Of a stretch of DNA of 64,000 nt, positions 1 to 64,000 are shown piece by piece. The stretch lies in the NCBI GenBank assembly GCA_030646295.1, contig JAUSND010000016.1, positions 310,001 through 374,000 on the forward strand, written 5' to 3'. Both the position numbers and the translations under genes were made by a program. How positions within the stretch are numbered: position 1 is the stretch's first letter; every line of letters starts with the position of its first letter. The notes under the pieces are model-generated. The model was given only the letters and a program-made list of their open reading frames with translations, was not told where the DNA came from and searched no databases. Source of the DNA: Moraxellaceae bacterium (lineage in GTDB: Bacteria > Pseudomonadota > Gammaproteobacteria > Pseudomonadales > Moraxellaceae).

Positions 1-1
1 A

Positions 2-340
2 ACCGGTCTTGGCACAACGGTTGCCAATCTGAATACCTACCAGATTCCCTACAATGTGCAAAACCTGCACAGTGCCGAAGTGAACTCAACGCTCTTTGGC
101 TTGTCCTTTCAGAAAGAGGCCGGGGTGCAGTATCCGGGCTATGCAATCGGTATGCAGAAGGGCTGGAGCATGTACCTTCCAAATGCATTCACCCTGACGG
201 TTTCGCAGCCGACCACACAGTTTGTGAGTAACATCATGTCGGGTGCTGCGGCTGCCGGTAATATCATCGGGTTGCCTACGGCAGTTGGTGGCGGCGGCAG
301 GGTGTATGACAATTGCTGGGGCACGGCGGTTTTTTGTTGA
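2..340 (+). CDS. C-terminal end of an unrecognised, probably secreted protein (5' truncated)
   Basis: The frame is open from the window edge to a TGA, giving about 112 residues of a longer protein whose start lies outside the window. The fragment is rich in Gly, Ala, Thr, Asn and Ser, has no evident membrane segment and ends in a short stretch with two cysteines (DNCWGTAVFC). I do not recognise a family. It lies about 50 bases upstream of a Fil-like secreted protein on the same strand, so a surface or secreted role in the same operon is possible. That role is inferred from position alone. Confidence 0.6.
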   Translation, partial: TGLGTTVANLNTYQIPYNVQNLHSAEVNSTLFGLSFQKEAGVQYPGYAIGMQKGWSMYLPNAFTLTVSQPTTQFVSNIMSGAAAAGNIIGLPTAVGGGGRVYDNCWGTAVFC

Positions 341-393
341 ATGTCGCCTTTACAGACTGAAAAGTGGAACGACCAGATTATCGAGCGTGGCGT

Positions 394-2508
394 ATGCATA
401 AAATAAAAATGAAAGCATTGGCGCTGGCAATCCTGTTGTCAGGTGGCATTGCACATCCGGTACTGGCACTGGATGACATCACCGATGGCGAGCTTGCCGA
501 TATTTCCGGTCAGGATGGCTTGTCACTCAGCTTCACCGATCCGCCAGCCGGGGTTCAGGCAAATACAATCCAGTGGCAAACCACGCCCACCAATGGTCTT
601 GAGCTTGGTTCAGCGGCCACGCCGGTGAATCTCAAACGCATAGATACCTCACGCCCCTTGATCAATGCCCATCTTGATGCCGGCTCCGATGGCACCACTC
701 CATGGGTGTCACTGAATACGGACTGGGCCAATTCACGTCTGGATATCGGCTCGATTGGCCTGACGGGCGTCAGCGGCAGCTTTGGCCGTTATGTGATTGA
801 TGCGGCAGGCACCTTCAGTGTGCGCAATGCGGGTGGCATTCTTAACGTCAACAGTGCTACCTGGGGTGCAGGCACAACAATCAACATTGGTGGGGTGAAT
901 CCCGCCTTGTGGACGCCAGGCACTCTGGGCGCCTCGACTCCTGGTCAGATCTACTGGCGGCAGGGAACGTCCGAGTTGAGTATGGGTGACTACACCTTTT
1001 TCTTTGACATGACGGATGGGCGTATTGGCGTTGACAACAATGGTTTGCTTGTCCAGAGCAAGCCAGGCTCTAAAATCAAATTCGCCTTGTCGCTCGATTT
1101 CACCTATGACGCCACCGGTACGTCTCCCTTTGCAATTACGGGAGCGGACAAATCAATGCTGTACTGGGGCTGGCGCGGGCACCAGACGGACTTTACTCTT
1201 CGGCTGAATGGCAAGGGTCGTGTAAAGGATGATAATACTGGCAACCTGAACGGCTTGGGCGCTTCTCTGGCGTTCAATTATGACCCCGATTTTGTCTGGA
1301 TCATTGGTGAGGGCGGTACCAATCCGTTCAAGATCGAGTTTGGTAACTGGACGCTGCTGCCGGGTAATACGCTGGCATATAACCTGCCATCCGTGACACT
1401 GGATCAGCTTGATGTCGGGCAAGGGGTTGCAGGTCTGTGCTGGGGTCAGAACACGATTAGTGCAACTGCCAACGGCACGTGTACAGGATCCGGAACAGGT
1501 TCTGCAGCTAGCAACTTTGCCGCACAACCAATCAAGGTTCGTGCAGCGGCAGATGCCAAGGCACTGGCCCTTGGTGTTCGCGACATGACTCTTTCGGCAT
1601 ACTCATCAACAGTCGACCTGATTGATCGTACGTCCAATGCCGCCAAGGCTCCACAGCGCTATAACTGGGCACTGATTTATACGTTCGCCAATCTGGATGC
1701 CGACATCATCGTGACGCCGGTCGCAAGCAGTGACCGCATGCGGCTTGATCTGGCGCTGACAACCCAGACTCTGGAGACCGGCGACACCAATCGCTGGCAG
1801 AAAGGCACCAACTTCATGATTGGTGATACTGATACAGGGGTGAATCAGGGCATAGGCTTGATAGGCGCTGATGTTCTGATGGCAGTCCGTAATGGCACGT
1901 TGGGCCAGACAGCGAGTGGCATCAAGTTTGATTCTCCCCAGGTGCGTTACCAGTTGCGCGGGATGATTGCTGGCGGTGCTATTCCCGCTATGCCTGTCAT
2001 GCAGAAAATGGCCTATATCGACATGAACCTTGAGGCTGACCGCTTTGTTCTGACGCTTGGTCCTGCGGCTACGGGAAAGGCTCTGACGTATTCTGGCTTT
2101 ATCAATATCATCAACAGCAATATTGCCGATTTCTCCAATCCGGTCCCCACCGCCGGAAATCATATACATGATGACGGCACATACTTGTCATTGTCTGAGC
2201 CAAACTTCTCCAAGCTTGGTGTTGATTTCCGTTTTGCGGACATTACTGGCTCGGTTGAAGTCACTGATGGCAAAGTGGATTTGCAGGGTGAAAGCGAAGG
2301 CCAGTTCCGGTTGCTGATTTCCAACAACATCAAGGTTGGTAGTACAGCCACTCACCCCTGCGCATTTGGGGTAGCCTCATGTGCTGCCGTGGTCGGTACA
2401 CCGTTGCAGGTAGGCAGGCTTGAGTTCGGTGGCAAGGATCTGGGTGCTCTTGTCATGCCAAGTGGCATTATTCGTGCCCAGGTGACAATGATGCCTCAGG
2501 TTCCGTAA
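394..2508 (+). CDS. Fil-like/DUF6160-type secreted protein
   Basis: A protein of about 704 residues. It has a signal peptide (basic MHKIKMK, a hydrophobic stretch, cleavage near HPVLA) and then LDDITDGELADISGQDGL. That N-terminal motif is typical of the DUF6160/FilA-like surface proteins of Acinetobacter and relatives. The remainder looks like a beta-rich repetitive exported protein, heavy in Thr, Ser, Asn, Gly and Asp, with no membrane helices. The frame extends upstream to a GTG at 364, but the ATG at 394 places the signal peptide at the N terminus; an ATG at 409 is also possible. Fil proteins have been annotated as pilus-assembly related, but the function is poorly established. The family call rests on the N-terminal motif only. 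Confidence 0.6.
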   Translation: MHKIKMKALALAILLSGGIAHPVLALDDITDGELADISGQDGLSLSFTDPPAGVQANTIQWQTTPTNGLELGSAATPVNLKRIDTSRPLINAHLDAGSDGTTPWVSLNTDWANSRLDIGSIGLTGVSGSFGRYVIDAAGTFSVRNAGGILNVNSATWGAGTTINIGGVNPALWTPGTLGASTPGQIYWRQGTSELSMGDYTFFFDMTDGRIGVDNNGLLVQSKPGSKIKFALSLDFTYDATGTSPFAITGADKSMLYWGWRGHQTDFTLRLNGKGRVKDDNTGNLNGLGASLAFNYDPDFVWIIGEGGTNPFKIEFGNWTLLPGNTLAYNLPSVTLDQLDVGQGVAGLCWGQNTISATANGTCTGSGTGSAASNFAAQPIKVRAAADAKALALGVRDMTLSAYSSTVDLIDRTSNAAKAPQRYNWALIYTFANLDADIIVTPVASSDRMRLDLALTTQTLETGDTNRWQKGTNFMIGDTDTGVNQGIGLIGADVLMAVRNGTLGQTASGIKFDSPQVRYQLRGMIAGGAIPAMPVMQKMAYIDMNLEADRFVLTLGPAATGKALTYSGFINIINSNIADFSNPVPTAGNHIHDDGTYLSLSEPNFSKLGVDFRFADITGSVEVTDGKVDLQGESEGQFRLLISNNIKVGSTATHPCAFGVASCAAVVGTPLQVGRLEFGGKDLGALVMPSGIIRAQVTMMPQVP

Positions 2509-2580
2509 TTCTCCGGAACCTGATGTTGGCTGCTGAAGTGATATTCCAGTTTTTGCCGGTAGTAGGGATATCGTGTTGCC

Positions 2581-4209
2581 ATGACAAGGCGTAAAAAAAA
2601 AATAGCGGCATCTGCTGCTATTGCTTCATCGCCAACAGCGACTGAATCATCTGCAGTTCTGACTTCCTCACACCATAGGGCAATCCTGCTTCTGGCAGCG
2701 GTTGCCCTTTTTATTTTCTACGCGGCGCTGAGCTATTTGTCGCGGGGAAATAATGCCTGGTGGTATATCGACTTTGTTGCCGAAGGTAATGTGCTCTGGG
2801 GTGATGATGCTTACCGCTATTTCATTGCGCGCTCAGCATGGATTAATCCGGATGTTTACTGGTTCAACTTCACCTTGCCCGTGGCTGTGGTTGCGGACGG
2901 AATTCTGACAACACTGGCTAACGGACACTTGCTATATGCCAGATGGCTAAAGTCGGCATTAACGGTTGTCTCGGTTTTTCTGGTGTATCAGGCCTGCATC
3001 AGGCTTCAGGTTTCAAGGCATGCAAGTGCGATAAGTGCGCTTCTTCTGGCTCTTATGCCCCTTTATTTTTTTGTGTCGATCAGTTTTTTCGGGGAGTCCT
3101 GGCTGGCTGTCCTTATAAGTGCGGCGCTATATCTTCATGTTGATCGCAAAGAAAATATTGCTGCAGTGCTGGTTTCACTCATGCCCTTGGTGCGCCCTGA
3201 AGGGATTTTTTTCGTGGCTGCATATTCTGTGTTTGCTGCTGCAAGAAGAAGTTGGGTGACAGCGGTATTGCCATTGGTGGCTGGTGGCATTTACTTTTTC
3301 ATGATCATTCTCATCGGGCCAGGACTCGAGGCCTATTCGGGCTGGCGCTTTGAGATGATGAAAATATATGAAGGCGCCCAGAACTGGTATGGCGGCCCTC
3401 TGGGCCGGCTCTCCAAGGTTTTCTTTTTGCCATGGCTGGCCTTGGCACTATTCGGGTTGTGCTTGCGCCATGCCAGCATCATGAGACCGTTCCTGCTGGC
3501 GGGATTGGCCGTAATTGCCATGATTGTTGGCTCTGTCGTGCTAAAGACAGCAAATTTTGAGCCGCGCTATCTTGCGCCGATAATGCCTATCCTGGCGGTT
3601 GGCTTTGCTCTGGCGATGGATCGTATACGAGTGTATCTATTGTCCCGTCGCCAGGAAAAACTGGCGATTGGATTTGTCATTGTAATGTCGGTATCGACGT
3701 TGGTGGCTCAGTTCTTCTCGGTATATGTCTTTGATCATATTCGTCAGTATTATGTTGATAATGGTGAATTGCCGAGAGAAGTGGTTGCGCAGCCATTAAG
3801 TATGGGGACGTACTTCAAGGGGCTATCAGGGGCTGAGATTGACAGTTATCGTGAGTTTGCCGGTGTTGTGACGGAAATGATGCGTGTCAATCCGGGTATA
3901 AAGACGCTGGTTGTCAGTAATTTCCTTGTATTCTATTTTCTTGATCCGGAAAAGATGCCGTCAGATGTCCGGGTTGTATTTGCAATATTCGGCAGGGGGC
4001 GGCTTGACTCCATCGTGGGGCAAGATAAAACGGCTGGTTATTTTGCCAGTGAGCCATTTTATGGTGAGTTTGCATTGAGTCCTCCAGGTAGTGAAAAGAA
4101 CCTTTTGCTGTACCTCGATCGTATTCCGGCGGGGGATTATCCCTATCACTGGCGCGTTGGCGATAATGATATTTTCTTGTTTAACGGGAAGCTGCTGCAG
4201 TCGCACTGA
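2581..4209 (+). CDS. GT-C family membrane glycosyltransferase (ArnT/PMT-like)
   Basis: A 542-residue protein with a basic N terminus, about ten hydrophobic segments between residues 35 and 380, and a soluble C-terminal domain. An acidic pair in WGDDAYRYF (around residue 78), in the first periplasmic loop, matches the catalytic loop of GT-C enzymes, which move sugars from polyprenyl-phosphate donors to lipids, proteins or glycans on the periplasmic face. It is the first gene of a rightward run with a hydroxylase-type protein, a GT2 transferase and a WecD-like acetyltransferase. The GT2 protein is a plausible maker of its polyprenyl-linked donor. The acceptor cannot be read from the sequence. 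The gene looks AT-richer than ppsA and aceA. Confidence 0.65.
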   Translation: MTRRKKKIAASAAIASSPTATESSAVLTSSHHRAILLLAAVALFIFYAALSYLSRGNNAWWYIDFVAEGNVLWGDDAYRYFIARSAWINPDVYWFNFTLPVAVVADGILTTLANGHLLYARWLKSALTVVSVFLVYQACIRLQVSRHASAISALLLALMPLYFFVSISFFGESWLAVLISAALYLHVDRKENIAAVLVSLMPLVRPEGIFFVAAYSVFAAARRSWVTAVLPLVAGGIYFFMIILIGPGLEAYSGWRFEMMKIYEGAQNWYGGPLGRLSKVFFLPWLALALFGLCLRHASIMRPFLLAGLAVIAMIVGSVVLKTANFEPRYLAPIMPILAVGFALAMDRIRVYLLSRRQEKLAIGFVIVMSVSTLVAQFFSVYVFDHIRQYYVDNGELPREVVAQPLSMGTYFKGLSGAEIDSYREFAGVVTEMMRVNPGIKTLVVSNFLVFYFLDPEKMPSDVRVVFAIFGRGRLDSIVGQDKTAGYFASEPFYGEFALSPPGSEKNLLLYLDRIPAGDYPYHWRVGDNDIFLFNGKLLQSH

Positions 4210-4224
4210 GCGACCGGGGTTGTA

Positions 4225-4821
4225 ATGAATAATCAGATGCCGACCAACTATAAAGAAGTGGCCGGGTTCATGCTAAGTCACTCAGGTCCAAAGGTTGCCT
4301 TGCTGGCTTTGGTTCTTTGTCTGATTTACAGGGGAGTGCACGGTTGGCACTGGATTGATGTTGTTATCGTATCTTCCATGTTTTTCTTGCGCGGGTTCCT
4401 TGAGTGGACGTTCCACAAATATGTCTGGCATTCTCATCCTTTGCCACTTGTGCACTGGAAAATAAAAGGCCCAATCGCAATAATGCATGCCAATCACCAT
4501 AAAAACCCCTATGCAAGCGAGGGACTTATTTTTGGTGGACCAGGTGTTCTCGCTGTCTGTGCCCTGATTACCGGAGGCGGGTTTCTGGTTTTGCAGTCTT
4601 TCTCATTGGGTGTCAGCTTTCTGACTGGTTTTCTGCTCGTTTTGATGGTTCATGAGTGGCATCATGTTCTTGCGCACTCGAATATTGATCCCATATCGCC
4701 ATTGTTCAGGCGGGCCGTGATGTGTCACCGGCTTCATCATCATGAGGATGCTCGTGCTTATATGGGTGTGAGTTCGGTGCTGGCTGACAAGGTTATGGGA
4801 ACGAATGGGAGCGGACAGTGA
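4225..4821 (+). CDS. Fatty acid hydroxylase/sterol desaturase superfamily membrane protein
   Basis: A 198-residue protein with four to five hydrophobic segments and the histidine clusters of the di-iron membrane hydroxylase superfamily: HKYVWHSH, HANHHK, HEWHH and HRLHHHE. These clusters bind two irons that activate oxygen for hydroxylation or desaturation of lipid chains or carotenoids. The start is an ATG 16 bases after the GT-C stop, so the two are probably co-transcribed. Its place between two glycosyltransferases suggests that it modifies the lipid part of the carrier or acceptor, but this is inference. The substrate is unknown, and carotenoid hydroxylase relatives share the same motifs. 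Confidence 0.75.
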   Translation: MNNQMPTNYKEVAGFMLSHSGPKVALLALVLCLIYRGVHGWHWIDVVIVSSMFFLRGFLEWTFHKYVWHSHPLPLVHWKIKGPIAIMHANHHKNPYASEGLIFGGPGVLAVCALITGGGFLVLQSFSLGVSFLTGFLLVLMVHEWHHVLAHSNIDPISPLFRRAVMCHRLHHHEDARAYMGVSSVLADKVMGTNGSGQ

Positions 4822-4864
4822 CACGCTTTTCCGGTTGTCAGCGTAGTGGGCGAAAATACTTTCT

Positions 4865-5566
4865 GTGATCACGATTATTACGACAGCAAGCCCTTCCTGG
4901 GATGAAACAAGGCGATTTGTGCTTGCTGTTGCAGCCTATCAGGCATCCCGTAATTGTACTATTGAGCTGATTGTTGTTGATGATTTGAGGGTCTTGTCGG
5001 GTGTTGAGAAAGTTGGTCAATTGGCGCCGTATGTTTTTGTCAAGCTTTTTGTTCCGGAGGTAAAAGGCCAGCTTGATTCAGGTATTCGTGCATTGGCTCA
5101 TGCAAATGGCGAGCTTATTGTAACGATTGATCCGGACATGCATGAGAACCTGGCTGATATTGACCGGTTTGTTGAAAAGCAGGCTTCAGGGTGCTCCCTT
5201 GTCTATGGCGTAAGGGTTGCTCGTGGCGATGTCTCTTGGCTCAGGGTCTTGATCTCAAGGCTTTATAATCGGGTTGTCCGGAAGATTTTCTTGATCCCTG
5301 TTCATGACATCAATACGCCGATGCTGCTTTTGTCTGCAGACATAGTGCCTGAGATATTGGGCTATGATGGACGTTGTGGTCTCGTGAAGGTTTATTTTCC
5401 ATATGTATTGGGGGCCCGCTTTGCCGAGGTAAAGATTGAGGTCTCTGGCATGTCAAAAACATCATCCTATTCATACCTGAGGCTTGCAGGCTTCATGTTC
5501 AGGCAGCTTGCCGGACTGTCGGTCTTTCTGAGATTCAGGTTGGGATCGCATCGTCATGTCGCATGA
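4865..5566 (+). CDS. Family 2 glycosyltransferase (polyprenyl-phosphate sugar synthase-like)
   Basis: A 233-residue GT-A fold glycosyltransferase beginning at a GTG (MITIITTASPSWDE). Visible features are the nucleotide-binding acidic pair IVVDD near residue 40 and the DxD-like metal site TIDPDMHENL near residue 90, followed by YGVR. This layout resembles dolichol-phosphate mannose synthase and ArnC. There are no clear C-terminal membrane helices, unlike ArnC, although the last 40 residues are fairly hydrophobic. The 3' end overlaps the next gene by 11 bases, implying translational coupling to the acetyltransferase. The likely role is to load a nucleotide sugar onto a polyprenyl carrier for the GT-C enzyme upstream. 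The sugar is not known. Confidence 0.7.
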   Translation: MITIITTASPSWDETRRFVLAVAAYQASRNCTIELIVVDDLRVLSGVEKVGQLAPYVFVKLFVPEVKGQLDSGIRALAHANGELIVTIDPDMHENLADIDRFVEKQASGCSLVYGVRVARGDVSWLRVLISRLYNRVVRKIFLIPVHDINTPMLLLSADIVPEILGYDGRCGLVKVYFPYVLGARFAEVKIEVSGMSKTSSYSYLRLAGFMFRQLAGLSVFLRFRLGSHRHVA

Positions 5567-6518
5567 TATTTATCAGGTTTGCTCCGCGTTCGCAGGGGTT
5601 TCGTGTTCCGGATTGGAGTTTTATTCAAGATTCAGGTATCACCCAGGCTTTTCATCAGGCGATGTATCAAGGATCTCTTCAATTGATTTTTCGTTGCTGT
5701 TCAATGATGAAAACATCGGGTTTTTTGCCATGTCTTCAGGTGAGGCTGTGGCACTTTGCGTGGCTGTCAAAAGTGTTTGGGAGTCCGCTTATTTTGATGT
5801 CTCTATGGCGCGTCTTTATTGTTTTTCTTCTATCAATGTTGATGCTGATCTGATTTCTCTCCTTGTAAATAAAACGGTTAGCCATGCGTTTGAGCGATCC
5901 GGGATTTGTCATTTCTCGATTGATGTTGATATTGATAATTACAAGGTTCTCAATTGTTTGTCCGGGAACGGATTTGAGATTCTTGATCTCAAGCGGACGT
6001 ATTTTACAAACAAGCTGGGTACGAATCCGGAGTTTTCGAGGTCTGTTGCCAGGGTCAGGGATTATACGGATGCAGACGCTGATGTTGTTCGAGAGATAAT
6101 TACAGCTGCAAAGTTCGAGACTCGCTTTACCCGTGACAGATTTCTGAAAAAGGATGCCTCTGATTCGCTGTATCAACAGTGGTTTTTGAATCTTGTGAAA
6201 GACTCGGGGTCGGGCTCCCATGTTGTAGTTTTTGAACGGATGGGGCGTGTTGTCGGATGTGGTGGTATCGGGGAAATGAGCTTTTCCCGTTACGGGATTG
6301 ACAGGAAAATGCGCACTGGAAGTCTTTATGCCTGCTCTTCTGAGGGGGTGGGGGGCTATGCTCCGGTGCTGTATCGGCTAACCAGTGATGCGATTGCCAG
6401 TCATGGCCTGGTTGAGACTACGGTTTCGTTGAATAATGCGTCGGCCGTCAGGGTGGTTGAGGGGGTTCGCCCAAATCGCTCTACCACCTCATATGCAATG
6501 CGGCGATTCATTCAATAG
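5556..6518 (+). CDS. WecD-like GNAT N-acetyltransferase
   Basis: A 320-residue protein. The part from about residue 165 follows WecD (dTDP-4-amino-4,6-dideoxygalactose N-acetyltransferase) closely. It starts RDYTDADADVVREI, continues through TRFTRDRF and LYQQWF, and ends NNASAVRVVEGVRPNRSTTSYAMRRF-like as in WecD. The first 160 residues form an extra region with a WecD-like feature (a GFEIL strand) and may be a degenerate second GNAT fold. The family N-acylates a 4-amino-6-deoxy sugar. The gene faces the WecE-type aminotransferase with only 33 bases between stops, which strengthens the amino-sugar assignment. The acyl group transferred and the exact sugar remain open. Confidence 0.65.
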   Translation: MSHDIYQVCSAFAGVSCSGLEFYSRFRYHPGFSSGDVSRISSIDFSLLFNDENIGFFAMSSGEAVALCVAVKSVWESAYFDVSMARLYCFSSINVDADLISLLVNKTVSHAFERSGICHFSIDVDIDNYKVLNCLSGNGFEILDLKRTYFTNKLGTNPEFSRSVARVRDYTDADADVVREIITAAKFETRFTRDRFLKKDASDSLYQQWFLNLVKDSGSGSHVVVFERMGRVVGCGGIGEMSFSRYGIDRKMRTGSLYACSSEGVGGYAPVLYRLTSDAIASHGLVETTVSLNNASAVRVVEGVRPNRSTTSYAMRRFIQ

Positions 6519-6551
6519 CTTCTTGTGTGGACTGTGTGGAGGTAGTCCGTG

Positions 6552-7679
6552 TTATTGGCGGTTTCCTATGATTGCGGTCATGGTCTGGATGCAATTTTCT
6601 GGAAGGCCAGGCCATAGTGGAAGCCTTAATACTCTTCCGGGGAGGGCAGTGCTGTTAGGGAGAGATGGCTCTCTTGAATAAAGCAGGCCTTCCGGAGAGA
6701 GATGCAAAGGCTCGTAATGACTTGTGCACTCTATGCCTGCACTTTTCCCGGCTTTTACGATGTCGTCTCTTTTCTCGCGTGATGAAAACAGTACGTAATA
6801 AATATGACTGTTATGCTGTGCTGTCGGTGGAATGAAGGGCGTTGAGATATCCCCATTTGTACGCAGGCCTTTTAGCGCTGCATCATAGGCATTCCAGTGC
6901 ACGGCCCTTTTGGCTGTAATTTCCCTTGCATCCTCCAGTTGTGCGCACAAATACGCGGCCGCCAGTTCGCCAACTGACGATGAAGTGCCAATTCCGCTCC
7001 ATGTGTACTTTTCAACCTTGCCGGCCAGGAAGTCTTTGCGGTTGGTTCCTTTTTCCCTGAGTATTTCGGCCGTCTCAAGAAATTCGCTGTGATTTACCAG
7101 AAGGGCACCACCTTCGCCACAATGGATGTTTTTTGTGGCATGAAACGAGAATGTGCCAAGATGTCCTATGGTTCCGGCAGATTTTCCCTTGTATGTCGAA
7201 AGAAATGCCTGTGCGGCATCTTCGATTACAAACAGGTCGTGTTTTTTTGCGATTGCCATGATTGTGTTCATTTCACAGGGTATGCCTGCGTAGTGGACGG
7301 CAATAATCGCTTTTGTCCTTGGGGTAATTGCGGCCTCTATCAATGTCTCGTCAATGTTGAGCGTGTCATGACGGATGTCGACAAAAACGGGCCGGGCGCC
7401 ACGCAAAAGAAAGGCATTGGCTGTGGACGGGAAGGTAAAGGAGGGCATGATGATCTCGTCATCAGGTCCTGTGCCGACAAGGATTGCAGCCATTTCCAGT
7501 GCGGCGGTGCATGAGTTTGTCAGCAGTACATTTGATGCACCGGTATGCTGCCGGATCAGGGCTTCGCTGCGTTCGGTAAAGCGGCCGCCAGCGGCTGTTT
7601 TACCGCTTTCAATCACTTCGCGGATGTATGCCAGTTCCCTGCCTGTGACATAGGGATTATTGAAGGGAATATTGGTCAT
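6552..7679 (-). CDS. wecE: dTDP-4-amino-4,6-dideoxygalactose transaminase (WecE/RffA type)
   Basis: A 375-residue DegT/DnrJ/EryC1 PLP aminotransferase, close in length to E. coli WecE. Landmarks are PFNNPYVTGRELAYI at the N terminus, LLTNSCTAALEMAA, the EDAAQ motif, the PLP lysine in FSFHATKN, GEGGALLVN and REKGTNR. Known WecE makes dTDP-Fuc4N from dTDP-4-keto-6-deoxyglucose using glutamate. The ATG start at 7679 removes a non-homologous extension of the open frame. It lies 58 bases downstream of ppsR on the same strand, so read-through from ppsR is possible, while its functional partners appear to be the genes on the other strand that converge on it. The family call is strong; the product is assigned by similarity. 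Confidence 0.88.
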   Translation of the reverse strand: MTNIPFNNPYVTGRELAYIREVIESGKTAAGGRFTERSEALIRQHTGASNVLLTNSCTAALEMAAILVGTGPDDEIIMPSFTFPSTANAFLLRGARPVFVDIRHDTLNIDETLIEAAITPRTKAIIAVHYAGIPCEMNTIMAIAKKHDLFVIEDAAQAFLSTYKGKSAGTIGHLGTFSFHATKNIHCGEGGALLVNHSEFLETAEILREKGTNRKDFLAGKVEKYTWSGIGTSSSVGELAAAYLCAQLEDAREITAKRAVHWNAYDAALKGLRTNGDISTPFIPPTAQHNSHIYYVLFSSREKRDDIVKAGKSAGIECTSHYEPLHLSPEGLLYSREPSLPNSTALPGRVLRLPLWPGLPENCIQTMTAIIGNRQ

Positions 7680-7737
7680 TTTCCGTATGCCAGTGCAGGG
7701 AGGCTTATTGTTGTTTTGCTTTGTCTGTTCTGGCGGT

Positions 7738-8556
7738 TCAAACCAGGCGACGCTTGATTCCTGCCTGGGCCAGAATCCTTGTCGAGATTTCCTCGATCGA
7801 TAAATGCGTCGTGTTGATATAGGGAATGCCTTCCTTGTTGAACAGCGCTTCTGCAGCACGGATCTCGATCTCGCACTGCTGGATTGATGCGTAACGACTG
7901 TTGGCTTTGCGCTCGTTGCGTATGGCACACAGTCGCTCGGGGTCAATGGTCAGGCCAAACAGCTTGCGTTTGTGCTCCTTGAGCGCGCCGGGAAGTCGCA
8001 GGTCATCAAAGTCATCTTCTGTCAGCGGGTAATTTCCCACGTGTACGCCAAACTGAAGTGCCATGTACAGCGAGGTCGGGGTTTTTCCCGAGCGTGAGAC
8101 GCCTGTCAGGATGATGTCGGCCTTGTCATAGTGACGTGTACGGGCACCATCATCGTTGTCCAGGGCAAAGTGCACGGCATCAATTCGAACCCCGTAGGCC
8201 TCATTGTTGATGATGGAGTGGGTTTTGCCGACCACGGTGGTGGGGGCGGCACACAGCTCGGTTTCCAGTTTGCCCAGATAGGTCTCGAATACGTCCATCA
8301 TGAAGGCATTGGCGGTGGCGATGATGTCGCGGACCTGGCGATTGACGATGGTGTCAATGATGATGGGACGGACGCCATCATCTTCTGCCACCTTGTTGAT
8401 CTGCTGAACCAGGCTTCTGGCCTTGTCTTCGGTGTCCACATAGGGGATGGCCGACTCATCAAACTGGACCGTGTCAAACTGGGCCAGCAGGCTGCGGCCC
8501 AGTGTTTCGGCCGTGATGCCGGTACCGTCGGAGACAAAAAAAACGCTGCGTTTCAT
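7738..8556 (-). CDS. ppsR: PEP synthase regulatory protein PpsR (bifunctional kinase/pyrophosphorylase)
   Basis: A 272-residue DUF299 protein. It has the N-terminal motif [19 protein letters not shown] and a P-loop-like GVSRSGKT near residue 150. PpsR phosphorylates a threonine near the catalytic histidine of PEP synthase using ADP and removes it by phosphorolysis, switching gluconeogenic flux. It is divergent from ppsA across a 323-base gap, a common arrangement. The ATG at 8556 begins directly with the conserved N terminus. Nothing is unusual in the sequence. Transcription runs on toward wecE with no clear terminator between the two. Confidence 0.95.
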
Positions 8557-8879
8557 GTGGGCTTCCTGTCGTTACTGACCCGCCAGCGGGGCGGGTGGAC
8601 AAACGGGGAACAATCCGGGCAGGCTCTACGGCCAAAGTCTTGGTTCAGAAGACAAATTCTGCCATTTTACGGCAAGCATTTTACGCCGGAGTTGAGTACA
8701 ATTCTGGGCCTCGGACCGGGGTCGAACGGCAGTAAACAGGGCCTGAGGCTGCCCCCGAGTGTATGTCCAAACGCCTGGCGTGAATAGCGGTCTATATCAA
8801 AAACTGCTTTCTTATCAGGCGCTTGTGGTCGTCAACCACGGCCTTCACACAGATTCAGATACCGCTAGGGAGTCCTGCC
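8557..8879. promoter_or_regulatory. ppsR-ppsA divergent intergenic region
   Basis: A gene-free spacer of 323 bases. It contains a tandem direct repeat CATTTTACG at 8663-8671 and 8677-8685 (14-base period), followed by a -10-like TACAAT at 8697-8702 on the + strand. The spacing fits regulator binding just upstream of a ppsA promoter. A Shine-Dalgarno AGGGAG at 8867-8872 lies 7 bases before the TTG start of ppsA. No coding frame here looks real. The promoter call is a pattern match only. Confidence 0.35.
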
Positions 8880-11252
8880 TTGGAATCGTCAGTCATTTGG
8901 TTTGAAAAACTTGGCAAGCATGATGTCGAGACTGTGGGCGGCAAGAACGCCTCTCTCGGTGAAATGATCAGTAATCTTGCCAATGCCGGTGTTTCGGTAC
9001 CCGGTGGTTTTGCTACAACCGCACAGGCCTATCGCGATTTTCTGGAGCAGTCCGGCCTTAACAAGCGTATCCATGACACGCTGGCTACCCTGAACGTAGA
9101 CGACGTGATTGCGCTGGCTGCTGCCGGCAAGCAGATCCGCCAGTGGATCATTGATACCCCGCTGCTGCCATCCTTTGAAAAGGAAGTGCGCGAAGCCTTT
9201 GCCAAGATGGCCGATGGCAATGAAAACATGGCTGTGGCTGTACGTTCTTCCGCCACTGCCGAAGACTTGCCGGATGCATCGTTTGCCGGCCAGCAGGAAA
9301 CCTTCCTGAACATTCGTGGCATCGACAATGTGCTGATCGCCATTCGCGAAGTGTTTGCTTCCCTCTTTAATGACCGTGCCATTGCCTACCGTGAACACCA
9401 GGGCTTCGAGCACAAGCTGGTAGCGCTGTCCGCCGGTATCCAGCGCATGGTGCGCTCCGAGACTGGCGCATCGGGTGTGATGTTCACGCTGGATACCGAA
9501 TCCGGCTTCCGTGATGCCGTGTTCATTACGTCTTCTTACGGTCTGGGTGAAATGGTGGTGCAGGGCGCCGTCAACCCGGATGAGTTCTATGTACACAAGG
9601 TGACGCTGGAAGCTGGTCGTCCGGCCATTCTGCGTCGCAATCTGGGTTCCAAGGCCCAGAAAATGATTTATGGCAGCGCGTTCAGTGCTGGCAAGTCGAC
9701 TGTCATTGTGGATGTGGACAAGGCCGAGCGTGCGCGCTTCTCCATCACCGATGCAGAGATTACCGAGCTGTCCAAACAAGCCCTCATCATTGAAAAGCAT
9801 TACGGTTCGCCGATGGATATCGAGTGGGCGAAGGACGGTGATGACGGCAAGATCTACATTGTTCAGGCTCGCCCTGAAACCGTGAAGAGCCGCCAGAATG
9901 TCGGCACCATGGAGCGTTATCTGCTCAAGCAGAAGGGCAAGGTGATCTGCGAAGGTCGGTCCATCGGCCAGCGTATCGGTTCGGGTGTGGTGCGGGTAGT
10001 GCACTCCATCAAGGAAATGGACAAGGTGCAGCCGGGTGACGTGCTTGTCTCCGACATGACCGATCCGGATTGGGAACCGGTGATGAAGCGTGCCAGCGCC
10101 ATTGTGACCAATCGTGGTGGCCGTACCTGTCATGCTGCCATCATCGCTCGTGAGCTGGGTGTGCCGGCCATTGTTGGTTGCGGCAATGCCACCGAAGTGC
10201 TGAAGGATGGCATGGAAGTGACAGTGTCCTGTGCCGAGGGCGACACCGGTTTCATCTACGAAAACCTGCTGGACTTCGAAATCCAGAAGAACTCTATCGA
10301 CTCGATGCCGAAGCTGCCGTTCAAGATCATGATGAACGTGGGTAACCCGGATCGTGCGTTTGACTTTGCCCAGTTGCCGAATGAAGGCATTGGTCTGGCC
10401 CGCCTGGAGTTCATCATCAATCGCATGATTGGTGTGCACCCGAAGGCGCTGCTGAACTACGACAACCTGCCGCGCGACATCAAGCAGTCCGTGGATCTGC
10501 GTTGCTCGGGCTACGCTACTCCGGTCGATTTCTATGTGGAAAAGCTGGTGGAAGGCATTGCCACTCTGGCCGCTGCTTTCTATCCGAAGAAGGTCATCGT
10601 GCGCATGTCGGACTTCAAGTCCAACGAGTACGCCAACCTGATCGGTGGCAAGCTGTACGAGCCGGAAGAAGAGAACCCGATGCTGGGCTTCCGTGGTGCC
10701 AGCCGCTACATCTCCGACAACTTCCGTGACTGCTTTGATCTGGAAGTGCGTGCGCTGAAGAAGGTACGCAACGAGATGGGTCTGACCAACGTCGAAGTGA
10801 TGATTCCCTTCGTGCGTACGACGGGTGAAGCCAAGCGTGTGCTGGAACTGCTGGCCGAGAAGGGTCTGAAGCGTGGCGACAATGGCCTGCGTGTCATCAT
10901 GATGTGCGAACTGCCAACCAATGCGCTGCTGGCTGAAGACTTCCTGGAACACTTCGATGGCTTCTCCATCGGCTCCAACGACCTGACACAGCTGACGCTG
11001 GGCCTGGATCGTGACTCCGGTATCGTCTCGCACCTGTTTGACGAGCGTGATCCGGCGGTGAAGTTCCTGCTCTCGCGTGCCATCCAGGCATGCAAGAAAG
11101 CGGGCAAGTACATTGGCATCTGCGGTCAGGGCCCTTCGGATCATCCGGATCTGGCCAAGTGGCTGATGGAAGAGGGTATCGACACGGTGTCGCTTAACCC
11201 TGATTCCGTGCTGGATACCTGGTTCTTCCTTGCGGAAAACCACGGCAAGTAA
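8880..11252 (+). CDS. ppsA: Phosphoenolpyruvate synthase
   Basis: A 790-residue enzyme, near the usual 792. It converts pyruvate, ATP and water to PEP, AMP and phosphate for gluconeogenesis. The N-terminal ATP-grasp domain starts [23 protein letters not shown]. The swivelling phosphohistidine domain carries [15 protein letters not shown] with the catalytic His at 418 and the regulatory Thr two residues before it. The C-terminal PEP-binding barrel includes [15 protein letters not shown] and the acid/base Cys in GICGQGPSD. The start is probably the TTG at 8880, because AGGGAG lies 7 bases upstream and the conserved N terminus begins there; an in-frame codon at 8823 would add 19 non-conserved residues. 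A strong terminator follows. The neighbouring PpsR is its regulator. Confidence 0.95.
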
Positions 11253-11268
11253 TCTGTTTTGTGTTAAT

Positions 11269-11296
11269 AAAAAAGGCGGCTAATCCCGCCTTTTTT
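11269..11296 (+). terminator. Rho-independent terminator of ppsA
   Basis: A stem GGCGG/CCGCC (11275-11279 with 11286-11290) extended by six A-T pairs, ending in a run of six T, 17 bases after the ppsA stop. Confidence 0.85.
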
Positions 11297-11334
11297 ATTG
11301 CCTGAAAACGGGTAAACGGTATCTCTGGAGGATC

Positions 11335-11655
11335 ATGAGCATGGCCTTTCATGCCCTGGAAAAGCTTGTGCATTTGCACGACGGCTATCGTCAGGTATTC
11401 CGGCTTGCGGGTATCCAGCTTTTGCTCATCCAGGAGAGCGGCCACCGTTACCTGATGAGAAACATGTGCCCTCACAAGGGCTTTCCCTTGCATACCGGGA
11501 CGATGTCAGGGACGAGGTTGCGTTGTGCATACCATGCGATGGAGTTTGACCTGGCGAGGGATGGCCGCTGTATCCAGCATCCGGCGCAGCCGGGCGTGAC
11601 AATGTATGAACTTGTTTACGATGGTAATGCGGTGGGTGTGGAGTTGCCCGACTGA
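11335..11655 (+). CDS. Small Rieske [2Fe-2S] protein
   Basis: A 106-residue single-domain Rieske protein. The cluster ligands are visible as NMCPHKGFPL and, 16 residues on, RCAYHAMEFD, that is C-x-H and C-x2-H. Such small Rieske ferredoxins carry electrons to oxygenases or form a subunit of nitrite reductase-like enzymes. The start ATG is preceded by GGAGGA at 11326-11331. It stands alone after the ppsA terminator and converges on the lytic transglycosylase gene 8 bases away. No oxygenase or reductase subunit is adjacent; the nearest oxygenases are the two P450 genes from 12.9 kb. Its partner therefore cannot be named. Confidence 0.85.
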   Translation: MSMAFHALEKLVHLHDGYRQVFRLAGIQLLLIQESGHRYLMRNMCPHKGFPLHTGTMSGTRLRCAYHAMEFDLARDGRCIQHPAQPGVTMYELVYDGNAVGVELPD

Positions 11656-11662
11656 CGGTTGA

Positions 11663-12361
11663 TCAGCGCCGTGCAGGAGTGGCCGAGGCGATTGCAGTGC
11701 CGCCATAAAGGTTGCGGTAACGGCTCATGACGCGCTTCACATAATCCTGGGTTTCTGCAAAGGGCGGAATGCCGCCATATTTCTTCACGTTGCCTTCGCC
11801 GGCATTGTAGGCGGCCAGCGCCAGCTCCAGATTGTTGTTGTAACGGGTGATCAGGTACTTGATGTGGCGGGTGCCGGCCCGGATGTTTTCTCCAGGATCA
11901 TAGGCATCCATGACGTCATACATGGCGGCGGTGGCCGGCATCAGTTGCATCAGGCCTTGGGCGCCGGGCTTTGAGCGGGCGCGCGGGTTGAAGCCGGACT
12001 CGGTATGAATGATGGCTTTGACAAGGCCGTGGTCAACATTCAATGCCAGGGCGGATTGTCTGATGATGTCGTCAAAGGCATTACGGTTCTTGCTGAAGCT
12101 GGGGCGGACGGCAAATTCGTTGTCGCCCCAGTTGCCGTACTTGTGGACATTGGTGTCCTTGTACCAGGTGACTTTCTGGAGCTTGCTGTACTGTTTGAAT
12201 CCCTCACCAGATGGCTTCTTGCGCGAGTTGACTACGTTGGTGAAGAGCACATTGCCGTCGGCGTCGGTGAACTTGTAGACGTTGCCTGCCGTCACGGACG
12301 CGGGAAGCATCGTGAGCAGAAGCAGGCTTGCAAGTGCAAATGAGCGCGTCATGAAGGCCAT
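11663..12361 (-). CDS. Lytic transglycosylase with DUF4124 and SLT domains
   Basis: About 232 residues: a signal peptide (MAFMTRSFALASLLLL, cleavage near SVTAG), a DUF4124-type segment (VYKFTDADGNVLFTN), then a soluble lytic transglycosylase domain. Domain motifs are the catalytic-Glu segment IHTESGFNPRARS, GAQGLMQLMP, AAYNAGEGNV and YVKRV. It would cleave the MurNAc-GlcNAc bond of peptidoglycan in the periplasm to form 1,6-anhydro ends. The ATG at 12361 was chosen because it gives a proper signal peptide; 12352 is nearly as good and neither has a clear Shine-Dalgarno sequence. Upstream lies an AT-rich spacer with an inverted repeat. Confidence 0.88.
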   Translation of the reverse strand: MAFMTRSFALASLLLLTMLPASVTAGNVYKFTDADGNVLFTNVVNSRKKPSGEGFKQYSKLQKVTWYKDTNVHKYGNWGDNEFAVRPSFSKNRNAFDDIIRQSALALNVDHGLVKAIIHTESGFNPRARSKPGAQGLMQLMPATAAMYDVMDAYDPGENIRAGTRHIKYLITRYNNNLELALAAYNAGEGNVKKYGGIPPFAETQDYVKRVMSRYRNLYGGTAIASATPARR

Positions 12362-12639
12362 TATGATTATTGTATTCCGGGATTCTGCCAACTATGTAAC
12401 CCTCTGCCAAGGGCAGTGAATTCGTAGTGACCAAAGCAATATTAAAGCAAATATGTTTTAAAACAACATATTAGATTCTAAACGTAATGTTCGTTGTGAA
12501 ATTTATCATGACCGGTGGGGCTTGGTATGTGGCAGCCGGCACCCAGCAGGCATATCACCATAATTACTTATGGGCATAAAGGTCATGCCTGACTAGTATT
12601 CCGGCTTCTTGAGGGTGGTGCGAGCCGTGGGTGCAGGTC
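12362..12639. other. AT-rich divergent spacer
   Basis: A gap of 278 bases between the transglycosylase gene and the small gene at 12640. It is AT-rich between about 12430 and 12510 and holds the inverted repeat listed separately. No RNA gene or open frame is convincing. Confidence 0.4.
12450..12472. promoter_or_regulatory. Inverted repeat, possible operator
   Basis: A perfect 8-base inverted repeat AATATGTT / AACATATT with a 7-base AT-rich spacer, in the divergent spacer upstream of the transglycosylase gene. The symmetry and lack of a T-run suggest a protein-binding site rather than a terminator. The regulator is unknown. Confidence 0.35.
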
Positions 12640-12924
12640 ATGGGTGAGACGTCGGGTGAGCCGGCTGATTATCAGGTATGGATAACAGGGGGATTGCTGT
12701 TACCCATCCCGCATGGCAAGGCCATCAGTGCGTTTGCCGAGTTGCTTGCCATTTCTCATGATGACGCCCTTTCCAGGTTTGCCCGGGCACCTTGCATGGT
12801 CAGGTCAGGACTTCATCAAGAGGAGGCGGCAAAGTATCTCCGAGTCCTTCAGCGGAAGGGAATTGACTGTGAGGTACTCAGGCAAGGGCAGCCTGTCGGT
12901 CTTTTGTCACATACTCCAGTCTGA
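12640..12924 (+). CDS. Small unknown protein resembling a repeat domain found in larger proteobacterial proteins
   Basis: A 94-residue protein (ATG at 12640; a GTG at 12631 is an alternative). The central part runs YQVWITGGLLLPIP, FAELLAISHDDALSRF, then a basic or hydrophobic strand and EEAAKYLRVLQRKGIDCEV. This pattern (strand, helix, FxxxP/R turn, GLxxxxAxxYxxxLxxxG, strand) resembles a ferredoxin-like domain that occurs at the N terminus of several proteobacterial membrane proteins. Here it would stand alone. The 3' end overlaps the convergent P450 gene by 47 bases. Coding is plausible rather than certain, and no function is claimed. Confidence 0.5.
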   Translation: MGETSGEPADYQVWITGGLLLPIPHGKAISAFAELLAISHDDALSRFARAPCMVRSGLHQEEAAKYLRVLQRKGIDCEVLRQGQPVGLLSHTPV

Positions 12925-14233
12925 CGGGAAGCCCGTCCTTCGGTTTGGCAATCGGGACATGCTGATAGGGCATGGTGTAGCTGGCGGGAATGCTCCAGCG
13001 ATACTGCTGAAGTATCTGGTGCATGATGGCTTTAACCTGCAGGTCGGCAAAGTGCTGGCCCAGGCACATGTGGGCGCCGCCGCCAAAGGGAACCCACTGG
13101 AACATGTGCTGCTTGTGTTCGTTGCGTTCCGGGCTAAAGCGCAGTGGGTCGAATGTATCGGGCCGCGTCCATAGTGATGGCATGCGGTGGGTATGGATGG
13201 GGTACACACCAACGAGTGTACCTTCCTTGAGAAAGTAGCCGTTGAAACTGCAGTTCCTGGACACCCGCCGGGGGATTGACGTTAGCGGGGGATAGAGGCG
13301 CAAGGCCTCTTTCATTGCCCAACCCAGTGACTCCACTTTTTCCAGATCTTCATATTCCAGCCGGGGTTTGCCGAAAGACAGGCTTTCCTGGCGCAGCCGC
13401 TCCTGCCATTCCGGGTGTTTGCCCAAGGCATAGAACATGGTGGTCAGGGTGCTCGTCGTGGTGTCATGAGCCGCCATCAGCAGGAATATCATGTGATCGA
13501 CCACCTGCTTGTCGGTGAAGCGGGCACCATCTTCATCGGTTGCATGACAGAACTGGCTGAAGAAGTCCGGGGTTTCAGTGGCTCGTTTCTTTGGCAGGAG
13601 GCGGTAGAAATAGTCCTCCAGCACCGCACGGCTCCGCATGCCTTTCCACATGTTGAACGGGGGAACAGGCTTGCGGATATAGGCAAGCGCAGCATCAACG
13701 GTTTCGATGAATGCCTGGTTCATGCGCTCGGCATCGGGACCGATTTCTTCACCAAGAAAGATTGATGTCGCCAGATCAAGGGTCAGTTTCTTGATGCCGG
13801 GGAATATCTTGTAGTCAGAGCGTGGTCGCCAGTGGCTCAGGCGTTCTTCAATCCGCGGATTCATGGCTGCGATATAGGCCATCAGGGCAGGCTTCTTGAA
13901 GGCCTGTTGCATGATCCGGCGCTGGAAGCGATGGTCCGGATCATCCATGGACATGATCGCCCCGGGAAATACCTGGCCAATGTAATAGTCCCAGCCACCA
14001 AAGCTGGAAAAGTTGCCTTCACGATCCTGCAGTACGAACTGGTTGGCATCCGGCCCAAGCAGGACAACCGCCTTTTGCCCCATGATCTGGGTATGGATGA
14101 CGGGGCCGTTTCGACGTTCGAGCGTGGTCGCGAACACCATCGGGTCCTGCATGAAATCTTTCGCATAGCCGATAAAGGGTATGCCCATGTCGGAAGGGAT
14201 GGGTCTGTAAACAGGAGTGCGGGTGTCGGTCAT
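12878..14233 (-). CDS. Cytochrome P450 (first of two tandem paralogues)
   Basis: A 451-residue soluble-type P450. Visible motifs are the I-helix oxygen-activation motif AAHDTTTS, the K-helix KEALR (ExxR), and the haem loop FGGGAHMCLGQ with the thiolate Cys at about 390. The ending MPYQHVPIAKPKDGLPV is shared with the neighbouring P450. No membrane anchor is present. The overall look is of the CYP51/CYP120-like group that acts on lipids, sterols or isoprenoids, but the substrate is not readable. It lies downstream of, and in the same direction as, its paralogue at 14374, with a possible terminator between them. No ferredoxin or ferredoxin reductase gene is adjacent. Confidence 0.93.
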   Translation of the reverse strand: MTDTRTPVYRPIPSDMGIPFIGYAKDFMQDPMVFATTLERRNGPVIHTQIMGQKAVVLLGPDANQFVLQDREGNFSSFGGWDYYIGQVFPGAIMSMDDPDHRFQRRIMQQAFKKPALMAYIAAMNPRIEERLSHWRPRSDYKIFPGIKKLTLDLATSIFLGEEIGPDAERMNQAFIETVDAALAYIRKPVPPFNMWKGMRSRAVLEDYFYRLLPKKRATETPDFFSQFCHATDEDGARFTDKQVVDHMIFLLMAAHDTTTSTLTTMFYALGKHPEWQERLRQESLSFGKPRLEYEDLEKVESLGWAMKEALRLYPPLTSIPRRVSRNCSFNGYFLKEGTLVGVYPIHTHRMPSLWTRPDTFDPLRFSPERNEHKQHMFQWVPFGGGAHMCLGQHFADLQVKAIMHQILQQYRWSIPASYTMPYQHVPIAKPKDGLPVRLEYVTKDRQAALA

Positions 14234-14331
14234 GATGCGCTCTTTGTTCTGTATGTTGTTGGCGGCTGACGGGCTTGATTGTCTCGGGGTGTTGTCTGTG
14301 CAGCGTACTACCTGTGTTCGGCGGGAAATAA

Positions 14332-14357
14332 GAAAGGGGCGATGAACGCCCCTTTCC
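14332..14357 (-). terminator. Hairpin between the two P450 genes
   Basis: A perfect 10-base stem GAAAGGGGCG / CGCCCCTTTC with a 5-base loop, 17 bases beyond the stop of the upstream P450 gene. In the direction of transcription it is followed by TTATTT, a weak T-tract. It may attenuate rather than fully separate the two P450 genes. Confidence 0.55.
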
Positions 14358-14373
14358 TGGTGTGTGACCGGTA

Positions 14374-15726
14374 TCAGCCAATTCGCTGAAGGTTGACCGG
14401 CAGGCCGTCTTTCGGCTTGGCAATCGGTACCAGCTGGTAAGGCATGCGATAGTCATCCGGCACTGTCCACTTGAAGTGCTGGAGAAGCTGGTGCATCACG
14501 CAGCGTACCTGGAGGTCGGCAAAGTGCTGGCCCAGGCACATGTGGGCGCCGCCACCAAAGGGAATCCACTGGAACATGTGCTGCTTGTGCTCGTTGCGTT
14601 CCGGGCTGAAGCGCAGCGGGTCAAACATGAAGGGGTTCTTCCAGTACTCGCCCATGTAGTGGGTGTGAATCGGGTAGATGTTGACGAGCTGTCCTGCCTT
14701 GATCTTGTAGCCTTCAAACTCACCATCCTTCTTGCACATGCGGGGAATGGCAGCCAGTGGCGGGTACATGCGCAGGGCTTCCTTCATGCACCAGCTGATC
14801 TCGTCAACCTTGTCGAGGTCGTCATAACGCAGGTTGGACAAGCCTTCGGCGGCCAGTGTCTGGCTGTGGGCCCGCAGGCGATCCTGCCATTCGGTGTTCT
14901 TGCCGAGGGCATAGATCATGGTGGTGAGGGTGCTGGTGGTGGTGTCGTGGGCGGCCAGCATCATGAAGATCATATGGTTGATGACCTGGTCATCGGTGAA
15001 GGCTTCGCCGCTTTCACTCTTGGCGTGGCACATCTGGCTGAACAGGTCGGGCGTTTCCACGGCGCGCTTCTGCGGGATCATTTCGCGCAGGACCTTGATC
15101 ATGTATTCACGCCCCTTCATGCCCTTGTGCATCTTGGTGCCGGGGACGGGGTAGCGCACAAAGCCCAGTGAGGCTTCTGCCATGTGCAGAAAGGCATCAT
15201 TCAGCTTGTCGGCTTCGGGACCCAGTTCAATGCCCATGAAGACCGGGGCGGCCAGATCGAGGGTGAGCTTCTTGATGTTCTGGAAAACCATGAACTTGCG
15301 GGAGGGCTGCCAGCGGGAGAGGCGCTCGACCATGTAAGGCGCCATCTTGTCGACATAGCTGCTCAGTGCCGGTTTTTTGAACGCCTGCTGCATGATGCGG
15401 CGCTCAATACGATGCTGCGGATCATCCATCGCCATGATGGCGCCTTCAAACAGCTTGCCGACAAAGAAGGCCCAGCCTTCGGCTGAGGAGAAGCGGTCTT
15501 CTCTATCTTGAAGTACGTACTGGGCGGCGTCAGGTCCCATCAGGGATACGGTATCCAGAAATTGCCGTGAGCGGTAAACATTGCCGTTGCGACGCTGCAG
15601 CTTGAAGGCCAGGTCCAGCGTGTCATGCATGAAATGCAGGGTGTAGCCAATCAGGGGAAGTCCGCCATCGTCATACGGGGGCTGCTTGAGTGGCTTTTGG
15701 GTATCGAGTTTGGCGGCGGCAGTCAT
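14374..15726 (-). CDS. Cytochrome P450 (second of two tandem paralogues)
   Basis: A 450-residue P450, clearly paralogous to the gene at 12878. Both share LDLA in the F-helix region, the AFKKPAL segment, AAHDTTTSTLTTM, KEALR, the PLRFSPERNEHKQHMFQW stretch and FGGGAHMCLGQHFADLQV, with the haem Cys at about 397. The open frame continues upstream to 15873, but the ATG at 15726 has a good AGGAGA ribosome site and begins MTAAAKLDTQ. It is the promoter-proximal gene of the pair. The close similarity points to tandem duplication followed by divergence at the N and C termini. Confidence 0.93.
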   Translation of the reverse strand: MTAAAKLDTQKPLKQPPYDDGGLPLIGYTLHFMHDTLDLAFKLQRRNGNVYRSRQFLDTVSLMGPDAAQYVLQDREDRFSSAEGWAFFVGKLFEGAIMAMDDPQHRIERRIMQQAFKKPALSSYVDKMAPYMVERLSRWQPSRKFMVFQNIKKLTLDLAAPVFMGIELGPEADKLNDAFLHMAEASLGFVRYPVPGTKMHKGMKGREYMIKVLREMIPQKRAVETPDLFSQMCHAKSESGEAFTDDQVINHMIFMMLAAHDTTTSTLTTMIYALGKNTEWQDRLRAHSQTLAAEGLSNLRYDDLDKVDEISWCMKEALRMYPPLAAIPRMCKKDGEFEGYKIKAGQLVNIYPIHTHYMGEYWKNPFMFDPLRFSPERNEHKQHMFQWIPFGGGAHMCLGQHFADLQVRCVMHQLLQHFKWTVPDDYRMPYQLVPIAKPKDGLPVNLQRIG

Positions 15727-16508
15727 GCGGTGTCTCCTGATTGCATATGGTCTGACAGTAGACGTAACGATGCTGACTGTATTGACCTCATGGAGCAAAG
15801 GGTCTTGACGGGCTAGAGCAAAAACTCTAACCCGGTGCAGGATCCGGATGTGATCAGGCCATCGGGGCGACAAGGATCATTGTTGTGGCGGTGGCTGATG
15901 CCGGTGATTCCGGTTGAGGACAGGGAGCTGGCTCGTGTTTTGGGTGCCGGGTCTGACCATGAGGGGGAGGGGAGAGGGGGATTGTCTGTCAGTCATTCTG
16001 TGTGACGGATGACCAGTCACTTTTTGTTGCAAACGAAGTTAAAGGGTTTTCGCAGGTAGACTTGAGAACTTACTTTAAGTTTGTGCAGGTATTCACTCCA
16101 AGTATGTTTTGTCTTGAGGTTATACACTTTGTCTGACAAGTTTGGTTTTGATCATGTCGATTGAGTGACGGGCCTTGCAAAATCCCGTAAAAAGCCGGTG
16201 TATAAAAATTAAGCTACTGATTTTATTGGCTTTTGTTTTCATGACGAAAAAATCGCCAAAGTGTTGCAGAGCCACAATTGGCGCGACTTGGCAGCGTGCC
16301 AGCCAACTCTGTACACAAACTTATCCACAGAAAATGTGGATAGCTTTTATTCTCGAATTTACCTGAGCATGTATGAAAAACAGCCAGTCCGGGGATTGCC
16401 CCTTGAGCCGTCGTCCGTATTCCGTTTCACTTGGCGACTTCGGGGCTTTGCACCGTTTTTATGACCACTTGAGGCTTACTTTGTGAGTGCTCATTGCAGG
16501 GATGGCAC
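15727..16508. other. 782-base gene-free region with DnaA boxes
   Basis: No convincing coding frame is present; short frames such as the one at 16175-16366 lack a ribosome site and domain-like content. The left part includes an inverted repeat TAGAG / CTCTA (15814-15818 and 15825-15829) about 90 bases upstream of the P450 start, a possible operator. From about 16000 the sequence turns AT-rich, with a T-rich stretch at 16203-16255. It contains TTATACACT at 16120-16128 and the paired DnaA boxes at 16321-16343. It separates leftward P450 genes from rightward genes. Confidence 0.5.
16321..16343. promoter_or_regulatory. Back-to-back DnaA boxes
   Basis: TTATCCACA (16321-16329) is the consensus DnaA box. 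The opposite-strand box CTATCCACA is at 16335-16343. Together they form a perfect 8-base inverted repeat with a 5-base spacer. A third, weaker box TTATACACT lies at 16120-16128. This could be part of a replication origin, a DnaA titration site or a DnaA-controlled promoter for the gene at 16509. Confidence 0.5.
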
Positions 16509-17738
16509 ATGCTGAACCGTATCTGGCTGGGATTCTTTCTGATCGCCTTTCTGGCCTGTCTCTATCAGGCGACGATCGGAGGGCAGCCGGAAGTGGTGGC
16601 GGGGGCCGTGGATGCCAGCTTCAAGGCGGCAAAGACCTCGGTCGAGATTGCTCTTGGCCTGACCGGTTTGCTGTGCTTCTGGCTGGGGCTTTTCCAGATT
16701 GCCGAGAAGGCCGGTCTGATCGAAAAGATGGCCTGGATGCTCGCTCCCTTGTTTCGTCGCCTGATGCCGGAGGTTCCTGCAGGCCATCCTGCTACTGGTT
16801 CGGTCACCATGAATCTGGCCGCCAACATGCTGGGGCTGGATAACGCGGCGACTCCGCTGGGACTCAAGGCGATGAAGGATTTGCAAACCCTGAATCCGAC
16901 GCCTGATACGGCCACCAATGCCCAGATTCTGTTTCTGGTGCTGAACACGGCGTCGGTGACGCTCATTCCCGTGACGGTATTCCTCTACCGTGCCCAGTTT
17001 GGGGCAGCCAATCCTGCCAGTGTGTTCATCCCGATTCTCATTACCACGACCGTAGGCACAGTGGCGGGCTTGCTGATGGTGGCCTGGATACAGAAGCTGA
17101 AGTTGCTGGACCGTGTGGTAATGGCCTATGCAGCCGGGCTGGCCGCCCTGATGGGTCTGGTGGTGGCATCGGTCATCAGTGCTCCGCCGGAGTTGCTGGG
17201 TGTGAGGTCTGCCTTTGTCGGCAACCTGCTGCTGCTGACAATCATCGTGGTGTTTCTGCTGGCGGGCTGGCGCAAGGGCATCGATGTCTATGACGCCTTT
17301 ATCACAGGGGCCAAGCAGGGCTTTGAGGTTGCCATTGGCCTGATCCCGTTCCTGGTGGCGATGCTGGTTGCGGTGGCGGTCTTCCGTGCCAGTGGCGCCA
17401 TGGATGTCGTGCTCAATGGTGTGGCTACCTTGTTTGCCTGGATGGGGGCCAATACGGATTTTGTACCGGCCTTGCCGACGGCCATCATGAAGTCGCTGTC
17501 GGGTTCCGGGGCCCGCGCGATGATGATCGAGACCATCCAGACGTACGGGGTGGATTCCTTTCCTGCGCGTGTGGCAGCCATTATCCAGGGGTCATCGGAA
17601 ACCACGTTGTATGTGCTGGCGGTTTACTTTGGCTCGGTGGGCATCCGCAAGGAGCGTCATGCGCTGGCGTGTGGACTGTTTGCCGATCTGGTAGCGGTGA
17701 TCGTGGCCATCGTCGTGGCTTACTGGTTTTTCCACTAG
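16509..17738 (+). CDS. Nucleoside-recognition domain membrane protein, SpmA-SpmB fusion
   Basis: A 409-residue inner-membrane protein with about ten hydrophobic segments. Two homologous Gate/nucleoside-recognition halves are visible. The first contains GHPATGSVTMNLAANMLGLDNAATPLG and LNTASVTLIPV, as in SpmA. The second contains TGAKQGFEVAIGLIPFLVAML and IIQGSSETTLYVLAVYFGSVG, as in SpmB. In spore formers the two halves are separate proteins; in non-sporulating proteobacteria they are often fused and their function is unknown. The ATG at 16509 has AGGGA 6 bases upstream and is preferred to a TTG at 16494. It is followed by the ParA gene after 97 bases. Confidence 0.85.
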   Translation: MLNRIWLGFFLIAFLACLYQATIGGQPEVVAGAVDASFKAAKTSVEIALGLTGLLCFWLGLFQIAEKAGLIEKMAWMLAPLFRRLMPEVPAGHPATGSVTMNLAANMLGLDNAATPLGLKAMKDLQTLNPTPDTATNAQILFLVLNTASVTLIPVTVFLYRAQFGAANPASVFIPILITTTVGTVAGLLMVAWIQKLKLLDRVVMAYAAGLAALMGLVVASVISAPPELLGVRSAFVGNLLLLTIIVVFLLAGWRKGIDVYDAFITGAKQGFEVAIGLIPFLVAMLVAVAVFRASGAMDVVLNGVATLFAWMGANTDFVPALPTAIMKSLSGSGARAMMIETIQTYGVDSFPARVAAIIQGSSETTLYVLAVYFGSVGIRKERHALACGLFADLVAVIVAIVVAYWFFH

Positions 17739-17835
17739 GCCCCTTTTCTGGATGGTGGCGAATAATCGTTCACGCCGTCAGCGCTTGTCGTTACAATCCG
17801 CGACCAGTGCAGGGTGTTAACAAGGGAGTTACCGG

Positions 17836-18624
17836 ATGCGTCGTGTCGTCTTCAATCAGAAGGGTGGGGTGGGCAAATCCAGCATCACCGTGAATCTGGC
17901 CGCCATCAGTGCCAGTCAGGGACTGAAGACGCTGGTCGTGGATCTCGATCCCCAGTGTAATGCGACCCAGTACCTGCTGGGTGAGGCAGCCGAGTTCTCC
18001 CGCGACAAACCCGAGCTTACGCCGAATATCGGCCAGTTTTTTGCCCAGATACTCCAGTTCAAGCTCAAGGAAAAGCCGCTTTCCGAGTACGTGCACAGGA
18101 CGCCTTTTGATAATCTGCACGTGATTCCCTCCAATCCGGAGCTCGGCGAAATCGAGCATATGCTGGAGAGCAAGCACAAGATATTCAAGCTGGCCTCGGC
18201 ATTGAAGGAACTGAGCAATACCTACGACGCCATCTATATTGATACGCCGCCAGCCTTCAACTTCTATACGCTTTCGGCCCTGATTGCCGCCCAGCGTTGC
18301 CTGATTCCATTTGACTGTGATGCCTTCTCCCGGCGTGCGCTTTATACCTTGCTGGAAAATGTGGGTGAGGCCAAGGCAGATCATAATGATGATCTGGAAG
18401 TGGAGGGGATTATTGTCAACCAGTTCCAGCCGCGCGCCACTCTGCCTGTCAAGCTGGTAGAGGAGCTTCGCTCGGAAGGCCTGCCTATTTTCCAGTCGCA
18501 CCTTTCGTCGTCTGTCATCATGAAAGAGTCGCATGAAAAATCATTGCCGCTGGTGCATTTGTCACCAAAGCACAAGCTGACGGAAGAGTACACGGCATTG
18601 TTCCGTGAGCTTTACTCGGCATAG
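17836..18624 (+). CDS. Orphan ParA-family ATPase
   Basis: A 262-residue MinD/ParA P-loop ATPase. The deviant Walker A is NQKGGVGKSS at residues 7-16, the A' motif is VVDLDPQCNATQYLL, and Walker B is IYIDTPPAFNF. There is no N-terminal helix-turn-helix domain, so it is a short chromosomal type. Known relatives position plasmids, chromosomes, chemoreceptor arrays or other large cargo through ATP-driven dimerisation on DNA. No ParB-like partner lies beside it. A bidirectional terminator separates it from phrB. The nearby DnaA boxes make a chromosome-related role tempting, but nothing in the protein proves it. Confidence 0.88.
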   Translation: MRRVVFNQKGGVGKSSITVNLAAISASQGLKTLVVDLDPQCNATQYLLGEAAEFSRDKPELTPNIGQFFAQILQFKLKEKPLSEYVHRTPFDNLHVIPSNPELGEIEHMLESKHKIFKLASALKELSNTYDAIYIDTPPAFNFYTLSALIAAQRCLIPFDCDAFSRRALYTLLENVGEAKADHNDDLEVEGIIVNQFQPRATLPVKLVEELRSEGLPIFQSHLSSSVIMKESHEKSLPLVHLSPKHKLTEEYTALFRELYSA

Positions 18625-18640
18625 GCCGGCCAGATGCACA

Positions 18641-18670
18641 AAAAAACCGCCAGTTTCCGGCGGTTTTTTT
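18641..18670. terminator. Bidirectional terminator between parA-like gene and phrB
   Basis: A stem CCGCC / GGCGG flanked by A6 on the left and T7 on the right, between convergent genes, so it can serve both strands. Confidence 0.85.
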
Positions 18671-18688
18671 GTGGCTGCTATTCAGTGC

Positions 18689-20140
18689 TCAAGGAGCGGC
18701 TGACGGCAGGTTCCTGAAGTGGGAGAGCACGCGATCCTTTACCATGCGCCGGTCTACCATCGGCTCGGGATAATCGGGACACGAAGAAAAGAGGGATGGC
18801 TTGGGCTGGTGAATCGACTTGTCCCGGATGTCACGAAGTTCAGGCACATAGGTGCGAATGAAGTTACCCTTGGGATCAAAGCGTTCGCTTTGCAGTACCG
18901 GATTGAAAATACGGAAGTAAGGGGCTGCATCATTGCCGGTTGAGGCAGACCATTGCCAGCCACCATTATTGGCTGACAGGTCGCCATCAATCAGGTGTTG
19001 CATGAAGAATTTCTCGCCCCAGCGCCAGTCGATGAACAGGTCCTTTGTCAGGAACATGGCAACGACCATGCGCAGGCGGTTGTGCATCCAGCCCGTTTGC
19101 CGGAGCTGACGCATGGCTGCATCGACCAGCGGGAAACCGGTCTGTCCGTCGCACCAACGCTGAAAGTCATTTTCATCATGGCGCCAGGGAATGTGTGCGG
19201 TCTCCAGCCTGAACGGGCGGTGCTTGCAGACGCGAGGCCAGCCCACCATCACATGCTTGTAAAAGTCACGCCAACCGATCTCGCTTATCCACTGCTCAAC
19301 GCCTTTGGTAGAGCCGTGCTGGTGCCGGTAATTGAACGCAGCATTCAGGCATTGACGTGCTGAAATTGACCCTGCTGCAAGATAAGGAGAAAGACGGCTG
19401 ACACCATCATTATCGGTGAGTTCCGGAAAATCCCGCTGTTCATCGTAGCGTTTCAGGCCATGCTCGACAAAGCTGGTGAGACGTTCCAGTGCGGCCTCTT
19501 CTCCGGCTGGCCACCATGAGAGAGCGATGTCACTTGTAACATGTGAATCAAATCCCTTGATGGCAGCAGGAATCTTGTCGCTGTCTGCAAAGCGGTGACG
19601 CCGTAAGGCGGGGGGAGGGAGCAATCGTATCCCTCCAACCTCAAGACGCGCCAGCCAGTTCCTTTTGAACGGCGTAAAGACAGAGTAAAAGCGGCCGTCA
19701 TTGGTCAATACCGTTCCTGGCGTTACTGCACACTGGTCATGATGGGAATGAAAAGTAACACCTTTTGGGGCTAGGGCCTGCTTGACGGCGGCATCTCGCA
19801 CGAGCTCATTGACTTCATACTGTATATTGCAGTGCACGGCAGTTATCTGGTGCTTTTCACAGAGCCTGGACAGGGCATCCGGAATACCTGAGAAATCATT
19901 TGTTTTTATAATCAGTAGCGGAATATCAAGCTTATCAAGCGATTTTTCCAGTTCGCGCAAAGTCCGTAATTCAAAGTCCACCCGAATACCTGCAACATCA
20001 TGCTGTTGCCATTGCCCGGGAGTGATGGCGTAGACACAGGCAACGGCAGCATCCTTATCGGCACATGCAGCGGCCAGTGCAGTATTGTCACTGATACGAA
20101 GATCTGCCCTGAGCCATACCAGATGGCGTGCCGTATTCAC
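18689..20140 (-). CDS. phrB: Deoxyribodipyrimidine photolyase (class I CPD)
   Basis: A 483-residue photolyase. The N-terminal antenna (Rossmann) domain starts HLVWLRADLRISDNTALA. The C-terminal FAD domain contains SRLSPYLAAGSIS, EIGWRDFYKHVM, the DNA- and flavin-binding segment MHNRLRMVVAMFLTKD, and WQWSASTGNDAAPYFRIFNP. It uses blue light to split cyclobutane pyrimidine dimers. It is the last gene of the leftward photo-operon, and its ATG overlaps the stop of the B12-binding regulator by four bases (ATGA), so it is translationally coupled to it. The stop is followed by the bidirectional terminator. Confidence 0.95.
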   Translation of the reverse strand: MNTARHLVWLRADLRISDNTALAAACADKDAAVACVYAITPGQWQQHDVAGIRVDFELRTLRELEKSLDKLDIPLLIIKTNDFSGIPDALSRLCEKHQITAVHCNIQYEVNELVRDAAVKQALAPKGVTFHSHHDQCAVTPGTVLTNDGRFYSVFTPFKRNWLARLEVGGIRLLPPPALRRHRFADSDKIPAAIKGFDSHVTSDIALSWWPAGEEAALERLTSFVEHGLKRYDEQRDFPELTDNDGVSRLSPYLAAGSISARQCLNAAFNYRHQHGSTKGVEQWISEIGWRDFYKHVMVGWPRVCKHRPFRLETAHIPWRHDENDFQRWCDGQTGFPLVDAAMRQLRQTGWMHNRLRMVVAMFLTKDLFIDWRWGEKFFMQHLIDGDLSANNGGWQWSASTGNDAAPYFRIFNPVLQSERFDPKGNFIRTYVPELRDIRDKSIHQPKPSLFSSCPDYPEPMVDRRMVKDRVLSHFRNLPSAAP

Positions 20141-21087
20141 TTTCCGGCCCCGTGAGTGCGTCTCCAGATGGTGACTGCCTTTCGAATGCTTTCCAGGTCG
20201 TGAAAGAACTCAACTGCCTCAATGCTGCGGCGAGTGGAACGCAGGCAATTGCCACCAGCCCATATATCCACACTGAGGGGAAGGCGGAAACGAAGCTCTT
20301 CCAGAAACTCGATGGCTTTGCTGGTCGGATAAGATGCACTGAAGGAAAGTGCGACAATGTTCATTTTGTGCTTGCTGGCAGCCTGAGCAATGTCGCGGAC
20401 CGGCATCTGGGCACCAAAACAGATGGCATCCACATTGTCCAGGCGCATCATTGCCTCAACCATCAGGATGCCAAGGGTATGGCTTTCTTCCGGTGCGGTC
20501 GTCAGCATGATATGAGGGGGCTCTGTGGCGGCCCTCAGGTTGGTGATGGCTGTGCGGATGAGCGACTGAACCTGTTCGGTATAGAGATGCTCTTCATGCA
20601 CCTCGATTATGCCCTGCATCCAGGCCTCACCGATAATGAAGTTGGAGTGCTGAAGAAATTCGATAATAAACGTCTGCAAACCAAGCTTTACAAGCTGGTG
20701 TGAAAGATACTCGCGGATACTGTGAGGGTCCTTGCTTTGCATGACCTCAATCAGCTCTTTCTCTATTTCTGGCGATATGCTTGTCTTGGTTTTGTTTTGC
20801 GAGCGTAGCAGGTTTTCAAGGTCAGACACGCCCATGGTAATTATTTTTCCCGGCCTGAATCCTGCGTCAATCAGTCGCCGGAGCAGACGTAGCTTGTTGA
20901 CCTGGTCAAGTGAATAGATGCGGTCACCCTGATCATCCCGGTCCGGGGTTGGAAAGTGGTAGCGGCGTTCCCACATGCGAAGTAGTTCCTTGGAAACACC
21001 GGTTTCACGTTCAACTGCATTGATGGGCAGTCTGACGGGCATTTCTGGAATGCCGTTGCCTGAGTTGGCGATAGAGGAAGTGTTCAT
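20137..21087 (-). CDS. litR: LitR/CarH-type B12-dependent photoreceptor, MerR family
   Basis: A 316-residue regulator. The N-terminal MerR helix-turn-helix includes INAVERETGVSKELLRMWERRY (about residues 22-43) and the wing at RIYSLDQVNKL. A helical region and a C-terminal cobalamin-binding domain follow. Both signature motifs of the CarH/LitR group are intact: W156-x9-E166-H167, and E201-x-H203-x-x-G206, where the histidine can ligate cobalt. Known members bind adenosylcobalamin, repress in the dark as oligomers and release DNA on illumination. It is the seventh gene of an operon that also encodes photolyase, so it probably represses its own operon. The paired palindromes at the operon promoter are candidate operators. 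Confidence 0.88.
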   Translation of the reverse strand: MNTSSIANSGNGIPEMPVRLPINAVERETGVSKELLRMWERRYHFPTPDRDDQGDRIYSLDQVNKLRLLRRLIDAGFRPGKIITMGVSDLENLLRSQNKTKTSISPEIEKELIEVMQSKDPHSIREYLSHQLVKLGLQTFIIEFLQHSNFIIGEAWMQGIIEVHEEHLYTEQVQSLIRTAITNLRAATEPPHIMLTTAPEESHTLGILMVEAMMRLDNVDAICFGAQMPVRDIAQAASKHKMNIVALSFSASYPTSKAIEFLEELRFRLPLSVDIWAGGNCLRSTRRSIEAVEFFHDLESIRKAVTIWRRTHGAGK

Positions 21088-21090
21088 GAT

Positions 21091-21507
21091 TTACGCCTTG
21101 GCCTTTGCTTTTATCCGACGGAGAATCCAGCCGATAACCGGGAGTTTTTCATAGAGCTCTTCAGCTGCATCCCAGTAGTCGCGGTGATATTCCACACGAC
21201 CATCATCGGCGAAGCGAAGATGGCTTCCTCCCTGAATGACCATTATTTTACCTCGCCAGTAAAAGCTGAACCGCCAGGTGATGAATGCCTTTCTGGCATC
21301 CGCTATCGTCTCATCAAAGATAAAGGCTGGTCGATCCAGAGTATCGAACATGTCCCTGAATATCTTCAGGATGACGTCCCGGGATCTGGTTTCGTTAAAA
21401 GGGTCCTTGAAGTAGGCATCCTCGGTGTAATAGGAACCAATTCTTTCAAGGCTGTCCGGGGTAAGGGTCTCGTACCAGTCAAGAAGACCGCGTAATGAAG
21501 TCGTCAT
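21091..21507 (-). CDS. NTF2-like/SnoaL-type protein
   Basis: A 138-residue single-domain protein of the nuclear transport factor 2-like fold, a cone-shaped barrel. Visible pattern: LLDWYETLTPDSLERIGSYY, YFKDPFNE, FETIADARKAFITWRFSF-type strands and GGSHLRFADDGRVEYHRDYWD. Such proteins act as small isomerases, hydrolases or binding proteins for polar or lipid ligands; the Asp and His in this pocket allow catalysis. The ATG at 21507 overlaps the stop of the upstream SDR gene (ATGA), which decides the start over the longer frame. Members of this family often occur in light-induced operons with photolyase and cyclopropane synthase genes. The substrate is unknown. Confidence 0.8.
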   Translation of the reverse strand: MTTSLRGLLDWYETLTPDSLERIGSYYTEDAYFKDPFNETRSRDVILKIFRDMFDTLDRPAFIFDETIADARKAFITWRFSFYWRGKIMVIQGGSHLRFADDGRVEYHRDYWDAAEELYEKLPVIGWILRRIKAKAKA

Positions 21508-22283
21508 GATTTTTTTGCAACCTCGGCAAGGATACGAAACCGGATCGGGTAGGGAAGTCTGCGAATCACGCGTAGCCACCGGGTAAAGCGCTTGGGAAAG
21601 TGGATTTCAAACTGACCTGCTTCAATCCCTTGCATGATGGCTGATGCAGCCTCCGCCGGTGTCAGAAGGGCCGGCATGGAAAAATTATTGGTCTTGGTCA
21701 AGGGCGTATCGACGAAGCCAGGGTTGATCACGCTCACACCAATACCCTTGTCATGCAGGTCAAGGTAAAGCGCTTCTGCGAAATTGATCATGGCCGCTTT
21801 GGTGGGGCCATAAATGAGTGATTTTGGCAGGCCCATATATCCGGCGACACTGGCAATCATGCTGATTCCACCCTGCTTGCGCTGGAGCATGTCTGGCAAC
21901 ACGGCTGCCACGCCATAAATGATGCCCATCAGGTTGGTATTCACCATGTTTGCGGCTTTTCCGGTATCAAGTTCCCATGCGCGCATGGGTTGATAATCAG
22001 CTGCGCAGAAGATGAGATGGTCCAGGCCCTGCCAGTGCATGGCAATAGTCTGATAGGCAGATTGCCATTCCGCTTCGTTTGTAACATCCAGTGCCAGTAC
22101 GAGTGATTGCTCAGGATACCGCGTCGCCAGTTCATCAAGAGCCCCGGTTTTGCGGGCACTGGTTGCAACCATGGCGCCATTTTGTAAAAGCAATTGGGCT
22201 AGGGCGTGGCCAATTCCACTACTCGCACCTACCACCCAGACACGCTGCTTCTGCCAGTCAGCAACAACGGGATTCAGGCTCAT
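21504..22283 (-). CDS. Short-chain dehydrogenase/reductase
   Basis: A 259-residue classical SDR. The cofactor motif GASSGIGHALAQ is at about residues 19-30, the structural Asp in ALDVTN, the NTNLMG segment, catalytic Ser in SMIASVAGYMG and Tyr-x3-Lys in YGPTKAAM. Arg43 in TSARKTGAL after the second strand suggests NADP(H) preference. The C terminus is basic (RWLRVIRRLPYPIR) and may touch the membrane. The start overlaps the stop of the DUF3833 gene by four bases. In this operon it probably oxidises or reduces a lipid-derived substrate, which is inferred from context. Confidence 0.88.
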   Translation of the reverse strand: MSLNPVVADWQKQRVWVVGASSGIGHALAQLLLQNGAMVATSARKTGALDELATRYPEQSLVLALDVTNEAEWQSAYQTIAMHWQGLDHLIFCAADYQPMRAWELDTGKAANMVNTNLMGIIYGVAAVLPDMLQRKQGGISMIASVAGYMGLPKSLIYGPTKAAMINFAEALYLDLHDKGIGVSVINPGFVDTPLTKTNNFSMPALLTPAEAASAIMQGIEAGQFEIHFPKRFTRWLRVIRRLPYPIRFRILAEVAKKS

Positions 22284-22804
22284 GCTTCCTCCTTGCGGAA
22301 AAACAGGGTGACATTACCTAGCCGGATACCGAATTTTGACATTACGGCCTGATTGATGAGGGTCTGTTTGTCATGCAGGTACATCCAGTCATTGAACTGG
22401 ACATGATAGGTTTTACCATCAACCGGCAATGCCAGCGTGTACTCCCACTTCAGGGCCGGGCCTGCCGCAATGCCGTTGGCTTTTCCGATTACATCGTCAG
22501 CGCGACCTGTATAGCGGCCATCAGGCAGTCTGGTCAGATACCAGATTCTGGTCTGCTTGCTGCCATCATCGTAGGTGAAGTGCTCCTCAAGCTTTCCTTC
22601 ATCACCTTGCCACGAGCCGTTCATTTCGACGGTAAAGCGTTTGACAACCTTGCCCGACCTGTCCTGAAACTGTCCCCATGCCGTGAGCTTTCCATTGAAG
22701 TAGTCACGGAGGTCCAGTGTGGGCTGCATTGCCCGGTATTCCTCAATGCGGGCGCTACAGGCGGTCAGCATGAAGGCAATAATGATACCAACAAGAATGC
22801 GCAT
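22280..22804 (-). CDS. DUF3833 family lipoprotein
   Basis: A 174-residue protein with a lipoprotein signal peptide: MRILVGIIIAFMLTACSAR, with the lipobox LTAC placing the lipidated Cys at 16. The mature part matches DUF3833: LDLRDYFNGKLTAWGQFQDRSGK, a run of strands with EEHFTYDDG, and KWEYTLALPVDGKTYHVQFNDWMY. It resembles a lipocalin-like barrel. It sits between the cyclopropane synthase and SDR genes in the photo-operon. The fold and periplasmic location suggest lipid handling, but no function is established. The ATG at 22804 gives the signal peptide; the longer frame does not. Confidence 0.83.
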   Translation of the reverse strand: MRILVGIIIAFMLTACSARIEEYRAMQPTLDLRDYFNGKLTAWGQFQDRSGKVVKRFTVEMNGSWQGDEGKLEEHFTYDDGSKQTRIWYLTRLPDGRYTGRADDVIGKANGIAAGPALKWEYTLALPVDGKTYHVQFNDWMYLHDKQTLINQAVMSKFGIRLGNVTLFFRKEEA

Positions 22805-22812
22805 GGTTATCC

Positions 22813-24024
22813 TCACTTTGAGACCAGTGCCTGGTATACATCGGTACGTTTCGTCAGGAATCCTGCTTCGCAATAGCAGAAGTAAAACCGCCAGAGGCGA
22901 ATGAAGGCCTCGTCAAAACCCTGTGCGCGAACATCATTGACTACACTTTCAAAGTTTTCTCGCCACAGTCGAAGTGTTTTTGCATAGTCAAGGCCAAAGC
23001 CGTGAAAATCATTCACTTTCAGGCCGGAACTTTTCACTTCGGACTCAAACCGGTCTGGTGACGGGAGCATGCCTCCCGGGAAAATGTACTGCTGAATAAA
23101 GTCGGTTCCCCGCTGATAGCCATCAAACCGGTTGTTGTCGATGGTTATTGTCTGGATGGCAGCACGTCCGCCGGGGCGAAGGGACTCTGATACCTTCCGG
23201 AAATAGGATGGCCAGTACGACTGGCCTACTGCTTCGAACATCTCGATAGAGACAATGGCATCATACTTTCCGATAAGGTCCCGGTAATCGAGAAACTGGA
23301 AATGGGTTTTGCCTTCAGCTGGAGTGCCGATCACTCGGTTACGAGCCCATTCCAGCTGCTCCTTTGACAGTGAGATCCCGGTGACATAACAACCACGTGT
23401 CCTGGCGGCGTGTTCAGCCAGTGCTCCCCATCCACAACCAATTTCAAGAAGATGATCACCACGCCTGATGTCCAGCATGTCAAGGAGTCGCTCATATTTC
23501 TGGTATTGAGCCTCTTCAAGCGACTCCTGCCCGCTACTGAACAATGCGGATGAGTAGGTCATTGACGGATCAAGCCACAGGCGATAGAAATCATTGCCGA
23601 TGTCGTAATGCGCATGAATATTCTTTTTGCTGCCACTTCGTGTATTACGGTTCATCAGGTGACGAAGCCGGTAAAAAACGGTTCCCCAGAAGTTTCCATG
23701 CAGGGCTTTTTCAAGGATGTCCTGGTTTTCAAGGCCAAGAAGTAGCAGTGAAAGGAGGTCTGGTGTATCTATTTTCTGGTCGCGATACGCCTCGGCAAGG
23801 CCAATATCGCCGCTTTTGAGAATGTTGCCAATGGCACTCCAGTCCCTGATCTGAATGCTGGCATGAGGCCCTGCGCTTTCCCCCTTGAAAAGCATTGTAC
23901 TGCCATCAGGGCTTTTGAGCTCAAGATGGCCTACCCGTATTTTCTCCAGCAAACCAAGGAACGTCCGCGCAATGGCCGGAATTTTTGTAAGGGGCTGCGA
24001 TGAGCTTATTGTCGTGGAGTTCAT
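22813..24024 (-). CDS. Cyclopropane-fatty-acyl-phospholipid synthase family methyltransferase
   Basis: A 403-residue SAM-dependent enzyme of the CFA synthase family, slightly longer than E. coli Cfa. The N-terminal domain is followed by KKNIHAHYDIGNDFYRLWLD, the SAM motif LEIGCGWGALAEHAA, VSIEMFEAVGQSYW and FIQQYIFPGGMLPS. It transfers a methylene or methyl group to the double bond of unsaturated acyl chains in membrane phospholipids. The upstream neighbours (DUF1365 and an FAD oxidoreductase) are typical of the photo- or oxidative-stress type of this family rather than the stationary-phase E. coli type, so the product may be a further modified acyl chain. Its start overlaps the DUF1365 stop by four bases. 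Confidence 0.9.
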   Translation of the reverse strand: MNSTTISSSQPLTKIPAIARTFLGLLEKIRVGHLELKSPDGSTMLFKGESAGPHASIQIRDWSAIGNILKSGDIGLAEAYRDQKIDTPDLLSLLLLGLENQDILEKALHGNFWGTVFYRLRHLMNRNTRSGSKKNIHAHYDIGNDFYRLWLDPSMTYSSALFSSGQESLEEAQYQKYERLLDMLDIRRGDHLLEIGCGWGALAEHAARTRGCYVTGISLSKEQLEWARNRVIGTPAEGKTHFQFLDYRDLIGKYDAIVSIEMFEAVGQSYWPSYFRKVSESLRPGGRAAIQTITIDNNRFDGYQRGTDFIQQYIFPGGMLPSPDRFESEVKSSGLKVNDFHGFGLDYAKTLRLWRENFESVVNDVRAQGFDEAFIRLWRFYFCYCEAGFLTKRTDVYQALVSK

Positions 24025-24776
24025 CTGGAAATCTCCTGGGAGGGGGGAGAGGGTTTGTGATGAATGGATATGCCTTTAAGGAAAAGCTTTAGTGCCTGCC
24101 AGTTGATCCGCAGGACAACCATCAACGTGGAAAATCCGAATGAGAAAAACGTTTTCAGAAGCTCCTGATCGCTGAGGGTGGAGGCCTGTCCGGTGACAAC
24201 TGTCTTGAGGACCTCGGTTTCCTCCTCAAAATAGTCAATCGCAACGGTGCGGCGCCCGGAGGTGACAGAAAACCTGAACTGGTAATGTCCTTTGACCTCA
24301 AGGAATGGTGATACATGAAAAACCTTTCTGGATTGAAGAAGGGTTGATGTACCAATTACGCTATTTTCGGGTGCTGTCAGCAAATAACAGTGTCGCTCAC
24401 CAAAGGTATTCCTGACCTCGCACAGAACTGCGCGGAGCTGGCCATCACGGTCATGACACCACCAGAAGCTGACCGGATTGAAAACAAAGCCGAGAATCCG
24501 GGGCATGGTCATTAACAACACTTCACCATCGGCATTAGTGACGCCTTCCCGGGCCAATGTTTCAGCGATCCATTCAGACGGGTTTTTACCATTGCCGTGA
24601 TCTTTCTCGTTGAAGCTGAACAGGTTTAGCCGGTCAAGGCTGAAAAGCCTGCTTGCCATCTCCTTTTTTCCAGACAGTGGAAAACATATGAAAATCGCGG
24701 GGTAGCGAAAGGCATGCCTGCGCGGCCAGAGGCGTGTATGTGCCACTGTTCCATGAAAAAGCCACTCCTTTTTCAT
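24021..24776 (-). CDS. DUF1365 family protein
   Basis: A 251-residue DUF1365 protein. Typical segments are LFHGTVAHTRLWPRRHAFRY near the N terminus, PRILGFVFNPVSFWWCHD, CEVRNTFGERHCYLL, KVFHVSPFLEVKGHYQF and the hydrophobic C-terminal region. It is nearly always encoded between an FAD-dependent oxidoreductase and a CFA-family methyltransferase, as here. Its biochemical role is not settled; association with unusual fatty acid formation is reported for related operons. The ATG at 24776 overlaps the oxidoreductase stop (ATGA), which fixes the start against a longer open frame. Confidence 0.85.
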   Translation of the reverse strand: MKKEWLFHGTVAHTRLWPRRHAFRYPAIFICFPLSGKKEMASRLFSLDRLNLFSFNEKDHGNGKNPSEWIAETLAREGVTNADGEVLLMTMPRILGFVFNPVSFWWCHDRDGQLRAVLCEVRNTFGERHCYLLTAPENSVIGTSTLLQSRKVFHVSPFLEVKGHYQFRFSVTSGRRTVAIDYFEEETEVLKTVVTGQASTLSDQELLKTFFSFGFSTLMVVLRINWQALKLFLKGISIHHKPSPPSQEISR

Positions 24777-26038
24777 GTGACGCTCTCCCATGGAATGGTT
24801 GCGCCAAGCAGTCGGGCAACTGCAATGCCAGACTTGAGCCCGTCCTCGTGGAATCCGTAGCCTGCCCACGCACCGCAAAAGAAGACCCTGTCCATGCCTT
24901 GTATGTCTGGCAGTTTCTGTTGGGCCTTGTATGCGGCCTGATCCAGCAATGGGTGTGCATAGTCAAGTCTGCGCAGTACCGTGTCAGATTTCGGATCTTC
25001 TGGTGGATTCAGTGTGACAAAAACATCGGTTTTGAATGGCAAACCCTGCAGTTTGCTGAGCCAGTACGTCACGGCGACAGGACTGGTAGCGTCAGGTGTG
25101 CCCTTGCTGTAGTAGTTCCAGGCTGACCAGGTGTGGCGACGTTTTGGCATCAGGCGTGTATCCGTGTGCAACCAGGCGACATTCGGCTGATAGCGGATTG
25201 CCTCCAGGACTTCACGCTCAGCGGGGTGTGCATCCTGCAGCATGGCAAGCGACTGGTCCGTGTGGCACGCCATGATGACCAGATCAAAGTGCTCGGTATT
25301 CTTTGCTGTCGTGATGACGACTCCGCTTGCGGTACGCCTGACGCCAAGTACCGGTGTGGACAACCGGACATCCGGCAATGCTCGCAGCATTGCATTTACA
25401 TACTCACGTGATCCATTTTTGATGGTCTTCCATTGCGGACGATCAAGCACCTGAAGCAGACCGTGGTTCATACAGAACTGCAGGAATGTTTCGGCAGGGA
25501 AGTCTCCCATGCTTTTCAGCGGACTCGACCAGATGGCAGCCCCCATGGGGTAGAGGTACCAGTCACGGAACTCCTTGCTGTAGTGTCCGGTGTGCAGCAG
25601 TTGCCCCAGTGTGATGCCTGTTGTCCGGGCCTGATCCAGAAGCTGTCCGGATTCACGGTTAAACCGCAGGATATCCAGCACCATGCGCCAGAAGGCCGGC
25701 TTCACCAGATTCAACGGCTGCGCGAAGAGGGTGGTCAGGTCCGCTCCCGCCCATTCCAGATTGACACCAGGCACGCTCACGCTGAAGGTCATTTCGCTGG
25801 CAAGGGTTTCAACACCCAGCATGGGAAGCAGTTTTATCAGGTTTGGATAGGTGCGGTCGTTGTGTACCAGAAAGCCGGTATCGACCGGATGGCTGATGCC
25901 ATCCAGTGACACGTCTATCGTATTGCTGTGTCCGCCGGCATAGTCATTGGCTTCGTACAGGACAACATCATGTTGACCTGTCAGTAGCCAGGCGGCGCTG
26001 AGTCCGGCAATTCCTGAGCCTACGATGGCAATACGCAT
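24773..26038 (-). CDS. FAD-dependent amine oxidase-type oxidoreductase
   Basis: A 421-residue flavoprotein. The dinucleotide-binding motif MRIAIVGSGIAGLSAAWLL starts at the N terminus, followed by LYEANDYAGGHSNT, VDTGFLVHNDRTYPN and a C-terminal FAD motif VFFCGAWAGYGFHEDGLKSG. The family is the NAD(P)-binding/amine-oxidase superfamily that accompanies DUF1365 and CFA synthase genes, probably oxidising an acyl chain or isoprenoid. It is the first gene of the eight-gene operon. The ATG at 26038 is preceded by AAGGAAAGGAA, a good ribosome site; the open frame extends further but without conservation. Its promoter region carries two palindromes. Confidence 0.9.
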   Translation of the reverse strand: MRIAIVGSGIAGLSAAWLLTGQHDVVLYEANDYAGGHSNTIDVSLDGISHPVDTGFLVHNDRTYPNLIKLLPMLGVETLASEMTFSVSVPGVNLEWAGADLTTLFAQPLNLVKPAFWRMVLDILRFNRESGQLLDQARTTGITLGQLLHTGHYSKEFRDWYLYPMGAAIWSSPLKSMGDFPAETFLQFCMNHGLLQVLDRPQWKTIKNGSREYVNAMLRALPDVRLSTPVLGVRRTASGVVITTAKNTEHFDLVIMACHTDQSLAMLQDAHPAEREVLEAIRYQPNVAWLHTDTRLMPKRRHTWSAWNYYSKGTPDATSPVAVTYWLSKLQGLPFKTDVFVTLNPPEDPKSDTVLRRLDYAHPLLDQAAYKAQQKLPDIQGMDRVFFCGAWAGYGFHEDGLKSGIAVARLLGATIPWESVT

Positions 26039-26070
26039 TTCCTTTCCTTTATATCGTTTACGATGCCTTT

Positions 26071-26083
26071 TTGTACTATACAA
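26071..26083. promoter_or_regulatory. Proximal palindrome, candidate LitR operator
   Basis: TTGTA-CTA-TACAA, a perfect 5-base inverted repeat, 33 bases upstream of the first gene of the photo-operon and downstream of the candidate promoter. It shares both half-sites with the palindrome at 26126-26140. Confidence 0.5.
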
Positions 26084-26095
26084 GGCGATGACCTC

Positions 26096-26123
26096 ATCTT
26101 ATCCAAGGCTGGCCGCCGGTCAA
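26096..26123 (-). promoter_or_regulatory. Candidate promoter of the photo-operon
   Basis: On the - strand, -35 TTGACC (26118-26123) and -10 TAAGAT (26096-26101) are separated by 16 bases, between the two palindromes. A second possibility is the TATAAT inside the distal palindrome (26131-26136), which lacks a good -35. Confidence 0.45.
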
Positions 26124-26125
26124 TG

Positions 26126-26140
26126 TTTGTATTATACAAA
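26126..26140. promoter_or_regulatory. Distal palindrome, candidate LitR operator
   Basis: TTTGTA-TTA-TACAAA, a perfect 6-base inverted repeat, just upstream of the -35 of the candidate promoter. Its centre is 56 bases from the centre of the proximal palindrome. It also lies about 120 bases upstream of the divergent histidine phosphatase gene. Confidence 0.5.
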
Positions 26141-26261
26141 ATTGTAACTTTCAGGTTGGACAGGATATTTCCGGGTCGGGATCATGGCGGTCAGACTGGC
26201 TCAGCAAGAGGTGCGACTCGTGATAAACTGCTAATTTGCCAACATATTTCCGGGGGGCGGG

Positions 26262-26930
26262 ATGGCAGATCTGCATCCGTCACAGCGTTCAGCGGTAGGC
26301 CTGTTGCCTGTGGACAGGCCGATTGCCTTGTTGACCAGGCATTCGGTCCGGGAGCTTGGGACCGGGATTCCGTCCTATGATCTGCCACTGACACCAGAGG
26401 GTGTGGAGCTTGCCGAGCGCTGGGGGAACGCGTTACCGCGGCCCTTGCATGGTCTCCACTCCAGCCCGGTCGGTCGTTGTCTGGATACGGCCCGAGCCAT
26501 GGCACGGGGGGCAGGCGTCATTCTGGATGTACAGCCATCCATGACACTGGTTGAACCGGGCTGCTTTGTTGAGAGCATTGGGGATGTCGGGCCGCTTTTT
26601 CTGCAGATTGGCCCGCTGGCCTTTGCTAACCGTCATTTTCAGGGGCCACTGGAAGGGCTGCTGGCGCCCGCAGCGGGAAGTGCCAAGCTGATTCGTCATG
26701 TCCGCGACAATCTGGGCCCCCCGGGCTCACTGACGGTACATGTGACGCACGACACCATTCTCGCCGCCTTCATTTACCATCTGATGGAGCGGGATCGCAT
26801 CGAAGAGCATGACTGGCCCTGGATGATGGAAGGTGCATGGCTCTGGTTCGAGGATGATGATGCCCTGCGCTGGATCTGGCGTGGCGAACCTGGCGGTCGT
26901 GTGGTCAGGTCGTATCTTGACCCGCTTTGA
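26262..26930 (+). CDS. Histidine phosphatase superfamily protein
   Basis: A 222-residue protein of the phosphoglycerate mutase-like phosphatase superfamily. The catalytic motif appears as LLTRHSVRE (His about 27; Ser replaces the usual Gly of RHG). Then come LTPEGVELAERWG, SSPVGRCLDTARAMARG and the second histidine in HVTHDTILAAF. The substrate is unknown. It is divergent from the photo-operon, so its promoter lies within the spacer that holds the two palindromes and it might share regulation. The ABC transporter genes follow in the same direction. Confidence 0.82.
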   Translation: MADLHPSQRSAVGLLPVDRPIALLTRHSVRELGTGIPSYDLPLTPEGVELAERWGNALPRPLHGLHSSPVGRCLDTARAMARGAGVILDVQPSMTLVEPGCFVESIGDVGPLFLQIGPLAFANRHFQGPLEGLLAPAAGSAKLIRHVRDNLGPPGSLTVHVTHDTILAAFIYHLMERDRIEEHDWPWMMEGAWLWFEDDDALRWIWRGEPGGRVVRSYLDPL

Positions 26931-26982
26931 TTTTCTTCTTTGATCCCCATTTAACTGATTCGAATATTCCGGGAAGTCCCTG

Positions 26983-27930
26983 ATGACAGCAGCGTTGAGC
27001 ATCCACAACCTGACTAAAACCTATGGCAATGGTGTACAGGCCCTGAGGGGGATCAGCCTGGATGTAGAGGCGGGCGATTTCTATGCCCTGCTGGGGCCAA
27101 ATGGTGCCGGCAAATCCACCACCATTGGTGTGGTCAGTTCGCTGGTTAAAAAGAGTGCTGGTGAGGTACGGATTTTCGGGCACGACATTGATACCGACCT
27201 TTCACTGGCCAAACAGCGGCTGGGCGTAGTCCCGCAGGAGTTCAATTTCGGCCAGTTTGAAAATGTGATTGATATTCTTGCTACGCAGGCCGGGTATTAC
27301 GGTATTGAGCGCAATCGTGCCTACGATCAGGCCGAGAAATACCTGCACAAGCTCGGGCTATGGGAGAAGCGTGACCAGCAGGCACGCATGTTGTCCGGCG
27401 GTATGAAGCGACGCCTCATGATTGCCCGGGCCATGGTGCATGAGCCCGGCCTGCTGATTCTGGACGAACCAACTGCGGGTGTGGATATCGAGCTGCGACG
27501 CTCGATGTGGGAGTTTCTGACAGAACTTAATCGTTCAGGTACCACCATCATCCTGACTACGCACTATCTTGAGGAAGCAGAAAGCCTCTGCCGGGATATT
27601 GCCATTATTGATCACGGTGTGATTGTTGAAAACACAGACATGAAATCCCTGCTGGCAAAGCTTCATGTAGAGACATTCATCCTTGATCTGCGATCACCGC
27701 TGTCTCAGGTGCCTGTGCTCAGGGATTATCCGCTGCGCCAGACCGATCCCATGACCCTTGAGGTTGATGTGGAGAAAACGCAGTCCATGAACGGCGTCTT
27801 TGTACAGCTGGAGGCACTGGGTGTCAGTGTTCTCAGCATGCGCAACAAGGCCAATCGTCTTGAGGAGCTGTTTGTGTCACTGGTGGAAAAAAACCTGAAG
27901 GCACCTGTGCAAGGGGGCAATGCAACATGA
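26983..27930 (+). CDS. yadG: ABC-2 type transporter ATP-binding subunit (YadG-like)
   Basis: A 315-residue ATPase. Walker A is GPNGAGKST (about residues 38-46), the Q-loop is VVPQEFNF, the signature is LSGGMKRRL, Walker B is LLILDEPTAGVD and the switch His is in LTTHYLEEAE. A C-terminal extension of about 90 residues is usual for YadG. With the permease encoded next it would form an exporter whose cargo is unknown. The 3' end overlaps the permease start by four bases (ATGA), so the two subunits are co-translated. Confidence 0.93.
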   Translation: MTAALSIHNLTKTYGNGVQALRGISLDVEAGDFYALLGPNGAGKSTTIGVVSSLVKKSAGEVRIFGHDIDTDLSLAKQRLGVVPQEFNFGQFENVIDILATQAGYYGIERNRAYDQAEKYLHKLGLWEKRDQQARMLSGGMKRRLMIARAMVHEPGLLILDEPTAGVDIELRRSMWEFLTELNRSGTTIILTTHYLEEAESLCRDIAIIDHGVIVENTDMKSLLAKLHVETFILDLRSPLSQVPVLRDYPLRQTDPMTLEVDVEKTQSMNGVFVQLEALGVSVLSMRNKANRLEELFVSLVEKNLKAPVQGGNAT

Positions 27931-28700
27931 ATGGCGCACAGAAGTGGGTTGCCTTCACTACCATCCTTTCCAAGGAGATCCGGCGATTTACCCGTATCTG
28001 GGTACAGACCCTGTTGCCTCCGGCAATCACGATGAGTCTGTATTTCGTGATTTTCGGTAATCTGGTTGGCTCGCGCATCGGTGATATGGGTGGCTTTGAT
28101 TACATGCAGTACATCGTGCCCGGCCTGATCATGATGGCAGTCATCACCAATGCCTATGGCAATGTCGTTTCCAGTTTTTACAGTGCAAAGTTCCAGCGGA
28201 GTATCGAGGAGTTGCTGGTCTCACCTGTACCCAATCACATCATTCTGCTGGGTTTTGTGATGGGAGGGGTGGTGCGCGGCATTGCGGTTGGCATTATCGT
28301 CACGCTGCTTTCCCTGTTTTTCACGCATCTGTCGATACATCATGTTTTTATTGTGATTTATACCGTGGTGATGACCGCCGTACTGTTTTCGCTGGGCGGG
28401 TTCATCAATGCCGTCTACGCAAAGTCGTTTGATGATATTTCGATAGTGCCAACCTTCGTGCTGACACCGTTGACCTATCTGGGTGGCGTTTTCTATTCGA
28501 TCGATATGTTGCCAGGCTTCTGGCAGGGCATTTCATTGCTCAATCCCATTGTCTATATGGTCAATGCATTCCGTTATGGTGTGCTGGGTGTCAGTGATGT
28601 GAATGTTTATCTCTCGTTGTTGATGATCTCGGCGGTAGCAGCCGGTCTTTATGCGTTTGCCTATCGGTTACTCAATAACGGCACCGGTATCCGCGAATGA
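27927..28700 (+). CDS. yadH: ABC-2 type transporter permease (YadH-like)
   Basis: A 257-residue permease with six hydrophobic segments. It matches the YadH family: an N-terminal FTTILSKEIRRFTRIWVQTLLPP, YFVIFGNLVGSRIG, YMQYIVPGLIMMAVI and LTPLTYLGGVFYSIDMLP. It pairs with the ATPase encoded immediately upstream. The stop codon overlaps an ATG that begins the short chain of mini-ORFs leading to queF. Confidence 0.92.
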   Translation: MNGAQKWVAFTTILSKEIRRFTRIWVQTLLPPAITMSLYFVIFGNLVGSRIGDMGGFDYMQYIVPGLIMMAVITNAYGNVVSSFYSAKFQRSIEELLVSPVPNHIILLGFVMGGVVRGIAVGIIVTLLSLFFTHLSIHHVFIVIYTVVMTAVLFSLGGFINAVYAKSFDDISIVPTFVLTPLTYLGGVFYSIDMLPGFWQGISLLNPIVYMVNAFRYGVLGVSDVNVYLSLLMISAVAAGLYAFAYRLLNNGTGIRE

Positions 28701-28746
28701 GTGCAGCTACCGATATGAGTACAACTGTATGAGTACAGCATCATGA
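28697..28746 (+). other. Chain of overlapping mini-ORFs between yadH and queF
   Basis: The motif ATGAGT(A/G)CA occurs four times, at 28697, 28715, 28729 and 28743, the last being the queF start. An ATG overlapping the yadH stop opens an 11-codon frame (MSAATDMSTTV) whose TGA overlaps the ATG at 28729. That opens a 5-codon frame (MSTAS) whose TGA overlaps the queF ATG. Each junction is ATGA, so ribosomes could be passed along by termination-reinitiation. Alternatively the repeats are leftovers of a tandem duplication of the start region. Confidence 0.55.
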
Positions 28747-29573
28747 GTGCATCTGCCCCGAAAGACATCCTGCTGGGACAGCACACGGACTACCCAACGC
28801 AATATGCACCCGAGGTGCTGTGCCCGATATCCCGCACTGAGGGACGTACGGCACTGGGGCTTTCTTCCGGTGCATTGCCGTTTGATGGTGTTGATGTCTG
28901 GACGCACTATGAGGTGTCCTGGCTGGATGAAAACGGTAAACCCGTTGTGGCAATGGCGGAAATCCGTGTCCCTGCCATCTCACCCTGTCTGATCGAATCG
29001 AAATCCCTGAAGCTGTATTTCAATTCGCTTAACTTCGAGCGCTTCGCTTCGGCAGCGGCATTTGCCTGCAGGGTTGAGGAAGATCTTTCGCGGGTCGCGG
29101 GCTCCCCGGTGACGCTGCATCTGTTCTATCCGGATGATCCGTCAGTACTGGACATGGGAAGGCTTCCCGGTATCTGTCTGGATGACTTGCCGCTGACCTG
29201 CAATGAGTTTGTGCTTAATCCGGCGTTGCTGGTTGCGGATCTTGCCCGGCAGGTTAGTGAAACCCTCAATACCAACCTGTTGCGCAGCCTGTGTCCGGTC
29301 ACCCATCAGCCTGACTGGGGCAGCGTCATGATCCAGTATGAGGGAGCGGCGATCGACCATGCAGGCTTGCTGGGCTATATCGTGTCGTATCGGAATCATC
29401 CGGACTTTCACGAGCATTGCGTCGAGAGCATCTTCATGGACATTCTGCGCCACTGCCAACCGGCGAGCCTGACTGTGTATGCCCGTTATACCCGCCGCGG
29501 GGGCCTGGATATCAATCCGTTCCGCAGCAGTGTGGCGGCGCTGCCATCAACGGTCCGCCTGTTCCGGCAGTGA
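28743..29573 (+). CDS. queF: NADPH-dependent 7-cyano-7-deazaguanine reductase
   Basis: A 276-residue QueF of the long, two-domain type, close to the 282 residues of the E. coli enzyme. Conserved segments are AEIRVPAISPCLIESKSLKLY with the QueF motif ESKSLKLYFNS, and the catalytic segment SLCPVTHQPDWGSV, where the Cys forms the thioimide with preQ0 and the Asp acts as acid. The HEHCVESIFMDI and YTRRGGLDINPFRS stretches are also typical. It reduces preQ0 to preQ1 in queuosine biosynthesis. The ATG at 28743 overlaps a mini-ORF stop and no strong Shine-Dalgarno is present, which fits translational coupling. Confidence 0.95.
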   Translation: MSASAPKDILLGQHTDYPTQYAPEVLCPISRTEGRTALGLSSGALPFDGVDVWTHYEVSWLDENGKPVVAMAEIRVPAISPCLIESKSLKLYFNSLNFERFASAAAFACRVEEDLSRVAGSPVTLHLFYPDDPSVLDMGRLPGICLDDLPLTCNEFVLNPALLVADLARQVSETLNTNLLRSLCPVTHQPDWGSVMIQYEGAAIDHAGLLGYIVSYRNHPDFHEHCVESIFMDILRHCQPASLTVYARYTRRGGLDINPFRSSVAALPSTVRLFRQ

Positions 29574-29679
29574 CGTTGATGGCTGTGACCGCATGGACAT
29601 TTCATGGGGTCAAAGTTGCTTGCCAAGTGAAGGGTTGATGCGGACAATGCGCCGCAGAATTGTCTGACAGGATGCCAAC

Positions 29680-30342
29680 ATGACTACTTATTTCTCTATC
29701 AAGCTGGATGATGCCACCCAGAGCGGGATCGATGAACTGCTCCGCAATCTGGACTCTGGCGTTAGCGCCCCACAGCATGAACTTCACACCCGCATATCGC
29801 TGGAAGCAGCAGATGCCATTCTCAAGAATGTTGTGGAGGACATGATGGAGCGCTTTCAGGGTGGCGAGGGGGCAGGCATTCTCCATACCCTGCTTGGTAT
29901 CCTCAAGGGAACAACCCATGTGCTGATCCGGCAGCTTCTGGGCAAGCATGACAATGCCGAAGTGGCCAAAATGGCGGTTTACCTGCGTCAGCGTCGTGTC
30001 GTCATCAATAATGATGTGCGCTTTGGCTTTGAGATCCCTGCCGATATGGCCGCATCGTTCGGAACGATTTTTGCTGGTGTCCGTGCAGGTCAGGGCAAGG
30101 ATCATCGCGCGGCACTGAATGACCTCATGCAGAAGTTTGCCGATCTTGCCGTGACGCATTATCTGGACGACTTCACGAGCCCCATGGATCTTGGCTTTAT
30201 CAAGCGCAAGGCGGCTGAGCTCGGTCGTGGCACCATCAACAAGGGCGTTCATGCGGCCCTTAACAAGCTGATTCCCTCGCTCGGTCAGAAGGATCTGGAG
30301 ATCTTTGCTGACTTTTTCTCGGGCATGATCACCGAAGCCTGA
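29680..30342 (+). CDS. Unknown protein, paralogue of the next gene (A copy)
   Basis: A 220-residue soluble protein with no signal peptide or membrane helix; it appears mostly helical. I do not recognise a family. It aligns along its full length with the protein encoded at 30458: MTTYFSI versus MTCYFAF, an amphipathic helix around AADAILKNVVEDMMERF, a central HVLIRQLLGKHDNAEVAKMA block, and a C-terminal LGFIKRKAAELGRG...FFSGMITEA block. It follows queF in the same direction after about 106 bases. ACAGGA about 10 bases upstream of the ATG gives a ribosome site. It is certainly a gene, from its codon pattern and conserved paralogue, but its function is unknown. Confidence 0.75.
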   Translation: MTTYFSIKLDDATQSGIDELLRNLDSGVSAPQHELHTRISLEAADAILKNVVEDMMERFQGGEGAGILHTLLGILKGTTHVLIRQLLGKHDNAEVAKMAVYLRQRRVVINNDVRFGFEIPADMAASFGTIFAGVRAGQGKDHRAALNDLMQKFADLAVTHYLDDFTSPMDLGFIKRKAAELGRGTINKGVHAALNKLIPSLGQKDLEIFADFFSGMITEA

Positions 30343-30457
30343 GGTTTTTTGCTCAGGAGGAAGGTTGGCCTGAATGGCCGGTGATAATGACTCGCCGGCC
30401 CTTTACAAGTCGGCCTTTACCTTTAATCATGGCGCCCTTGTTTGTAGAGGCCCTGAC

Positions 30458-31129
30458 ATGACCTGCTATTTCGCCTTTCCTTCTTCTGATGCCCTGCGCG
30501 ACTCCAGTCTCACCCTGCTGGAAAACTTCGAGCGCGGTGCCCGAGAGCCCCAGAACACCCTGTTTATCCGTGTGGCACAACTGTTTGCTGACGAAGTTGT
30601 GGACATGCTGTTGCTCAATCTGGTGCGTGGCTCTGAAACCCCGCACTCCAGCGCCAATGTGATCGAGAGCTTTGCCGGTCTGATCAAGACCACTGTGCAT
30701 GGGCTTATCAAGCAGCTCCTGAGCAAGATGAGCAATGACGAGATGCGCCCCCTTTCTGCAGTGATCGCCGAGCGTCGATTGACGCTTACTCAGGATGGTA
30801 CGGAAAAGGACTATATCTGCTTCATCATGCCCCCTGATTTTCATGCCCGCTTCAAGCGTGTGCTTGAGCAAGGCATCAAGGGTGAAAGAAACCCTGATGA
30901 GCTGCTGGCGTGTATGGAGACTTTTTCAGAAATGGCCCACGAGGCTTTTTATGAAGAATCCATAAGGCCGCTCAAGCTTGGGTTCATCGGGCGCAAGCTG
31001 ACGGATGTGGGTGGTGCGGCCATGCGCAAAGGCGCTACATCAGCCAATCGTCGTCTTGTTCCTGGTCTTGCCGGTCAGGAGCTCATCGATTTCTGCACCT
31101 ACTTTCATGGCTTTATGCTGGAAGCCTGA
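30458..31129 (+). CDS. Unknown protein, paralogue of the previous gene (B copy)
   Basis: A 223-residue protein paralogous to the gene at 29680. Shared features are MTCYFAF at the start, the central VHGLIKQLLSKMSNDEMRPLS block, a FIMPPDFHARFKRVL block and the end LGFIGRKLTDVGG...YFHGFMLEA. The ATG at 30458 has AGAGG 8 bases upstream and aligns with the start of the paralogue; the frame is open from 30374 but that part is not shared. The two copies differ by many substitutions, so the duplication is old. A strong hairpin ends the unit. Function is unknown. Confidence 0.75.
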   Translation: MTCYFAFPSSDALRDSSLTLLENFERGAREPQNTLFIRVAQLFADEVVDMLLLNLVRGSETPHSSANVIESFAGLIKTTVHGLIKQLLSKMSNDEMRPLSAVIAERRLTLTQDGTEKDYICFIMPPDFHARFKRVLEQGIKGERNPDELLACMETFSEMAHEAFYEESIRPLKLGFIGRKLTDVGGAAMRKGATSANRRLVPGLAGQELIDFCTYFHGFMLEA

Positions 31130-31141
31130 CACTTGTTGCAG

Positions 31142-31187
31142 TACAGGCATGAAAAAAGCGGCTAATGCCGCTTTTTTCATGCCTGTA
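31142..31187. terminator. Long perfect hairpin terminator between convergent genes
   Basis: A perfect 21-base inverted repeat with a 4-base loop (TAAT). The inner part is AAAAAAGCGGC/GCCGCTTTTTT, so it terminates transcription on both strands between the unknown gene pair and selO. Confidence 0.85.
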
Positions 31188-31200
31188 AGTCCGGTCGGGC

Positions 31201-32661
31201 TCAGGAGGAGCAGCTGATTTCCATGTGGCGCCCCCAGTCTGGTGGCAGACTGGCGTAGTTTTCGTTTTCCGGCTGTTCGTCAAACGGACGCTGCAGCAGG
31301 CGATAGAGTTTGTCGATCTCGCTGTAATCCCCGTTGTCAGCCTTGTCGATGGCGATCTGGGCAAGATAGTTGCGCAGGATGTATTTGGGATTGACGGCAT
31401 TCATGCGGATGCGACGTGCCGCATCGTCACTGTTTTCGGCGTGCAGTCGTGCCTGATAGCGCAAAAGCCAGGCATCAAAGGCCTCGCGATCAACAAAGTC
31501 ATCCCGTAATGCCGGCTTTTCTCCGGTGGTCTTTAGTGTTGCCAGGGCGCGAAAGCTGCGCGTGTAATCTGCGCCGTTTTTCATCAGTAAATCCAGAAAG
31601 CCGATGCCCAGATCGCGGTCTTCCGGGCGCTCTTCCTGAAGGCCCAGTTTGGCGCGCAGTCCGGCCCCATAGTGCGCCAGCAGTGCGTGCTCATAGGACT
31701 GCAGGCTGGCGACCAGTGCATCATGTTCAATCAGGCCGGAGAGGCCATGGGCGAGGGCGTTCAGGTTCCACAGGCCAACGGAGGGCTGCTGGTTCCATGC
31801 ATAGCGACCGCTGTGGTCCGAATGGTTGCAGATGTAGCCGGGCTCATAGGCATCCAGGAAGCCAAACGGGCCGTAGTCGAAAGTGGTGCCGGTAATGGAA
31901 AAATTGTCCGTGTTCATCACGCCGTGCGCAAAGCCGACCAGTTGCCATTGCGCCATCAGACGGGCCGTACGTTTGACGACTTCATCAAAAAAGCGGGCAT
32001 AGGGCTGGGTGTCATCACGGCACTCCGGGTAGTGGTTGGCTATGACGTGATCAGCGAGCGCCTTCAGCAGCTCGGGCTGACTGGAGTGATGCAGCCATTC
32101 AAAGTGACCGAAACGGATATGTGTATCGGCCACGCGCAACAGCATGGCGCCATGCTCGGTTTTTTCACGCTGCACGGGCTCATCCGAACCGATAATGCAC
32201 AGGGCTCGCGTACTGGGGATGCCGAGATGGTGCATGGCCTCGGAGCCCAGATATTCACGTATGCTGGACCGCAGCACTGCCCGGCCATCACCAAAACGGG
32301 AATAGGGTGTTTGCCCGGCCCCCTTGAGATGCAGGTCCCATGTTTCGCCTTTGCTGTTCCTGACCTGGCCCAGCAGCATGCCGCGACCGTCACCCAGTTC
32401 CGGATTGTGGATGCCGAACTGGTGGCCGGTGTATTTCATGGCCAGCGGTTCGCTGCCAGGCAGGACTTTCTGGCCACCAAAAAATGCACAGAAGTCAGGC
32501 TTTTGGGCTTCGGCAGGATCAAGGTCGAGCAGGGCGGCAACATCCGGATTAAAGGCAACCAGATGGGGGCGGGCAAAGCCGCGGGGAGTGACACGGGAAA
32601 ACAGCTTTTCCGGCAAGCGGGCAAAGCGGTTGTCAAAGTTCAGGGTATCAAGCGTTTTCAT
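31201..32661 (-). CDS. selO: Protein adenylyltransferase SelO (YdiU)
   Basis: A 486-residue pseudokinase-fold enzyme that transfers AMP to Ser, Thr or Tyr of target proteins. Typical segments are MKYTGHQFGIHNPELGDGRG near residue 75, HLKGAGQTPYSRFGDGRAVLRSS, the active-site stretch GFAHGVMNTDNFSITG, and DYGPFGFLDAY. The protein ends ISCSS; the Cys sits where vertebrate SelO carries selenocysteine. Family members respond to oxidative stress and AMPylate metabolic enzymes. The gene lies downstream of aceA on the same strand but behind a terminator, so it probably has its own promoter in the 126-base gap. Confidence 0.93.
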   Translation of the reverse strand: MKTLDTLNFDNRFARLPEKLFSRVTPRGFARPHLVAFNPDVAALLDLDPAEAQKPDFCAFFGGQKVLPGSEPLAMKYTGHQFGIHNPELGDGRGMLLGQVRNSKGETWDLHLKGAGQTPYSRFGDGRAVLRSSIREYLGSEAMHHLGIPSTRALCIIGSDEPVQREKTEHGAMLLRVADTHIRFGHFEWLHHSSQPELLKALADHVIANHYPECRDDTQPYARFFDEVVKRTARLMAQWQLVGFAHGVMNTDNFSITGTTFDYGPFGFLDAYEPGYICNHSDHSGRYAWNQQPSVGLWNLNALAHGLSGLIEHDALVASLQSYEHALLAHYGAGLRAKLGLQEERPEDRDLGIGFLDLLMKNGADYTRSFRALATLKTTGEKPALRDDFVDREAFDAWLLRYQARLHAENSDDAARRIRMNAVNPKYILRNYLAQIAIDKADNGDYSEIDKLYRLLQRPFDEQPENENYASLPPDWGRHMEISCSS

Positions 32662-32741
32662 GATGCAAGCATGCCTGATGCTGGCGGCAGTTTGAATGCA
32701 GCAATCGTAATCGGGCTCATCTGGTATTTTCGTGCGCCCAT

Positions 32742-32770
32742 AAAAAAACCCCGCGCAAGCGCGGGGTTTT
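32742..32770 (-). terminator. Rho-independent terminator of aceA
   Basis: An 8-base GC stem CCCCGCGC / GCGCGGGG with a 2-base loop, extended by four A-T pairs and ending in seven T on the - strand, 18 bases after the aceA stop. Confidence 0.88.
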
Positions 32771-32787
32771 CTGATTCACCTGAGCGA

Positions 32788-34383
32788 TTAGCTGAACTGA
32801 CCCATGGTGTTGGCGGTACCGCCAGCCTTCAGGGCGTTGTCGCCAGAGAACATTTCCTTGTGGTCATCACCGATGTCGGAACCGGCCATGGCCTGGTGCT
32901 TGACGCAGGAAACGCCTTCACGGATTTCCTTGCGCTGTACGCCAGCAACATAGGCCAGCATGCCCTGGTCGCCGAAGTAACCCTTGGACAGCTCGTGCAT
33001 GTGCAAGGCGGTCGTGTGGTAGGTCGGCAGGGTGATCAGGTGATGGAACACGCCAGCTTCACGGGCTGCATCAGCCTGGAAGGTACGGATCATGTCATCA
33101 GCCAGCTTGGCCAGTTCGGTGTTGTCGTAGTCAACGCTCATCAGCTTGGCGCGATCGTAAGCCGACACGTCTTTGCCTTCTTTGACGAAGCGGTCAAACG
33201 CCTGCTGACGGAAGTTCAGGGTCCAGTTGAACGACGGGCTGTTGTTGTACACCAGCTTGGCGTTCGGAACGATTGCCTTCACGCGGTTAACCATGTGGGC
33301 GATTTCAGCGACGTTAGGTGTTGGTGTTTCGATCCACAGCATGTCAGCGCCGTTCTGCAGCGAAGTCACGCAGTCCAGCACAACGCGGTCGATCTGCGTG
33401 CCTTCACGGAACTGGTACAGGCCGGAAGCCAGACGGGCCGGGCGGTGCAGCTTGCCGTCACGCTTGATCAGGACTTCGTCATCCTGAGCTTCAGAGATGT
33501 CGATTTCCTTGGTTTCCAGGTAGCTGATGTACTGGGAAGCCAGGTCGCCCTTCTTCTTGGAGACCGGAATCTTCTGGGTCAGGTCGGCACCTTCGGAATC
33601 GGTACGGGCCACGATGACACCTTCGTCGATGCCCAGTTCCAGGAAAGCCAGACGCACTGCGTTGATCTTGGACAGGAAGTCTTCGTGCGGCACGGTAACC
33701 TTGCCGGCCTGGTGACCGCACTGCTTGGCGTCAGACACCTGGTTTTCGATCTGGATGGCGCAAGCACCAGCTTCGATCATCTTCTTGGTCAGCAGGTAGG
33801 TGGCTTCTTCGTTACCGAAACCGGCATCGATATCGGCAATGATTGGCACCACGTGCGATTCGAAGTTGTTGATCTTGGCTTCGATTTCAGCGGCCTTGGC
33901 CTTGTCGCCAGCGTCTTCAGCCTTGCTCAGGGCACGGAACAGGTCGTTCAGTTCCTTGGCATCGGCCTGACGCAGGAAGGTGTAGATTTCTTCGATCAGG
34001 GCAGGCACGGAGGTCTTTTCGTGCATGGATTGGTCGGGCAGCGGGCCGAAATCGGAACGCAGTGCAGCAACCATCCAGCCGGACAGGTAGATGTAACGCT
34101 TGGAAGTGGTGCCAAAGTACTTCTTGTTGGCAATCATCTTCTGCTGGGCAACAAAACCGTGCCAGCAACCCAGCGACTGGGTGTACTTGCTGCTGTCAGC
34201 ATCGTACTCGGCCATGTCCTTGCGCATGATGGCGGCAGTGTACTTGGCGATGTCCAGACCGGTGCGGAAGCGGTTCTGCACGATCATGCGGGCCGCATCT
34301 TCCGGGTGAATAGCACCCCAGGTGCCACCGAGTTTGGCCTTGACGGCGCGGACGTGTTCAATCGCAGAGGCGTACGTTGTCAT
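32788..34383 (-). CDS. aceA: Isocitrate lyase (long type)
   Basis: A 531-residue isocitrate lyase of the long form found in Pseudomonas and Acinetobacter, about 100 residues longer than E. coli AceA. The active-site loop is DAKQCGHQAGK, where C and H are the catalytic pair; metal-binding acids are in ADIDAGFGN; and IQIENQV, IETPTPNVAEIAHMV and YNNSPSFNW line the pocket. It splits isocitrate into succinate and glyoxylate. A LysR regulator is divergent and malate synthase follows that regulator, completing the glyoxylate shunt. The ATG at 34383 has AGGAAG upstream. The C terminus MGQFS is intact. Confidence 0.96.
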   Translation of the reverse strand: MTTYASAIEHVRAVKAKLGGTWGAIHPEDAARMIVQNRFRTGLDIAKYTAAIMRKDMAEYDADSSKYTQSLGCWHGFVAQQKMIANKKYFGTTSKRYIYLSGWMVAALRSDFGPLPDQSMHEKTSVPALIEEIYTFLRQADAKELNDLFRALSKAEDAGDKAKAAEIEAKINNFESHVVPIIADIDAGFGNEEATYLLTKKMIEAGACAIQIENQVSDAKQCGHQAGKVTVPHEDFLSKINAVRLAFLELGIDEGVIVARTDSEGADLTQKIPVSKKKGDLASQYISYLETKEIDISEAQDDEVLIKRDGKLHRPARLASGLYQFREGTQIDRVVLDCVTSLQNGADMLWIETPTPNVAEIAHMVNRVKAIVPNAKLVYNNSPSFNWTLNFRQQAFDRFVKEGKDVSAYDRAKLMSVDYDNTELAKLADDMIRTFQADAAREAGVFHHLITLPTYHTTALHMHELSKGYFGDQGMLAYVAGVQRKEIREGVSCVKHQAMAGSDIGDDHKEMFSGDNALKAGGTANTMGQFS

Positions 34384-34521
34384 AACATCTTCCTGTTGCT
34401 GGTGGTGATTGCCAAAGCACCTGCCGTTAAACCGGTTGGTGGCTTCAACTTTGAGGCGCGCAGTCTACGGTTTGTGGCATAATTTCCATAATTTATAGTT
34501 TTTATTCCCGGTATTTATTTT
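34384..34521. promoter_or_regulatory. aceA-lysR divergent control region
   Basis: A 138-base spacer. It holds a tandem repeat CATAATTT-CCATAATTT (34478-34494) that contains ATAAT elements on both strands, a suitable LysR-type half-site arrangement. TATAGT (34494-34499) is a -10 candidate for the LysR gene, with a weak TTGTGG 16 bases upstream. The operator assignment is inferred from position and symmetry. Confidence 0.4.
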
Positions 34522-35529
34522 ATGAATATTGAGCGGGTCGACCTGAACCTTCTTGTCTATCTGGATGTGTTGCTGCGGGAGAAGAATGTCACCCGGGCGG
34601 CTGAGCACCTGGGCATTACGCAGCCAGCAATGTCTAATATTCTCAAGAGGTTACGTGATGCTTTTGAGGATCCACTTTTAATACGATCCAGCGAGGGCAT
34701 GACGCCGACGGAGCGGGCGACCGACCTGCAGCCACGTATCCGTGCGGCCCTCGACGGCCTGAACCAGATCTTTGAGTCACAGGAAGACTTCCGCCCACGC
34801 TCCAGTTCCCGTGTGTTCCGCATAATGGCGGCCGACTATGCCGAAGCAACCCTGATTCCGGCCCTGGCCAAGGCCATGCGTACCGAATCACCCGGGGTGG
34901 TGCTGGATTTCCTGACGCCATCGGACGTGAGTTATCGCGACATGGAGCAGGGCAAGGTCGACATGGCCATCAACCGTTTCACGGAAATCCCGCAGTCGTT
35001 CCATCAGGTCACTGTATGGAAGGATACTTTTTCCTGCCTGGTGCATCGCGACAGTCCGCTGGCCGAGCGGTTTACCCTCAAGAACTATCTGGATGCCCAG
35101 CACATCTGGGTGTCCAAGACCGGCATGGGGGTCGGTTTTGGCATGAATCCGGAGCAGTCGGGCGGGCTGGGCTGGATTGATCAGGCGCTGGGACGACTGG
35201 GCAAGAAACGCAAGATCGCCATTTTTACCCGTCATTACCAGATGCCGGCGCTGCTGGCCGAGAATGCGGATCTGGTGGCAACACTGCCGACACGCGTGGC
35301 GCGGTTGCAGGCCGAGAACCCGAAGCTGGTGGTGAGGGATCCGCCGTTCCACATTCCCGAGTTCGAGTTGAAGATGGCCTGGAGTCCTCTGCTGCATCAC
35401 AACCCGGCGCATCGCTGGATGCGTCAGCTCATCCTTTTCACTGCACGCAAGATCATTGAAGACGAAGAGCGCAGTGCCGGGTTGCCACGTCCGGCCGTAC
35501 CGAACCTGCCACCCCTAGACAGGGATTGA
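34522..35529 (+). CDS. LysR-type regulator, probably of the glyoxylate shunt
   Basis: A 335-residue LysR regulator. The N-terminal winged helix-turn-helix reads VDLNLLVYLDVLLREKNVTRAAEHLGITQPAMSNILKRLR, followed by the usual linker and a periplasmic-binding-type effector domain from about residue 95. The opening VDLNLL and the effector domain layout resemble the NodD/NahR branch, whose ligands are small acids or aromatics. Position between aceA (divergent) and glcB (same strand, 135 bases downstream) makes control of the glyoxylate shunt likely, with glyoxylate, acetate or a related acid as a plausible signal. That is inference. Confidence 0.85.
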   Translation: MNIERVDLNLLVYLDVLLREKNVTRAAEHLGITQPAMSNILKRLRDAFEDPLLIRSSEGMTPTERATDLQPRIRAALDGLNQIFESQEDFRPRSSSRVFRIMAADYAEATLIPALAKAMRTESPGVVLDFLTPSDVSYRDMEQGKVDMAINRFTEIPQSFHQVTVWKDTFSCLVHRDSPLAERFTLKNYLDAQHIWVSKTGMGVGFGMNPEQSGGLGWIDQALGRLGKKRKIAIFTRHYQMPALLAENADLVATLPTRVARLQAENPKLVVRDPPFHIPEFELKMAWSPLLHHNPAHRWMRQLILFTARKIIEDEERSAGLPRPAVPNLPPLDRD

Positions 35530-35664
35530 CGCAAGGGGTGACGCGGCGGTTTTGTTCATGCGCGGCAAGAGAGAATCCGCTAGAATATCGGCCTTTCTTT
35601 GCAGGTACCCCCGGCGGTACCTGTTTCTGGCAGTGCCGCACGGCAAATTGACGAGGCTAATGAC

Positions 35665-37836
35665 ATGTCTGAACGCATCAAGCATGGCGATCTGGAAATC
35701 GCCAAGGAACTCTATGATCTGGTGGCCAATGAAATCGCCCCGGGTAGCGGTGTTGAGCCGGCTGCGTTCTGGTCTGCCTTTGAGAAGGTTGCTGTTGAGC
35801 TGTCCCCGAAGAACAAGGCTCTGCTGGTCAAGCGTGACGACCTGCAGGCAAAGATTGATGCCTGGCATCGTGCCAATCCCGGTTTTGACAAGGCCCAGTA
35901 CAAGGCGTTCCTGACCGAGATTGGTTATCTGGTTCCGGAAGGCCCAGAGTTCCAGATCAGCACGGAAAATGTCGATGAAGAGCTGGCCACGATTGCCGGC
36001 CCCCAGCTTGTGGTGCCTGTGCGCAATGCCCGTTATGCGCTGAATGCCGCCAATGCCCGCTGGGGTTCGCTGTATGACGCCTTGTATGGCACCGATGCCA
36101 TTTCCGAAGAGGGCGGTGCCGACAAGGGCAAGGGCTACAATCCGGTGCGTGGCGCCAAGGTCATCGCCTTTGCTCGCAACTTCCTGAATGAAACCTTTCC
36201 TCTGGCGTCGGGCGATCACAATGATGCCGTGAAGTACGCCGTTGAAAACGGTCAGCTGGCTGTCTCTTTGAAGGGTGGTGACAAGGTTGGCCTGAAGAAT
36301 GCTGCCCAGTTTGCCGGCTATGTGGGTGATGCTGCCGCACCAACCGGCGTGTTGCTGAAGAATAACGGCCTGCATGTCGAGGTGCAGGTGGATGCCAGCC
36401 ATCACGTTGGCAAGGATGATTCTGCCCACGTGAAGGATCTGCTGGTCGAAGCTGCTGTCACCACCATCCAGGATCTTGAAGATTCCGTGGCTGCTGTGGA
36501 TGCAGAAGAAAAGGTTGAAGGCTACCGCAACTGGTTCGGCCTCATGACGGGTACCCTGGAAGAAAGCTTCGAGAAGGGTGGCAAGCAGATGACTCGTCGC
36601 ATGAACCCGGATCGCCTGTACAAGAATCCGCAGGGCCAGGAGTTTGCCATTCATGGCCGTTCCATGATGCTGCTGCGTAACGTGGGCCATCTGATGACCA
36701 ACCCTGCCGTGCTGGTTGGCGGTGAAGAAGTGTTTGAAGGCGTGATGGATGCACTGATCACCGCCCTGATCACAAAGCGGGTGCTGAGCGACAAGGCTGC
36801 CGTGAAGCAGTGCAACTCCCGTTCCGGCTCCACCTACATCGTGAAGCCGAAGATGCATGGTCCGGAAGAAGTGGCATTCGCGGTCGAGCTTTTTGCGGCT
36901 GCCGAAAAGGCAGTTGGCCTGGAAAAGAACACCCTCAAGATCGGCATCATGGATGAGGAGCGTCGCACCTCCGTGAACCTGAAGGAATGCATCCGTCAGG
37001 CCAGCGAACGTACCATCTTCATCAACACGGGTTTCATGGACCGTACCGGCGATGAAATCCATACGTCCATGGAAGCCGGCCCCATGGTACGCAAGGACGA
37101 CGTGAAGAAGCAGGAGTGGATTGCTGCCTACGAGCGTCGCAACGTTTCGATTGGTCTTGCCTGCGGCCTGCAGGGACATGCCCAGATTGGCAAGGGTATG
37201 TGGGCCAAGCCTGATGAAATGAAGGAAATGCTGGCCACCAAGCATAACCACCCGCAGGCGGGTGCGACCTGTGCCTGGGTACCTAGCCCGACTGGCGCCA
37301 CGCTGCATGCGCTGCACTACCACAAGGTAAACGTGAAGGCCCGCCAGGACGAGCTGAAGTCTGTGGCCACCGATCCGGTCGACACCATCCTGAACCCGCC
37401 GCTGGCACCGGACACCAACTGGACCGATGCCGAAAAGCTGGCCGAGCTGGAAAACAATTGCCAGGGTATCCTGGGCTATGTGGTGCGCTGGGTGGATCTG
37501 GGTGTGGGCTGCTCCAAAGTGCCGGACATCAACAACGTTGGCTTGATGGAAGATCGTGCCACGCTGCGCATTTCCAGCCAGCACATTGCCAACTGGTTGC
37601 GCCATGGCGTTGTCAGCAAGGAACTGGTGATGGACGTCATGAAGCGCATGGCGGTGATTGTGGACAAGCAAAACGCCAGCGATGCCGCTTACACGGCGAT
37701 GGCACCTGGTTTCGACGGTATCGCCTTCAAGGCTGCCTGCGATCTGGTGTTTGAAGGCACGAAGCAGCCCTCTGGCTATACCGAGCCATTGTTGCATCGG
37801 GCGCGCCTTGTGTTGAAGGCGAAGCAGGCGGGCTGA
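35665..37836 (+). CDS. glcB: Malate synthase G
   Basis: A 723-residue malate synthase of the G type. Landmarks are [19 protein letters not shown], a helical insertion, [58 protein letters not shown], the [21 protein letters not shown] segment and a C-terminal [17 protein letters not shown]-like end. It condenses glyoxylate with acetyl-CoA to malate, the second step of the shunt opened by AceA. The ATG at 35665 has GAGG about 8 bases upstream; the open frame extends to 35599 without conservation. A -10-like TAGAAT occurs at 35581-35586. A terminator follows. Confidence 0.95.
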
Positions 37837-37857
37837 TCAGCTCTGCTTATTGTTATG

Positions 37858-37887
37858 AAGAAGGCCGCCCTGAGCGGCCTTCTTTTT
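37858..37887 (+). terminator. Rho-independent terminator of glcB
   Basis: An 11-base perfect stem AAGAAGGCCGC / GCGGCCTTCTT with a 5-base loop and a following T run, 21 bases after the glcB stop. Confidence 0.88.
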
Positions 37888-37933
37888 GCCTGATCCCCCC
37901 TTTTAGGCATCACCAGGGAGTCGAGAACAACGC

Positions 37934-39193
37934 ATGTCATCTGCATCTGCACAAAAAAGCGTAGCCGTGATTGGTGGCGGCCCTGCCGGTCTGATGGCCG
38001 CTGAAGTGCTGGCTGATGCCGGCGTTGCGGTGGATGTGTTTGATGCCATGCCGTCGGTGGGACGCAAGTTCCTGCTGGCTGGCGTGGGGGGCATGAACAT
38101 CACGCATTCGGAGCCATACAAGGCATTTGTTTCACGTTATGGGGCACGACATGCTGATGTGCAGCAATGGCTGGATGCATTCGGCCCGGATGCCTTGCGT
38201 GAGTGGATTCAGTGCCTGGGCATCGAGACCTTTGTTGGCTCATCGGGGCGTGTTTTTCCGTCTGACATGAAGGCTGCTCCCTTGTTGCGTGCCTGGCTGC
38301 ATCGCTTGCGTGGGTCTGGTGTCCGGTTTCATCAGCGCCACCGTTTTATGGGCTGGGCGGATGATGGGCGTTTGCGCTTCATGACGCCGGATCGGGAGGT
38401 ATTCTTCCGGGCGGATGCCGTCGTGCTGGCACTTGGTGGCGGCAGCTGGGCCAGATTGGGCTCGGATGGTTCCTGGGTGCCACTGCTGCATGAAAGAGGC
38501 GTAGGGATTTCATTGTTGAAGCCATCCAACTGCGGTTTTGATGTGATGGGATGGAGTCCGGTATTTTCCGGTCGTTTTGCAGGTGCGCCACTCAAATCGG
38601 TAATGGCAACTGTCCGGATAAACGACGGTTCGCTCATCAGTTGCGAAGGTGAGTGTGTGGTGACGGCAACGGGAGTTGAGGGCAGCCTGATTTACGCATT
38701 GTCAGCAATGATCAGGGACCGGATTGAGCAGGAAGGAACGGCCGAGCTGACGCTGGATCTGTTGCCGGGCAAGTCGGAGGAGCAGCTGCAGGCTGCACTG
38801 GAAAGGCCGAAAGGGAAAAACTCCTTTGCCAATCATCTGCGCAAGGCCACCGGACTGGATGGCGTAAAGGCCGGATTGCTGAGAGAGTGTGCAGCAGGCA
38901 GCCTGGGTTCCCCTGCGGCTGTGGCGGCGGCAATAAAGTCCCTGCCGGTAAGGCTTGTGGCTGCCCGCCCGCTGGATGAGGCGATCAGCACTGCGGGTGG
39001 TGTAAGGTTTGATGCAGTGAATACCCATCTCATGCTGACAGCCTTGCCTGGTGTCTTCTGCGCGGGTGAAATGCTCGACTGGGAGGCCCCGACGGGGGGC
39101 TATTTGCTGACGGCGTGTTTTGCATCTGGCCGCGTTGCTGGTCAGGGTGTTCTGGAGTGGCTTGGCAAACCGGCCAGCCAGGTTGTGACATAA
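37934..39193 (+). CDS. TIGR03862/HI0933-like flavoprotein
   Basis: A 419-residue flavoprotein. The N-terminal FAD motif is VAVIGGGPAGLMAAEVLADAG, then FDAMPSVGRKFLLAGVGGMNITHSE, the family-typical GSSGRVFPSDMKAAPLLRAW, VLALGGGSWARLGSDG, and the C-terminal FAD segment GVFCAGEMLDWEAPTGGYLL. The physiological substrate of this branch is unknown; BaiN relatives reduce steroid double bonds. The ATG at 37934 has GGGAG upstream. The stop lies within the ribosome site of the downstream adenylate cyclase gene, which suggests co-transcription. Confidence 0.87.
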   Translation: MSSASAQKSVAVIGGGPAGLMAAEVLADAGVAVDVFDAMPSVGRKFLLAGVGGMNITHSEPYKAFVSRYGARHADVQQWLDAFGPDALREWIQCLGIETFVGSSGRVFPSDMKAAPLLRAWLHRLRGSGVRFHQRHRFMGWADDGRLRFMTPDREVFFRADAVVLALGGGSWARLGSDGSWVPLLHERGVGISLLKPSNCGFDVMGWSPVFSGRFAGAPLKSVMATVRINDGSLISCEGECVVTATGVEGSLIYALSAMIRDRIEQEGTAELTLDLLPGKSEEQLQAALERPKGKNSFANHLRKATGLDGVKAGLLRECAAGSLGSPAAVAAAIKSLPVRLVAARPLDEAISTAGGVRFDAVNTHLMLTALPGVFCAGEMLDWEAPTGGYLLTACFASGRVAGQGVLEWLGKPASQVVT

Positions 39194-39208
39194 GGACAGG
39201 ATTCCCGA

Positions 39209-40495
39209 GTGGCCGAGAAAAACTGGCGCAGTTACTTCAAACGCCCCGACCGGGCCTTCTGGCTGGACTTGTTGTCGCCGGCACCAGACTCCACTGCGTC
39301 GGACATACAGCGCCGGGCCAGGCTTGCCCGCTATGCACTGGGTGCGGCACTTGTTTTCACCATTCCCTACATTGTTCTTTCCTTGCTGGTTGCACCACTT
39401 GAAACACGTCATGTCATTTTCCTGAACATGGCGGGCATGGCCGGGTACGGCTGTGGCATGTGGTGTGCTGCACTGGGGGCTGACCGGGCCGCCCGGATGT
39501 GGCTGATGGCGACACTGTCTGCCCAGGTGTTACTGCTTGTCTGGCTTACGGGGACTGCGCTGGGTGTGTGGGTATTTGTCTTTGTGACGGGCGCATTGAC
39601 GCGCGTGCTGTTTGCCTCGCATGAAAAGGTATTGCGGCTGACGTTTCTTCTGCTGTCTGCGTTGACGCTGGTTGCCAGCTTTGTCATGGACGGCGAGTCC
39701 TATGTTGATTTTTCTGTAGTCCCTGCATGGTTGCTCGCATTTGCGAAGGTGGCCAATGCCCTCATGGCGTTTGGCTCCATCATCCTGTTGCTGGGTGTTT
39801 CTGATCGCGAGGTATTGCGCAGTGAGGCGGGGCTCATGCTGGAGCGGGACCGCTCCGAGCGTCTTCTGCACGTCATCCTGCCGGCAAAGATTGCTGCATT
39901 GCTGCAGCAGGACCATGGAATGATCGCGCATCACCATCCGGATGTGACGGTGCTTTTTGTGGATATTGCCGGCTTTACGCCATGGGCGGCACGGCATGAG
40001 CCTGAGCAGGTTGTTGCAATGCTGGAGAGTGTTTTCTCCCGCTTTGATGCACAGGTGGCCAGGGCGGGCGCTGAAAAGATAAAAACCATTGGTGATGCCT
40101 ATATGGTGATTTCTGGTGCCCCGGAGTCACGAGAGGATCATGCAAGTGTCATGGCAAGACTTGCACTGGCATTCATGGCAGAAATTGAAAGCATCCGGAA
40201 AGAAACAGGAATTGATCTGGGGTTGCGCGCCGGCTTGAACAGCGGCCCTGTCATTGCTGGTGTCATTGGGACGGTTCGCTTCAGCTATGACGTGTGGGGA
40301 GATACCGTCAATACCGCCAGTCGCATGGAATCCTCGGGAGAGGTCGGACGCATTCATGTAACGGCTGAAACAAAATCCCGCCTCGGGAATGCTTTTGAGC
40401 TGACAAGACGTGGCCCGATTGATATCAAGGGCAAGGGCGTGATGGAGACGTGGTGGCTGGAGGGTGAGACGGATGGCCATGGAGTGCGCCAGTAA
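39209..40495 (+). CDS. Membrane class III adenylate cyclase
   Basis: A 428-residue protein with six hydrophobic segments between about residues 40 and 205 and a C-terminal class III cyclase domain. The two metal-binding aspartates are in VLFVDIAGF and IKTIGDAYMV. GLRAGLNSGPVIAGVIG, YDVWGDTVNTASRMES and a final GKG motif (DIKGKGVMETWWL) complete the active site. The layout resembles Pseudomonas CyaB, with a membrane sensor domain and a cytoplasmic cyclase making cAMP. It starts at a GTG preceded by AAGGACAGG. The stop overlaps the start of the GIY-YIG gene (TAATG). Confidence 0.88.
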   Translation: MAEKNWRSYFKRPDRAFWLDLLSPAPDSTASDIQRRARLARYALGAALVFTIPYIVLSLLVAPLETRHVIFLNMAGMAGYGCGMWCAALGADRAARMWLMATLSAQVLLLVWLTGTALGVWVFVFVTGALTRVLFASHEKVLRLTFLLLSALTLVASFVMDGESYVDFSVVPAWLLAFAKVANALMAFGSIILLLGVSDREVLRSEAGLMLERDRSERLLHVILPAKIAALLQQDHGMIAHHHPDVTVLFVDIAGFTPWAARHEPEQVVAMLESVFSRFDAQVARAGAEKIKTIGDAYMVISGAPESREDHASVMARLALAFMAEIESIRKETGIDLGLRAGLNSGPVIAGVIGTVRFSYDVWGDTVNTASRMESSGEVGRIHVTAETKSRLGNAFELTRRGPIDIKGKGVMETWWLEGETDGHGVRQ

Positions 40496-40779
40496 TGTCC
40501 GCGACCTGGTATCTCTATGTGCTTGAATGCGAGGGTGGCAGTCTCTACACCGGTATTGCTGTTGATGTAGAGAGGCGCTTTGCCCTGCATGTTGCTGGCA
40601 AGGGCGCAAAGTATACCCGGTCGAGAAAGCCGGAGCGCATAGTGGCCGTCCAGTCTTTCCCCGACCGGTCCTCCGCCTCCAGGGCGGAATATGCGCTCAA
40701 GCAGCAAGTACCAGCCAGCAAACGGGAGTTTTGTACACGGTATCCGTATCAGTCAGCCCTGAATAATGATGCCGATTGA
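40495..40779 (+). CDS. GIY-YIG domain protein (YhbQ-like)
   Basis: A 94-residue single-domain GIY-YIG protein. The signature appears as WYLYVLECEGGSLYTGIAVD, with the conserved Arg in VERRFALHVAGKGAKYT and Glu in SRAEYALKQ. These small nuclease-fold proteins act on or bind nucleic acids; YhbQ homologues have been linked to DNA damage responses. Its ATG shares a base with the stop of the cyclase gene, so it is probably co-translated with it. It converges on the DUF748 gene 27 bases away. Confidence 0.88.
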   Translation: MSATWYLYVLECEGGSLYTGIAVDVERRFALHVAGKGAKYTRSRKPERIVAVQSFPDRSSASRAEYALKQQVPASKREFCTRYPYQSALNNDAD

Positions 40780-40806
40780 CCCGGCATGTGCCGGGCCAGA
40801 CCGCAA

Positions 40807-43800
40807 TCATGATGCGGTCAGGGCTATTTTCATCACGACTTTTTCATTCTCTGCCGGCGAGATGACGGGCTCCAGCACAAAGACCCTTGTATCCTCAACC
40901 TTGTGGGTTTCAACAAGTGTCTTGCGGACATTGCTGGCACGATCGAGTGCAATCTGTCGCAGATCCCCCTCAAGCACGACTTCGCGTGCGATCAGCTCAT
41001 TCTCCAGTGCCTTGAGATAAAGGTTCTCCGCCACTTTCAGTTCATCCTTGTTGCGAGCGGACTCTTCGGCAGGTCGCAGGCTGAGCGCTCGTTGCTGGGC
41101 AAGTGCCTCCGTGCCAAGCTTTTCCTTGAACATGCCCTCAAGCGTGCGGCGGCTTCTTTCACTATCAGGTGAGCGCTTGCGCAGTTCGGTTTCGAATTTT
41201 GCAGTGCGGATGGCCAGTGCATCTGCCTGGGGATCAAATGTTCCACGGATCTCGATGCCGATCGCGGGACGCTCGGTCAGTGCTTTTGCCAGAGACTCCA
41301 GTCGTGTTACTGCCTCGGGTTCGAGTGCCGATGAGCCGGCCCTGAACGGAAGGCTGTCCATGTTTTCATCGCCACCTACCAGCCCGGCAATAAAGTTGAA
41401 CGGGGCAGCGGCGACTTTGGTCAGCACGTTCACAAAGGCTTTCCAGATCAGGGGTCCCACCTTGAATTGCGGATCATCAAGGCTGCCAGTGACAGGAAGA
41501 TCAAGATCAATATTGCCGTTCTTGTCTTTCATGATTGCGAGTGCCAGCTTGACAGGCAGCTTGACGGCATCAGGGCTATCGACTTTTTCACCCAGTGTGA
41601 GCTGGTTGAAAACGACCTTGTTGGTGGCTTCCAGCTGTCGCTTGTTGATCTTGTAGGCGAGATCCATCGACAGCTTGCCCTTGTCGATCCGGTAGCCGGC
41701 AAACTTGGCGGAGTAGGGGGTGAGGGTGGTCAGCTCAAGATTCTGGAACCTGATGGCAATATCCGTGTACTGGTCACCTGCCAGCGGGTTGATCGAGCCA
41801 GTGATGTCGGCGCGTCCGTACTGGTCAACACGACCATTCAGGCTGATGCTCGTGTGTGTCCCGGGTGTGGTTGAAAAGCCCTTGATGTCACCGTTGAGTG
41901 ACTGGATGCCGGTGGCAAACTGCGGGCGCAGGCTGAGGTCGGCGAACAGCATGGCACCATTGCGCATGCGGATGCGATCAATACGCACAGGGTAATCAGG
42001 CTCGGCTGATGTTGATGGCGCAGCAGGGGTTTTGCCTGATGTAGGCCCTGTGTCAGTCTCCATGATGCGCATCAGGTTAATGCTGCGGTCGGCATTGATC
42101 ATGACGCGTGTAAACGGCTGGTCTGCAATGATTTCCCTGATGGTCAATCGTCCAGGTTCCATCTGCCAGCGTAGTCCCTCGACAGCGAGTGCCTGCCATG
42201 CAAGGAAGCGCTCATCCTGATCCAGATCGTTTGCACTGAACTTTTGTACGGCAACACGGCCGTTAAATTCTGCCTGGGTCTTGTCGGTCTGCCTGAAGCT
42301 GAACCGGCCAGTGGTATCGAGCGAGCCGCTCTCCAGGGCAAAGCGCGCAACCTGGGCAGCATAGGGGGCAAATGGCGGAAGACTCAGTCCCTTGAGGTCA
42401 AGGTCACCAGTGACGGCCAGCGGTTGTTCGGCAAAGGTGCCCTTGAAGCCAAGCGTACCACCCGTGCTGATAGCCAGCTGTCCTTCAAGCGCGTGCGCAG
42501 ATTTTGCATCCAGTTGCGGAAAGATCCGCATCCCGATGTTCTCCAGGGATGTCTTCACGGCGGGAGTCGGTACACGATCTTCCACATCCACCCGGAAACC
42601 GTTCAGATCCAGCTCTCCCAGTGTGGCAACCCAAGCCGGACTGGTGACGCGTTCAGGTTTGGCCGGGGAGGGCAGGCTTGTACCGGATGCCGATGCCTTT
42701 TCCAGTCGATTGACCAGTGTGTCCAGGCGGGTTGTCCAGTTGATGCTGCCATCTGCTTCGCGGCGAACATCGAGGTCGCCTTTGCTCAGGACAATCTGCT
42801 CAACGTGAACATTTTGTCCGGAAAGGGATGCACTCATTTTGCGCAGTGCAAGTCCGGGCAGGCTGATCAGTGGAGCGGGCTCACTGGCGTCTGTCAGGGT
42901 GAAGTTGCCGAGTTCGACTGAGGCAAGGCTGATGGCATCCGCACTGTTGGCGGCCGCCGGCTTGTACGTGCCCTGCTTGAACAAGAGGTCGGAGAAGCCT
43001 GCCAGCACGGTTTTACGGTCAGCCTCGGTCAGGGCGACATCATGCAGCCCCAGACTTGCAAAGGAGGCGGTTTGTGCCGGCCAGTCCATGGCGATGCCAT
43101 TCAGGTCCAGCTTGCCCATGGCAAAGGCCAGTGGAGTATCGGCCTTCTGGTGCAAGGCAAGGCCGTCTACCAGCACTTGCCCCTGACGCAGGGCAAAGGT
43201 CACTGTGTCGTCAGCTGTCAGGTCATAGTTGCCACGGATGGTGATGCGGCCCTCATCAACAATGACGGGCAGTTCGTCCTGCAGGTAGCGCCATGGTGTG
43301 GTTGCCTTGAGCCCGGAAATGGTCAGCGTTCCACTGGAACGAACCGGCTGCATGGCCAGCGAGCCTTCCCAGTCCAGTGTTTCACCCTCTCCGGTCTCGG
43401 CGTGAAGGTTGTAGTTGCCCTCTTTATTGGGGCGTGAGCTGAGTTCGGAGAGGCTCAGGTTGAGCGGAGAGAATACAGTCGAGAAAGGGGTGGGGCGTGA
43501 GTCGTCATGGACGTCGATGCGGGCAAGATGGACAGCAAGCGTGCCAATGCGCCAGCGTGTTTCACCGGTATCTTCTTTGTCGTCCGGCGGGACCAGTTGC
43601 AACAGGTTGAGGCTGCCATCCTTGCGCAATCGTGCATTCACATAAGGCTCAAGCAGGTCCAGCTCATCCAGGCTGGCGCCACGCAGCCAGATCGAATGCC
43701 ATAGCTGGGCGTTGACATACACACTGCGGGCACTGACCAGTGTTTCGCCGCCGGGCTCGGAAACCTTCAGTTCGTTGATCTTCACTGCAAGCAGGAGGGG

Positions 43801-44004
43801 ATTGACCTCAAGCTTGCCAATGGCCAGCTCCAGTTTGAGTGTGTCGCGGACATAATCCTGGGCCAGCCTGATGACCAGACCCGGTGCGGCCAGCAGTCCG
43901 AGAGTGGTGTAGGCCACAAAAAGGGCCAGCACAATAAGACCGTAACGCTTGCGCTTCGGGGTCAGGGTGTTTCTGAGTGAGTCTTTCACGGAGTCGGAAA
44001 GCAT
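40807..44004 (-). CDS. DUF748/AsmA-like envelope protein
   Basis: A protein of about 1065 residues. One N-terminal membrane anchor (YGLIVLALFVAYTTLGLLAA) is followed by a very long periplasmic beta-rich region of repeated segments of the AsmA/DUF748 type. Near the C terminus, LPFRAGSSALEPEAVTRLES and IEIRGTFDPQADALAIR resemble a peptidoglycan-binding OmpA-like motif, a known feature of DUF748 proteins. AsmA-like proteins bridge inner and outer membranes and move phospholipids. The start at ATG 44004 has AAGGAA upstream. It is a monocistronic leftward unit beyond two tRNA genes. Confidence 0.85.
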   Translation of the reverse strand: MLSDSVKDSLRNTLTPKRKRYGLIVLALFVAYTTLGLLAAPGLVIRLAQDYVRDTLKLELAIGKLEVNPLLLAVKINELKVSEPGGETLVSARSVYVNAQLWHSIWLRGASLDELDLLEPYVNARLRKDGSLNLLQLVPPDDKEDTGETRWRIGTLAVHLARIDVHDDSRPTPFSTVFSPLNLSLSELSSRPNKEGNYNLHAETGEGETLDWEGSLAMQPVRSSGTLTISGLKATTPWRYLQDELPVIVDEGRITIRGNYDLTADDTVTFALRQGQVLVDGLALHQKADTPLAFAMGKLDLNGIAMDWPAQTASFASLGLHDVALTEADRKTVLAGFSDLLFKQGTYKPAAANSADAISLASVELGNFTLTDASEPAPLISLPGLALRKMSASLSGQNVHVEQIVLSKGDLDVRREADGSINWTTRLDTLVNRLEKASASGTSLPSPAKPERVTSPAWVATLGELDLNGFRVDVEDRVPTPAVKTSLENIGMRIFPQLDAKSAHALEGQLAISTGGTLGFKGTFAEQPLAVTGDLDLKGLSLPPFAPYAAQVARFALESGSLDTTGRFSFRQTDKTQAEFNGRVAVQKFSANDLDQDERFLAWQALAVEGLRWQMEPGRLTIREIIADQPFTRVMINADRSINLMRIMETDTGPTSGKTPAAPSTSAEPDYPVRIDRIRMRNGAMLFADLSLRPQFATGIQSLNGDIKGFSTTPGTHTSISLNGRVDQYGRADITGSINPLAGDQYTDIAIRFQNLELTTLTPYSAKFAGYRIDKGKLSMDLAYKINKRQLEATNKVVFNQLTLGEKVDSPDAVKLPVKLALAIMKDKNGNIDLDLPVTGSLDDPQFKVGPLIWKAFVNVLTKVAAAPFNFIAGLVGGDENMDSLPFRAGSSALEPEAVTRLESLAKALTERPAIGIEIRGTFDPQADALAIRTAKFETELRKRSPDSERSRRTLEGMFKEKLGTEALAQQRALSLRPAEESARNKDELKVAENLYLKALENELIAREVVLEGDLRQIALDRASNVRKTLVETHKVEDTRVFVLEPVISPAENEKVVMKIALTAS

Positions 44005-44106
44005 GCCGGTTCCTTGCTGGCCAGGGTGTTGCCGAAAGGCGTGCATTCTACCATGCGAGAGGCATCAGGTACTTGGTGCCGGGGTGTGTAGCCTGATCGG
44101 GAAGGA

Positions 44107-44193
44107 TGGTGCCCGGGACGGGAATCGAACCCGTACAGCCTTGCGGCCGAGGGATTTTAAGTCCCTTGTGTCTACCAGTTTCACCACCCGGGC
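44107..44193 (-). tRNA. tRNA-Leu (anticodon UAA)
   Basis: An 87-base gene with CCA encoded. The acceptor stem GCCCGGG / CCCGGGC, the D-arm region, the anticodon stem-loop GGGACTTAAAATCCC with UAA, a long variable arm and the T-arm GGTTCGATTCC are all present. Confidence 0.95.
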
Positions 44194-44289
44194 ATGACAC
44201 TGCATGACTATGCTTGGATTGCAGGGGATGCTTCTGACATCCAGGGGGCCGACAGACGCAGGGAATCGATATCTGGCGATGTCTGGAAG

Positions 44290-44363
44290 TGGAGGCTGGG
44301 ACCGGAATCGAACCGGTGTACGCGGAGTTGCAGTCCGCTGCATAACCATTTTGCTACCCAGCC
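44290..44363 (-). tRNA. tRNA-Cys (anticodon GCA)
   Basis: A 74-base gene with CCA encoded. The acceptor stem GGCTGGG / CCCAGCC, the anticodon stem-loop GCGGACTGCAACTCCGC with GCA and the T-loop GTTCGATTC are clear. It lies 96 bases upstream of tRNA-Leu on the same strand, probably in one transcript. Confidence 0.95.
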
Positions 44364-44566
44364 GGGTACTTGCCTGCGAGAGGACGCGCATCATAGCCAC
44401 GAGGCTTAAAAGCGTCAACCAGCGAAGTGGCATGTACGGGTTCAGGATGGCCGGTTGCCTGTACGGACAGGCGCCTCGCCGCTGGCGGGCTTTCCGGGGT
44501 ATATTCCGGACAAAGGCCCTGCGGCCTTAACAATAATATGCGGTTCAGACCGTTAGAGGGGAGCCA

Positions 44567-47500
44567 ATGACCTGGTTCAATGATCTTTCCATTCGCGTCA
44601 AGGTGCTGAGCATTTCCCTTCTCAGCCTCTTCGGGTTCCTTCTCTATCTCGGCATCAATTACTACGCTACCCGCGATGTGGCGGGTCATCTCCAGCAACT
44701 ACAGAACAGCGATGTACCAGCGCTGCAGCTGATCAATGCCCAGACTGCCCAGGTAGGGGTGGTCCGGGACAGCTATGCGCGTGCCATGTCCGGCCGTGAC
44801 ACGGCCATGCTGGCCAACGCCGAGAGTGCAGCGACCGCCTTGCAGGCCCAGTTGTCACAGTCATTGTCGGGTGATACCCGTGCCGAACAGTTGCGTTTGC
44901 TGGATAGTTTCCGTGAATACAATCGTTATGCCAACACACTGGCACGGGATGTCATCGCGGGCAGGCTTTCGGTCGATGAATCAAACCAGCGCATGCAGGT
45001 ACTGGGGCAGCTGCAAAGGGACTTTGATTCACAGCAGGAGTCGTTCAAGGCGGATGTATATGAAGGCTTTTCCAAGAAGATAGGTAACGTCAGGCAGAGG
45101 AATGATGATGTCTGGATGCTGGGGCTGATTCTTGGAACGGTTCTGGCTGTTGTGGTGCTGGCACTGACATGGTTGATCACCAATCGCATGATCATCAGGC
45201 CGCTGACGCATGCCGTCGAGGCATCCAATAAAATTGCCGAGGGCGACTGGTCCATATCCATCGTGACGGCTGCCCGTGATGAACTGGGCAACATGCTGCA
45301 CTCCATCCAGAAGATGCGTGATCGCCTGAAGTCGCGCTTTGATGAGGATCGACGTGCCGAGCGCATCAAGACAACGGTTGCCGAGCTGGCCAACCAGATG
45401 CGTGGAGAGCTTTCGCTGGATCAGCTGGCTGAAAATATCCTGAATTACCTGGTGCCGGCGCTGCGTGGGCAGGTTGGTCTTTTCTATCTTCCAGACGGAA
45501 AAGAGCTGGTGCTGAAAGGAACGTATGCCTTTACATGGCGCAAGAACCTGTCTAACCGGATTCCCATGGGCGAGGGACTGGTCGGGCAAGCTGCAATGGA
45601 AAAGAAGCAGATTGTACTGACGAGGGTGCCTGAAGATTACATCGTGGTCAGCTCCGGTCTTGGTGAGACGACGCCGCGCCACATCGTGGTGACGCCCATC
45701 CTGCATGAAGGCGAGCTGTGCGGCATGCTGGAGGTTGGTGCACTGGATTCTCTCGGCCCGGAAGAGCTTGAAATACTCAAGCTCAGTGTCGAGCATATTG
45801 CGATTGCAGTGAACTCGGCGCTGTCGCGCATGAAGCTTTCCGAGATGCTGCAGCAGACACAGAAACAGGCTGATTTGTTGAAGCGCCAGCAGGATGACAT
45901 GCAGGCGATCAACGATGACCTTGAGGAGCAGGCCCAGGCGCTGCTGACCTCTGAAATGAAGTTGCAGGAGCAGCAGGATGAGCTGCGCAAGGCCAATGAA
46001 GGCCTTGAGGAGCAGGCCCAGGCCTTGCGTGCATCCGAAGAAAGCCTGCAGGCGCAGCAGGAAGAGTTGCGTGTCATCAATGAAGAGCTGGAGGCCCAGG
46101 CAAAGCTGCTGGCGGACCAGCGTAACGAGCTTCTGGAGAAAAACGAGGCGCTGCATGCATCGCAGCAGGTACTGGAGGACAAGACAAAAGCACTTGAGAT
46201 GTCGAGCAAGTACAAGTCCGAGTTTCTGTCCACCATGTCCCATGAGTTGCGTACACCGCTCAACTCCATTCTCATTCTTTCCAACTCGCTGGCAGACAAC
46301 AAGCATGGGAATCTGACTGAAAAGCAGATTGAGCATGCGCGTGTCATTCATTCTGCAGGTTCTGACCTGTTGACCCTGATTAACGACATTCTGGACATTG
46401 CCAAGGTTGAAGAAGGCAAGATGCAGTTGATGATCGAGCCACTTGACGTGACCGATCTGGCCGAGCATCTGCGCCGCAACTTTGAGCATGTAGCCCAGCA
46501 TCGTGGATTGCAGTTCCTTGTAAACGTTGCGGAAGGAACGCCGCCGACGCTGTTCACGGACCGGCAGCGTCTTGAGCAGGTGTTGCGCAACTTCTTCTCC
46601 AATGCCTTCAAGTTCACGCATCAGGGTAGCGTCAGCCTCAACATCGGGCCCGCGCCGGAAGGGATCAAATTCAAGCGTATCCAGGCTTCCCAGGGGCCTG
46701 TCATTGCACTGGCCGTGAAAGATACCGGCATTGGTGTGCCGCAAGATAAACAGGATCTTATCTTTGAAGCCTTCCAGCAGGCCGATGGCACGACCAGCAG
46801 GAAATACGGCGGTACCGGTCTTGGATTGACCATTTCCCGCGAGTTTTCACAACTGCTGGGCGGAGAGGTTCATATCTTCAGTGAAGGGGAGGGCACTGGC
46901 GCCACCTTCACTCTTTATCTGCCGGCAGGATCGCCTGTGGCAGCGCAGGACGAAGCGGCGGACCGGCAGCCGGCCGAGATGGTGCGGATGGCGGCATCAA
47001 CCTTTGCAGCACTGTCCGAGACACCTTCCCGCACCGGTGGACAGAAGACGTTGCTGATCATCGAGGATGATGAAAACTTTGCCGATGTACTCGGGGAGCT
47101 TGCCAGCGAGTTCGGTTTTCGCTCAGTGACGGCACATGATGGTGAAAGCGGCATAGACATGGCCAGGGAATCCAGGCCGGATGCCATCATTCTGGACATC
47201 GGCTTGCCTGGCATTGATGGCTGGGCCGTACTTGAGCAGTTGAAAAATGACTCTGTAACACGTGATATTCCTGTCCATTGTTTTTCCGGACATGACGAGT
47301 CCGCCAAGGCCTTGCGCATGGGTGCCATTGCCTACTACAAGAAACCGGCCACGCTGGACCAGATAAAGGAGGCTTTCGGAACGATCGAAAGCCAGACCGA
47401 GCATGGCATCAGGCGCCTTCTGGTGGTTGAGGATAACTCGGTCCAGCACAGTGCAATCAATGCCCTGTTCGAGGACTCGCATGTCGATGTAACAGTATGT

Positions 47501-48214
47501 ACCACGGGGCAGGAGGCTCTTGATGCCTTGCGGCGCGAGTCATTCGACTGCATCGTTCTGGATCTTTCATTGCCGGACATGGACGGGTTTTCTTTGCTGG
47601 AAACCATCCATGAAAATGACGCCTATCCGAATGTGCCCGTGATTATTTACACGGCAAGGGATCTGGCACGCGAAGAAGAGGCAAAACTGCGCAAGTATGC
47701 TGACCGCATTATCCTGAAGACAGACCAGTCAGCGGACAGACTGCTCTCGGAGGCATCACTTTTCCTGCACTGGATTGAAAGCAAGGAGCCTGCAAAATCC
47801 CGCCAGGCCGATGCGAGTTCTCATCGTGATGATGTGTTTGCCGGTTGCAAGGTTTTGCTGGTGGATGATGACATGCGTAACATTTATGCCCTGTCGGCGA
47901 CACTGGAGGAGTGGGGCTGTGAAGTCCAGATGGCCAACAATGGGCTGGAAAGCCTTGAGGCGCTGGATGCCAACCCGGCAATCAATATTGTCCTGATGGA
48001 TATAATGATGCCGGAAATGGATGGTTATGAGGCTATGCAGCGTATTCGTGCCCAGGAGCGGTTCAAGAAGCTTCCCATTCTGGCATTGACTGCCAAAGCC
48101 ATGCGCGATGACAGGGCGAAATGCATTGATGCGGGCGCCAACGATTACATCACCAAGCCGGTTGATACAGAGAAGTTGCAGTCACTTATGCGTGTCTGGT
48201 TGCAGAGGCCATGA
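44567..48214 (+). CDS. Hybrid sensor histidine kinase: 4HB-HAMP-GAF-coiled coil-HK-three receivers
   Basis: A 1215-residue membrane kinase. Domains in order: membrane helix (about 10-30), periplasmic four-helix sensor, second membrane helix (about 182-205), HAMP (207-260), GAF (271-425), a long coiled coil (425-550) made of 28-residue repeats, HisKA with His559 in TMSHELRTPLN, an HATPase ending near 785 with DTGIGVP and GGTGLGL, then three receivers from about 826, 948 and 1094 with phospho-Asp at 877, 999 and 1145. AGAGGGGAG precedes the ATG. The stop overlaps the CheR start by four bases. It is probably the input of the module that runs to 51.3 kb. Confidence 0.92.
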   Translation: MTWFNDLSIRVKVLSISLLSLFGFLLYLGINYYATRDVAGHLQQLQNSDVPALQLINAQTAQVGVVRDSYARAMSGRDTAMLANAESAATALQAQLSQSLSGDTRAEQLRLLDSFREYNRYANTLARDVIAGRLSVDESNQRMQVLGQLQRDFDSQQESFKADVYEGFSKKIGNVRQRNDDVWMLGLILGTVLAVVVLALTWLITNRMIIRPLTHAVEASNKIAEGDWSISIVTAARDELGNMLHSIQKMRDRLKSRFDEDRRAERIKTTVAELANQMRGELSLDQLAENILNYLVPALRGQVGLFYLPDGKELVLKGTYAFTWRKNLSNRIPMGEGLVGQAAMEKKQIVLTRVPEDYIVVSSGLGETTPRHIVVTPILHEGELCGMLEVGALDSLGPEELEILKLSVEHIAIAVNSALSRMKLSEMLQQTQKQADLLKRQQDDMQAINDDLEEQAQALLTSEMKLQEQQDELRKANEGLEEQAQALRASEESLQAQQEELRVINEELEAQAKLLADQRNELLEKNEALHASQQVLEDKTKALEMSSKYKSEFLSTMSHELRTPLNSILILSNSLADNKHGNLTEKQIEHARVIHSAGSDLLTLINDILDIAKVEEGKMQLMIEPLDVTDLAEHLRRNFEHVAQHRGLQFLVNVAEGTPPTLFTDRQRLEQVLRNFFSNAFKFTHQGSVSLNIGPAPEGIKFKRIQASQGPVIALAVKDTGIGVPQDKQDLIFEAFQQADGTTSRKYGGTGLGLTISREFSQLLGGEVHIFSEGEGTGATFTLYLPAGSPVAAQDEAADRQPAEMVRMAASTFAALSETPSRTGGQKTLLIIEDDENFADVLGELASEFGFRSVTAHDGESGIDMARESRPDAIILDIGLPGIDGWAVLEQLKNDSVTRDIPVHCFSGHDESAKALRMGAIAYYKKPATLDQIKEAFGTIESQTEHGIRRLLVVEDNSVQHSAINALFEDSHVDVTVCTTGQEALDALRRESFDCIVLDLSLPDMDGFSLLETIHENDAYPNVPVIIYTARDLAREEEAKLRKYADRIILKTDQSADRLLSEASLFLHWIESKEPAKSRQADASSHRDDVFAGCKVLLVDDDMRNIYALSATLEEWGCEVQMANNGLESLEALDANPAINIVLMDIMMPEMDGYEAMQRIRAQERFKKLPILALTAKAMRDDRAKCIDAGANDYITKPVDTEKLQSLMRVWLQRP

Positions 48215-49050
48215 TGCAGGTTGAAGAGCAGGATCAAGGGCCGGAAGAAATTGAACTGCAGTTCTTGCTGGAGGCAATTTTTCAGCGGTACGGGTATGAC
48301 TTTCGCGAATACAGCCGCGCTTCGCTGCGCCGGAGAGTAAAGCAGCACCTGCTGATTGCAAGGTATGACAATATCAGCGCAGTTACGCATGACATTCTGC
48401 ATAACGGAGAGGCGTTTTCGGCATTATTGTCAAACCTGACAATAAATGTGACGGAGATGTTCAGGGATCCTGATTTTTATCTGGCTTTCCGGGAGAAGGT
48501 TGTTCCGGTTTTGAAGACGCATCCGTTCCTGAAGATATGGCATGCAGGTTGTGCGACAGGTGAAGAGATTTACTCAATGGCCATTCTCTTGCAGGAGGAG
48601 GGGCTGTATGAGCGTTGCCAGATATACGCAACAGACATAGATAAAGAAGTGCTTGATAAGGCCAGGCGGGGGATTTTTCCGGTAAGTGAGCTGAAACGCT
48701 ATACGGAAAACTACAAGCGCTCAGGTGGAAAGCGTAGTCTGGGTGATTACTGCACGGAGAAGTATGACAATGTCATCATGGATCCGGGGTTAAAGAAAAA
48801 TGTGATTTTTGCGGATCATGATCTTGCAACGGATCAGGTTTTTGGTGAGATGCAGGTTGTTTTATGCAGGAACGTCATAATCTACTTTAATCGCGAGCTT
48901 CAGAAACGTGTTTTCAGGCTTTTTCATGACAGTCTGGATATTGGAGGATTTCTGTGTCTTGGATCAAAAGAAAGTTTACGATTTTCCGGGTGTAGTGATG
49001 CCTTTGATACAATCGAAGAGCAGCAACGTATTTATCGAAAGAAGATGTAG
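48211..49050 (+). CDS. CheR-type protein-glutamate methyltransferase
   Basis: A 279-residue methyltransferase. The N-terminal helical domain has YGYDFREYSRASLRRRVKQ, and the SAM-binding domain has KIWHAGCATGEEIYSMAI, IYATDIDKEVLDKAR and VLCRNVIIYF. No TPR tail is present. CheR enzymes methylate glutamates of chemoreceptors; here no receptor with classic methylation helices is adjacent, so the target could be the coiled coil of the kinase encoded just upstream, with which it shares an ATGA overlap. That target is speculative. Third codon positions look AT-richer than in the kinase gene. Confidence 0.88.
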   Translation: MMQVEEQDQGPEEIELQFLLEAIFQRYGYDFREYSRASLRRRVKQHLLIARYDNISAVTHDILHNGEAFSALLSNLTINVTEMFRDPDFYLAFREKVVPVLKTHPFLKIWHAGCATGEEIYSMAILLQEEGLYERCQIYATDIDKEVLDKARRGIFPVSELKRYTENYKRSGGKRSLGDYCTEKYDNVIMDPGLKKNVIFADHDLATDQVFGEMQVVLCRNVIIYFNRELQKRVFRLFHDSLDIGGFLCLGSKESLRFSGCSDAFDTIEEQQRIYRKKM

Positions 49051-49089
49051 GGAATATTCAGGGATAAGGATGCCCGGCGAGGTGTAAAA

Positions 49090-49575
49090 GTGAGTAAAGA
49101 ACAAAACATCCTTATTGTGGATGATCATCCCGAGAATCTGATTGCCCTAGAGGCGATTCTTGACGATGTTGATTGCAATCTTTTGAAGGCAAACTCAGGC
49201 AATGAGGCGCTTGCGCTTTTGCTGAAAAATGATGTTGCGCTTGTTTTGCTTGATGTGCAGATGCCGGGAATGGATGGCTTTGAAGTTGCAGAGCTCATGC
49301 GAAAAAGTAATCGCACAAAAATGGTGCCAATCATTTTTGTGACGGCCATCAGTAAAGAAGCAAAATATGTTGCCCGTGGCTATGGTGTCGGGGCAATTGA
49401 CTATATGTTCAAGCCTTTGAATCCAGAGATTCTTCAGCACAAGGCGCGGTTTTTTCTGGATCTCGATCTTCAGAAAAAGCGGCTTGAAGAAAAGCTTCGC
49501 AAGAGTCAGGAATCAAAAGAGGCCTTCCTCAAGGCAATGGGAGAAGCAGGCGAGAGTGATTCTGAAGGTGAGTAG
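49090..49575 (+). CDS. Single-domain response regulator with C-terminal helix
   Basis: A 161-residue protein starting at a GTG. The receiver domain shows the acidic pair in LIVDDHPEN, phospho-Asp55 in VLLDVQMPGMDGF, Thr in VTAISK and Lys in YMFKPLNPE. A charged helix of about 40 residues (QKKRLEEKLRKSQESKE) follows. No DNA-binding or enzymatic output domain is present. The receiver is very similar to that of the REC-PAS-PilZ protein encoded at 50180, suggesting duplication. It lies between cheR and cheB and is a likely phosphate shuttle for the kinase. Confidence 0.87.
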   Translation: MSKEQNILIVDDHPENLIALEAILDDVDCNLLKANSGNEALALLLKNDVALVLLDVQMPGMDGFEVAELMRKSNRTKMVPIIFVTAISKEAKYVARGYGVGAIDYMFKPLNPEILQHKARFFLDLDLQKKRLEEKLRKSQESKEAFLKAMGEAGESDSEGE

Positions 49576-49580
49576 CCTGT

Positions 49581-50183
49581 ATGGCACGGCGTAGAGTTGC
49601 TGCAGATCCTGCGTATTCAGTGCTGGCCATCGGTGCTTCATGGGGTGGGGTTGAGGCATTAAGCCGGTTTGTTGCAACTCTGCCTGCAACCTGGTCATTG
49701 CCTGTGATCATTGTCCAGCATCAGCATGCCACATCTGGTACGGCGCTTGAGCGGATTCTTTCTCGCCAGACAGTTCTTGAAGTGATTGATGTGAATGACA
49801 AACAGGTGATTGAGCCAGGCAAAATCTATATTGCGCCGGCGAATTACCATTTGCTTGTGGAGAATGACAAGTGTTTTTCCTTGAGTACGGATGCGCCTGT
49901 TAATTTTTCACGGCCATCAATTGATGTCACTTTTGGCAGTATTGTTGATGTGTATGCTGGCAAGTGCATAGGGGTGATTCTTACTGGCGCCAATGAGGAT
50001 GGTGTTGAGGGAATGAAAAGGATTCATGAGTGTGGCGGTTTTACCGTTGCTCAAAATCCTGATGAGGCAGAGGTTCCCACGATGCCTGCTGCGGCCATTG
50101 CAGCAGGCGTGGTTGATAGAATTGCATGCTTGAATGAAATCGTTCCGATAATAATAAAGCAGCTGTCAGATGGAAAGGAATGA
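49581..50183 (+). CDS. CheB-type protein-glutamate methylesterase without receiver
   Basis: A 200-residue CheB catalytic domain. The triad is visible: Ser20 in AIGASWGGVEAL, His47 in VQHQHATSG and Asp140 in TGANEDGVEGM. The EPGKIYIAPANYHLLVE and FSRPSIDVTF segments are typical. There is no N-terminal receiver, so regulation must come in trans, perhaps from the receiver protein encoded just before it. It would remove methyl groups added by the adjacent CheR. The stop overlaps the start of the REC-PAS-PilZ gene by four bases. Confidence 0.9.
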   Translation: MARRRVAADPAYSVLAIGASWGGVEALSRFVATLPATWSLPVIIVQHQHATSGTALERILSRQTVLEVIDVNDKQVIEPGKIYIAPANYHLLVENDKCFSLSTDAPVNFSRPSIDVTFGSIVDVYAGKCIGVILTGANEDGVEGMKRIHECGGFTVAQNPDEAEVPTMPAAAIAAGVVDRIACLNEIVPIIIKQLSDGKE

Positions 50184-51322
50184 TGCAGAGCATTCTTATC
50201 GTTGATGATAAAAAAGAAAATCTGATTGCGCTTGAGTCCTTGCTTGAGCGGCCTGATCTTGAGTTGCTCAAGGCAGACAATGGCAATGATGGTTTGCGTC
50301 TGTTGCTCAAGAGTGATGTTGCACTTGTGTTGCTCGATGTCCAGATGCCCGGCATGAGCGGGTTTGAAATGGCTGAGCTCATGCGGAAAAACAGGAAGAC
50401 CCAGTCTATCCCGATTATTTTTGTGACGGCTAATGGTGACAAGCGCGATCTTTTTCGCGGCTATGAGCTTGGTGCGGTTGATTTCCTCTCAAAACCCATT
50501 CAGCGCGATGTATTGCTGTCAAAGGTTAGTGTATTTCTCGATCTTGATCGCCAGAAACGGGATCTTGCGCTTCAGCTTCAGGAAATCCAGCGCTTGAAGA
50601 AGCAGAATGAAGTGCTGCTTGATGCGGTGGGGGATGGGCTGGTTGCGGTTGATGCACAGGGGATCATAAGTTTTGTTAACCCTGCCATGCAGCATCTTTT
50701 TCATATTGACTCACAAAGCCTTGTTGGCAGTCATCTGAACAGTATGCTTTTCCAGAATAATGAAGGTATTCGTACTACCTGGGGAACGGGCAAGATATTC
50801 AAGGCGACCAGTCGTGGCGAGAGGTTGCAACGGGTTAGGGATTATTTCGTTAAAACACCGGAAGGCTATGTTGAGGCCGAGGTTGATGCTTCGCCGGTTG
50901 CATCTGCTGAACAGGAGTTTTCTGGAGCAGTAATTACGCTCCGGGTTGCTGCCGCGGAAGAAAAGCCTGACATGACGGATGATCTGGCAAGGGCAGGCCG
51001 ACGTCATACCCGACGTCGTATTGGTGCCGTTCTTCGGTTGTTTGACCGGACGACAGGCATGAATCTTGGCAGGTTGCTGAATGTGTCAATGGACGGCTTC
51101 AAGCTGTCGACGCGGGAAAACCTCACTATTGGTCGGGTCTATGAGGTGAGCATGATTCTTCCCGAGACACTGGCGGGATCAAATACGCTCAGCTTTGACG
51201 CAGAGCCCGTCTGGGTGCGGCCCGCCGAAGATGTCCCGGGTGAGTTCCGGGTGGGCTTCCGTATTGTCAGCCTTGGCCCGAATGACTCAAAGGTGCTCGC
51301 TCACATGATCGAGAAGTACTAG
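50180..51322 (+). CDS. REC-PAS-PilZ response regulator
   Basis: A 380-residue protein. The receiver has LIVDDKKEN, phospho-Asp53 in VLLDVQMPGMSGF and LSKPIQRD. A linker helix leads to a PAS domain (about 150-255, DAVGDGLVAVDAQGIISFVNPA). The C-terminal PilZ domain from about 273 shows RRHTRRR (RxxxR) and LNVSMDGFKL, the N-x-S-x-x-G form of the second motif. PilZ domains bind cyclic di-GMP. The protein therefore joins phosphorylation, PAS sensing and c-di-GMP in one chain, as the last gene of the module. The target is unknown; motility or attachment would be usual. Confidence 0.87.
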   Translation: MMQSILIVDDKKENLIALESLLERPDLELLKADNGNDGLRLLLKSDVALVLLDVQMPGMSGFEMAELMRKNRKTQSIPIIFVTANGDKRDLFRGYELGAVDFLSKPIQRDVLLSKVSVFLDLDRQKRDLALQLQEIQRLKKQNEVLLDAVGDGLVAVDAQGIISFVNPAMQHLFHIDSQSLVGSHLNSMLFQNNEGIRTTWGTGKIFKATSRGERLQRVRDYFVKTPEGYVEAEVDASPVASAEQEFSGAVITLRVAAAEEKPDMTDDLARAGRRHTRRRIGAVLRLFDRTTGMNLGRLLNVSMDGFKLSTRENLTIGRVYEVSMILPETLAGSNTLSFDAEPVWVRPAEDVPGEFRVGFRIVSLGPNDSKVLAHMIEKY

Positions 51323-51335
51323 GCACTCCTGGTCG

Positions 51336-52211
51336 TCATGGAGTCTCGCCTTTGTCTGTCGTGGCTCTTGCTGCCGGGTCCGGATTGATAAGCCGGATGG
51401 GCATGGGTTCGCTGCCCGATCCGGTATTCACGGATATCTGAGTGAATGGAATTTCGATGCCGGCCTCGTCAAATGCACGCTTGATGGACTCCTGTATCGA
51501 GTCGCGCATGCTCAGGAAATTCTCCTTGCGCGTCCATACGTAAAACATCAGGTCAACAGAGGATGGTCCGAAGCCCTGCACGATGATGTTCGGTGTGGGC
51601 TCGACAAGGCAAAGCGGATTTTGCTCTGCCACCTTGAGCAGCGTTTCCCGGACCTTGCTGATGTCTTCCTTGTAGGCAATGCCAATGGGAAGGTTGAGTC
51701 TTCTTATCGGGAAGCGCGTAAGGTTGATGACCTCGGACTTGATGAGTTGCTCATTCGGAATGCGGACAAACAGGTTGTCAGTTGTTCGCAGCTTTACGGA
51801 CAGCAAATCAATGGACAGGACCTCGCCTTCGGACGTGCCTACCCGGATAAAATCACCTATCGAGAAGGGGCCTTCGCCGATAAGGAAGAGGCCGCTGATA
51901 AGGTTGGAGGCTGAGGTTTGGGATGCAAATCCGATGGCCACCGACAGGACGCCTGCGGCACCGATGAGTACGCTCAGGTTCAGGCCCATTTCATGCAGGC
52001 CACTGAGGGTAAAAAGGATCAGGAAAATGTGGTTGATGGCCCTGCGCCACAGTTGCAGCTGATGCGGTGTCAGGCGGTGATGCATGGTGCGGACAAAGGC
52101 TGCTGACAGCAGTCTGCCAATCAGCCACCCAAGAAAAATAAGTACCACGCCGGCCGTAATGGCTGTCAGTTTTTCCGGGTTCAGGAATGATTCCAGATTG
52201 AACTCCTTCAT
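51336..52211 (-). CDS. MscS family mechanosensitive ion channel
   Basis: A 291-residue channel. Three membrane helices include the pore helix VLIGAAGVLSVAIGFASQTSASNLISGLFLI. The beta domain follows with GDFIRVGTSEGEVLSIDLLSVKLRTTDN and PNEQLIKSEVINLTR. The size is close to the 286 residues of E. coli MscS. It opens on membrane tension to release solutes during hypo-osmotic shock. The C-terminal tail of about 30 residues is polar and probably disordered. It lies 7 bases downstream of the gene at 52219 in the same direction, so the two form an operon. Confidence 0.92.
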   Translation of the reverse strand: MKEFNLESFLNPEKLTAITAGVVLIFLGWLIGRLLSAAFVRTMHHRLTPHQLQLWRRAINHIFLILFTLSGLHEMGLNLSVLIGAAGVLSVAIGFASQTSASNLISGLFLIGEGPFSIGDFIRVGTSEGEVLSIDLLSVKLRTTDNLFVRIPNEQLIKSEVINLTRFPIRRLNLPIGIAYKEDISKVRETLLKVAEQNPLCLVEPTPNIIVQGFGPSSVDLMFYVWTRKENFLSMRDSIQESIKRAFDEAGIEIPFTQISVNTGSGSEPMPIRLINPDPAARATTDKGETP

Positions 52212-52218
52212 GACGTCC

Positions 52219-53022
52219 TCAATCTATCAGATTGTCAAAAACACGAATCAATGCATGCTCCTCGGAGCCGCGCCGTGCCGGATTCAGCAGGGTGACATGC
52301 CCGGCCTCGGTGCTGATGCTGGTATCAATCCGGATGCGGGGAACCCGCTGATGCTGCTCCATCGTTACATGCAGGGTCGGGGTCCAGAGTCGTCCTGACT
52401 CTGCTGCGTAGATGGGCAGGAAGGGTACTGGCAGGTTGATTCGCTCAACGGGCATGATGTCATTGCCGAGGTTCCGGATCTGTACCGGCGTGACGGCCCG
52501 AAACGGTCGCGGGGTGAGCTGACTGAGGTCCAGATGTCCGCTGACCTTGGTGGTGTAGCAGATTTCGCCCTTGACCATGTTGGGTCCAAACCAGGTGTCT
52601 GCGGGACGCACCACCGGCATGTCCAGCAGCGGGGTGTCCTGGTCCTGGGCATGGCAGGATACCCATACCGGGGTGCTGACATAGAAAGTGATGTCCTGGC
52701 CCGGCGGTACAAACAACGGCATCACGGGGCGGATCACAACCGAGCGGTCTGCCATCCTGGGGAGCAGTTCAAGGACTTCGGTGGTCTGCCGAAATACATA
52801 GCGCCTGAGCTCCCCCAGCGGGCTTTCGGGGAGATGGTCATCACGGTGCCAGTCGTGGTTGTCTTCGCTCTGGGCCGGTGTGCGCTCGATCTGGAATTGC
52901 CATTCCCGGGCGTGGCGAATGATGCTCAGGTTCATGCCAGCCAGGTACCAGTGCCGTCCCTGGCTGGTGTCAAAGGACTGCGCTCCCCACCAGACGGGCT
53001 GACGATAGACCATTTCGCTCAT
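52219..53022 (-). CDS. Unknown protein encoded with the MscS channel (possibly DUF432)
   Basis: A 267-residue protein without signal peptide or membrane helix. It begins MSEMVYRQPVWWGAQSFDTS, contains WYLAGMNLSIIRHAREWQF, a central RSVVIRPVMPLFVPPGQDITFYVSTPVWV block and a beta-rich C-terminal half (GEICYTTKVSGHLDLS, PVQIRNLG, PVERINLPVPFLPIY). I think it belongs to DUF432, members of which can be found next to MscS genes, but I cannot confirm it here. The ATG at 53022 has AGGAG 9 bases upstream and excludes a longer open frame reaching 53586, which lies antisense to gspE. A role in channel control or osmotic sensing is an inference from context. Confidence 0.7.
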   Translation of the reverse strand: MSEMVYRQPVWWGAQSFDTSQGRHWYLAGMNLSIIRHAREWQFQIERTPAQSEDNHDWHRDDHLPESPLGELRRYVFRQTTEVLELLPRMADRSVVIRPVMPLFVPPGQDITFYVSTPVWVSCHAQDQDTPLLDMPVVRPADTWFGPNMVKGEICYTTKVSGHLDLSQLTPRPFRAVTPVQIRNLGNDIMPVERINLPVPFLPIYAAESGRLWTPTLHVTMEQHQRVPRIRIDTSISTEAGHVTLLNPARRGSEEHALIRVFDNLID

Positions 53023-53160
53023 GCCTGGGCACTCCTGAATCCGTAAGAGGGTGATTATGCCTTTATCCCCACCATTTTTGTGCATCAATCCTGTACAGAG
53101 ATGTCGTTGACCCATCGCGTCCATACAGTAGACTGGCGGGGGTTTACAGGACGTGTTGCC

Positions 53161-54669
53161 ATGCCAGAACAACAAGACGCCATCATCGAGGCGCAGCCGC
53201 TTCGTCGATTCAATTATGCCTTTGCAAAGCGCCATGGGGTGATCTTCGATCAGTCCACAGGTGACGGCCATGCACGCCTGCTGCATCGGCCCGGTTTGCG
53301 CCTGACCGCGTTGGCGGAAGCGCGTCGCTTGCTGGGTGTGCCGCTGGTTTGTCTGGAGGTAGAGGAGGAGGCCTTTAATCACGCGCTGGCCCGTGCCTAC
53401 CAGACCGGCTCCAGCGAATCCATGCTGATGGTTGAGGGACTGGGCGATACCATGGATCTGGCCAGTCTGGCCGAGATGGTGCCCGAGACGGAGGACCTGA
53501 TGGAGCAGGAGGAAGATGCTCCCATCATTCGGCTGATCAACGCACTGCTGTCGGAGGCGATTCGCGAGAATGCCTCGGATATCCATATCGAGACCTATGA
53601 AAAACGCTTGTCGGTACGCCTGCGTGTAGATGGCGTGTTGCGCGAAATCGTGCAGCCCAAGCGTGAACTGGCGCCTTTGCTGGTCTCGCGTATCAAGGTG
53701 ATGGCCAAGCTTGATATTGCCGAGAAGCGCATTCCCCAGGATGGCCGCATTTCTCTGCGTCTGGCAGGTCGTGAAGTGGATGTGCGCGTATCCACCATGC
53801 CGTCAAGCAATGGTGAGCGCGTTGTATTGCGTTTGCTCGACAAGCAGGCCGGGCGACTGAACGTGTCGCACCTGGGCATGGCGGACCGGGATCATGAGTT
53901 GCTGCGCGAGCTCATTCACAAGCCACATGGCATCATCCTGGTCACCGGTCCGACGGGCTCGGGCAAGACGACCACCCTGTACGCAGCGCTTACGGAGCTG
54001 AACGACAAGTCACGCAATATCCTGACGGTGGAAGATCCCATTGAGTATCAGCTGGAAGGTGTGGGGCAGACGCAGGTCAATACCAAGGTCGACATGACGT
54101 TTGCGCGTGGTTTGCGAGCCATCCTTCGTCAGGATCCTGACGTGGTGATGGTGGGGGAAATCCGTGATCTGGAGACGGCAGAAATTGCCGTGCAGGCATC
54201 GCTCACCGGCCATCTGGTGCTGTCGACACTGCATACCAACTCTGCGGTTGGTGCAGTAACACGACTGAACGACATGGGCATCGAGCCGTTCCTGCTTTCA
54301 TCGTCCTTGCTTGGAGTGCTGGCCCAGCGTCTGGTTCGTGTACTTTGTCAGGAGTGTCGTGAGCCGTATGAGGCAGATGCAGCGACATGTGCATTGCTGG
54401 GTGTAGATGCGGCCAGCCATACAGTGATTTACAAACCAAAGGGATGCACGACCTGCAATCATCTTGGCTATCGCGGCCGTACCGGCATCTATGAGCTGAT
54501 CATGATCGACGAGGAGTTGCGTCGCCTTATCCACAATAATGCCGGTGAGCACGACCTGGAGGCCCATGCCCGCAAGTATGGTCCGAGTATCCGCCAGGAT
54601 GGTGCGCGCAATGTCCTCTCAGGTGTGACCACACTTGAAGAAGTCTTGCGTGTGACGCGTGAGGGGTAA
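53161..54669 (+). CDS. gspE: Type II secretion ATPase GspE
   Basis: A 502-residue hexameric ATPase that powers pseudopilus assembly at the inner membrane. The N-terminal domain is followed by the linker and the ATPase core: Walker [11 protein letters not shown] (from about residue 263), the Asp box [20 protein letters not shown], Walker [17 protein letters not shown] and the His box [14 protein letters not shown]. The tetracysteine zinc site is CQECREPY...GCTTC. The ATG at 53161 was chosen on length and an upstream AGGA; the frame is open from 53080. It starts the nine-gene gsp run. Confidence 0.95.
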
Positions 54670-54674
54670 GGTCT

Positions 54675-55892
54675 GTGCCAGCATTTGAATATGTCTCTGT
54701 CGATACAGATGGCCGCAAGCAGAAAGGCGTACTGGAGGCAGACAGTGCCCGGCAGGTGCGTCAGCAGTTGCGCGACAAGGGCTGGCTGCCCGTTTCGGTA
54801 GAACCGGCAGCCCGCGAGCACAAGCAGGAAAAATCAGGCCTGTCATTCCAGCGCAGTGGCATGAGCGCGTATGAGCTGGCGCTTATCACCCGCCAGCTGG
54901 CAACATTGATTCAGGCGGGTATTCCGGTAGAGGAAACCCTGCGTGCGGTATCTCGCCAGACGGAGCGACCCGCATTGCAGAGCCTGATGCTGGCCGTTCG
55001 GGCGCGTGTGATTGAGGGCTATACCCTGGCTCAGGCCATGAGCGAGTTTCCCAAGGCATTTCCGGATTTGTACCGGGCCACAGTGTCTGCCGGGGAAAAG
55101 TCAGGGCATCTTGATCTGGTACTCAACCAGTTGGCCGATTACACCGAATCCCGGTACGACACCCAGAAAAAAATCCAGGGTGCCATGATCTATCCGATCG
55201 TGCTGACGGTGTTGGCGACGCTGATTGTGGTGGGGCTGCTGACCTATGTGGTGCCGGATATCGTCAAGGTTTTTGATAATACCCGGCAGCAGCTGCCGTT
55301 GCTGACGCGTGGTCTTATTGGCGCCAGCGATTTTCTGAAATCGGTCGGACCATACGCGCTGGTGTTGCTGATTGTCATCAGCTTCATGGCCAGACCCTGG
55401 CTTCGCAAGGAGCATAATCGCTATCGTGTGCATGCCCTGCAGTTACGTATTCCGCTGATCAAGCGTCTGGTACGCGGGGCCAATGCCTCCCGCTTTGCCA
55501 GCACACTCAGCATTCTTACGCGAAGCGGGGTCCCTCTCGTGGAGGCCCTTCGCATTGCGGCAGAGGTCAGCTCCAATCTGCTGATCAGGGACTCGATCAG
55601 ACTTGCGGCGGTCAAGGTAACCGAGGGAGGAAGCCTTAATCGCGCTCTGGAAGAGAGCGGTTATTTTCCGCCGATGATGATGCAGATGATTGCCAGCGGT
55701 GAGCAGAGCGGAGAGCTTGATGAAATGCTTTCGCGTGCCGCGACCATGCAGGAAAAAGAGCTGGGCAACCTGATCACGACGCTGGTTGGTTTGTTCGAGC
55801 CATTCATGTTGTTGTTGATGGCCGGTGTGGTCTTGCTGATCGTACTGGCCATCATGCTTCCGATTCTTTCTATGAATAATCTTGTGGGATGA
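54675..55892 (+). CDS. gspF: Type II secretion inner-membrane protein GspF
   Basis: A 405-residue GspF. An N-terminal segment PAFEYVSVDTDGRKQKGVLEA precedes two homologous cytoplasmic domains (LITRQLATLIQAGIPVEETLRA and FASTLSILTRSGVPLVEALRIA), with three membrane helices around residues 170, 220 and 375. It is the platform protein that links GspE to the pseudopilus. It starts at a GTG 5 bases after the gspE stop. The end overlaps the frame before gspG. Confidence 0.95.
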   Translation: MPAFEYVSVDTDGRKQKGVLEADSARQVRQQLRDKGWLPVSVEPAAREHKQEKSGLSFQRSGMSAYELALITRQLATLIQAGIPVEETLRAVSRQTERPALQSLMLAVRARVIEGYTLAQAMSEFPKAFPDLYRATVSAGEKSGHLDLVLNQLADYTESRYDTQKKIQGAMIYPIVLTVLATLIVVGLLTYVVPDIVKVFDNTRQQLPLLTRGLIGASDFLKSVGPYALVLLIVISFMARPWLRKEHNRYRVHALQLRIPLIKRLVRGANASRFASTLSILTRSGVPLVEALRIAAEVSSNLLIRDSIRLAAVKVTEGGSLNRALEESGYFPPMMMQMIASGEQSGELDEMLSRAATMQEKELGNLITTLVGLFEPFMLLLMAGVVLLIVLAIMLPILSMNNLVG

Positions 55893-55908
55893 TGCAAAAG
55901 TGAGCGTA

Positions 55909-56319
55909 ATGAAAAAGCAGAGCGGTTTTACCCTGATTGAAGTCATGGTTGTGGTGGCGATTCTTGGCATTCTGGCCGCGATCGTAATGACGAACGTGGT
56001 AGGTAAGGATGATCAGGCGCGAGTCACTACGACCAGGGCCAGTCTGGCCTCGATCGCCAATGCGCTTGAAATGTACAAGCTTGATAATCACAAGTACCCG
56101 ACCACTGATGAGGGGCTGGAGGCGCTGGTCAACAAGCCGGCATCGGCCAAGAATTTTGCGGATGGCGGCTATCTTAAAAAGCTGCCGGAAGACTCCTGGG
56201 GTAATCCCTTCCGTTATGTTGCGCCTGGCGATAATGGCAGGCCCTATGAAGTGTATTCACTTGGCGGGGACAGCGTAGAGGGCGGCGAAGGTACTGACGC
56301 TGACATCTACCACGAATAA
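55909..56319 (+). CDS. gspG: Major pseudopilin GspG
   Basis: A 136-residue prepilin. A short basic leader MKKQSG is followed by FTLIEVMVVVAILGILAA, the prepilin peptidase site with Glu at +5. Calcium-site and GspG-specific segments include DNHKYPTTDEGLEALV, LPEDSWGNPFRYV and YSLGGDSVEGGEGTDADI. It polymerises into the pseudopilus. The ATG at 55909 gives the shortest leader; GTG at 55900 is possible. It follows gspF after 16 bases. Confidence 0.95.
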   Translation: MKKQSGFTLIEVMVVVAILGILAAIVMTNVVGKDDQARVTTTRASLASIANALEMYKLDNHKYPTTDEGLEALVNKPASAKNFADGGYLKKLPEDSWGNPFRYVAPGDNGRPYEVYSLGGDSVEGGEGTDADIYHE

Positions 56320-56329
56320 GCAGTCAGAA

Positions 56330-56935
56330 ATGGTTGTCACCATCCGGGGTGCCCGTTCCAGTGGCTTTACGCTGCTGGAGGTGCTCATGGTTGTGCTGGT
56401 GGTGGGGATTCTCAGTGCTGTCGTCCTGATCAGTCTCAATCCTGGTGGCCCCGAGCGCAAGCTGGGTGACGAGACGGAACGTTTGGCCTCCCTGATCTTA
56501 CTGGCAAGCAATGAAGCGGTCATGCAGAACCGGGAGTACGGAGTGCGCCTGGAGCAGGGCGGTTACGGCTTCCTGTGTCTGGATGACAAAAGCCAGAAGT
56601 GGCGTGAGTGCGTTGGCGACAGCATGCTCAAGCATCATGTTCTGCCAGACGGGCTTGAGGTCAGGGCGCTGACGGGTAGCCGCATGAGTTTGCCTGAGGG
56701 CGAGGCCGATGCCGATGCCGAGGAGCAGGACCCGCTGAAAGAGGACCCTGAGAAGACGGACGCCGCCAGACTGACCCCCGATGTCATCTTGTTGTCGAGT
56801 GGTGAGGCGAGCCCTGTCGAACTTGAGATTCGCGTGATCGAGGAACCGTCGTTACGCATGACGGTGATTGTTGATGATATCGGCAGGGTCAAGTGGGGCG
56901 AGCAGGCTGAAAAGGATGGTGATCATGCCAAATAG
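56330..56935 (+). CDS. gspH: Minor pseudopilin GspH
   Basis: A 201-residue minor pseudopilin. The leader MVVTIRGARSSG is followed by FTLLEVLMVVLVVGILSA with Glu at +5. The soluble domain has EYGVRLEQGGYGFLCLDD, typical of GspH. An acidic insertion rich in Glu and Asp occupies about residues 123-146 (EGEADADAEEQDPLKEDPEK) and is longer than I expect for the family. The end overlaps the gspI start by 11 bases. Confidence 0.88.
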   Translation: MVVTIRGARSSGFTLLEVLMVVLVVGILSAVVLISLNPGGPERKLGDETERLASLILLASNEAVMQNREYGVRLEQGGYGFLCLDDKSQKWRECVGDSMLKHHVLPDGLEVRALTGSRMSLPEGEADADAEEQDPLKEDPEKTDAARLTPDVILLSSGEASPVELEIRVIEEPSLRMTVIVDDIGRVKWGEQAEKDGDHAK

Positions 56936-57332
56936 CACGCGTGGCTTTACTTTGCTTGAGGTCATGGTGGCACTGGCGATTTTTGCTGTTGCAGCGGTTT
57001 CATTGTTGTCTGCCCAGGAAGCTCAAATCCACACCGACGGTAAACTGGCTGATAAAACCCTGGCACACTGGGTGGCATTGAATCGTCTGGCAGAGCTGCA
57101 ACTGCAAGGGAATTTTCCGGACATTGGTCAAGGCGAGAGCCCGGCGCGCATGGGTGATCGCGACTGGGTTGTCACGACCAAGGTTGAGGGAACACCGAGC
57201 CCGGATGTGCGTCGCGTCATTTTTTCTGTTGCCCTCAAGAGCGAGGACTTTGGCGGCGAACCGTCCATGGTGACCACGTTGACTGCTTTCATTCCCCGAT
57301 CTCGTGTGACGGCCACTAATGAAAAGGCATAA
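56925..57332 (+). CDS. gspI: Minor pseudopilin GspI
   Basis: A 135-residue minor pseudopilin. The leader MPNSTRG is followed by FTLLEVMVALAIFAVAAVSLL, with Glu at +5. WVALNRLAELQLQG and GDRDWVVTTKVEGTPSPDVRRV are characteristic of GspI. AAGGA upstream supports the ATG at 56925, which overlaps the end of gspH. The 3' end overlaps gspJ by 14 bases. GspI starts the tip complex with GspJ and GspK. Confidence 0.92.
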   Translation: MPNSTRGFTLLEVMVALAIFAVAAVSLLSAQEAQIHTDGKLADKTLAHWVALNRLAELQLQGNFPDIGQGESPARMGDRDWVVTTKVEGTPSPDVRRVIFSVALKSEDFGGEPSMVTTLTAFIPRSRVTATNEKA

Positions 57333-57963
57333 GGGCGGCACAGGCGGCTTTACCCTGCTGGAGCTGCTGGTTGCGGTTGCCATTCTTTCATTGATTGCTG
57401 TGGGGGCTTACAAGCTGCTTTCCGACACGGTCAGGGTGCGTGAGCATGGCCAGATTCAGCAGCAGCAATTGCGTGATCTTCAGAAGGCCATGACCCTGAT
57501 TCAGCGTGACCTGCAGCAGGCAACTGCCAGAGCGGTCCGCGACGAGTTTGGTGATGTACAACCCGCTTTTTATCTGCCCAAGCAGAACGAGCTCGAGTTT
57601 ACGCGGGGGGGCTGGCGGAACCCCTTGCAACAAGCCCGCAGCAACCTGGTACGGATCCGCTACCGTGTCGAGAATAATCAGCTGCTGAGAGAGCGTTGGG
57701 ACGTGCTTGATCGCGCACGGCAGACCGAGCCGCAAAAAATAGTCCTGCTGGAAGACGTCAGTGATTTCACTGTGCAGGTGATTGTCAAAGGCAGTCGCAC
57801 CGACAGCTGGCCGCCACAGACCCAGTCGACTGGTGGCGAGCAGCGTGTGCCGCCTTTTCCGCAGGCCGTCGAGCTTGGTTTTCGTCTGCCGGCATGGGGA
57901 CTGATCCAGCGCATCATTCTGTTGCCACATGGAGAGGCTAATGAAGCTCCGCAACAGGATTGA
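57319..57963 (+). CDS. gspJ: Minor pseudopilin GspJ
   Basis: A 214-residue minor pseudopilin. The leader MKRHKGGTGG is followed by FTLLELLVAVAILSLIAV with Glu at +5. The soluble domain shows LRDLQKAMTLIQRDLQQATAR, FTRGGWRNPLQQARSNLVRIRY and a C-terminal GLIQRIILLP strand, all usual in GspJ. The 3' end overlaps gspK by 23 bases. Confidence 0.92.
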   Translation: MKRHKGGTGGFTLLELLVAVAILSLIAVGAYKLLSDTVRVREHGQIQQQQLRDLQKAMTLIQRDLQQATARAVRDEFGDVQPAFYLPKQNELEFTRGGWRNPLQQARSNLVRIRYRVENNQLLRERWDVLDRARQTEPQKIVLLEDVSDFTVQVIVKGSRTDSWPPQTQSTGGEQRVPPFPQAVELGFRLPAWGLIQRIILLPHGEANEAPQQD

Positions 57964-58984
57964 ACCTCGCCCGGGCGGGCGCGAGCAGGGTGTCGCCCTC
58001 ATCACCGTCATGCTGGTGATTGCATTGGCGACCATGCTGGCGGTCAGCATGATGCGTAGCCAGCACTTGTCCCTGCGGTATGCCGACGGCCTGTTCAGTC
58101 AGGATCAGGCCGTGCTTTACACACAGGGATCAGAGGCCTTTGTCCAGGATCTGCTGATTCGTGACTTTGATAATGACAAGCGCGAAAACAAGAAAGTCGA
58201 TCACCCGGGCGAGTCGTGGGCCCGGCCATTTCCGCCATTTCCTGTAGAGGGGGGAATGGTAAACGCTCGCCTTTCAGACATGCAGGGGCGTTTTAACCTG
58301 AACCTGTTATGGCATGAGAATGCCGTCAATGCGTCGGCCCAGACCTATCTGAAGCAGCTCATGAAAAACCTGGATGTGCCGGATAATCTGGATTCGGCAC
58401 TGATTGACTGGATGGATGCTGATAATGAACCAACCGGCGCTGATGGGGCCGAGGACGATTATTACAGCCGCTTGCCTGTCCCTTATCGGGCGGCCAACCA
58501 GTCACTCGCGGATGTCTCGGAGCTGTTGCTGATCAAGGGGTTCACGCCAGCCATTCTGGAGCGCCTTCGCCCGTATGTCTGCGTGCTGCCATCGAACGCA
58601 TTGCTTAATGTGAATACAGCCCCGCCGCAGGTTGTCAGGGCGTTGACGGACAGCATGACACTTGTTGGTGCCGAGGAGCTGGCCCAGAATCGGCCGGCAG
58701 ACGGTTATCAATCAGTTGATGCCTATCTGGATGAGCCCGCGTTCAACGGTCTTGAGGCATCTGCACGTGAAGGGATAAAGTCCTTTCTTGCCGTGCGGAC
58801 CGGCCATTTCGAGCTGTCTGTGGATGCCGTCATTGGCGGGCGCCACAGTGTTCTGCATGCGGTGCTTGCCCGCGGCGATTCCGGTACACTGCGTGTGGTA
58901 AACAGGGATTACGGGCGCCAGTTTTCTTCAATAACAACTTCTGCAGCATCGCTGACGGACATGACAAAAACGGAAACTCGTTGA
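57941..58984 (+). CDS. gspK: Minor pseudopilin GspK
   Basis: A 347-residue pseudopilin-like protein. The leader MKLRNRIEPRPGGREQG is followed by VALITVMLVIALATMLAVSMM. Thr stands at +5 instead of Glu, as is normal for GspK. Further landmarks are DMQGRFNLNLL, ALIDWMDADNEPTGADGAEDDYY, LLNVNTAPPQVVRAL and VDAYLDEPAF. It caps the pseudopilus tip. A second ATG at 57929 is in frame; 57941 was preferred because it yields a basic leader and follows GGAGAGG. Confidence 0.92.
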   Translation: MKLRNRIEPRPGGREQGVALITVMLVIALATMLAVSMMRSQHLSLRYADGLFSQDQAVLYTQGSEAFVQDLLIRDFDNDKRENKKVDHPGESWARPFPPFPVEGGMVNARLSDMQGRFNLNLLWHENAVNASAQTYLKQLMKNLDVPDNLDSALIDWMDADNEPTGADGAEDDYYSRLPVPYRAANQSLADVSELLLIKGFTPAILERLRPYVCVLPSNALLNVNTAPPQVVRALTDSMTLVGAEELAQNRPADGYQSVDAYLDEPAFNGLEASAREGIKSFLAVRTGHFELSVDAVIGGRHSVLHAVLARGDSGTLRVVNRDYGRQFSSITTSAASLTDMTKTETR

Positions 58985-58988
58985 CGCT

Positions 58989-60191
58989 ATGGATACCCTT
59001 TTTCTCCATCCCGATAGCCAGGGACAGGTTACTGCCTGGGGACGTGAGGCTGGTGCCATCCAGGTGCTGGGTAACCACTCATTTGCCGACCTTGCCGACC
59101 GTTATGCCGGTGCGCGCGTGGTCATTTTTGCCCCATCCTCCCAGTGTCTGCTGACTAAAGTCACCGTGTCTGCGCGTCAGCGCAGGCAGGCCATTGATGC
59201 GCTTGGCTGGCTGATCGAGGAGCAGGTGGGCGAGGATGCCGAGAACCTCCATGTCATTGCCGGCCCGGAGCAGGCGGATGGCGATACGCCTTTGCTGGCG
59301 ATGTCTCTGGAGCTTGTTGAATACTGGCGTACTACATGCCGGGAGGCTGGTTGGGCCCTGCATGCGCTGCTACCTGATGTAATGCTGTTGCCCCATGCCG
59401 ATGGTGCATGGAGCATGACACTCTGGCCTGACGGCACTGTTGCCTTGCGTACGGGAATGATGGCGGGTGCGGTGCTGGATTCAGTGCCGGCTGTCCTGAT
59501 GCTGGACGCTGCCATGAGCGAGACCCCGGACTCAGGCCGTCCGGTGTCCTTGCGCGTGTCTGGCATGGCCGAGTCTGATCAGGTTGCGGTACAGGCCTGG
59601 GCGGATGCGCAGGGTCTTCCGGTCGAGTTTTCCGGCACTCATGACGAGTCGGAGCTGCTGCTGTCGGTCATGGATTGGGCCCGTCATCCGGCCAATCTTC
59701 TGCAGGGGCGCTTTGCCAGTCGCCAGCAGGTTCTTGTGCCTCCGGCGCTGCGTATTGCAGCCATTTTCCTGCTGGTTGCCTTTTCGGTTCAGCTGGTAAG
59801 TGAATGGGCGCGATATGCCTATTACAGCAATCAGGCAGAAAAATCACAGGCGGCCGCCATCACGCTGTACAAGAAGCTGTTTCCCAATGAGCGTCGCATT
59901 GTTAGCGTTCGCAAGCAGATGGAAGCCCATCTCAATGAAGGCTCCGGTGGCGATGGGGGCTTGCCCGTGCTGACCAAAATCGCCGAGGCGGTGCAGGGGA
60001 GCGGTCTGGTTGCACAACGTGTGGACTTTGCCAGTGGCGTGCTGACCCTGGATATCGAGGCCCGTGGGCTGACTGAAATTGATGCCCTCAAGCAGAAGTT
60101 GCAGGATGTGGGCTTACAGGCAGAAATTGTGTCTGCAAATGCCCAGAACGGTGCAATCCGTGGGCGCTTGCGTGTGGAGACTGGCGCATGA
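58989..60191 (+). CDS. gspL: Type II secretion protein GspL
   Basis: A 400-residue GspL. A cytoplasmic actin-like domain (about 1-250, with SAGARVVIFAPSSQCLL-like and QRRQAIDALGWLIEEQVGED segments) recruits GspE. A single membrane helix (ALRIAAIFLLVAFSVQLVSE, about 254-275) and a periplasmic ferredoxin-like domain follow. It lies 4 bases after gspK and overlaps gspM by four bases. Confidence 0.92.
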   Translation: MDTLFLHPDSQGQVTAWGREAGAIQVLGNHSFADLADRYAGARVVIFAPSSQCLLTKVTVSARQRRQAIDALGWLIEEQVGEDAENLHVIAGPEQADGDTPLLAMSLELVEYWRTTCREAGWALHALLPDVMLLPHADGAWSMTLWPDGTVALRTGMMAGAVLDSVPAVLMLDAAMSETPDSGRPVSLRVSGMAESDQVAVQAWADAQGLPVEFSGTHDESELLLSVMDWARHPANLLQGRFASRQQVLVPPALRIAAIFLLVAFSVQLVSEWARYAYYSNQAEKSQAAAITLYKKLFPNERRIVSVRKQMEAHLNEGSGGDGGLPVLTKIAEAVQGSGLVAQRVDFASGVLTLDIEARGLTEIDALKQKLQDVGLQAEIVSANAQNGAIRGRLRVETGA

Positions 60192-60688
60192 AGGCATTTC
60201 TGGTTCAGGCAAGCAGTCAATGGCAGGAGTCCATTGCACCTTTGCGCAAGCGCTGGTTGCAGCTTGATGCGCGTGAGCAGATGGTCGTACTGGCACTGGC
60301 GATCCTGCTGGCGGTTGTTTTTCTGGTGTTTGCCGTGTGGATGCCCTCTCACAAAGGTGCAGAAAAAGCCCGGGCAGAGTACGAGAGCAACAGACAGACA
60401 TTGTTGTGGATTCAGGCTAACGCGGATCAGGTGCGCTCTTCGTCTGCGGGATCAGGCGGCTCAGTGCTGGGTGATGTAAACAGTTCGGCGGGCAGCAATG
60501 GTCTTGTATTAAGTCGTGTCGAGCCTGAGGGTGATGCGACCGTGCGTGTATGGATTGAGCAGGCCGACTTCAACAAGGTTGCCGCATGGCTGAGCCAGCT
60601 GAAGAGCCAGGGTGTCAGCATTGGCGAGGCCCAGATTGAAAAACAGGAAACCGGCGGGGTTTCTGGACGCTTCACGCTCAGCCGGTAG
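60188..60688 (+). CDS. gspM: Type II secretion protein GspM
   Basis: A 166-residue GspM. It has a short cytoplasmic segment (WLQLDAREQMVVLALAILL), one membrane helix at about 32-55 and a periplasmic ferredoxin-like domain ending GRFTLSR. It partners GspL. It is the last gene of the run; gspN is absent, and gspC, gspD and the peptidase gene gspO are not in the window. A hairpin terminator overlaps its stop codon. Confidence 0.9.
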   Translation: MKAFLVQASSQWQESIAPLRKRWLQLDAREQMVVLALAILLAVVFLVFAVWMPSHKGAEKARAEYESNRQTLLWIQANADQVRSSSAGSGGSVLGDVNSSAGSNGLVLSRVEPEGDATVRVWIEQADFNKVAAWLSQLKSQGVSIGEAQIEKQETGGVSGRFTLSR

Positions 60689-60706
60689 GCTGAGCGTTTC
60701 TGTTTT
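60674..60706. terminator. Hairpin at the end of gspM
   Basis: A perfect 10-base stem ACGCTCAGCC / GGCTGAGCGT with a 4-base loop, overlapping the gspM stop and followed by a T-rich tail. It separates gspM from the convergent methyltransferase gene. Confidence 0.75.
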
Positions 60707-61320
60707 CACTTTCCTGCAACACCCAATGTCATGAAGGCGCCGACGGCCGGCAAGCCCTCTGCTTCAAACTGACGGTAGCTCAGTGTTTTCATGCCGGCCT
60801 GCTCAACAAGCTTGAGCGTATCCCGGTTCAGGTGACAGCCATCTGCAATCACTTTCTGTATGGGCGTTAGCCGGTGTTGCCACTTGGCAATGTTAGTGTC
60901 CGGGCTGAGCCCGTGTTCCACGAAATAAAAGCGTCCCTCCGGCTTCAGCACACGACGAATCTCTTTCAGTGCACTCATGACATCCGGGATGCTGCACAGT
61001 GTCCAGGTGGACACGACGGCATCATAGCTGTTGTCAGGCATGGGCAGGCGCTCGCCACTGACCAGTTCAAACTTGACGGGCAGTCGGCTGTTTGAAAGCC
61101 GTTTTTCCGCAAGCCGGTGCACGCCAGGATTCACATCCACGGTGGTGAGCGAGCTGACCGCTTCGGGGTAGTAGTCCAGATTCAGTCCTGTGCCGAACCC
61201 GATCTCCAGAACCTCCCCCTGAACCTCTGCCAGCAGTTCTTCCCGGGCAGCCATGAAGGCAGGCTGCGACATGATCCAGTCGAGCAGGTGGGGGAAAACA
61301 TGGCGTGAATAAAGGGACAT
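60706..61320 (-). CDS. Class I SAM-dependent methyltransferase
   Basis: A 204-residue methyltransferase. It starts MSLYSRHVFPHLLDWIMSQP, with the SAM motif EVLEIGFGTGLNLDYYPEAV, acidic VDVNPGVHRLAEKR, DNSYDAVVSTWTLCSIPDV and LKEIRRVLKPEGRFYFVEHG. This resembles the UbiE/phosphatidylethanolamine-methyltransferase type of small methyltransferases. GGAGAG upstream supports the ATG at 61320. The substrate is unknown; phospholipid or a quinone is possible. Confidence 0.88.
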   Translation of the reverse strand: MSLYSRHVFPHLLDWIMSQPAFMAAREELLAEVQGEVLEIGFGTGLNLDYYPEAVSSLTTVDVNPGVHRLAEKRLSNSRLPVKFELVSGERLPMPDNSYDAVVSTWTLCSIPDVMSALKEIRRVLKPEGRFYFVEHGLSPDTNIAKWQHRLTPIQKVIADGCHLNRDTLKLVEQAGMKTLSYRQFEAEGLPAVGAFMTLGVAGK

Positions 61321-61375
61321 TACGGCTACTCTCCGGATGAACTGCCAAAACTGGATACTGCCATGAAGCGGCAAC

Positions 61376-62326
61376 TCATGTGAAATTAACCGGGGATGAG
61401 CGCAGGGCAATATCAACTGTTCGTGGCGTGGTTTGAAGGGCTGTCTCAAACACGGTCTTGCGACGCTTCGGGTCCATCATGTTATAGCCGAAGGCTGCCA
61501 GATCCTCGGGTGCCGGTTCCAGCCATAGCACGCGTATGCCTCGTTCCTGCAGATGACGGATTTCTGCGGTAACCCGCTCGGTCATCACCTTTCGCATCAG
61601 GCGTTCCATGCGCAGGGGAAGCGAGCGGGGTCGGTCAGTCTGGCGGGATGCCATGGGGGAGATGATGACCACTTCGTCGACGTCTTCTGCCGTCAACAAG
61701 TCTGCTGACGTAGGTGATGCAATGCCGCCATCAAGGTAACGCCGGCCAGCCATTTCAACTGGTGGCGCCCAGCCCGGGATGGCACACGATGCACACACGG
61801 CATCACGCATGGCCACGCGTGGTGCATCCGGTGAGCCAAATGCTACGCGCTCGCCAGTCTTGTCATCAACCGCGACGACCCATGTCGCCGGATGCGGCAC
61901 CCATGAATTTTCGGTGGCCAGCCCGTCAATCAGTTGTGTCAGCGGTGCAATATCCAGCCGGCCTTGCGGCAGCAGTCCGGACAGGGCCGTCATTGCCGGA
62001 ACACGTCCCCGAAGGCCTTGCCAGACAAGCTGTGGTGCGCCTGGCAACAGGCTTGCGGGTAACGGGGGCAGGGCGCCTCCGCTTGATACGTCATGATTCC
62101 AGCGGGTGGTTTGCGAGTGGCCGCTGTGCTGGTTGTTCATCATGCGCTCTATGCTGATGCCGCCTCCAAGCAATGACACGATGACAGAGCCGGAGGATGT
62201 TCCCATCAGGATGTCTGCCTGGCGCGGGTCCCAGCCGGTGGCGTTGGCAAGACTGTCGAGCATGGCGATTGTCCATGCACCACCGGCAACTCCGCCACAA
62301 CCAATTACAAGTGCTCGACGTGTCAT
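61376..62326 (-). CDS. Patatin-like phospholipase
   Basis: A 316-residue patatin-fold hydrolase. The oxyanion motif GCGGVAGGAW is at 9-18, the nucleophile is Ser44 in GTSSG (G-x-S-x-G), and the catalytic Asp is in YLDGGIASPTSADLL (DGG). It would cleave acyl esters of phospholipids or other lipids in the cytoplasm; no signal peptide is present. The ATG at 62326 has GGAAG upstream. It runs in the same direction as the flanking SDR and methyltransferase genes, with gaps of 55 bases each side, so they may form a small lipid-related operon. Confidence 0.87.
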   Translation of the reverse strand: MTRRALVIGCGGVAGGAWTIAMLDSLANATGWDPRQADILMGTSSGSVIVSLLGGGISIERMMNNQHSGHSQTTRWNHDVSSGGALPPLPASLLPGAPQLVWQGLRGRVPAMTALSGLLPQGRLDIAPLTQLIDGLATENSWVPHPATWVVAVDDKTGERVAFGSPDAPRVAMRDAVCASCAIPGWAPPVEMAGRRYLDGGIASPTSADLLTAEDVDEVVIISPMASRQTDRPRSLPLRMERLMRKVMTERVTAEIRHLQERGIRVLWLEPAPEDLAAFGYNMMDPKRRKTVFETALQTTPRTVDIALRSSPVNFT

Positions 62327-62381
62327 GTTTATGCTTCCGCGTTTAAATGCTTGTCTGAAAAAAGGGTGTTCTGGGTATACA

Positions 62382-63146
62382 TTATTTGAGGGGCTCTGGA
62401 CTGAGTCGTGAGACGGCCCACTGCGATACTCCGTTAAAGTAGTGCGCAACCGAAAATGAGGCGGGATGAATTACTCTTGCCTGTCGGTGCAAACATGCAT
62501 CAATTATTTTTGCGGCAATTGCGTCTGGCGTGCCTGTCGGAATGAACCTTGAAACCAGTCCCTGTTTTACCTGGCTGCGTGCATGTGTTTCCAGGCCGGA
62601 GTGAATGGGGCCCGGATAGACAGTGATGACGTTTATGTTCCGTTTGGCGAGTTCATTGCGTGCAATTTCCGATGCCATCGCGAGGCCGGCTTTTGCACCG
62701 CTGTAATAGGCGCAGCCGGCAATCGGTACGCGGCCAGCCATGCTGGAAATATTGATGATGGTGCCACCTTGCGGCATGTCCTGTACGGCCAGATCCATCA
62801 GGCGCAGCGGACTGATCATGTTGACGGTCAGCAGCTTCCAGCCCTGGTCCCAGCCCGTGCCGCGAAACGTAATGATATCCATGATGCCGGCACAGTTGAC
62901 CAGTATGTCGACGGGGCCATGCGTGTCAGTGACGCTCTTCCATTGTGTGGCCAGTGATTCGGGTTTGAACAGGTCCCATACGGCATAGCCGGCCCTGCCG
63001 GAAAGCGCGGAGGTTTTTTTCTGGAGGGCTGTTTCGTTGATATCAATCAGGGTGAGATGTGCATGAGGGTAGAGCGTAGAAAGCTTTTCACACAGGGCCG
63101 AACCAATTGCACCCGCAGCACCAGTGATCAGGATATGTTTGGTCAT
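62382..63146 (-). CDS. Short-chain dehydrogenase/reductase
   Basis: A 254-residue classical SDR. The cofactor motif is ITGAAGAIGSAL, the NAG motif is NCAGIMD, catalytic Ser is in NISSMAGRV and Tyr-x3-Lys in YYSGAKAGL. LIDINETAL after strand 2 has Asp, suggesting NAD(H) preference. PGPIHSGLETHA marks the substrate loop. The substrate is unknown. The ATG at 63146 lies downstream of a 205-base gap that follows the ETF-QO terminator. Confidence 0.88.
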   Translation of the reverse strand: MTKHILITGAAGAIGSALCEKLSTLYPHAHLTLIDINETALQKKTSALSGRAGYAVWDLFKPESLATQWKSVTDTHGPVDILVNCAGIMDIITFRGTGWDQGWKLLTVNMISPLRLMDLAVQDMPQGGTIINISSMAGRVPIAGCAYYSGAKAGLAMASEIARNELAKRNINVITVYPGPIHSGLETHARSQVKQGLVSRFIPTGTPDAIAAKIIDACLHRQARVIHPASFSVAHYFNGVSQWAVSRLSPEPLK

Positions 63147-63351
63147 GATTGCTCCGGCTGCCAATGATTGTGACTGCCTGTTATGTAAACAGTGACGGTT
63201 TTCTGAGGATGAAAAGTGACTTCCAGTCATTATTGTGACTGCGAGGTCGTGTGAGTTCAGGGTCGCATCATGCACAAAAAACGTCAACCTGCCTGGTCGG
63301 TTTCGCTCTGATCCATACGGGAACGCGGCAACGTAACGGGCAGGCATTGCC
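63147..63351. other. Spacer upstream of the SDR gene
   Basis: A 205-base gap. It contains a direct repeat ATTGTGACTGC at 63167-63177 and 63232-63242, with other GTGAC elements between. It probably carries the SDR promoter, but no clear hexamers were identified. Confidence 0.35.
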
Positions 63352-63386
63352 AATAAAAAAACCGGCAAATTGCCGGTTTTTTTATT
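63352..63386 (-). terminator. Rho-independent terminator of ETF-QO
   Basis: A stem CCGGCAA / TTGCCGG inside flanking A7/T7 runs, so it is symmetrical, placed 11 bases beyond the stop of the ETF-QO gene. Confidence 0.88.
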
Positions 63387-63397
63387 GCTGCGACGAA

Positions 63398-64000
63398 TTA
63401 CATGTTGGGGTAATTCGGGCCTCCGGTGCCTTCCGGCACCACCCAGTTGATGTTCTGGGACGGGTCCTTGATGTCGCAGGTCTTGCAGTGCACACAGTTC
63501 TGCGCATTGATCTGGAAGCGGTTGCTGCCGTCCGCATTCTCGACTACTTCATACACGCCCGCCGGGCAGTAGCGCTGTGCCGGCTCGGCGTACAGCGGCA
63601 GGTTTTTCTTGATCGGCACATCCGCATTTTTCAGCTGCAGGTGGATGGGCTGATCTTCCTCATGGTTCGTGCTGGACATGAATACCGAGGAGAGCTTGTC
63701 GAAGCTGATCTTGCCATCGGGCTTCGGGTATTCGATTTTCTTGGACTGGGCAGCCAGATCCAGTGTGGCGTAATCCGGCGTGGTGTCATGGATGGTGTAG
63801 GGGATCTTGCCATCGAAAATGTTCTGGTCGATGAAGTTGAACGCACCACCCATCAATGTGCCCATGCGATGCATGGCCGGGCCAAAGTTGCGCGACTTGT
63901 AGAGCTCCTCGAACAGCCAGGAGGCCTTGAACTTCTCGGTGAAATTGACCGGCTCGTCATTGGCCTTGCCAGCCTTGAGCAGCTCAGCCAGCGCTTCGGC
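63398..64000 (-). CDS. Electron transfer flavoprotein-ubiquinone oxidoreductase, C-terminal part
   Basis: The last 200 residues of ETF-QO; the rest lies beyond the right edge. The C-terminal ferredoxin-like domain has the four Cys ligands of the 4Fe-4S cluster: QRYCPAGVYEV, then NCVHCKTCDIKDP. SWLFEELYKSRNFGPAMHRM and the end INWVVPEGTGGPNYPNM are typical. The enzyme passes electrons from ETF, reduced by acyl-CoA dehydrogenases, to ubiquinone at the inner membrane. It thus supports fatty acid oxidation, in keeping with the glyoxylate shunt in the window. Confidence 0.95.
   Translation of the reverse strand, partial: AEALAELLKAGKANDEPVNFTEKFKASWLFEELYKSRNFGPAMHRMGTLMGGAFNFIDQNIFDGKIPYTIHDTTPDYATLDLAAQSKKIEYPKPDGKISFDKLSSVFMSSTNHEEDQPIHLQLKNADVPIKKNLPLYAEPAQRYCPAGVYEVVENADGSNRFQINAQNCVHCKTCDIKDPSQNINWVVPEGTGGPNYPNM

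Follow-up and report, generated by a model that had tools for sequence, protein, structure and literature searches.

A compact set of sugar genes in a bacterium of the family Moraxellaceae raises the question of what it decorates: a lipid of the cell, or the proteins encoded next to it. The window analyzed is a stretch of 64,000 nucleotides, positions 310001-374000 of contig C8 in this genome (G000). The original prediction described an Arn-like cluster, comprising GT-C and GT2 transferases, an amino-sugar acyltransferase and an aminotransferase, that would add single sugars to lipid A or another target. All four genes were found where predicted, the first three reading rightward and the aminotransferase gene facing them, although a hydroxylase gene within the cluster and a series of DUF6160-type genes upstream had been overlooked. 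The features, in window coordinates, are as follows.

2-340, + strand: 3'-terminal part of gene C, the third in a tandem series of four DUF6160-type genes (tail matched by the C model at E 7e-51)
364-2508, + strand: gene D, encoding a DUF6160-like protein of 714 aa, predominantly beta-strand, with a signal-peptide-like start
2581-4209, + strand: GT-C glycosyltransferase, 542 aa (AlphaFold model, fold matches, invariant residues)
4225-4821, + strand: FA_hydroxylase family membrane hydroxylase, 198 aa (PF04116, histidine clusters)
4865-5566, + strand: GT2 transferase, 233 aa, ArnC/DPM-like (PF00535, NF007986, PDB ArnC 9hwj)
5556-6518, + strand: GNAT/WecD-like protein, 320 aa, tentative (PF00583 and WecD models, all below cut-offs)
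6552-7679, - strand: WecE-type dTDP-4-keto-6-deoxyglucose aminotransferase, 375 aa (TIGR02379, 4piw_A)
7738-8556, - strand: ppsR, a conserved flanking gene on the side of insertion, outside the cassette

Eight genes read in one direction as a single run (A-B-C-D-GTC-FAH-GT2-GNAT; gaps of -11 to 72 nt), with the four tandem DUF6160-type genes as its left half and the sugar gene cluster as its right half. Gene C is complete at L009:17042-18340, with genes A and B further left, beyond the window; the order A-B-C-D also occurs at locus L115. The genes to the left of this operon are, judging by their translations, presumably metH, aroG, cysB and cysH. A larger O-antigen locus on that side, which the original prediction had named as fatal to its reading, is rejected: none was seen on reading 19 kb up to window base 1000, and the A-D operon lies there instead. 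As originally noted, flippase, polymerase and ligase genes are absent from the five cluster genes. A GtrA-type match lies far away in the same genome (G000:C8:505666; 30.3 bits, cut-off 26.1), GtrA matches occur in 6 of 20 genomes, and rmlB is on another contig (C13:281351). Rfam gave no match at gathering threshold within window positions 1-12000. In a scan for promoters and terminators, the 14 promoter-like sites (8.9 expected) were given no weight, and the terminator-like sites (11 against 11.2 expected) were uninformative.

The sugar enzymes and their varying partners

The AlphaFold model of the GT-C protein (pLDDT 85, pTM 0.86) finds its closest solved folds in Pmt1-Pmt2 (Z 22.1), ALG9, ArnT (Z 19.9) and OST/PglB (Z about 19), values too alike to tell GT-C enzymes that modify proteins from those that modify lipids. 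Members of this superfamily carry a conserved acidic residue, located in the first outer loop or ahead of it; here, the membrane fold match is accompanied by D75, which is invariant in 19 homologues along with Y78, R79, E172, R205, W255, R256, E327 and R329. Family models respond weakly (DUF2079 20.1 bits, cut-off 28.2; AZOBR_p60025_fam 20.7 bits, cut-off 150), sequence searches of the PDB with the GT-C and GNAT-like proteins returned no useful match, and searches of samples of 369 genomes of the class and 398 of the phylum matched the GT-C protein in its own genome only.

The GT2 protein passes PF00535 (26.4 bits, cut-off 23.3), carries a DPD motif at residue 89 and matches the ArnC structure 9hwj (E 2.4e-8), while scoring 39.6 bits against a cut-off of 529 for the ArnC model NF007986. 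The aminotransferase exceeds both WecE cut-offs (TIGR02379, 475.3 bits against 434.85; NF008687, 500.9 against 375) and matches PDB entry 4piw_A (E 1.4e-112); the ArnB model NF008658 gives a lower 194.8 bits and misses its cut-off of 631. We take K183, within the motif FHATKN, to be the candidate PLP lysine. The 320-aa protein is tentatively an acyltransferase of a distant GNAT/WecD-like kind, given subthreshold scores with PF00583 (16 bits, E 0.015; gathering score 20.7), NF008212 (16.9 bits, cut-off 219) and TIGR02382 (13.5 bits, cut-off 195.1), and E 0.3 with the WecD structure 2fs5; homologues adjoin the GT-C gene in 12 of 18 loci. Of the WecE/WecD-type enzymes originally proposed, the WecE assignment holds and the WecD one is tentative.

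The other outcome that the original prediction had named as fatal, GT-C and GT2 genes occurring mostly without wecE and wecD partners, did not come true. At E<=1e-60, WecE is found in nine of the ten GT-C genomes examined out of 17, above the model cut-off in seven; it is distant from the GT-C gene in G010 and G401 and absent from G006. At E<=1e-100 it is present in 6/7 GT-C genomes versus 5/90 others (Fisher p 3e-6, overstated by the relatedness of the genomes). Of the genomes with WecE but no GT-C (G005, G009, G079, G080 and G094), the contexts were read in the first two: in G009 the gene stands among genes read as rml and glycosyltransferase genes, and in G005 it lies on a small contig with no recognized partner.

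The overlooked hydroxylase belongs to the FA_hydroxylase family by gathering score (PF04116, 37.5 bits, cut-off 31) and by its histidine clusters at residues 64, 88, 143 and 168. The partner of the sugar set looks variable across relatives, being a hydroxylase, a desaturase or acyl-synthesis genes. Acyl-chain-type oxygenases or desaturases accompany 10 of 18 GT-C loci, one of them as a fusion of FA_hydroxylase and Asp_Arg_Hydrox, and none is labelled at L011, L013 and L113. In one relative (L020/L094), the GT-C gene stands beside two KASIII genes, an 83-aa ORF that may encode an ACP, an SDR, a 215-aa protein and WecE. A lipid could be the substrate of the Asp/Asn-hydroxylase partners, which we take to be LpxO-type, and of the fatty-acid-hydroxylase partners.

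A constant neighbor and an apparently exchangeable cassette

A comparison of GT-C neighborhoods, as originally suggested, identified the A-D operon as the constant partner. GT-C homologues occur at 18 loci in 17 genomes; D is present in all 17 genomes and lies within 6,282 nt of the GT-C gene at 17 loci (median of those 17, 1,538 nt), and an A-D gene is its direct same-strand neighbor at 12/18. At L013, a 101-aa unlabelled ORF separates the GT-C gene from the A-D gene. In the order sample, all 4 GT-C genomes of 390 fall among the 13, spread over several genera of Pseudomonadales, with a strong D match (E<1e-100; p 7.5e-7), and within one family all 10 GT-C genomes of 46 fall among the 29 with D (p 0.005); both Fisher values are overstated because the genomes searched are related.

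Part of this linkage reflects inherited position, since the ppsR flank is common to 10/18 GT-C loci. Of the 14 D loci without GT-C, eight have this flank too; six of these contain no other ORF longer than 90 aa there, and the remaining two a single ORF of roughly 1,135 aa. Two genomes of one genus differ at this site: G192 carries the cassette between ppsR and D, and in G434 ppsR adjoins D. On the D tree (27 rows, lacking the D genes of L110-L114), the GT-C label switches seven times, at least six of them forced by well-supported branches, and on the GT-C tree, where some forks are open, families f1 and f43 have their rows mixed together; co-inheritance from one origin is therefore weakened as a whole explanation. 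The cassette also has a GC3 of 0.46-0.51, versus 0.57-0.72 in nine other genes compared. Altogether, the sugar genes look like an exchangeable cassette that stays linked to A-D.

On the A-D operon itself, literature searches turned up nothing apart from a single paper mentioning DUF6160, and none of the titles or abstract openings retrieved describes the GT-C cassette. PF19657 (DUF6160) scores 16.6 bits with D (gathering score 27), 21.7 with C and 30.5, above threshold, with B; A gives no match. From an N-terminus that by eye resembles a signal peptide, the A-D proteins are probably exported, and we infer the surface as their destination. The AF2 model of D (pLDDT 77.9) is mostly beta strand, and no fold is named for it because no match was confident (best Foldseek E 0.036), most hits being barrels and none scoring above Z 8.1. 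An acceptor signature was also sought in the composition of D and dropped, as Ser/Thr and Asn content did not evidently differ with and without GT-C.

What the cassette may modify

We consider it somewhat better than an even bet that the genes form a cassette devoted to glycosylating the proteins that the neighboring DUF6160-type operon encodes. Starting from the observed gene content, GT-C fold, linkage and scattered presence beside A-D, we infer an enzyme order whose likeliest form, by analogy, is Arn-like chemistry applied to a WecE-type sugar, in keeping with the division of labor originally proposed. The Rml pathway, encoded elsewhere in the genome, would supply dTDP-4-keto-6-deoxyglucose, which the WecE-type enzyme would aminate and the GNAT-like protein may N-acylate. 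As a putative polyprenyl-phosphate sugar synthase, GT2 would work at the cytoplasmic face and load the sugar onto polyprenyl phosphate, and a flippase encoded outside the cluster would turn the product over. In the periplasm, the GT-C enzyme would then pass the sugar to at least one of the A-D proteins, with D proposed as the acceptor itself or as one component of it. The membrane hydroxylase probably hydroxylates the product, either on its acyl group or elsewhere in a hydrophobic portion.

The lipid target of the original prediction fares less well. Since the constant GT-C partner is the A-D operon, lipid A or another lipid is unsupported as the preferred target, and the sugar is probably put on the A-D proteins. 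That the GT-C enzyme adds an amino sugar to a membrane lipid, with the hydroxylases altering the same lipid's acyl chains, is quite unlikely; the enzyme kinds match Arn, the fold is near that of ArnT and acyl-chain-type enzymes accompany 10/18 loci, yet the ArnB and ArnC cut-offs are widely missed, three loci have no labelled hydroxylase or desaturase, and a reading of the 18 loci turned up no recognizable gene for LPS core or lipid A. It is also unlikely that sugar genes merely gather in a hotspot between the A-D operon and ppsR, unrelated to A-D and serving O-antigen, capsule or another acceptor. The shared ppsR flank, the lower GC3 that marks the cassette as foreign, the separation of D from the sugar genes by three unrelated ORFs at L014, and the exceptional G822 (L107), where GT-C lies apart from D and the sugar genes with D elsewhere in the genome, all agree with a hotspot. 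On the other hand, D is never missing from a GT-C genome, the GT-C-D link is kept away from ppsR at L015, and the eight flank-sharing D loci without GT-C, six of them without other sizeable ORFs, argue against it.

Very unlikely is a role for A-D as machinery that exports or assembles a glycolipid or glycan made by the cassette. This would suit the beta-rich D model, whose weak best matches include outer-membrane barrels and lipid-transfer-type proteins, but those matches are insignificant, and at the 14 D loci without GT-C local HMM searches found no GT2, GNAT, WecE or hydroxylase genes; the basic job of A-D is therefore independent of the cassette. Returning to glycosylation of the A-D proteins, a bolder version, to which we give a little less than even chances, is that this is a new exchangeable protein-glycosylation system of Moraxellaceae and Alcanivoracaceae, dedicated to a four-protein DUF6160-type surface structure. 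Exchange of hydroxylases, desaturases and acyl-synthesis genes that are unrelated to one another would diversify its sugar, and phages or predators may supply the selective pressure. A glycosylation cassette coming and going beside A-D would mark the A-D products as exposed, selected surface structures, and, if true, the reading would provide a handle on a narrow GT-C subfamily and on the diversification of acylated amino sugars in bacteria by unrelated oxygenases.

Comparison with known systems

Several described systems share parts of this arrangement. The three-component systems for extracytoplasmic glycosylation (GtrA/GtrB/Gtr, GT136) likewise pair a polyprenyl-phosphate sugar synthase with a GT-C enzyme, and their acceptors, in the account of PMC11127046, include O-antigens and mycobacterial cell-wall arabinan; the window cluster differs in having no flippase gene among its five genes. 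The viosamine island of Pseudomonas syringae, which serves the flagellin glycan, is alike in its 4-amino sugar aminotransferase and acyltransferase and in being a variable island at a fixed site, and L020 resembles it further in its 3-oxoacyl-ACP synthases, possible ACP ORF and reductase-type SDR (PMC3927599). Its acceptor, by contrast, is flagellin, and the seven genes tabulated in that source include no GT-C or polyprenyl carrier enzyme; compared with it, the window cluster has a hydroxylase and lacks acyl-synthesis genes. The Acinetobacter fil operon (FilA-FilF), as far as PMC4751259 describes it, is similarly an operon of several outer-membrane-type proteins. DUF6160-type N-termini match the FilA model NF050077 weakly, below its cut-off of 220 (24.7 bits for the best protein of this genome, 34.7 bits for a relative).

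With ArnB, ArnC and ArnT, the window cluster shares a division of labor, in which GT2 would make the polyprenyl-phosphate donor for the GT-C enzyme, whose fold resembles that of ArnT but scores alike with Pmt, ALG and OST enzymes. Its aminotransferase is WecE-type rather than ArnB-type, no ArnA is among the cluster genes, the GT2 protein is shorter, and the linkage is to the A-D operon. The cluster does not qualify as an Arn system, because the ArnB and ArnC models are far under their cut-offs.

The genes for the pilin transferases TfpW and TfpO adjoin pilA. According to PMC11841053, these accessory glycosyltransferases of Pseudomonas aeruginosa modify their associated pilins, differ between strain groups and both evade pilus-specific phage binding, and the title of a work cited there terms TfpW a GT-C family enzyme. 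The likeness would lie in a transferase gene kept with that of its acceptor, if D, which is within 6.3 kb at 17 of 18 loci, is the acceptor; the difference, going by the description in that source, lies in an acceptor that is a type IV pilin and in sugars that are D-Araf or O-antigen units. By analogy, the best reading of the window system is one comparable to these pilin transferases, with another acceptor and another sugar.

Gene layout and composition of the cassette

The region at 2581-7679 was originally predicted to be an Arn-like cluster, and its gene calls hold within that range, the acyltransferase (the GNAT-like protein) only tentatively. The range itself splits an operon in two: four tandem DUF6160-type genes, designated A-D, run in the same direction directly upstream. 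The relevant features are as follows:

Left of the window, plus strand: A (437 aa) and B (227 aa)
2-340, plus strand: tail of C (432 aa)
364-2508, plus strand: D (714 aa)
2581-4209, plus strand: GT-C transferase (542 aa)
4225-4821, plus strand: FA_hydroxylase-family protein, FAH (198 aa)
4865-5566, plus strand: GT2 transferase (233 aa)
5556-6518, plus strand: GNAT/WecD-like protein (320 aa)
6552-7679, minus strand: WecE-type aminotransferase (375 aa), opposite to the rest of the cassette
7738-8556, minus strand: ppsR, the conserved flank

The intergenic gaps within A-D are -4, 48 and 23 nt, followed by gaps of 72 nt between D and GT-C, 15 nt between GT-C and FAH and 43 nt between FAH and GT2, and GT2 overlaps the GNAT-like gene by 11 nt. 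Because of this short spacing, the eight-gene run A-B-C-D-GTC-FAH-GT2-GNAT looks like a single transcription unit.

Inspected by eye, the N-termini of A-D appear signal-peptide-like, with a short DUF6160-type motif after that. The window genome's own B exceeds the Pfam DUF6160 cut-off (30.5 bits versus 27), its C and D fall under that cut-off of 27, and its A had no match to the model. The FilA pilus-system model gave weak matches to A-D-type proteins, far below cut-off. D is predicted to be mostly beta-strand (pLDDT 77.9, pTM 0.79), and a search for structural relatives of this model returned no confident match.

Third-position GC is 0.46-0.51 in the cassette genes, 0.57-0.61 in A-D and 0.69 in ppsR and ppsA. 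Against G004, a close relative, the cassette genes show dN/dS of 0.10-0.27, A-D 0.03-0.10 and ppsR/ppsA 0.01. Three further genes gave two values near 0.04 and, for a short Rieske-like one lying outside the cassette, 0.14. The cassette can be read as foreign and fast-changing and, since none of the genes compared with G004 had a dN/dS above 1, the ratios amount to weaker constraint at most and do not show positive selection. Elsewhere in the window, translations at 44567-51322 resemble a hybrid sensor kinase and, after it, CheR-, CheB- and response-regulator-like proteins, and GC is low (0.47-0.49) at 48001-51000.

Linkage of GT-C to the A-D genes

Protein or profile searches found GT-C homologues in 7 of 97 relatives, in 4 of the 390 order genomes searched and in 10 of the 46 from family f43 (taken as Alcanivoracaceae). 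Wider samples, of 369 genomes from the class and 398 from the phylum, with some same-order genomes among them, gave no match beyond the own genome at up to three scored candidates per genome. The combined set comprises 17 genomes and 18 loci (a tandem pair in G002 counted once, G828 contributing two), and gene surroundings were read at all 18. GT-C and D are at most 6,282 nt apart in 17/18 loci (median of the 17, 1,538 nt), and an A-D gene is the next same-strand gene in 12: the window, L010, L011, L013 (with an intervening 101-aa unlabelled ORF), L019, L020, L108, L109, L110, L111, L112 and L113. The exception is G822 (L107:3340-4902), the only GT-C homologue apart from D, which has no labelled sugar genes nearby and sits among DUF484-, dapF- and lysA-type genes; G822 does hold D genes elsewhere. 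In G401, a tandem pair of A-B-C sets, one with its own D, occupies L019:43-9168, and a second D lies past the cassette.

Part of this linkage reflects inherited position, because ppsR is the flanking gene at 10 of the 18 loci (at L019, L108, L109 and L110/L111 the sequence read stops short of the outer flank). The GT-C/D link is kept away from ppsR in L015, near what we take to be metG, and loosely in L014, in a context presumably of clpX and lon, where three ORFs (tig, clpP and clpX by our reading) stand between D and the sugar genes.

A profile of D matched 13/390 order genomes at E<1e-100 (at most two candidates scored per genome) and 29/46 f43 genomes at E<1e-50. All GT-C genomes hold D (4/4 in the order, Fisher p 7.5e-7; 10/10 in f43, p 0.005), these being related genomes and hence not independent draws. 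The control set was 14 strong D loci without GT-C, all from the order search and spread over 10 genomes, of which G275 carries a GT-C gene elsewhere. GT2, GNAT, WecE, FAH, KASIII and epimerase labels were found at 0/14 of these loci. Eight adjoin ppsR, as in the window, and six of those have no further ORF >90 aa between A-D and ppsR. In the other two, a single ORF (about 1,135 aa; L062:12634-16050, L067:4680-8078) whose N-terminus is lipoprotein-like occupies the cassette's place. Within one genus, the cassette separates ppsR from D in G192, and the two genes adjoin each other in G434. Mapped onto a maximum-likelihood tree built from 27 D proteins, the GT-C label changes seven times, at least six forced by well-supported branches (across 500 label shuffles the mean is 9.3 changes, and 36 (plus) or 55 (minus) are as low). 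The label is thus scattered, consistent with a cassette that is gained and lost.

Cassette enzymes and partner genes

The GT-C model is of good predicted quality (pLDDT 85, pTM 0.86) and aligns with Pmt1-Pmt2 (Z 22.1, rmsd 3.8, 347 aligned), ALG9 (Z 20.3, rmsd 6.2, 400 aligned), ArnT (Z 19.9, rmsd 4.5, 411 aligned) and OST/PglB (Z about 19); Foldseek ranked ALG9, ALG12 and ArnT highest. The modelled fold suggests transfer from a lipid-linked sugar and does not specify the acceptor. Residues D75, Y78, R79, E172, R205, W255, R256, E327 and R329, among others, are invariant in 19 homologues. The closest solved structure to GT2 is ArnC (9hwj, E 2.4e-8), and the aminotransferase exceeds the cut-off of both WecE-type models. 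As the GNAT-like protein fell under the cut-off of every model tried, its acyltransferase role is only tentative. An rmlB gene lies on another contig of the own genome (G000:C13:281351), in a stretch we presume to be rmlB-D-C-A.

Partner genes at the 18 loci were labelled by local HMM, giving minimum counts, as L109 and L111 run into a contig end or masked sequence. GT2 occurs at 16 loci (absent from L114 and L107; matches at L012 and L108 are weak, with E about 1e-17) and the 320-aa GNAT-like protein at 12. In its place, L012 and L020 encode a 215-217-aa protein, a putative GNAT relative with no Pfam match. WecE is present at 12/18 loci (L012's from WecE match coordinates), and the two loci of G828 share a single WecE and a single GT2 gene. 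By genome, WecE occurs in 6/7 GT-C genomes versus 5/90 others (p 3e-6), and in 9/10 GT-C genomes of a second search set, being unlinked to GT-C in G010 and G401.

A hydroxylase or desaturase, from families of mixed origin, occurs at 10/18 loci; these and the acyl-synthesis genes are distributed as follows:

FA_hydroxylase: window, L010, L019, L108, L110
Asp_Arg_Hydrox: L012; fused to FA_hydroxylase in L108/L025
PhyH: L014, L015
FA_desaturase: L019, L021, L114
3-oxoacyl-ACP synthases: L020, L012

The fusion joins two unrelated oxygenase families in one ORF beside GT-C (L025:9708-11150, equivalent to L108:7884-9329). The G828 cassette also carries a UbiA-type prenyltransferase (L110:10167-11057), perhaps linked to the lipid carrier. 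Some cassettes encode an LPG_synthase_TM-family membrane protein (L019:13442-14458, PF03706; homologue L110:12094-13149; weaker in L093), which might be the missing flippase.

A putative glycosylation system for A-D

Judging from the protein families, the aminotransferase and GNAT-like protein would generate a dTDP 4-acylamino-4,6-dideoxyhexose, which GT2 would load onto polyprenyl phosphate. A flippase coded apart from the cassette would turn the lipid-linked sugar over, GT-C would attach single sugar residues to A-D, and the acyl group would be modified by whichever oxygenase, desaturase or acyl-synthesis enzyme accompanies the cassette; the acceptor and the tailoring are the least certain steps. 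The Arn-like chemistry of the original prediction is plausible; its preferred target for single-sugar transfer, with lipid A named first, is the less likely one. Among published systems, TfpW/TfpO (PMC11841053), the viosamine island (PMC3927599) and three-component systems (PMC11127046) come closest. The cassette beside A-D would represent a variant on such known glycosylation systems, with A-D as putative acceptors.
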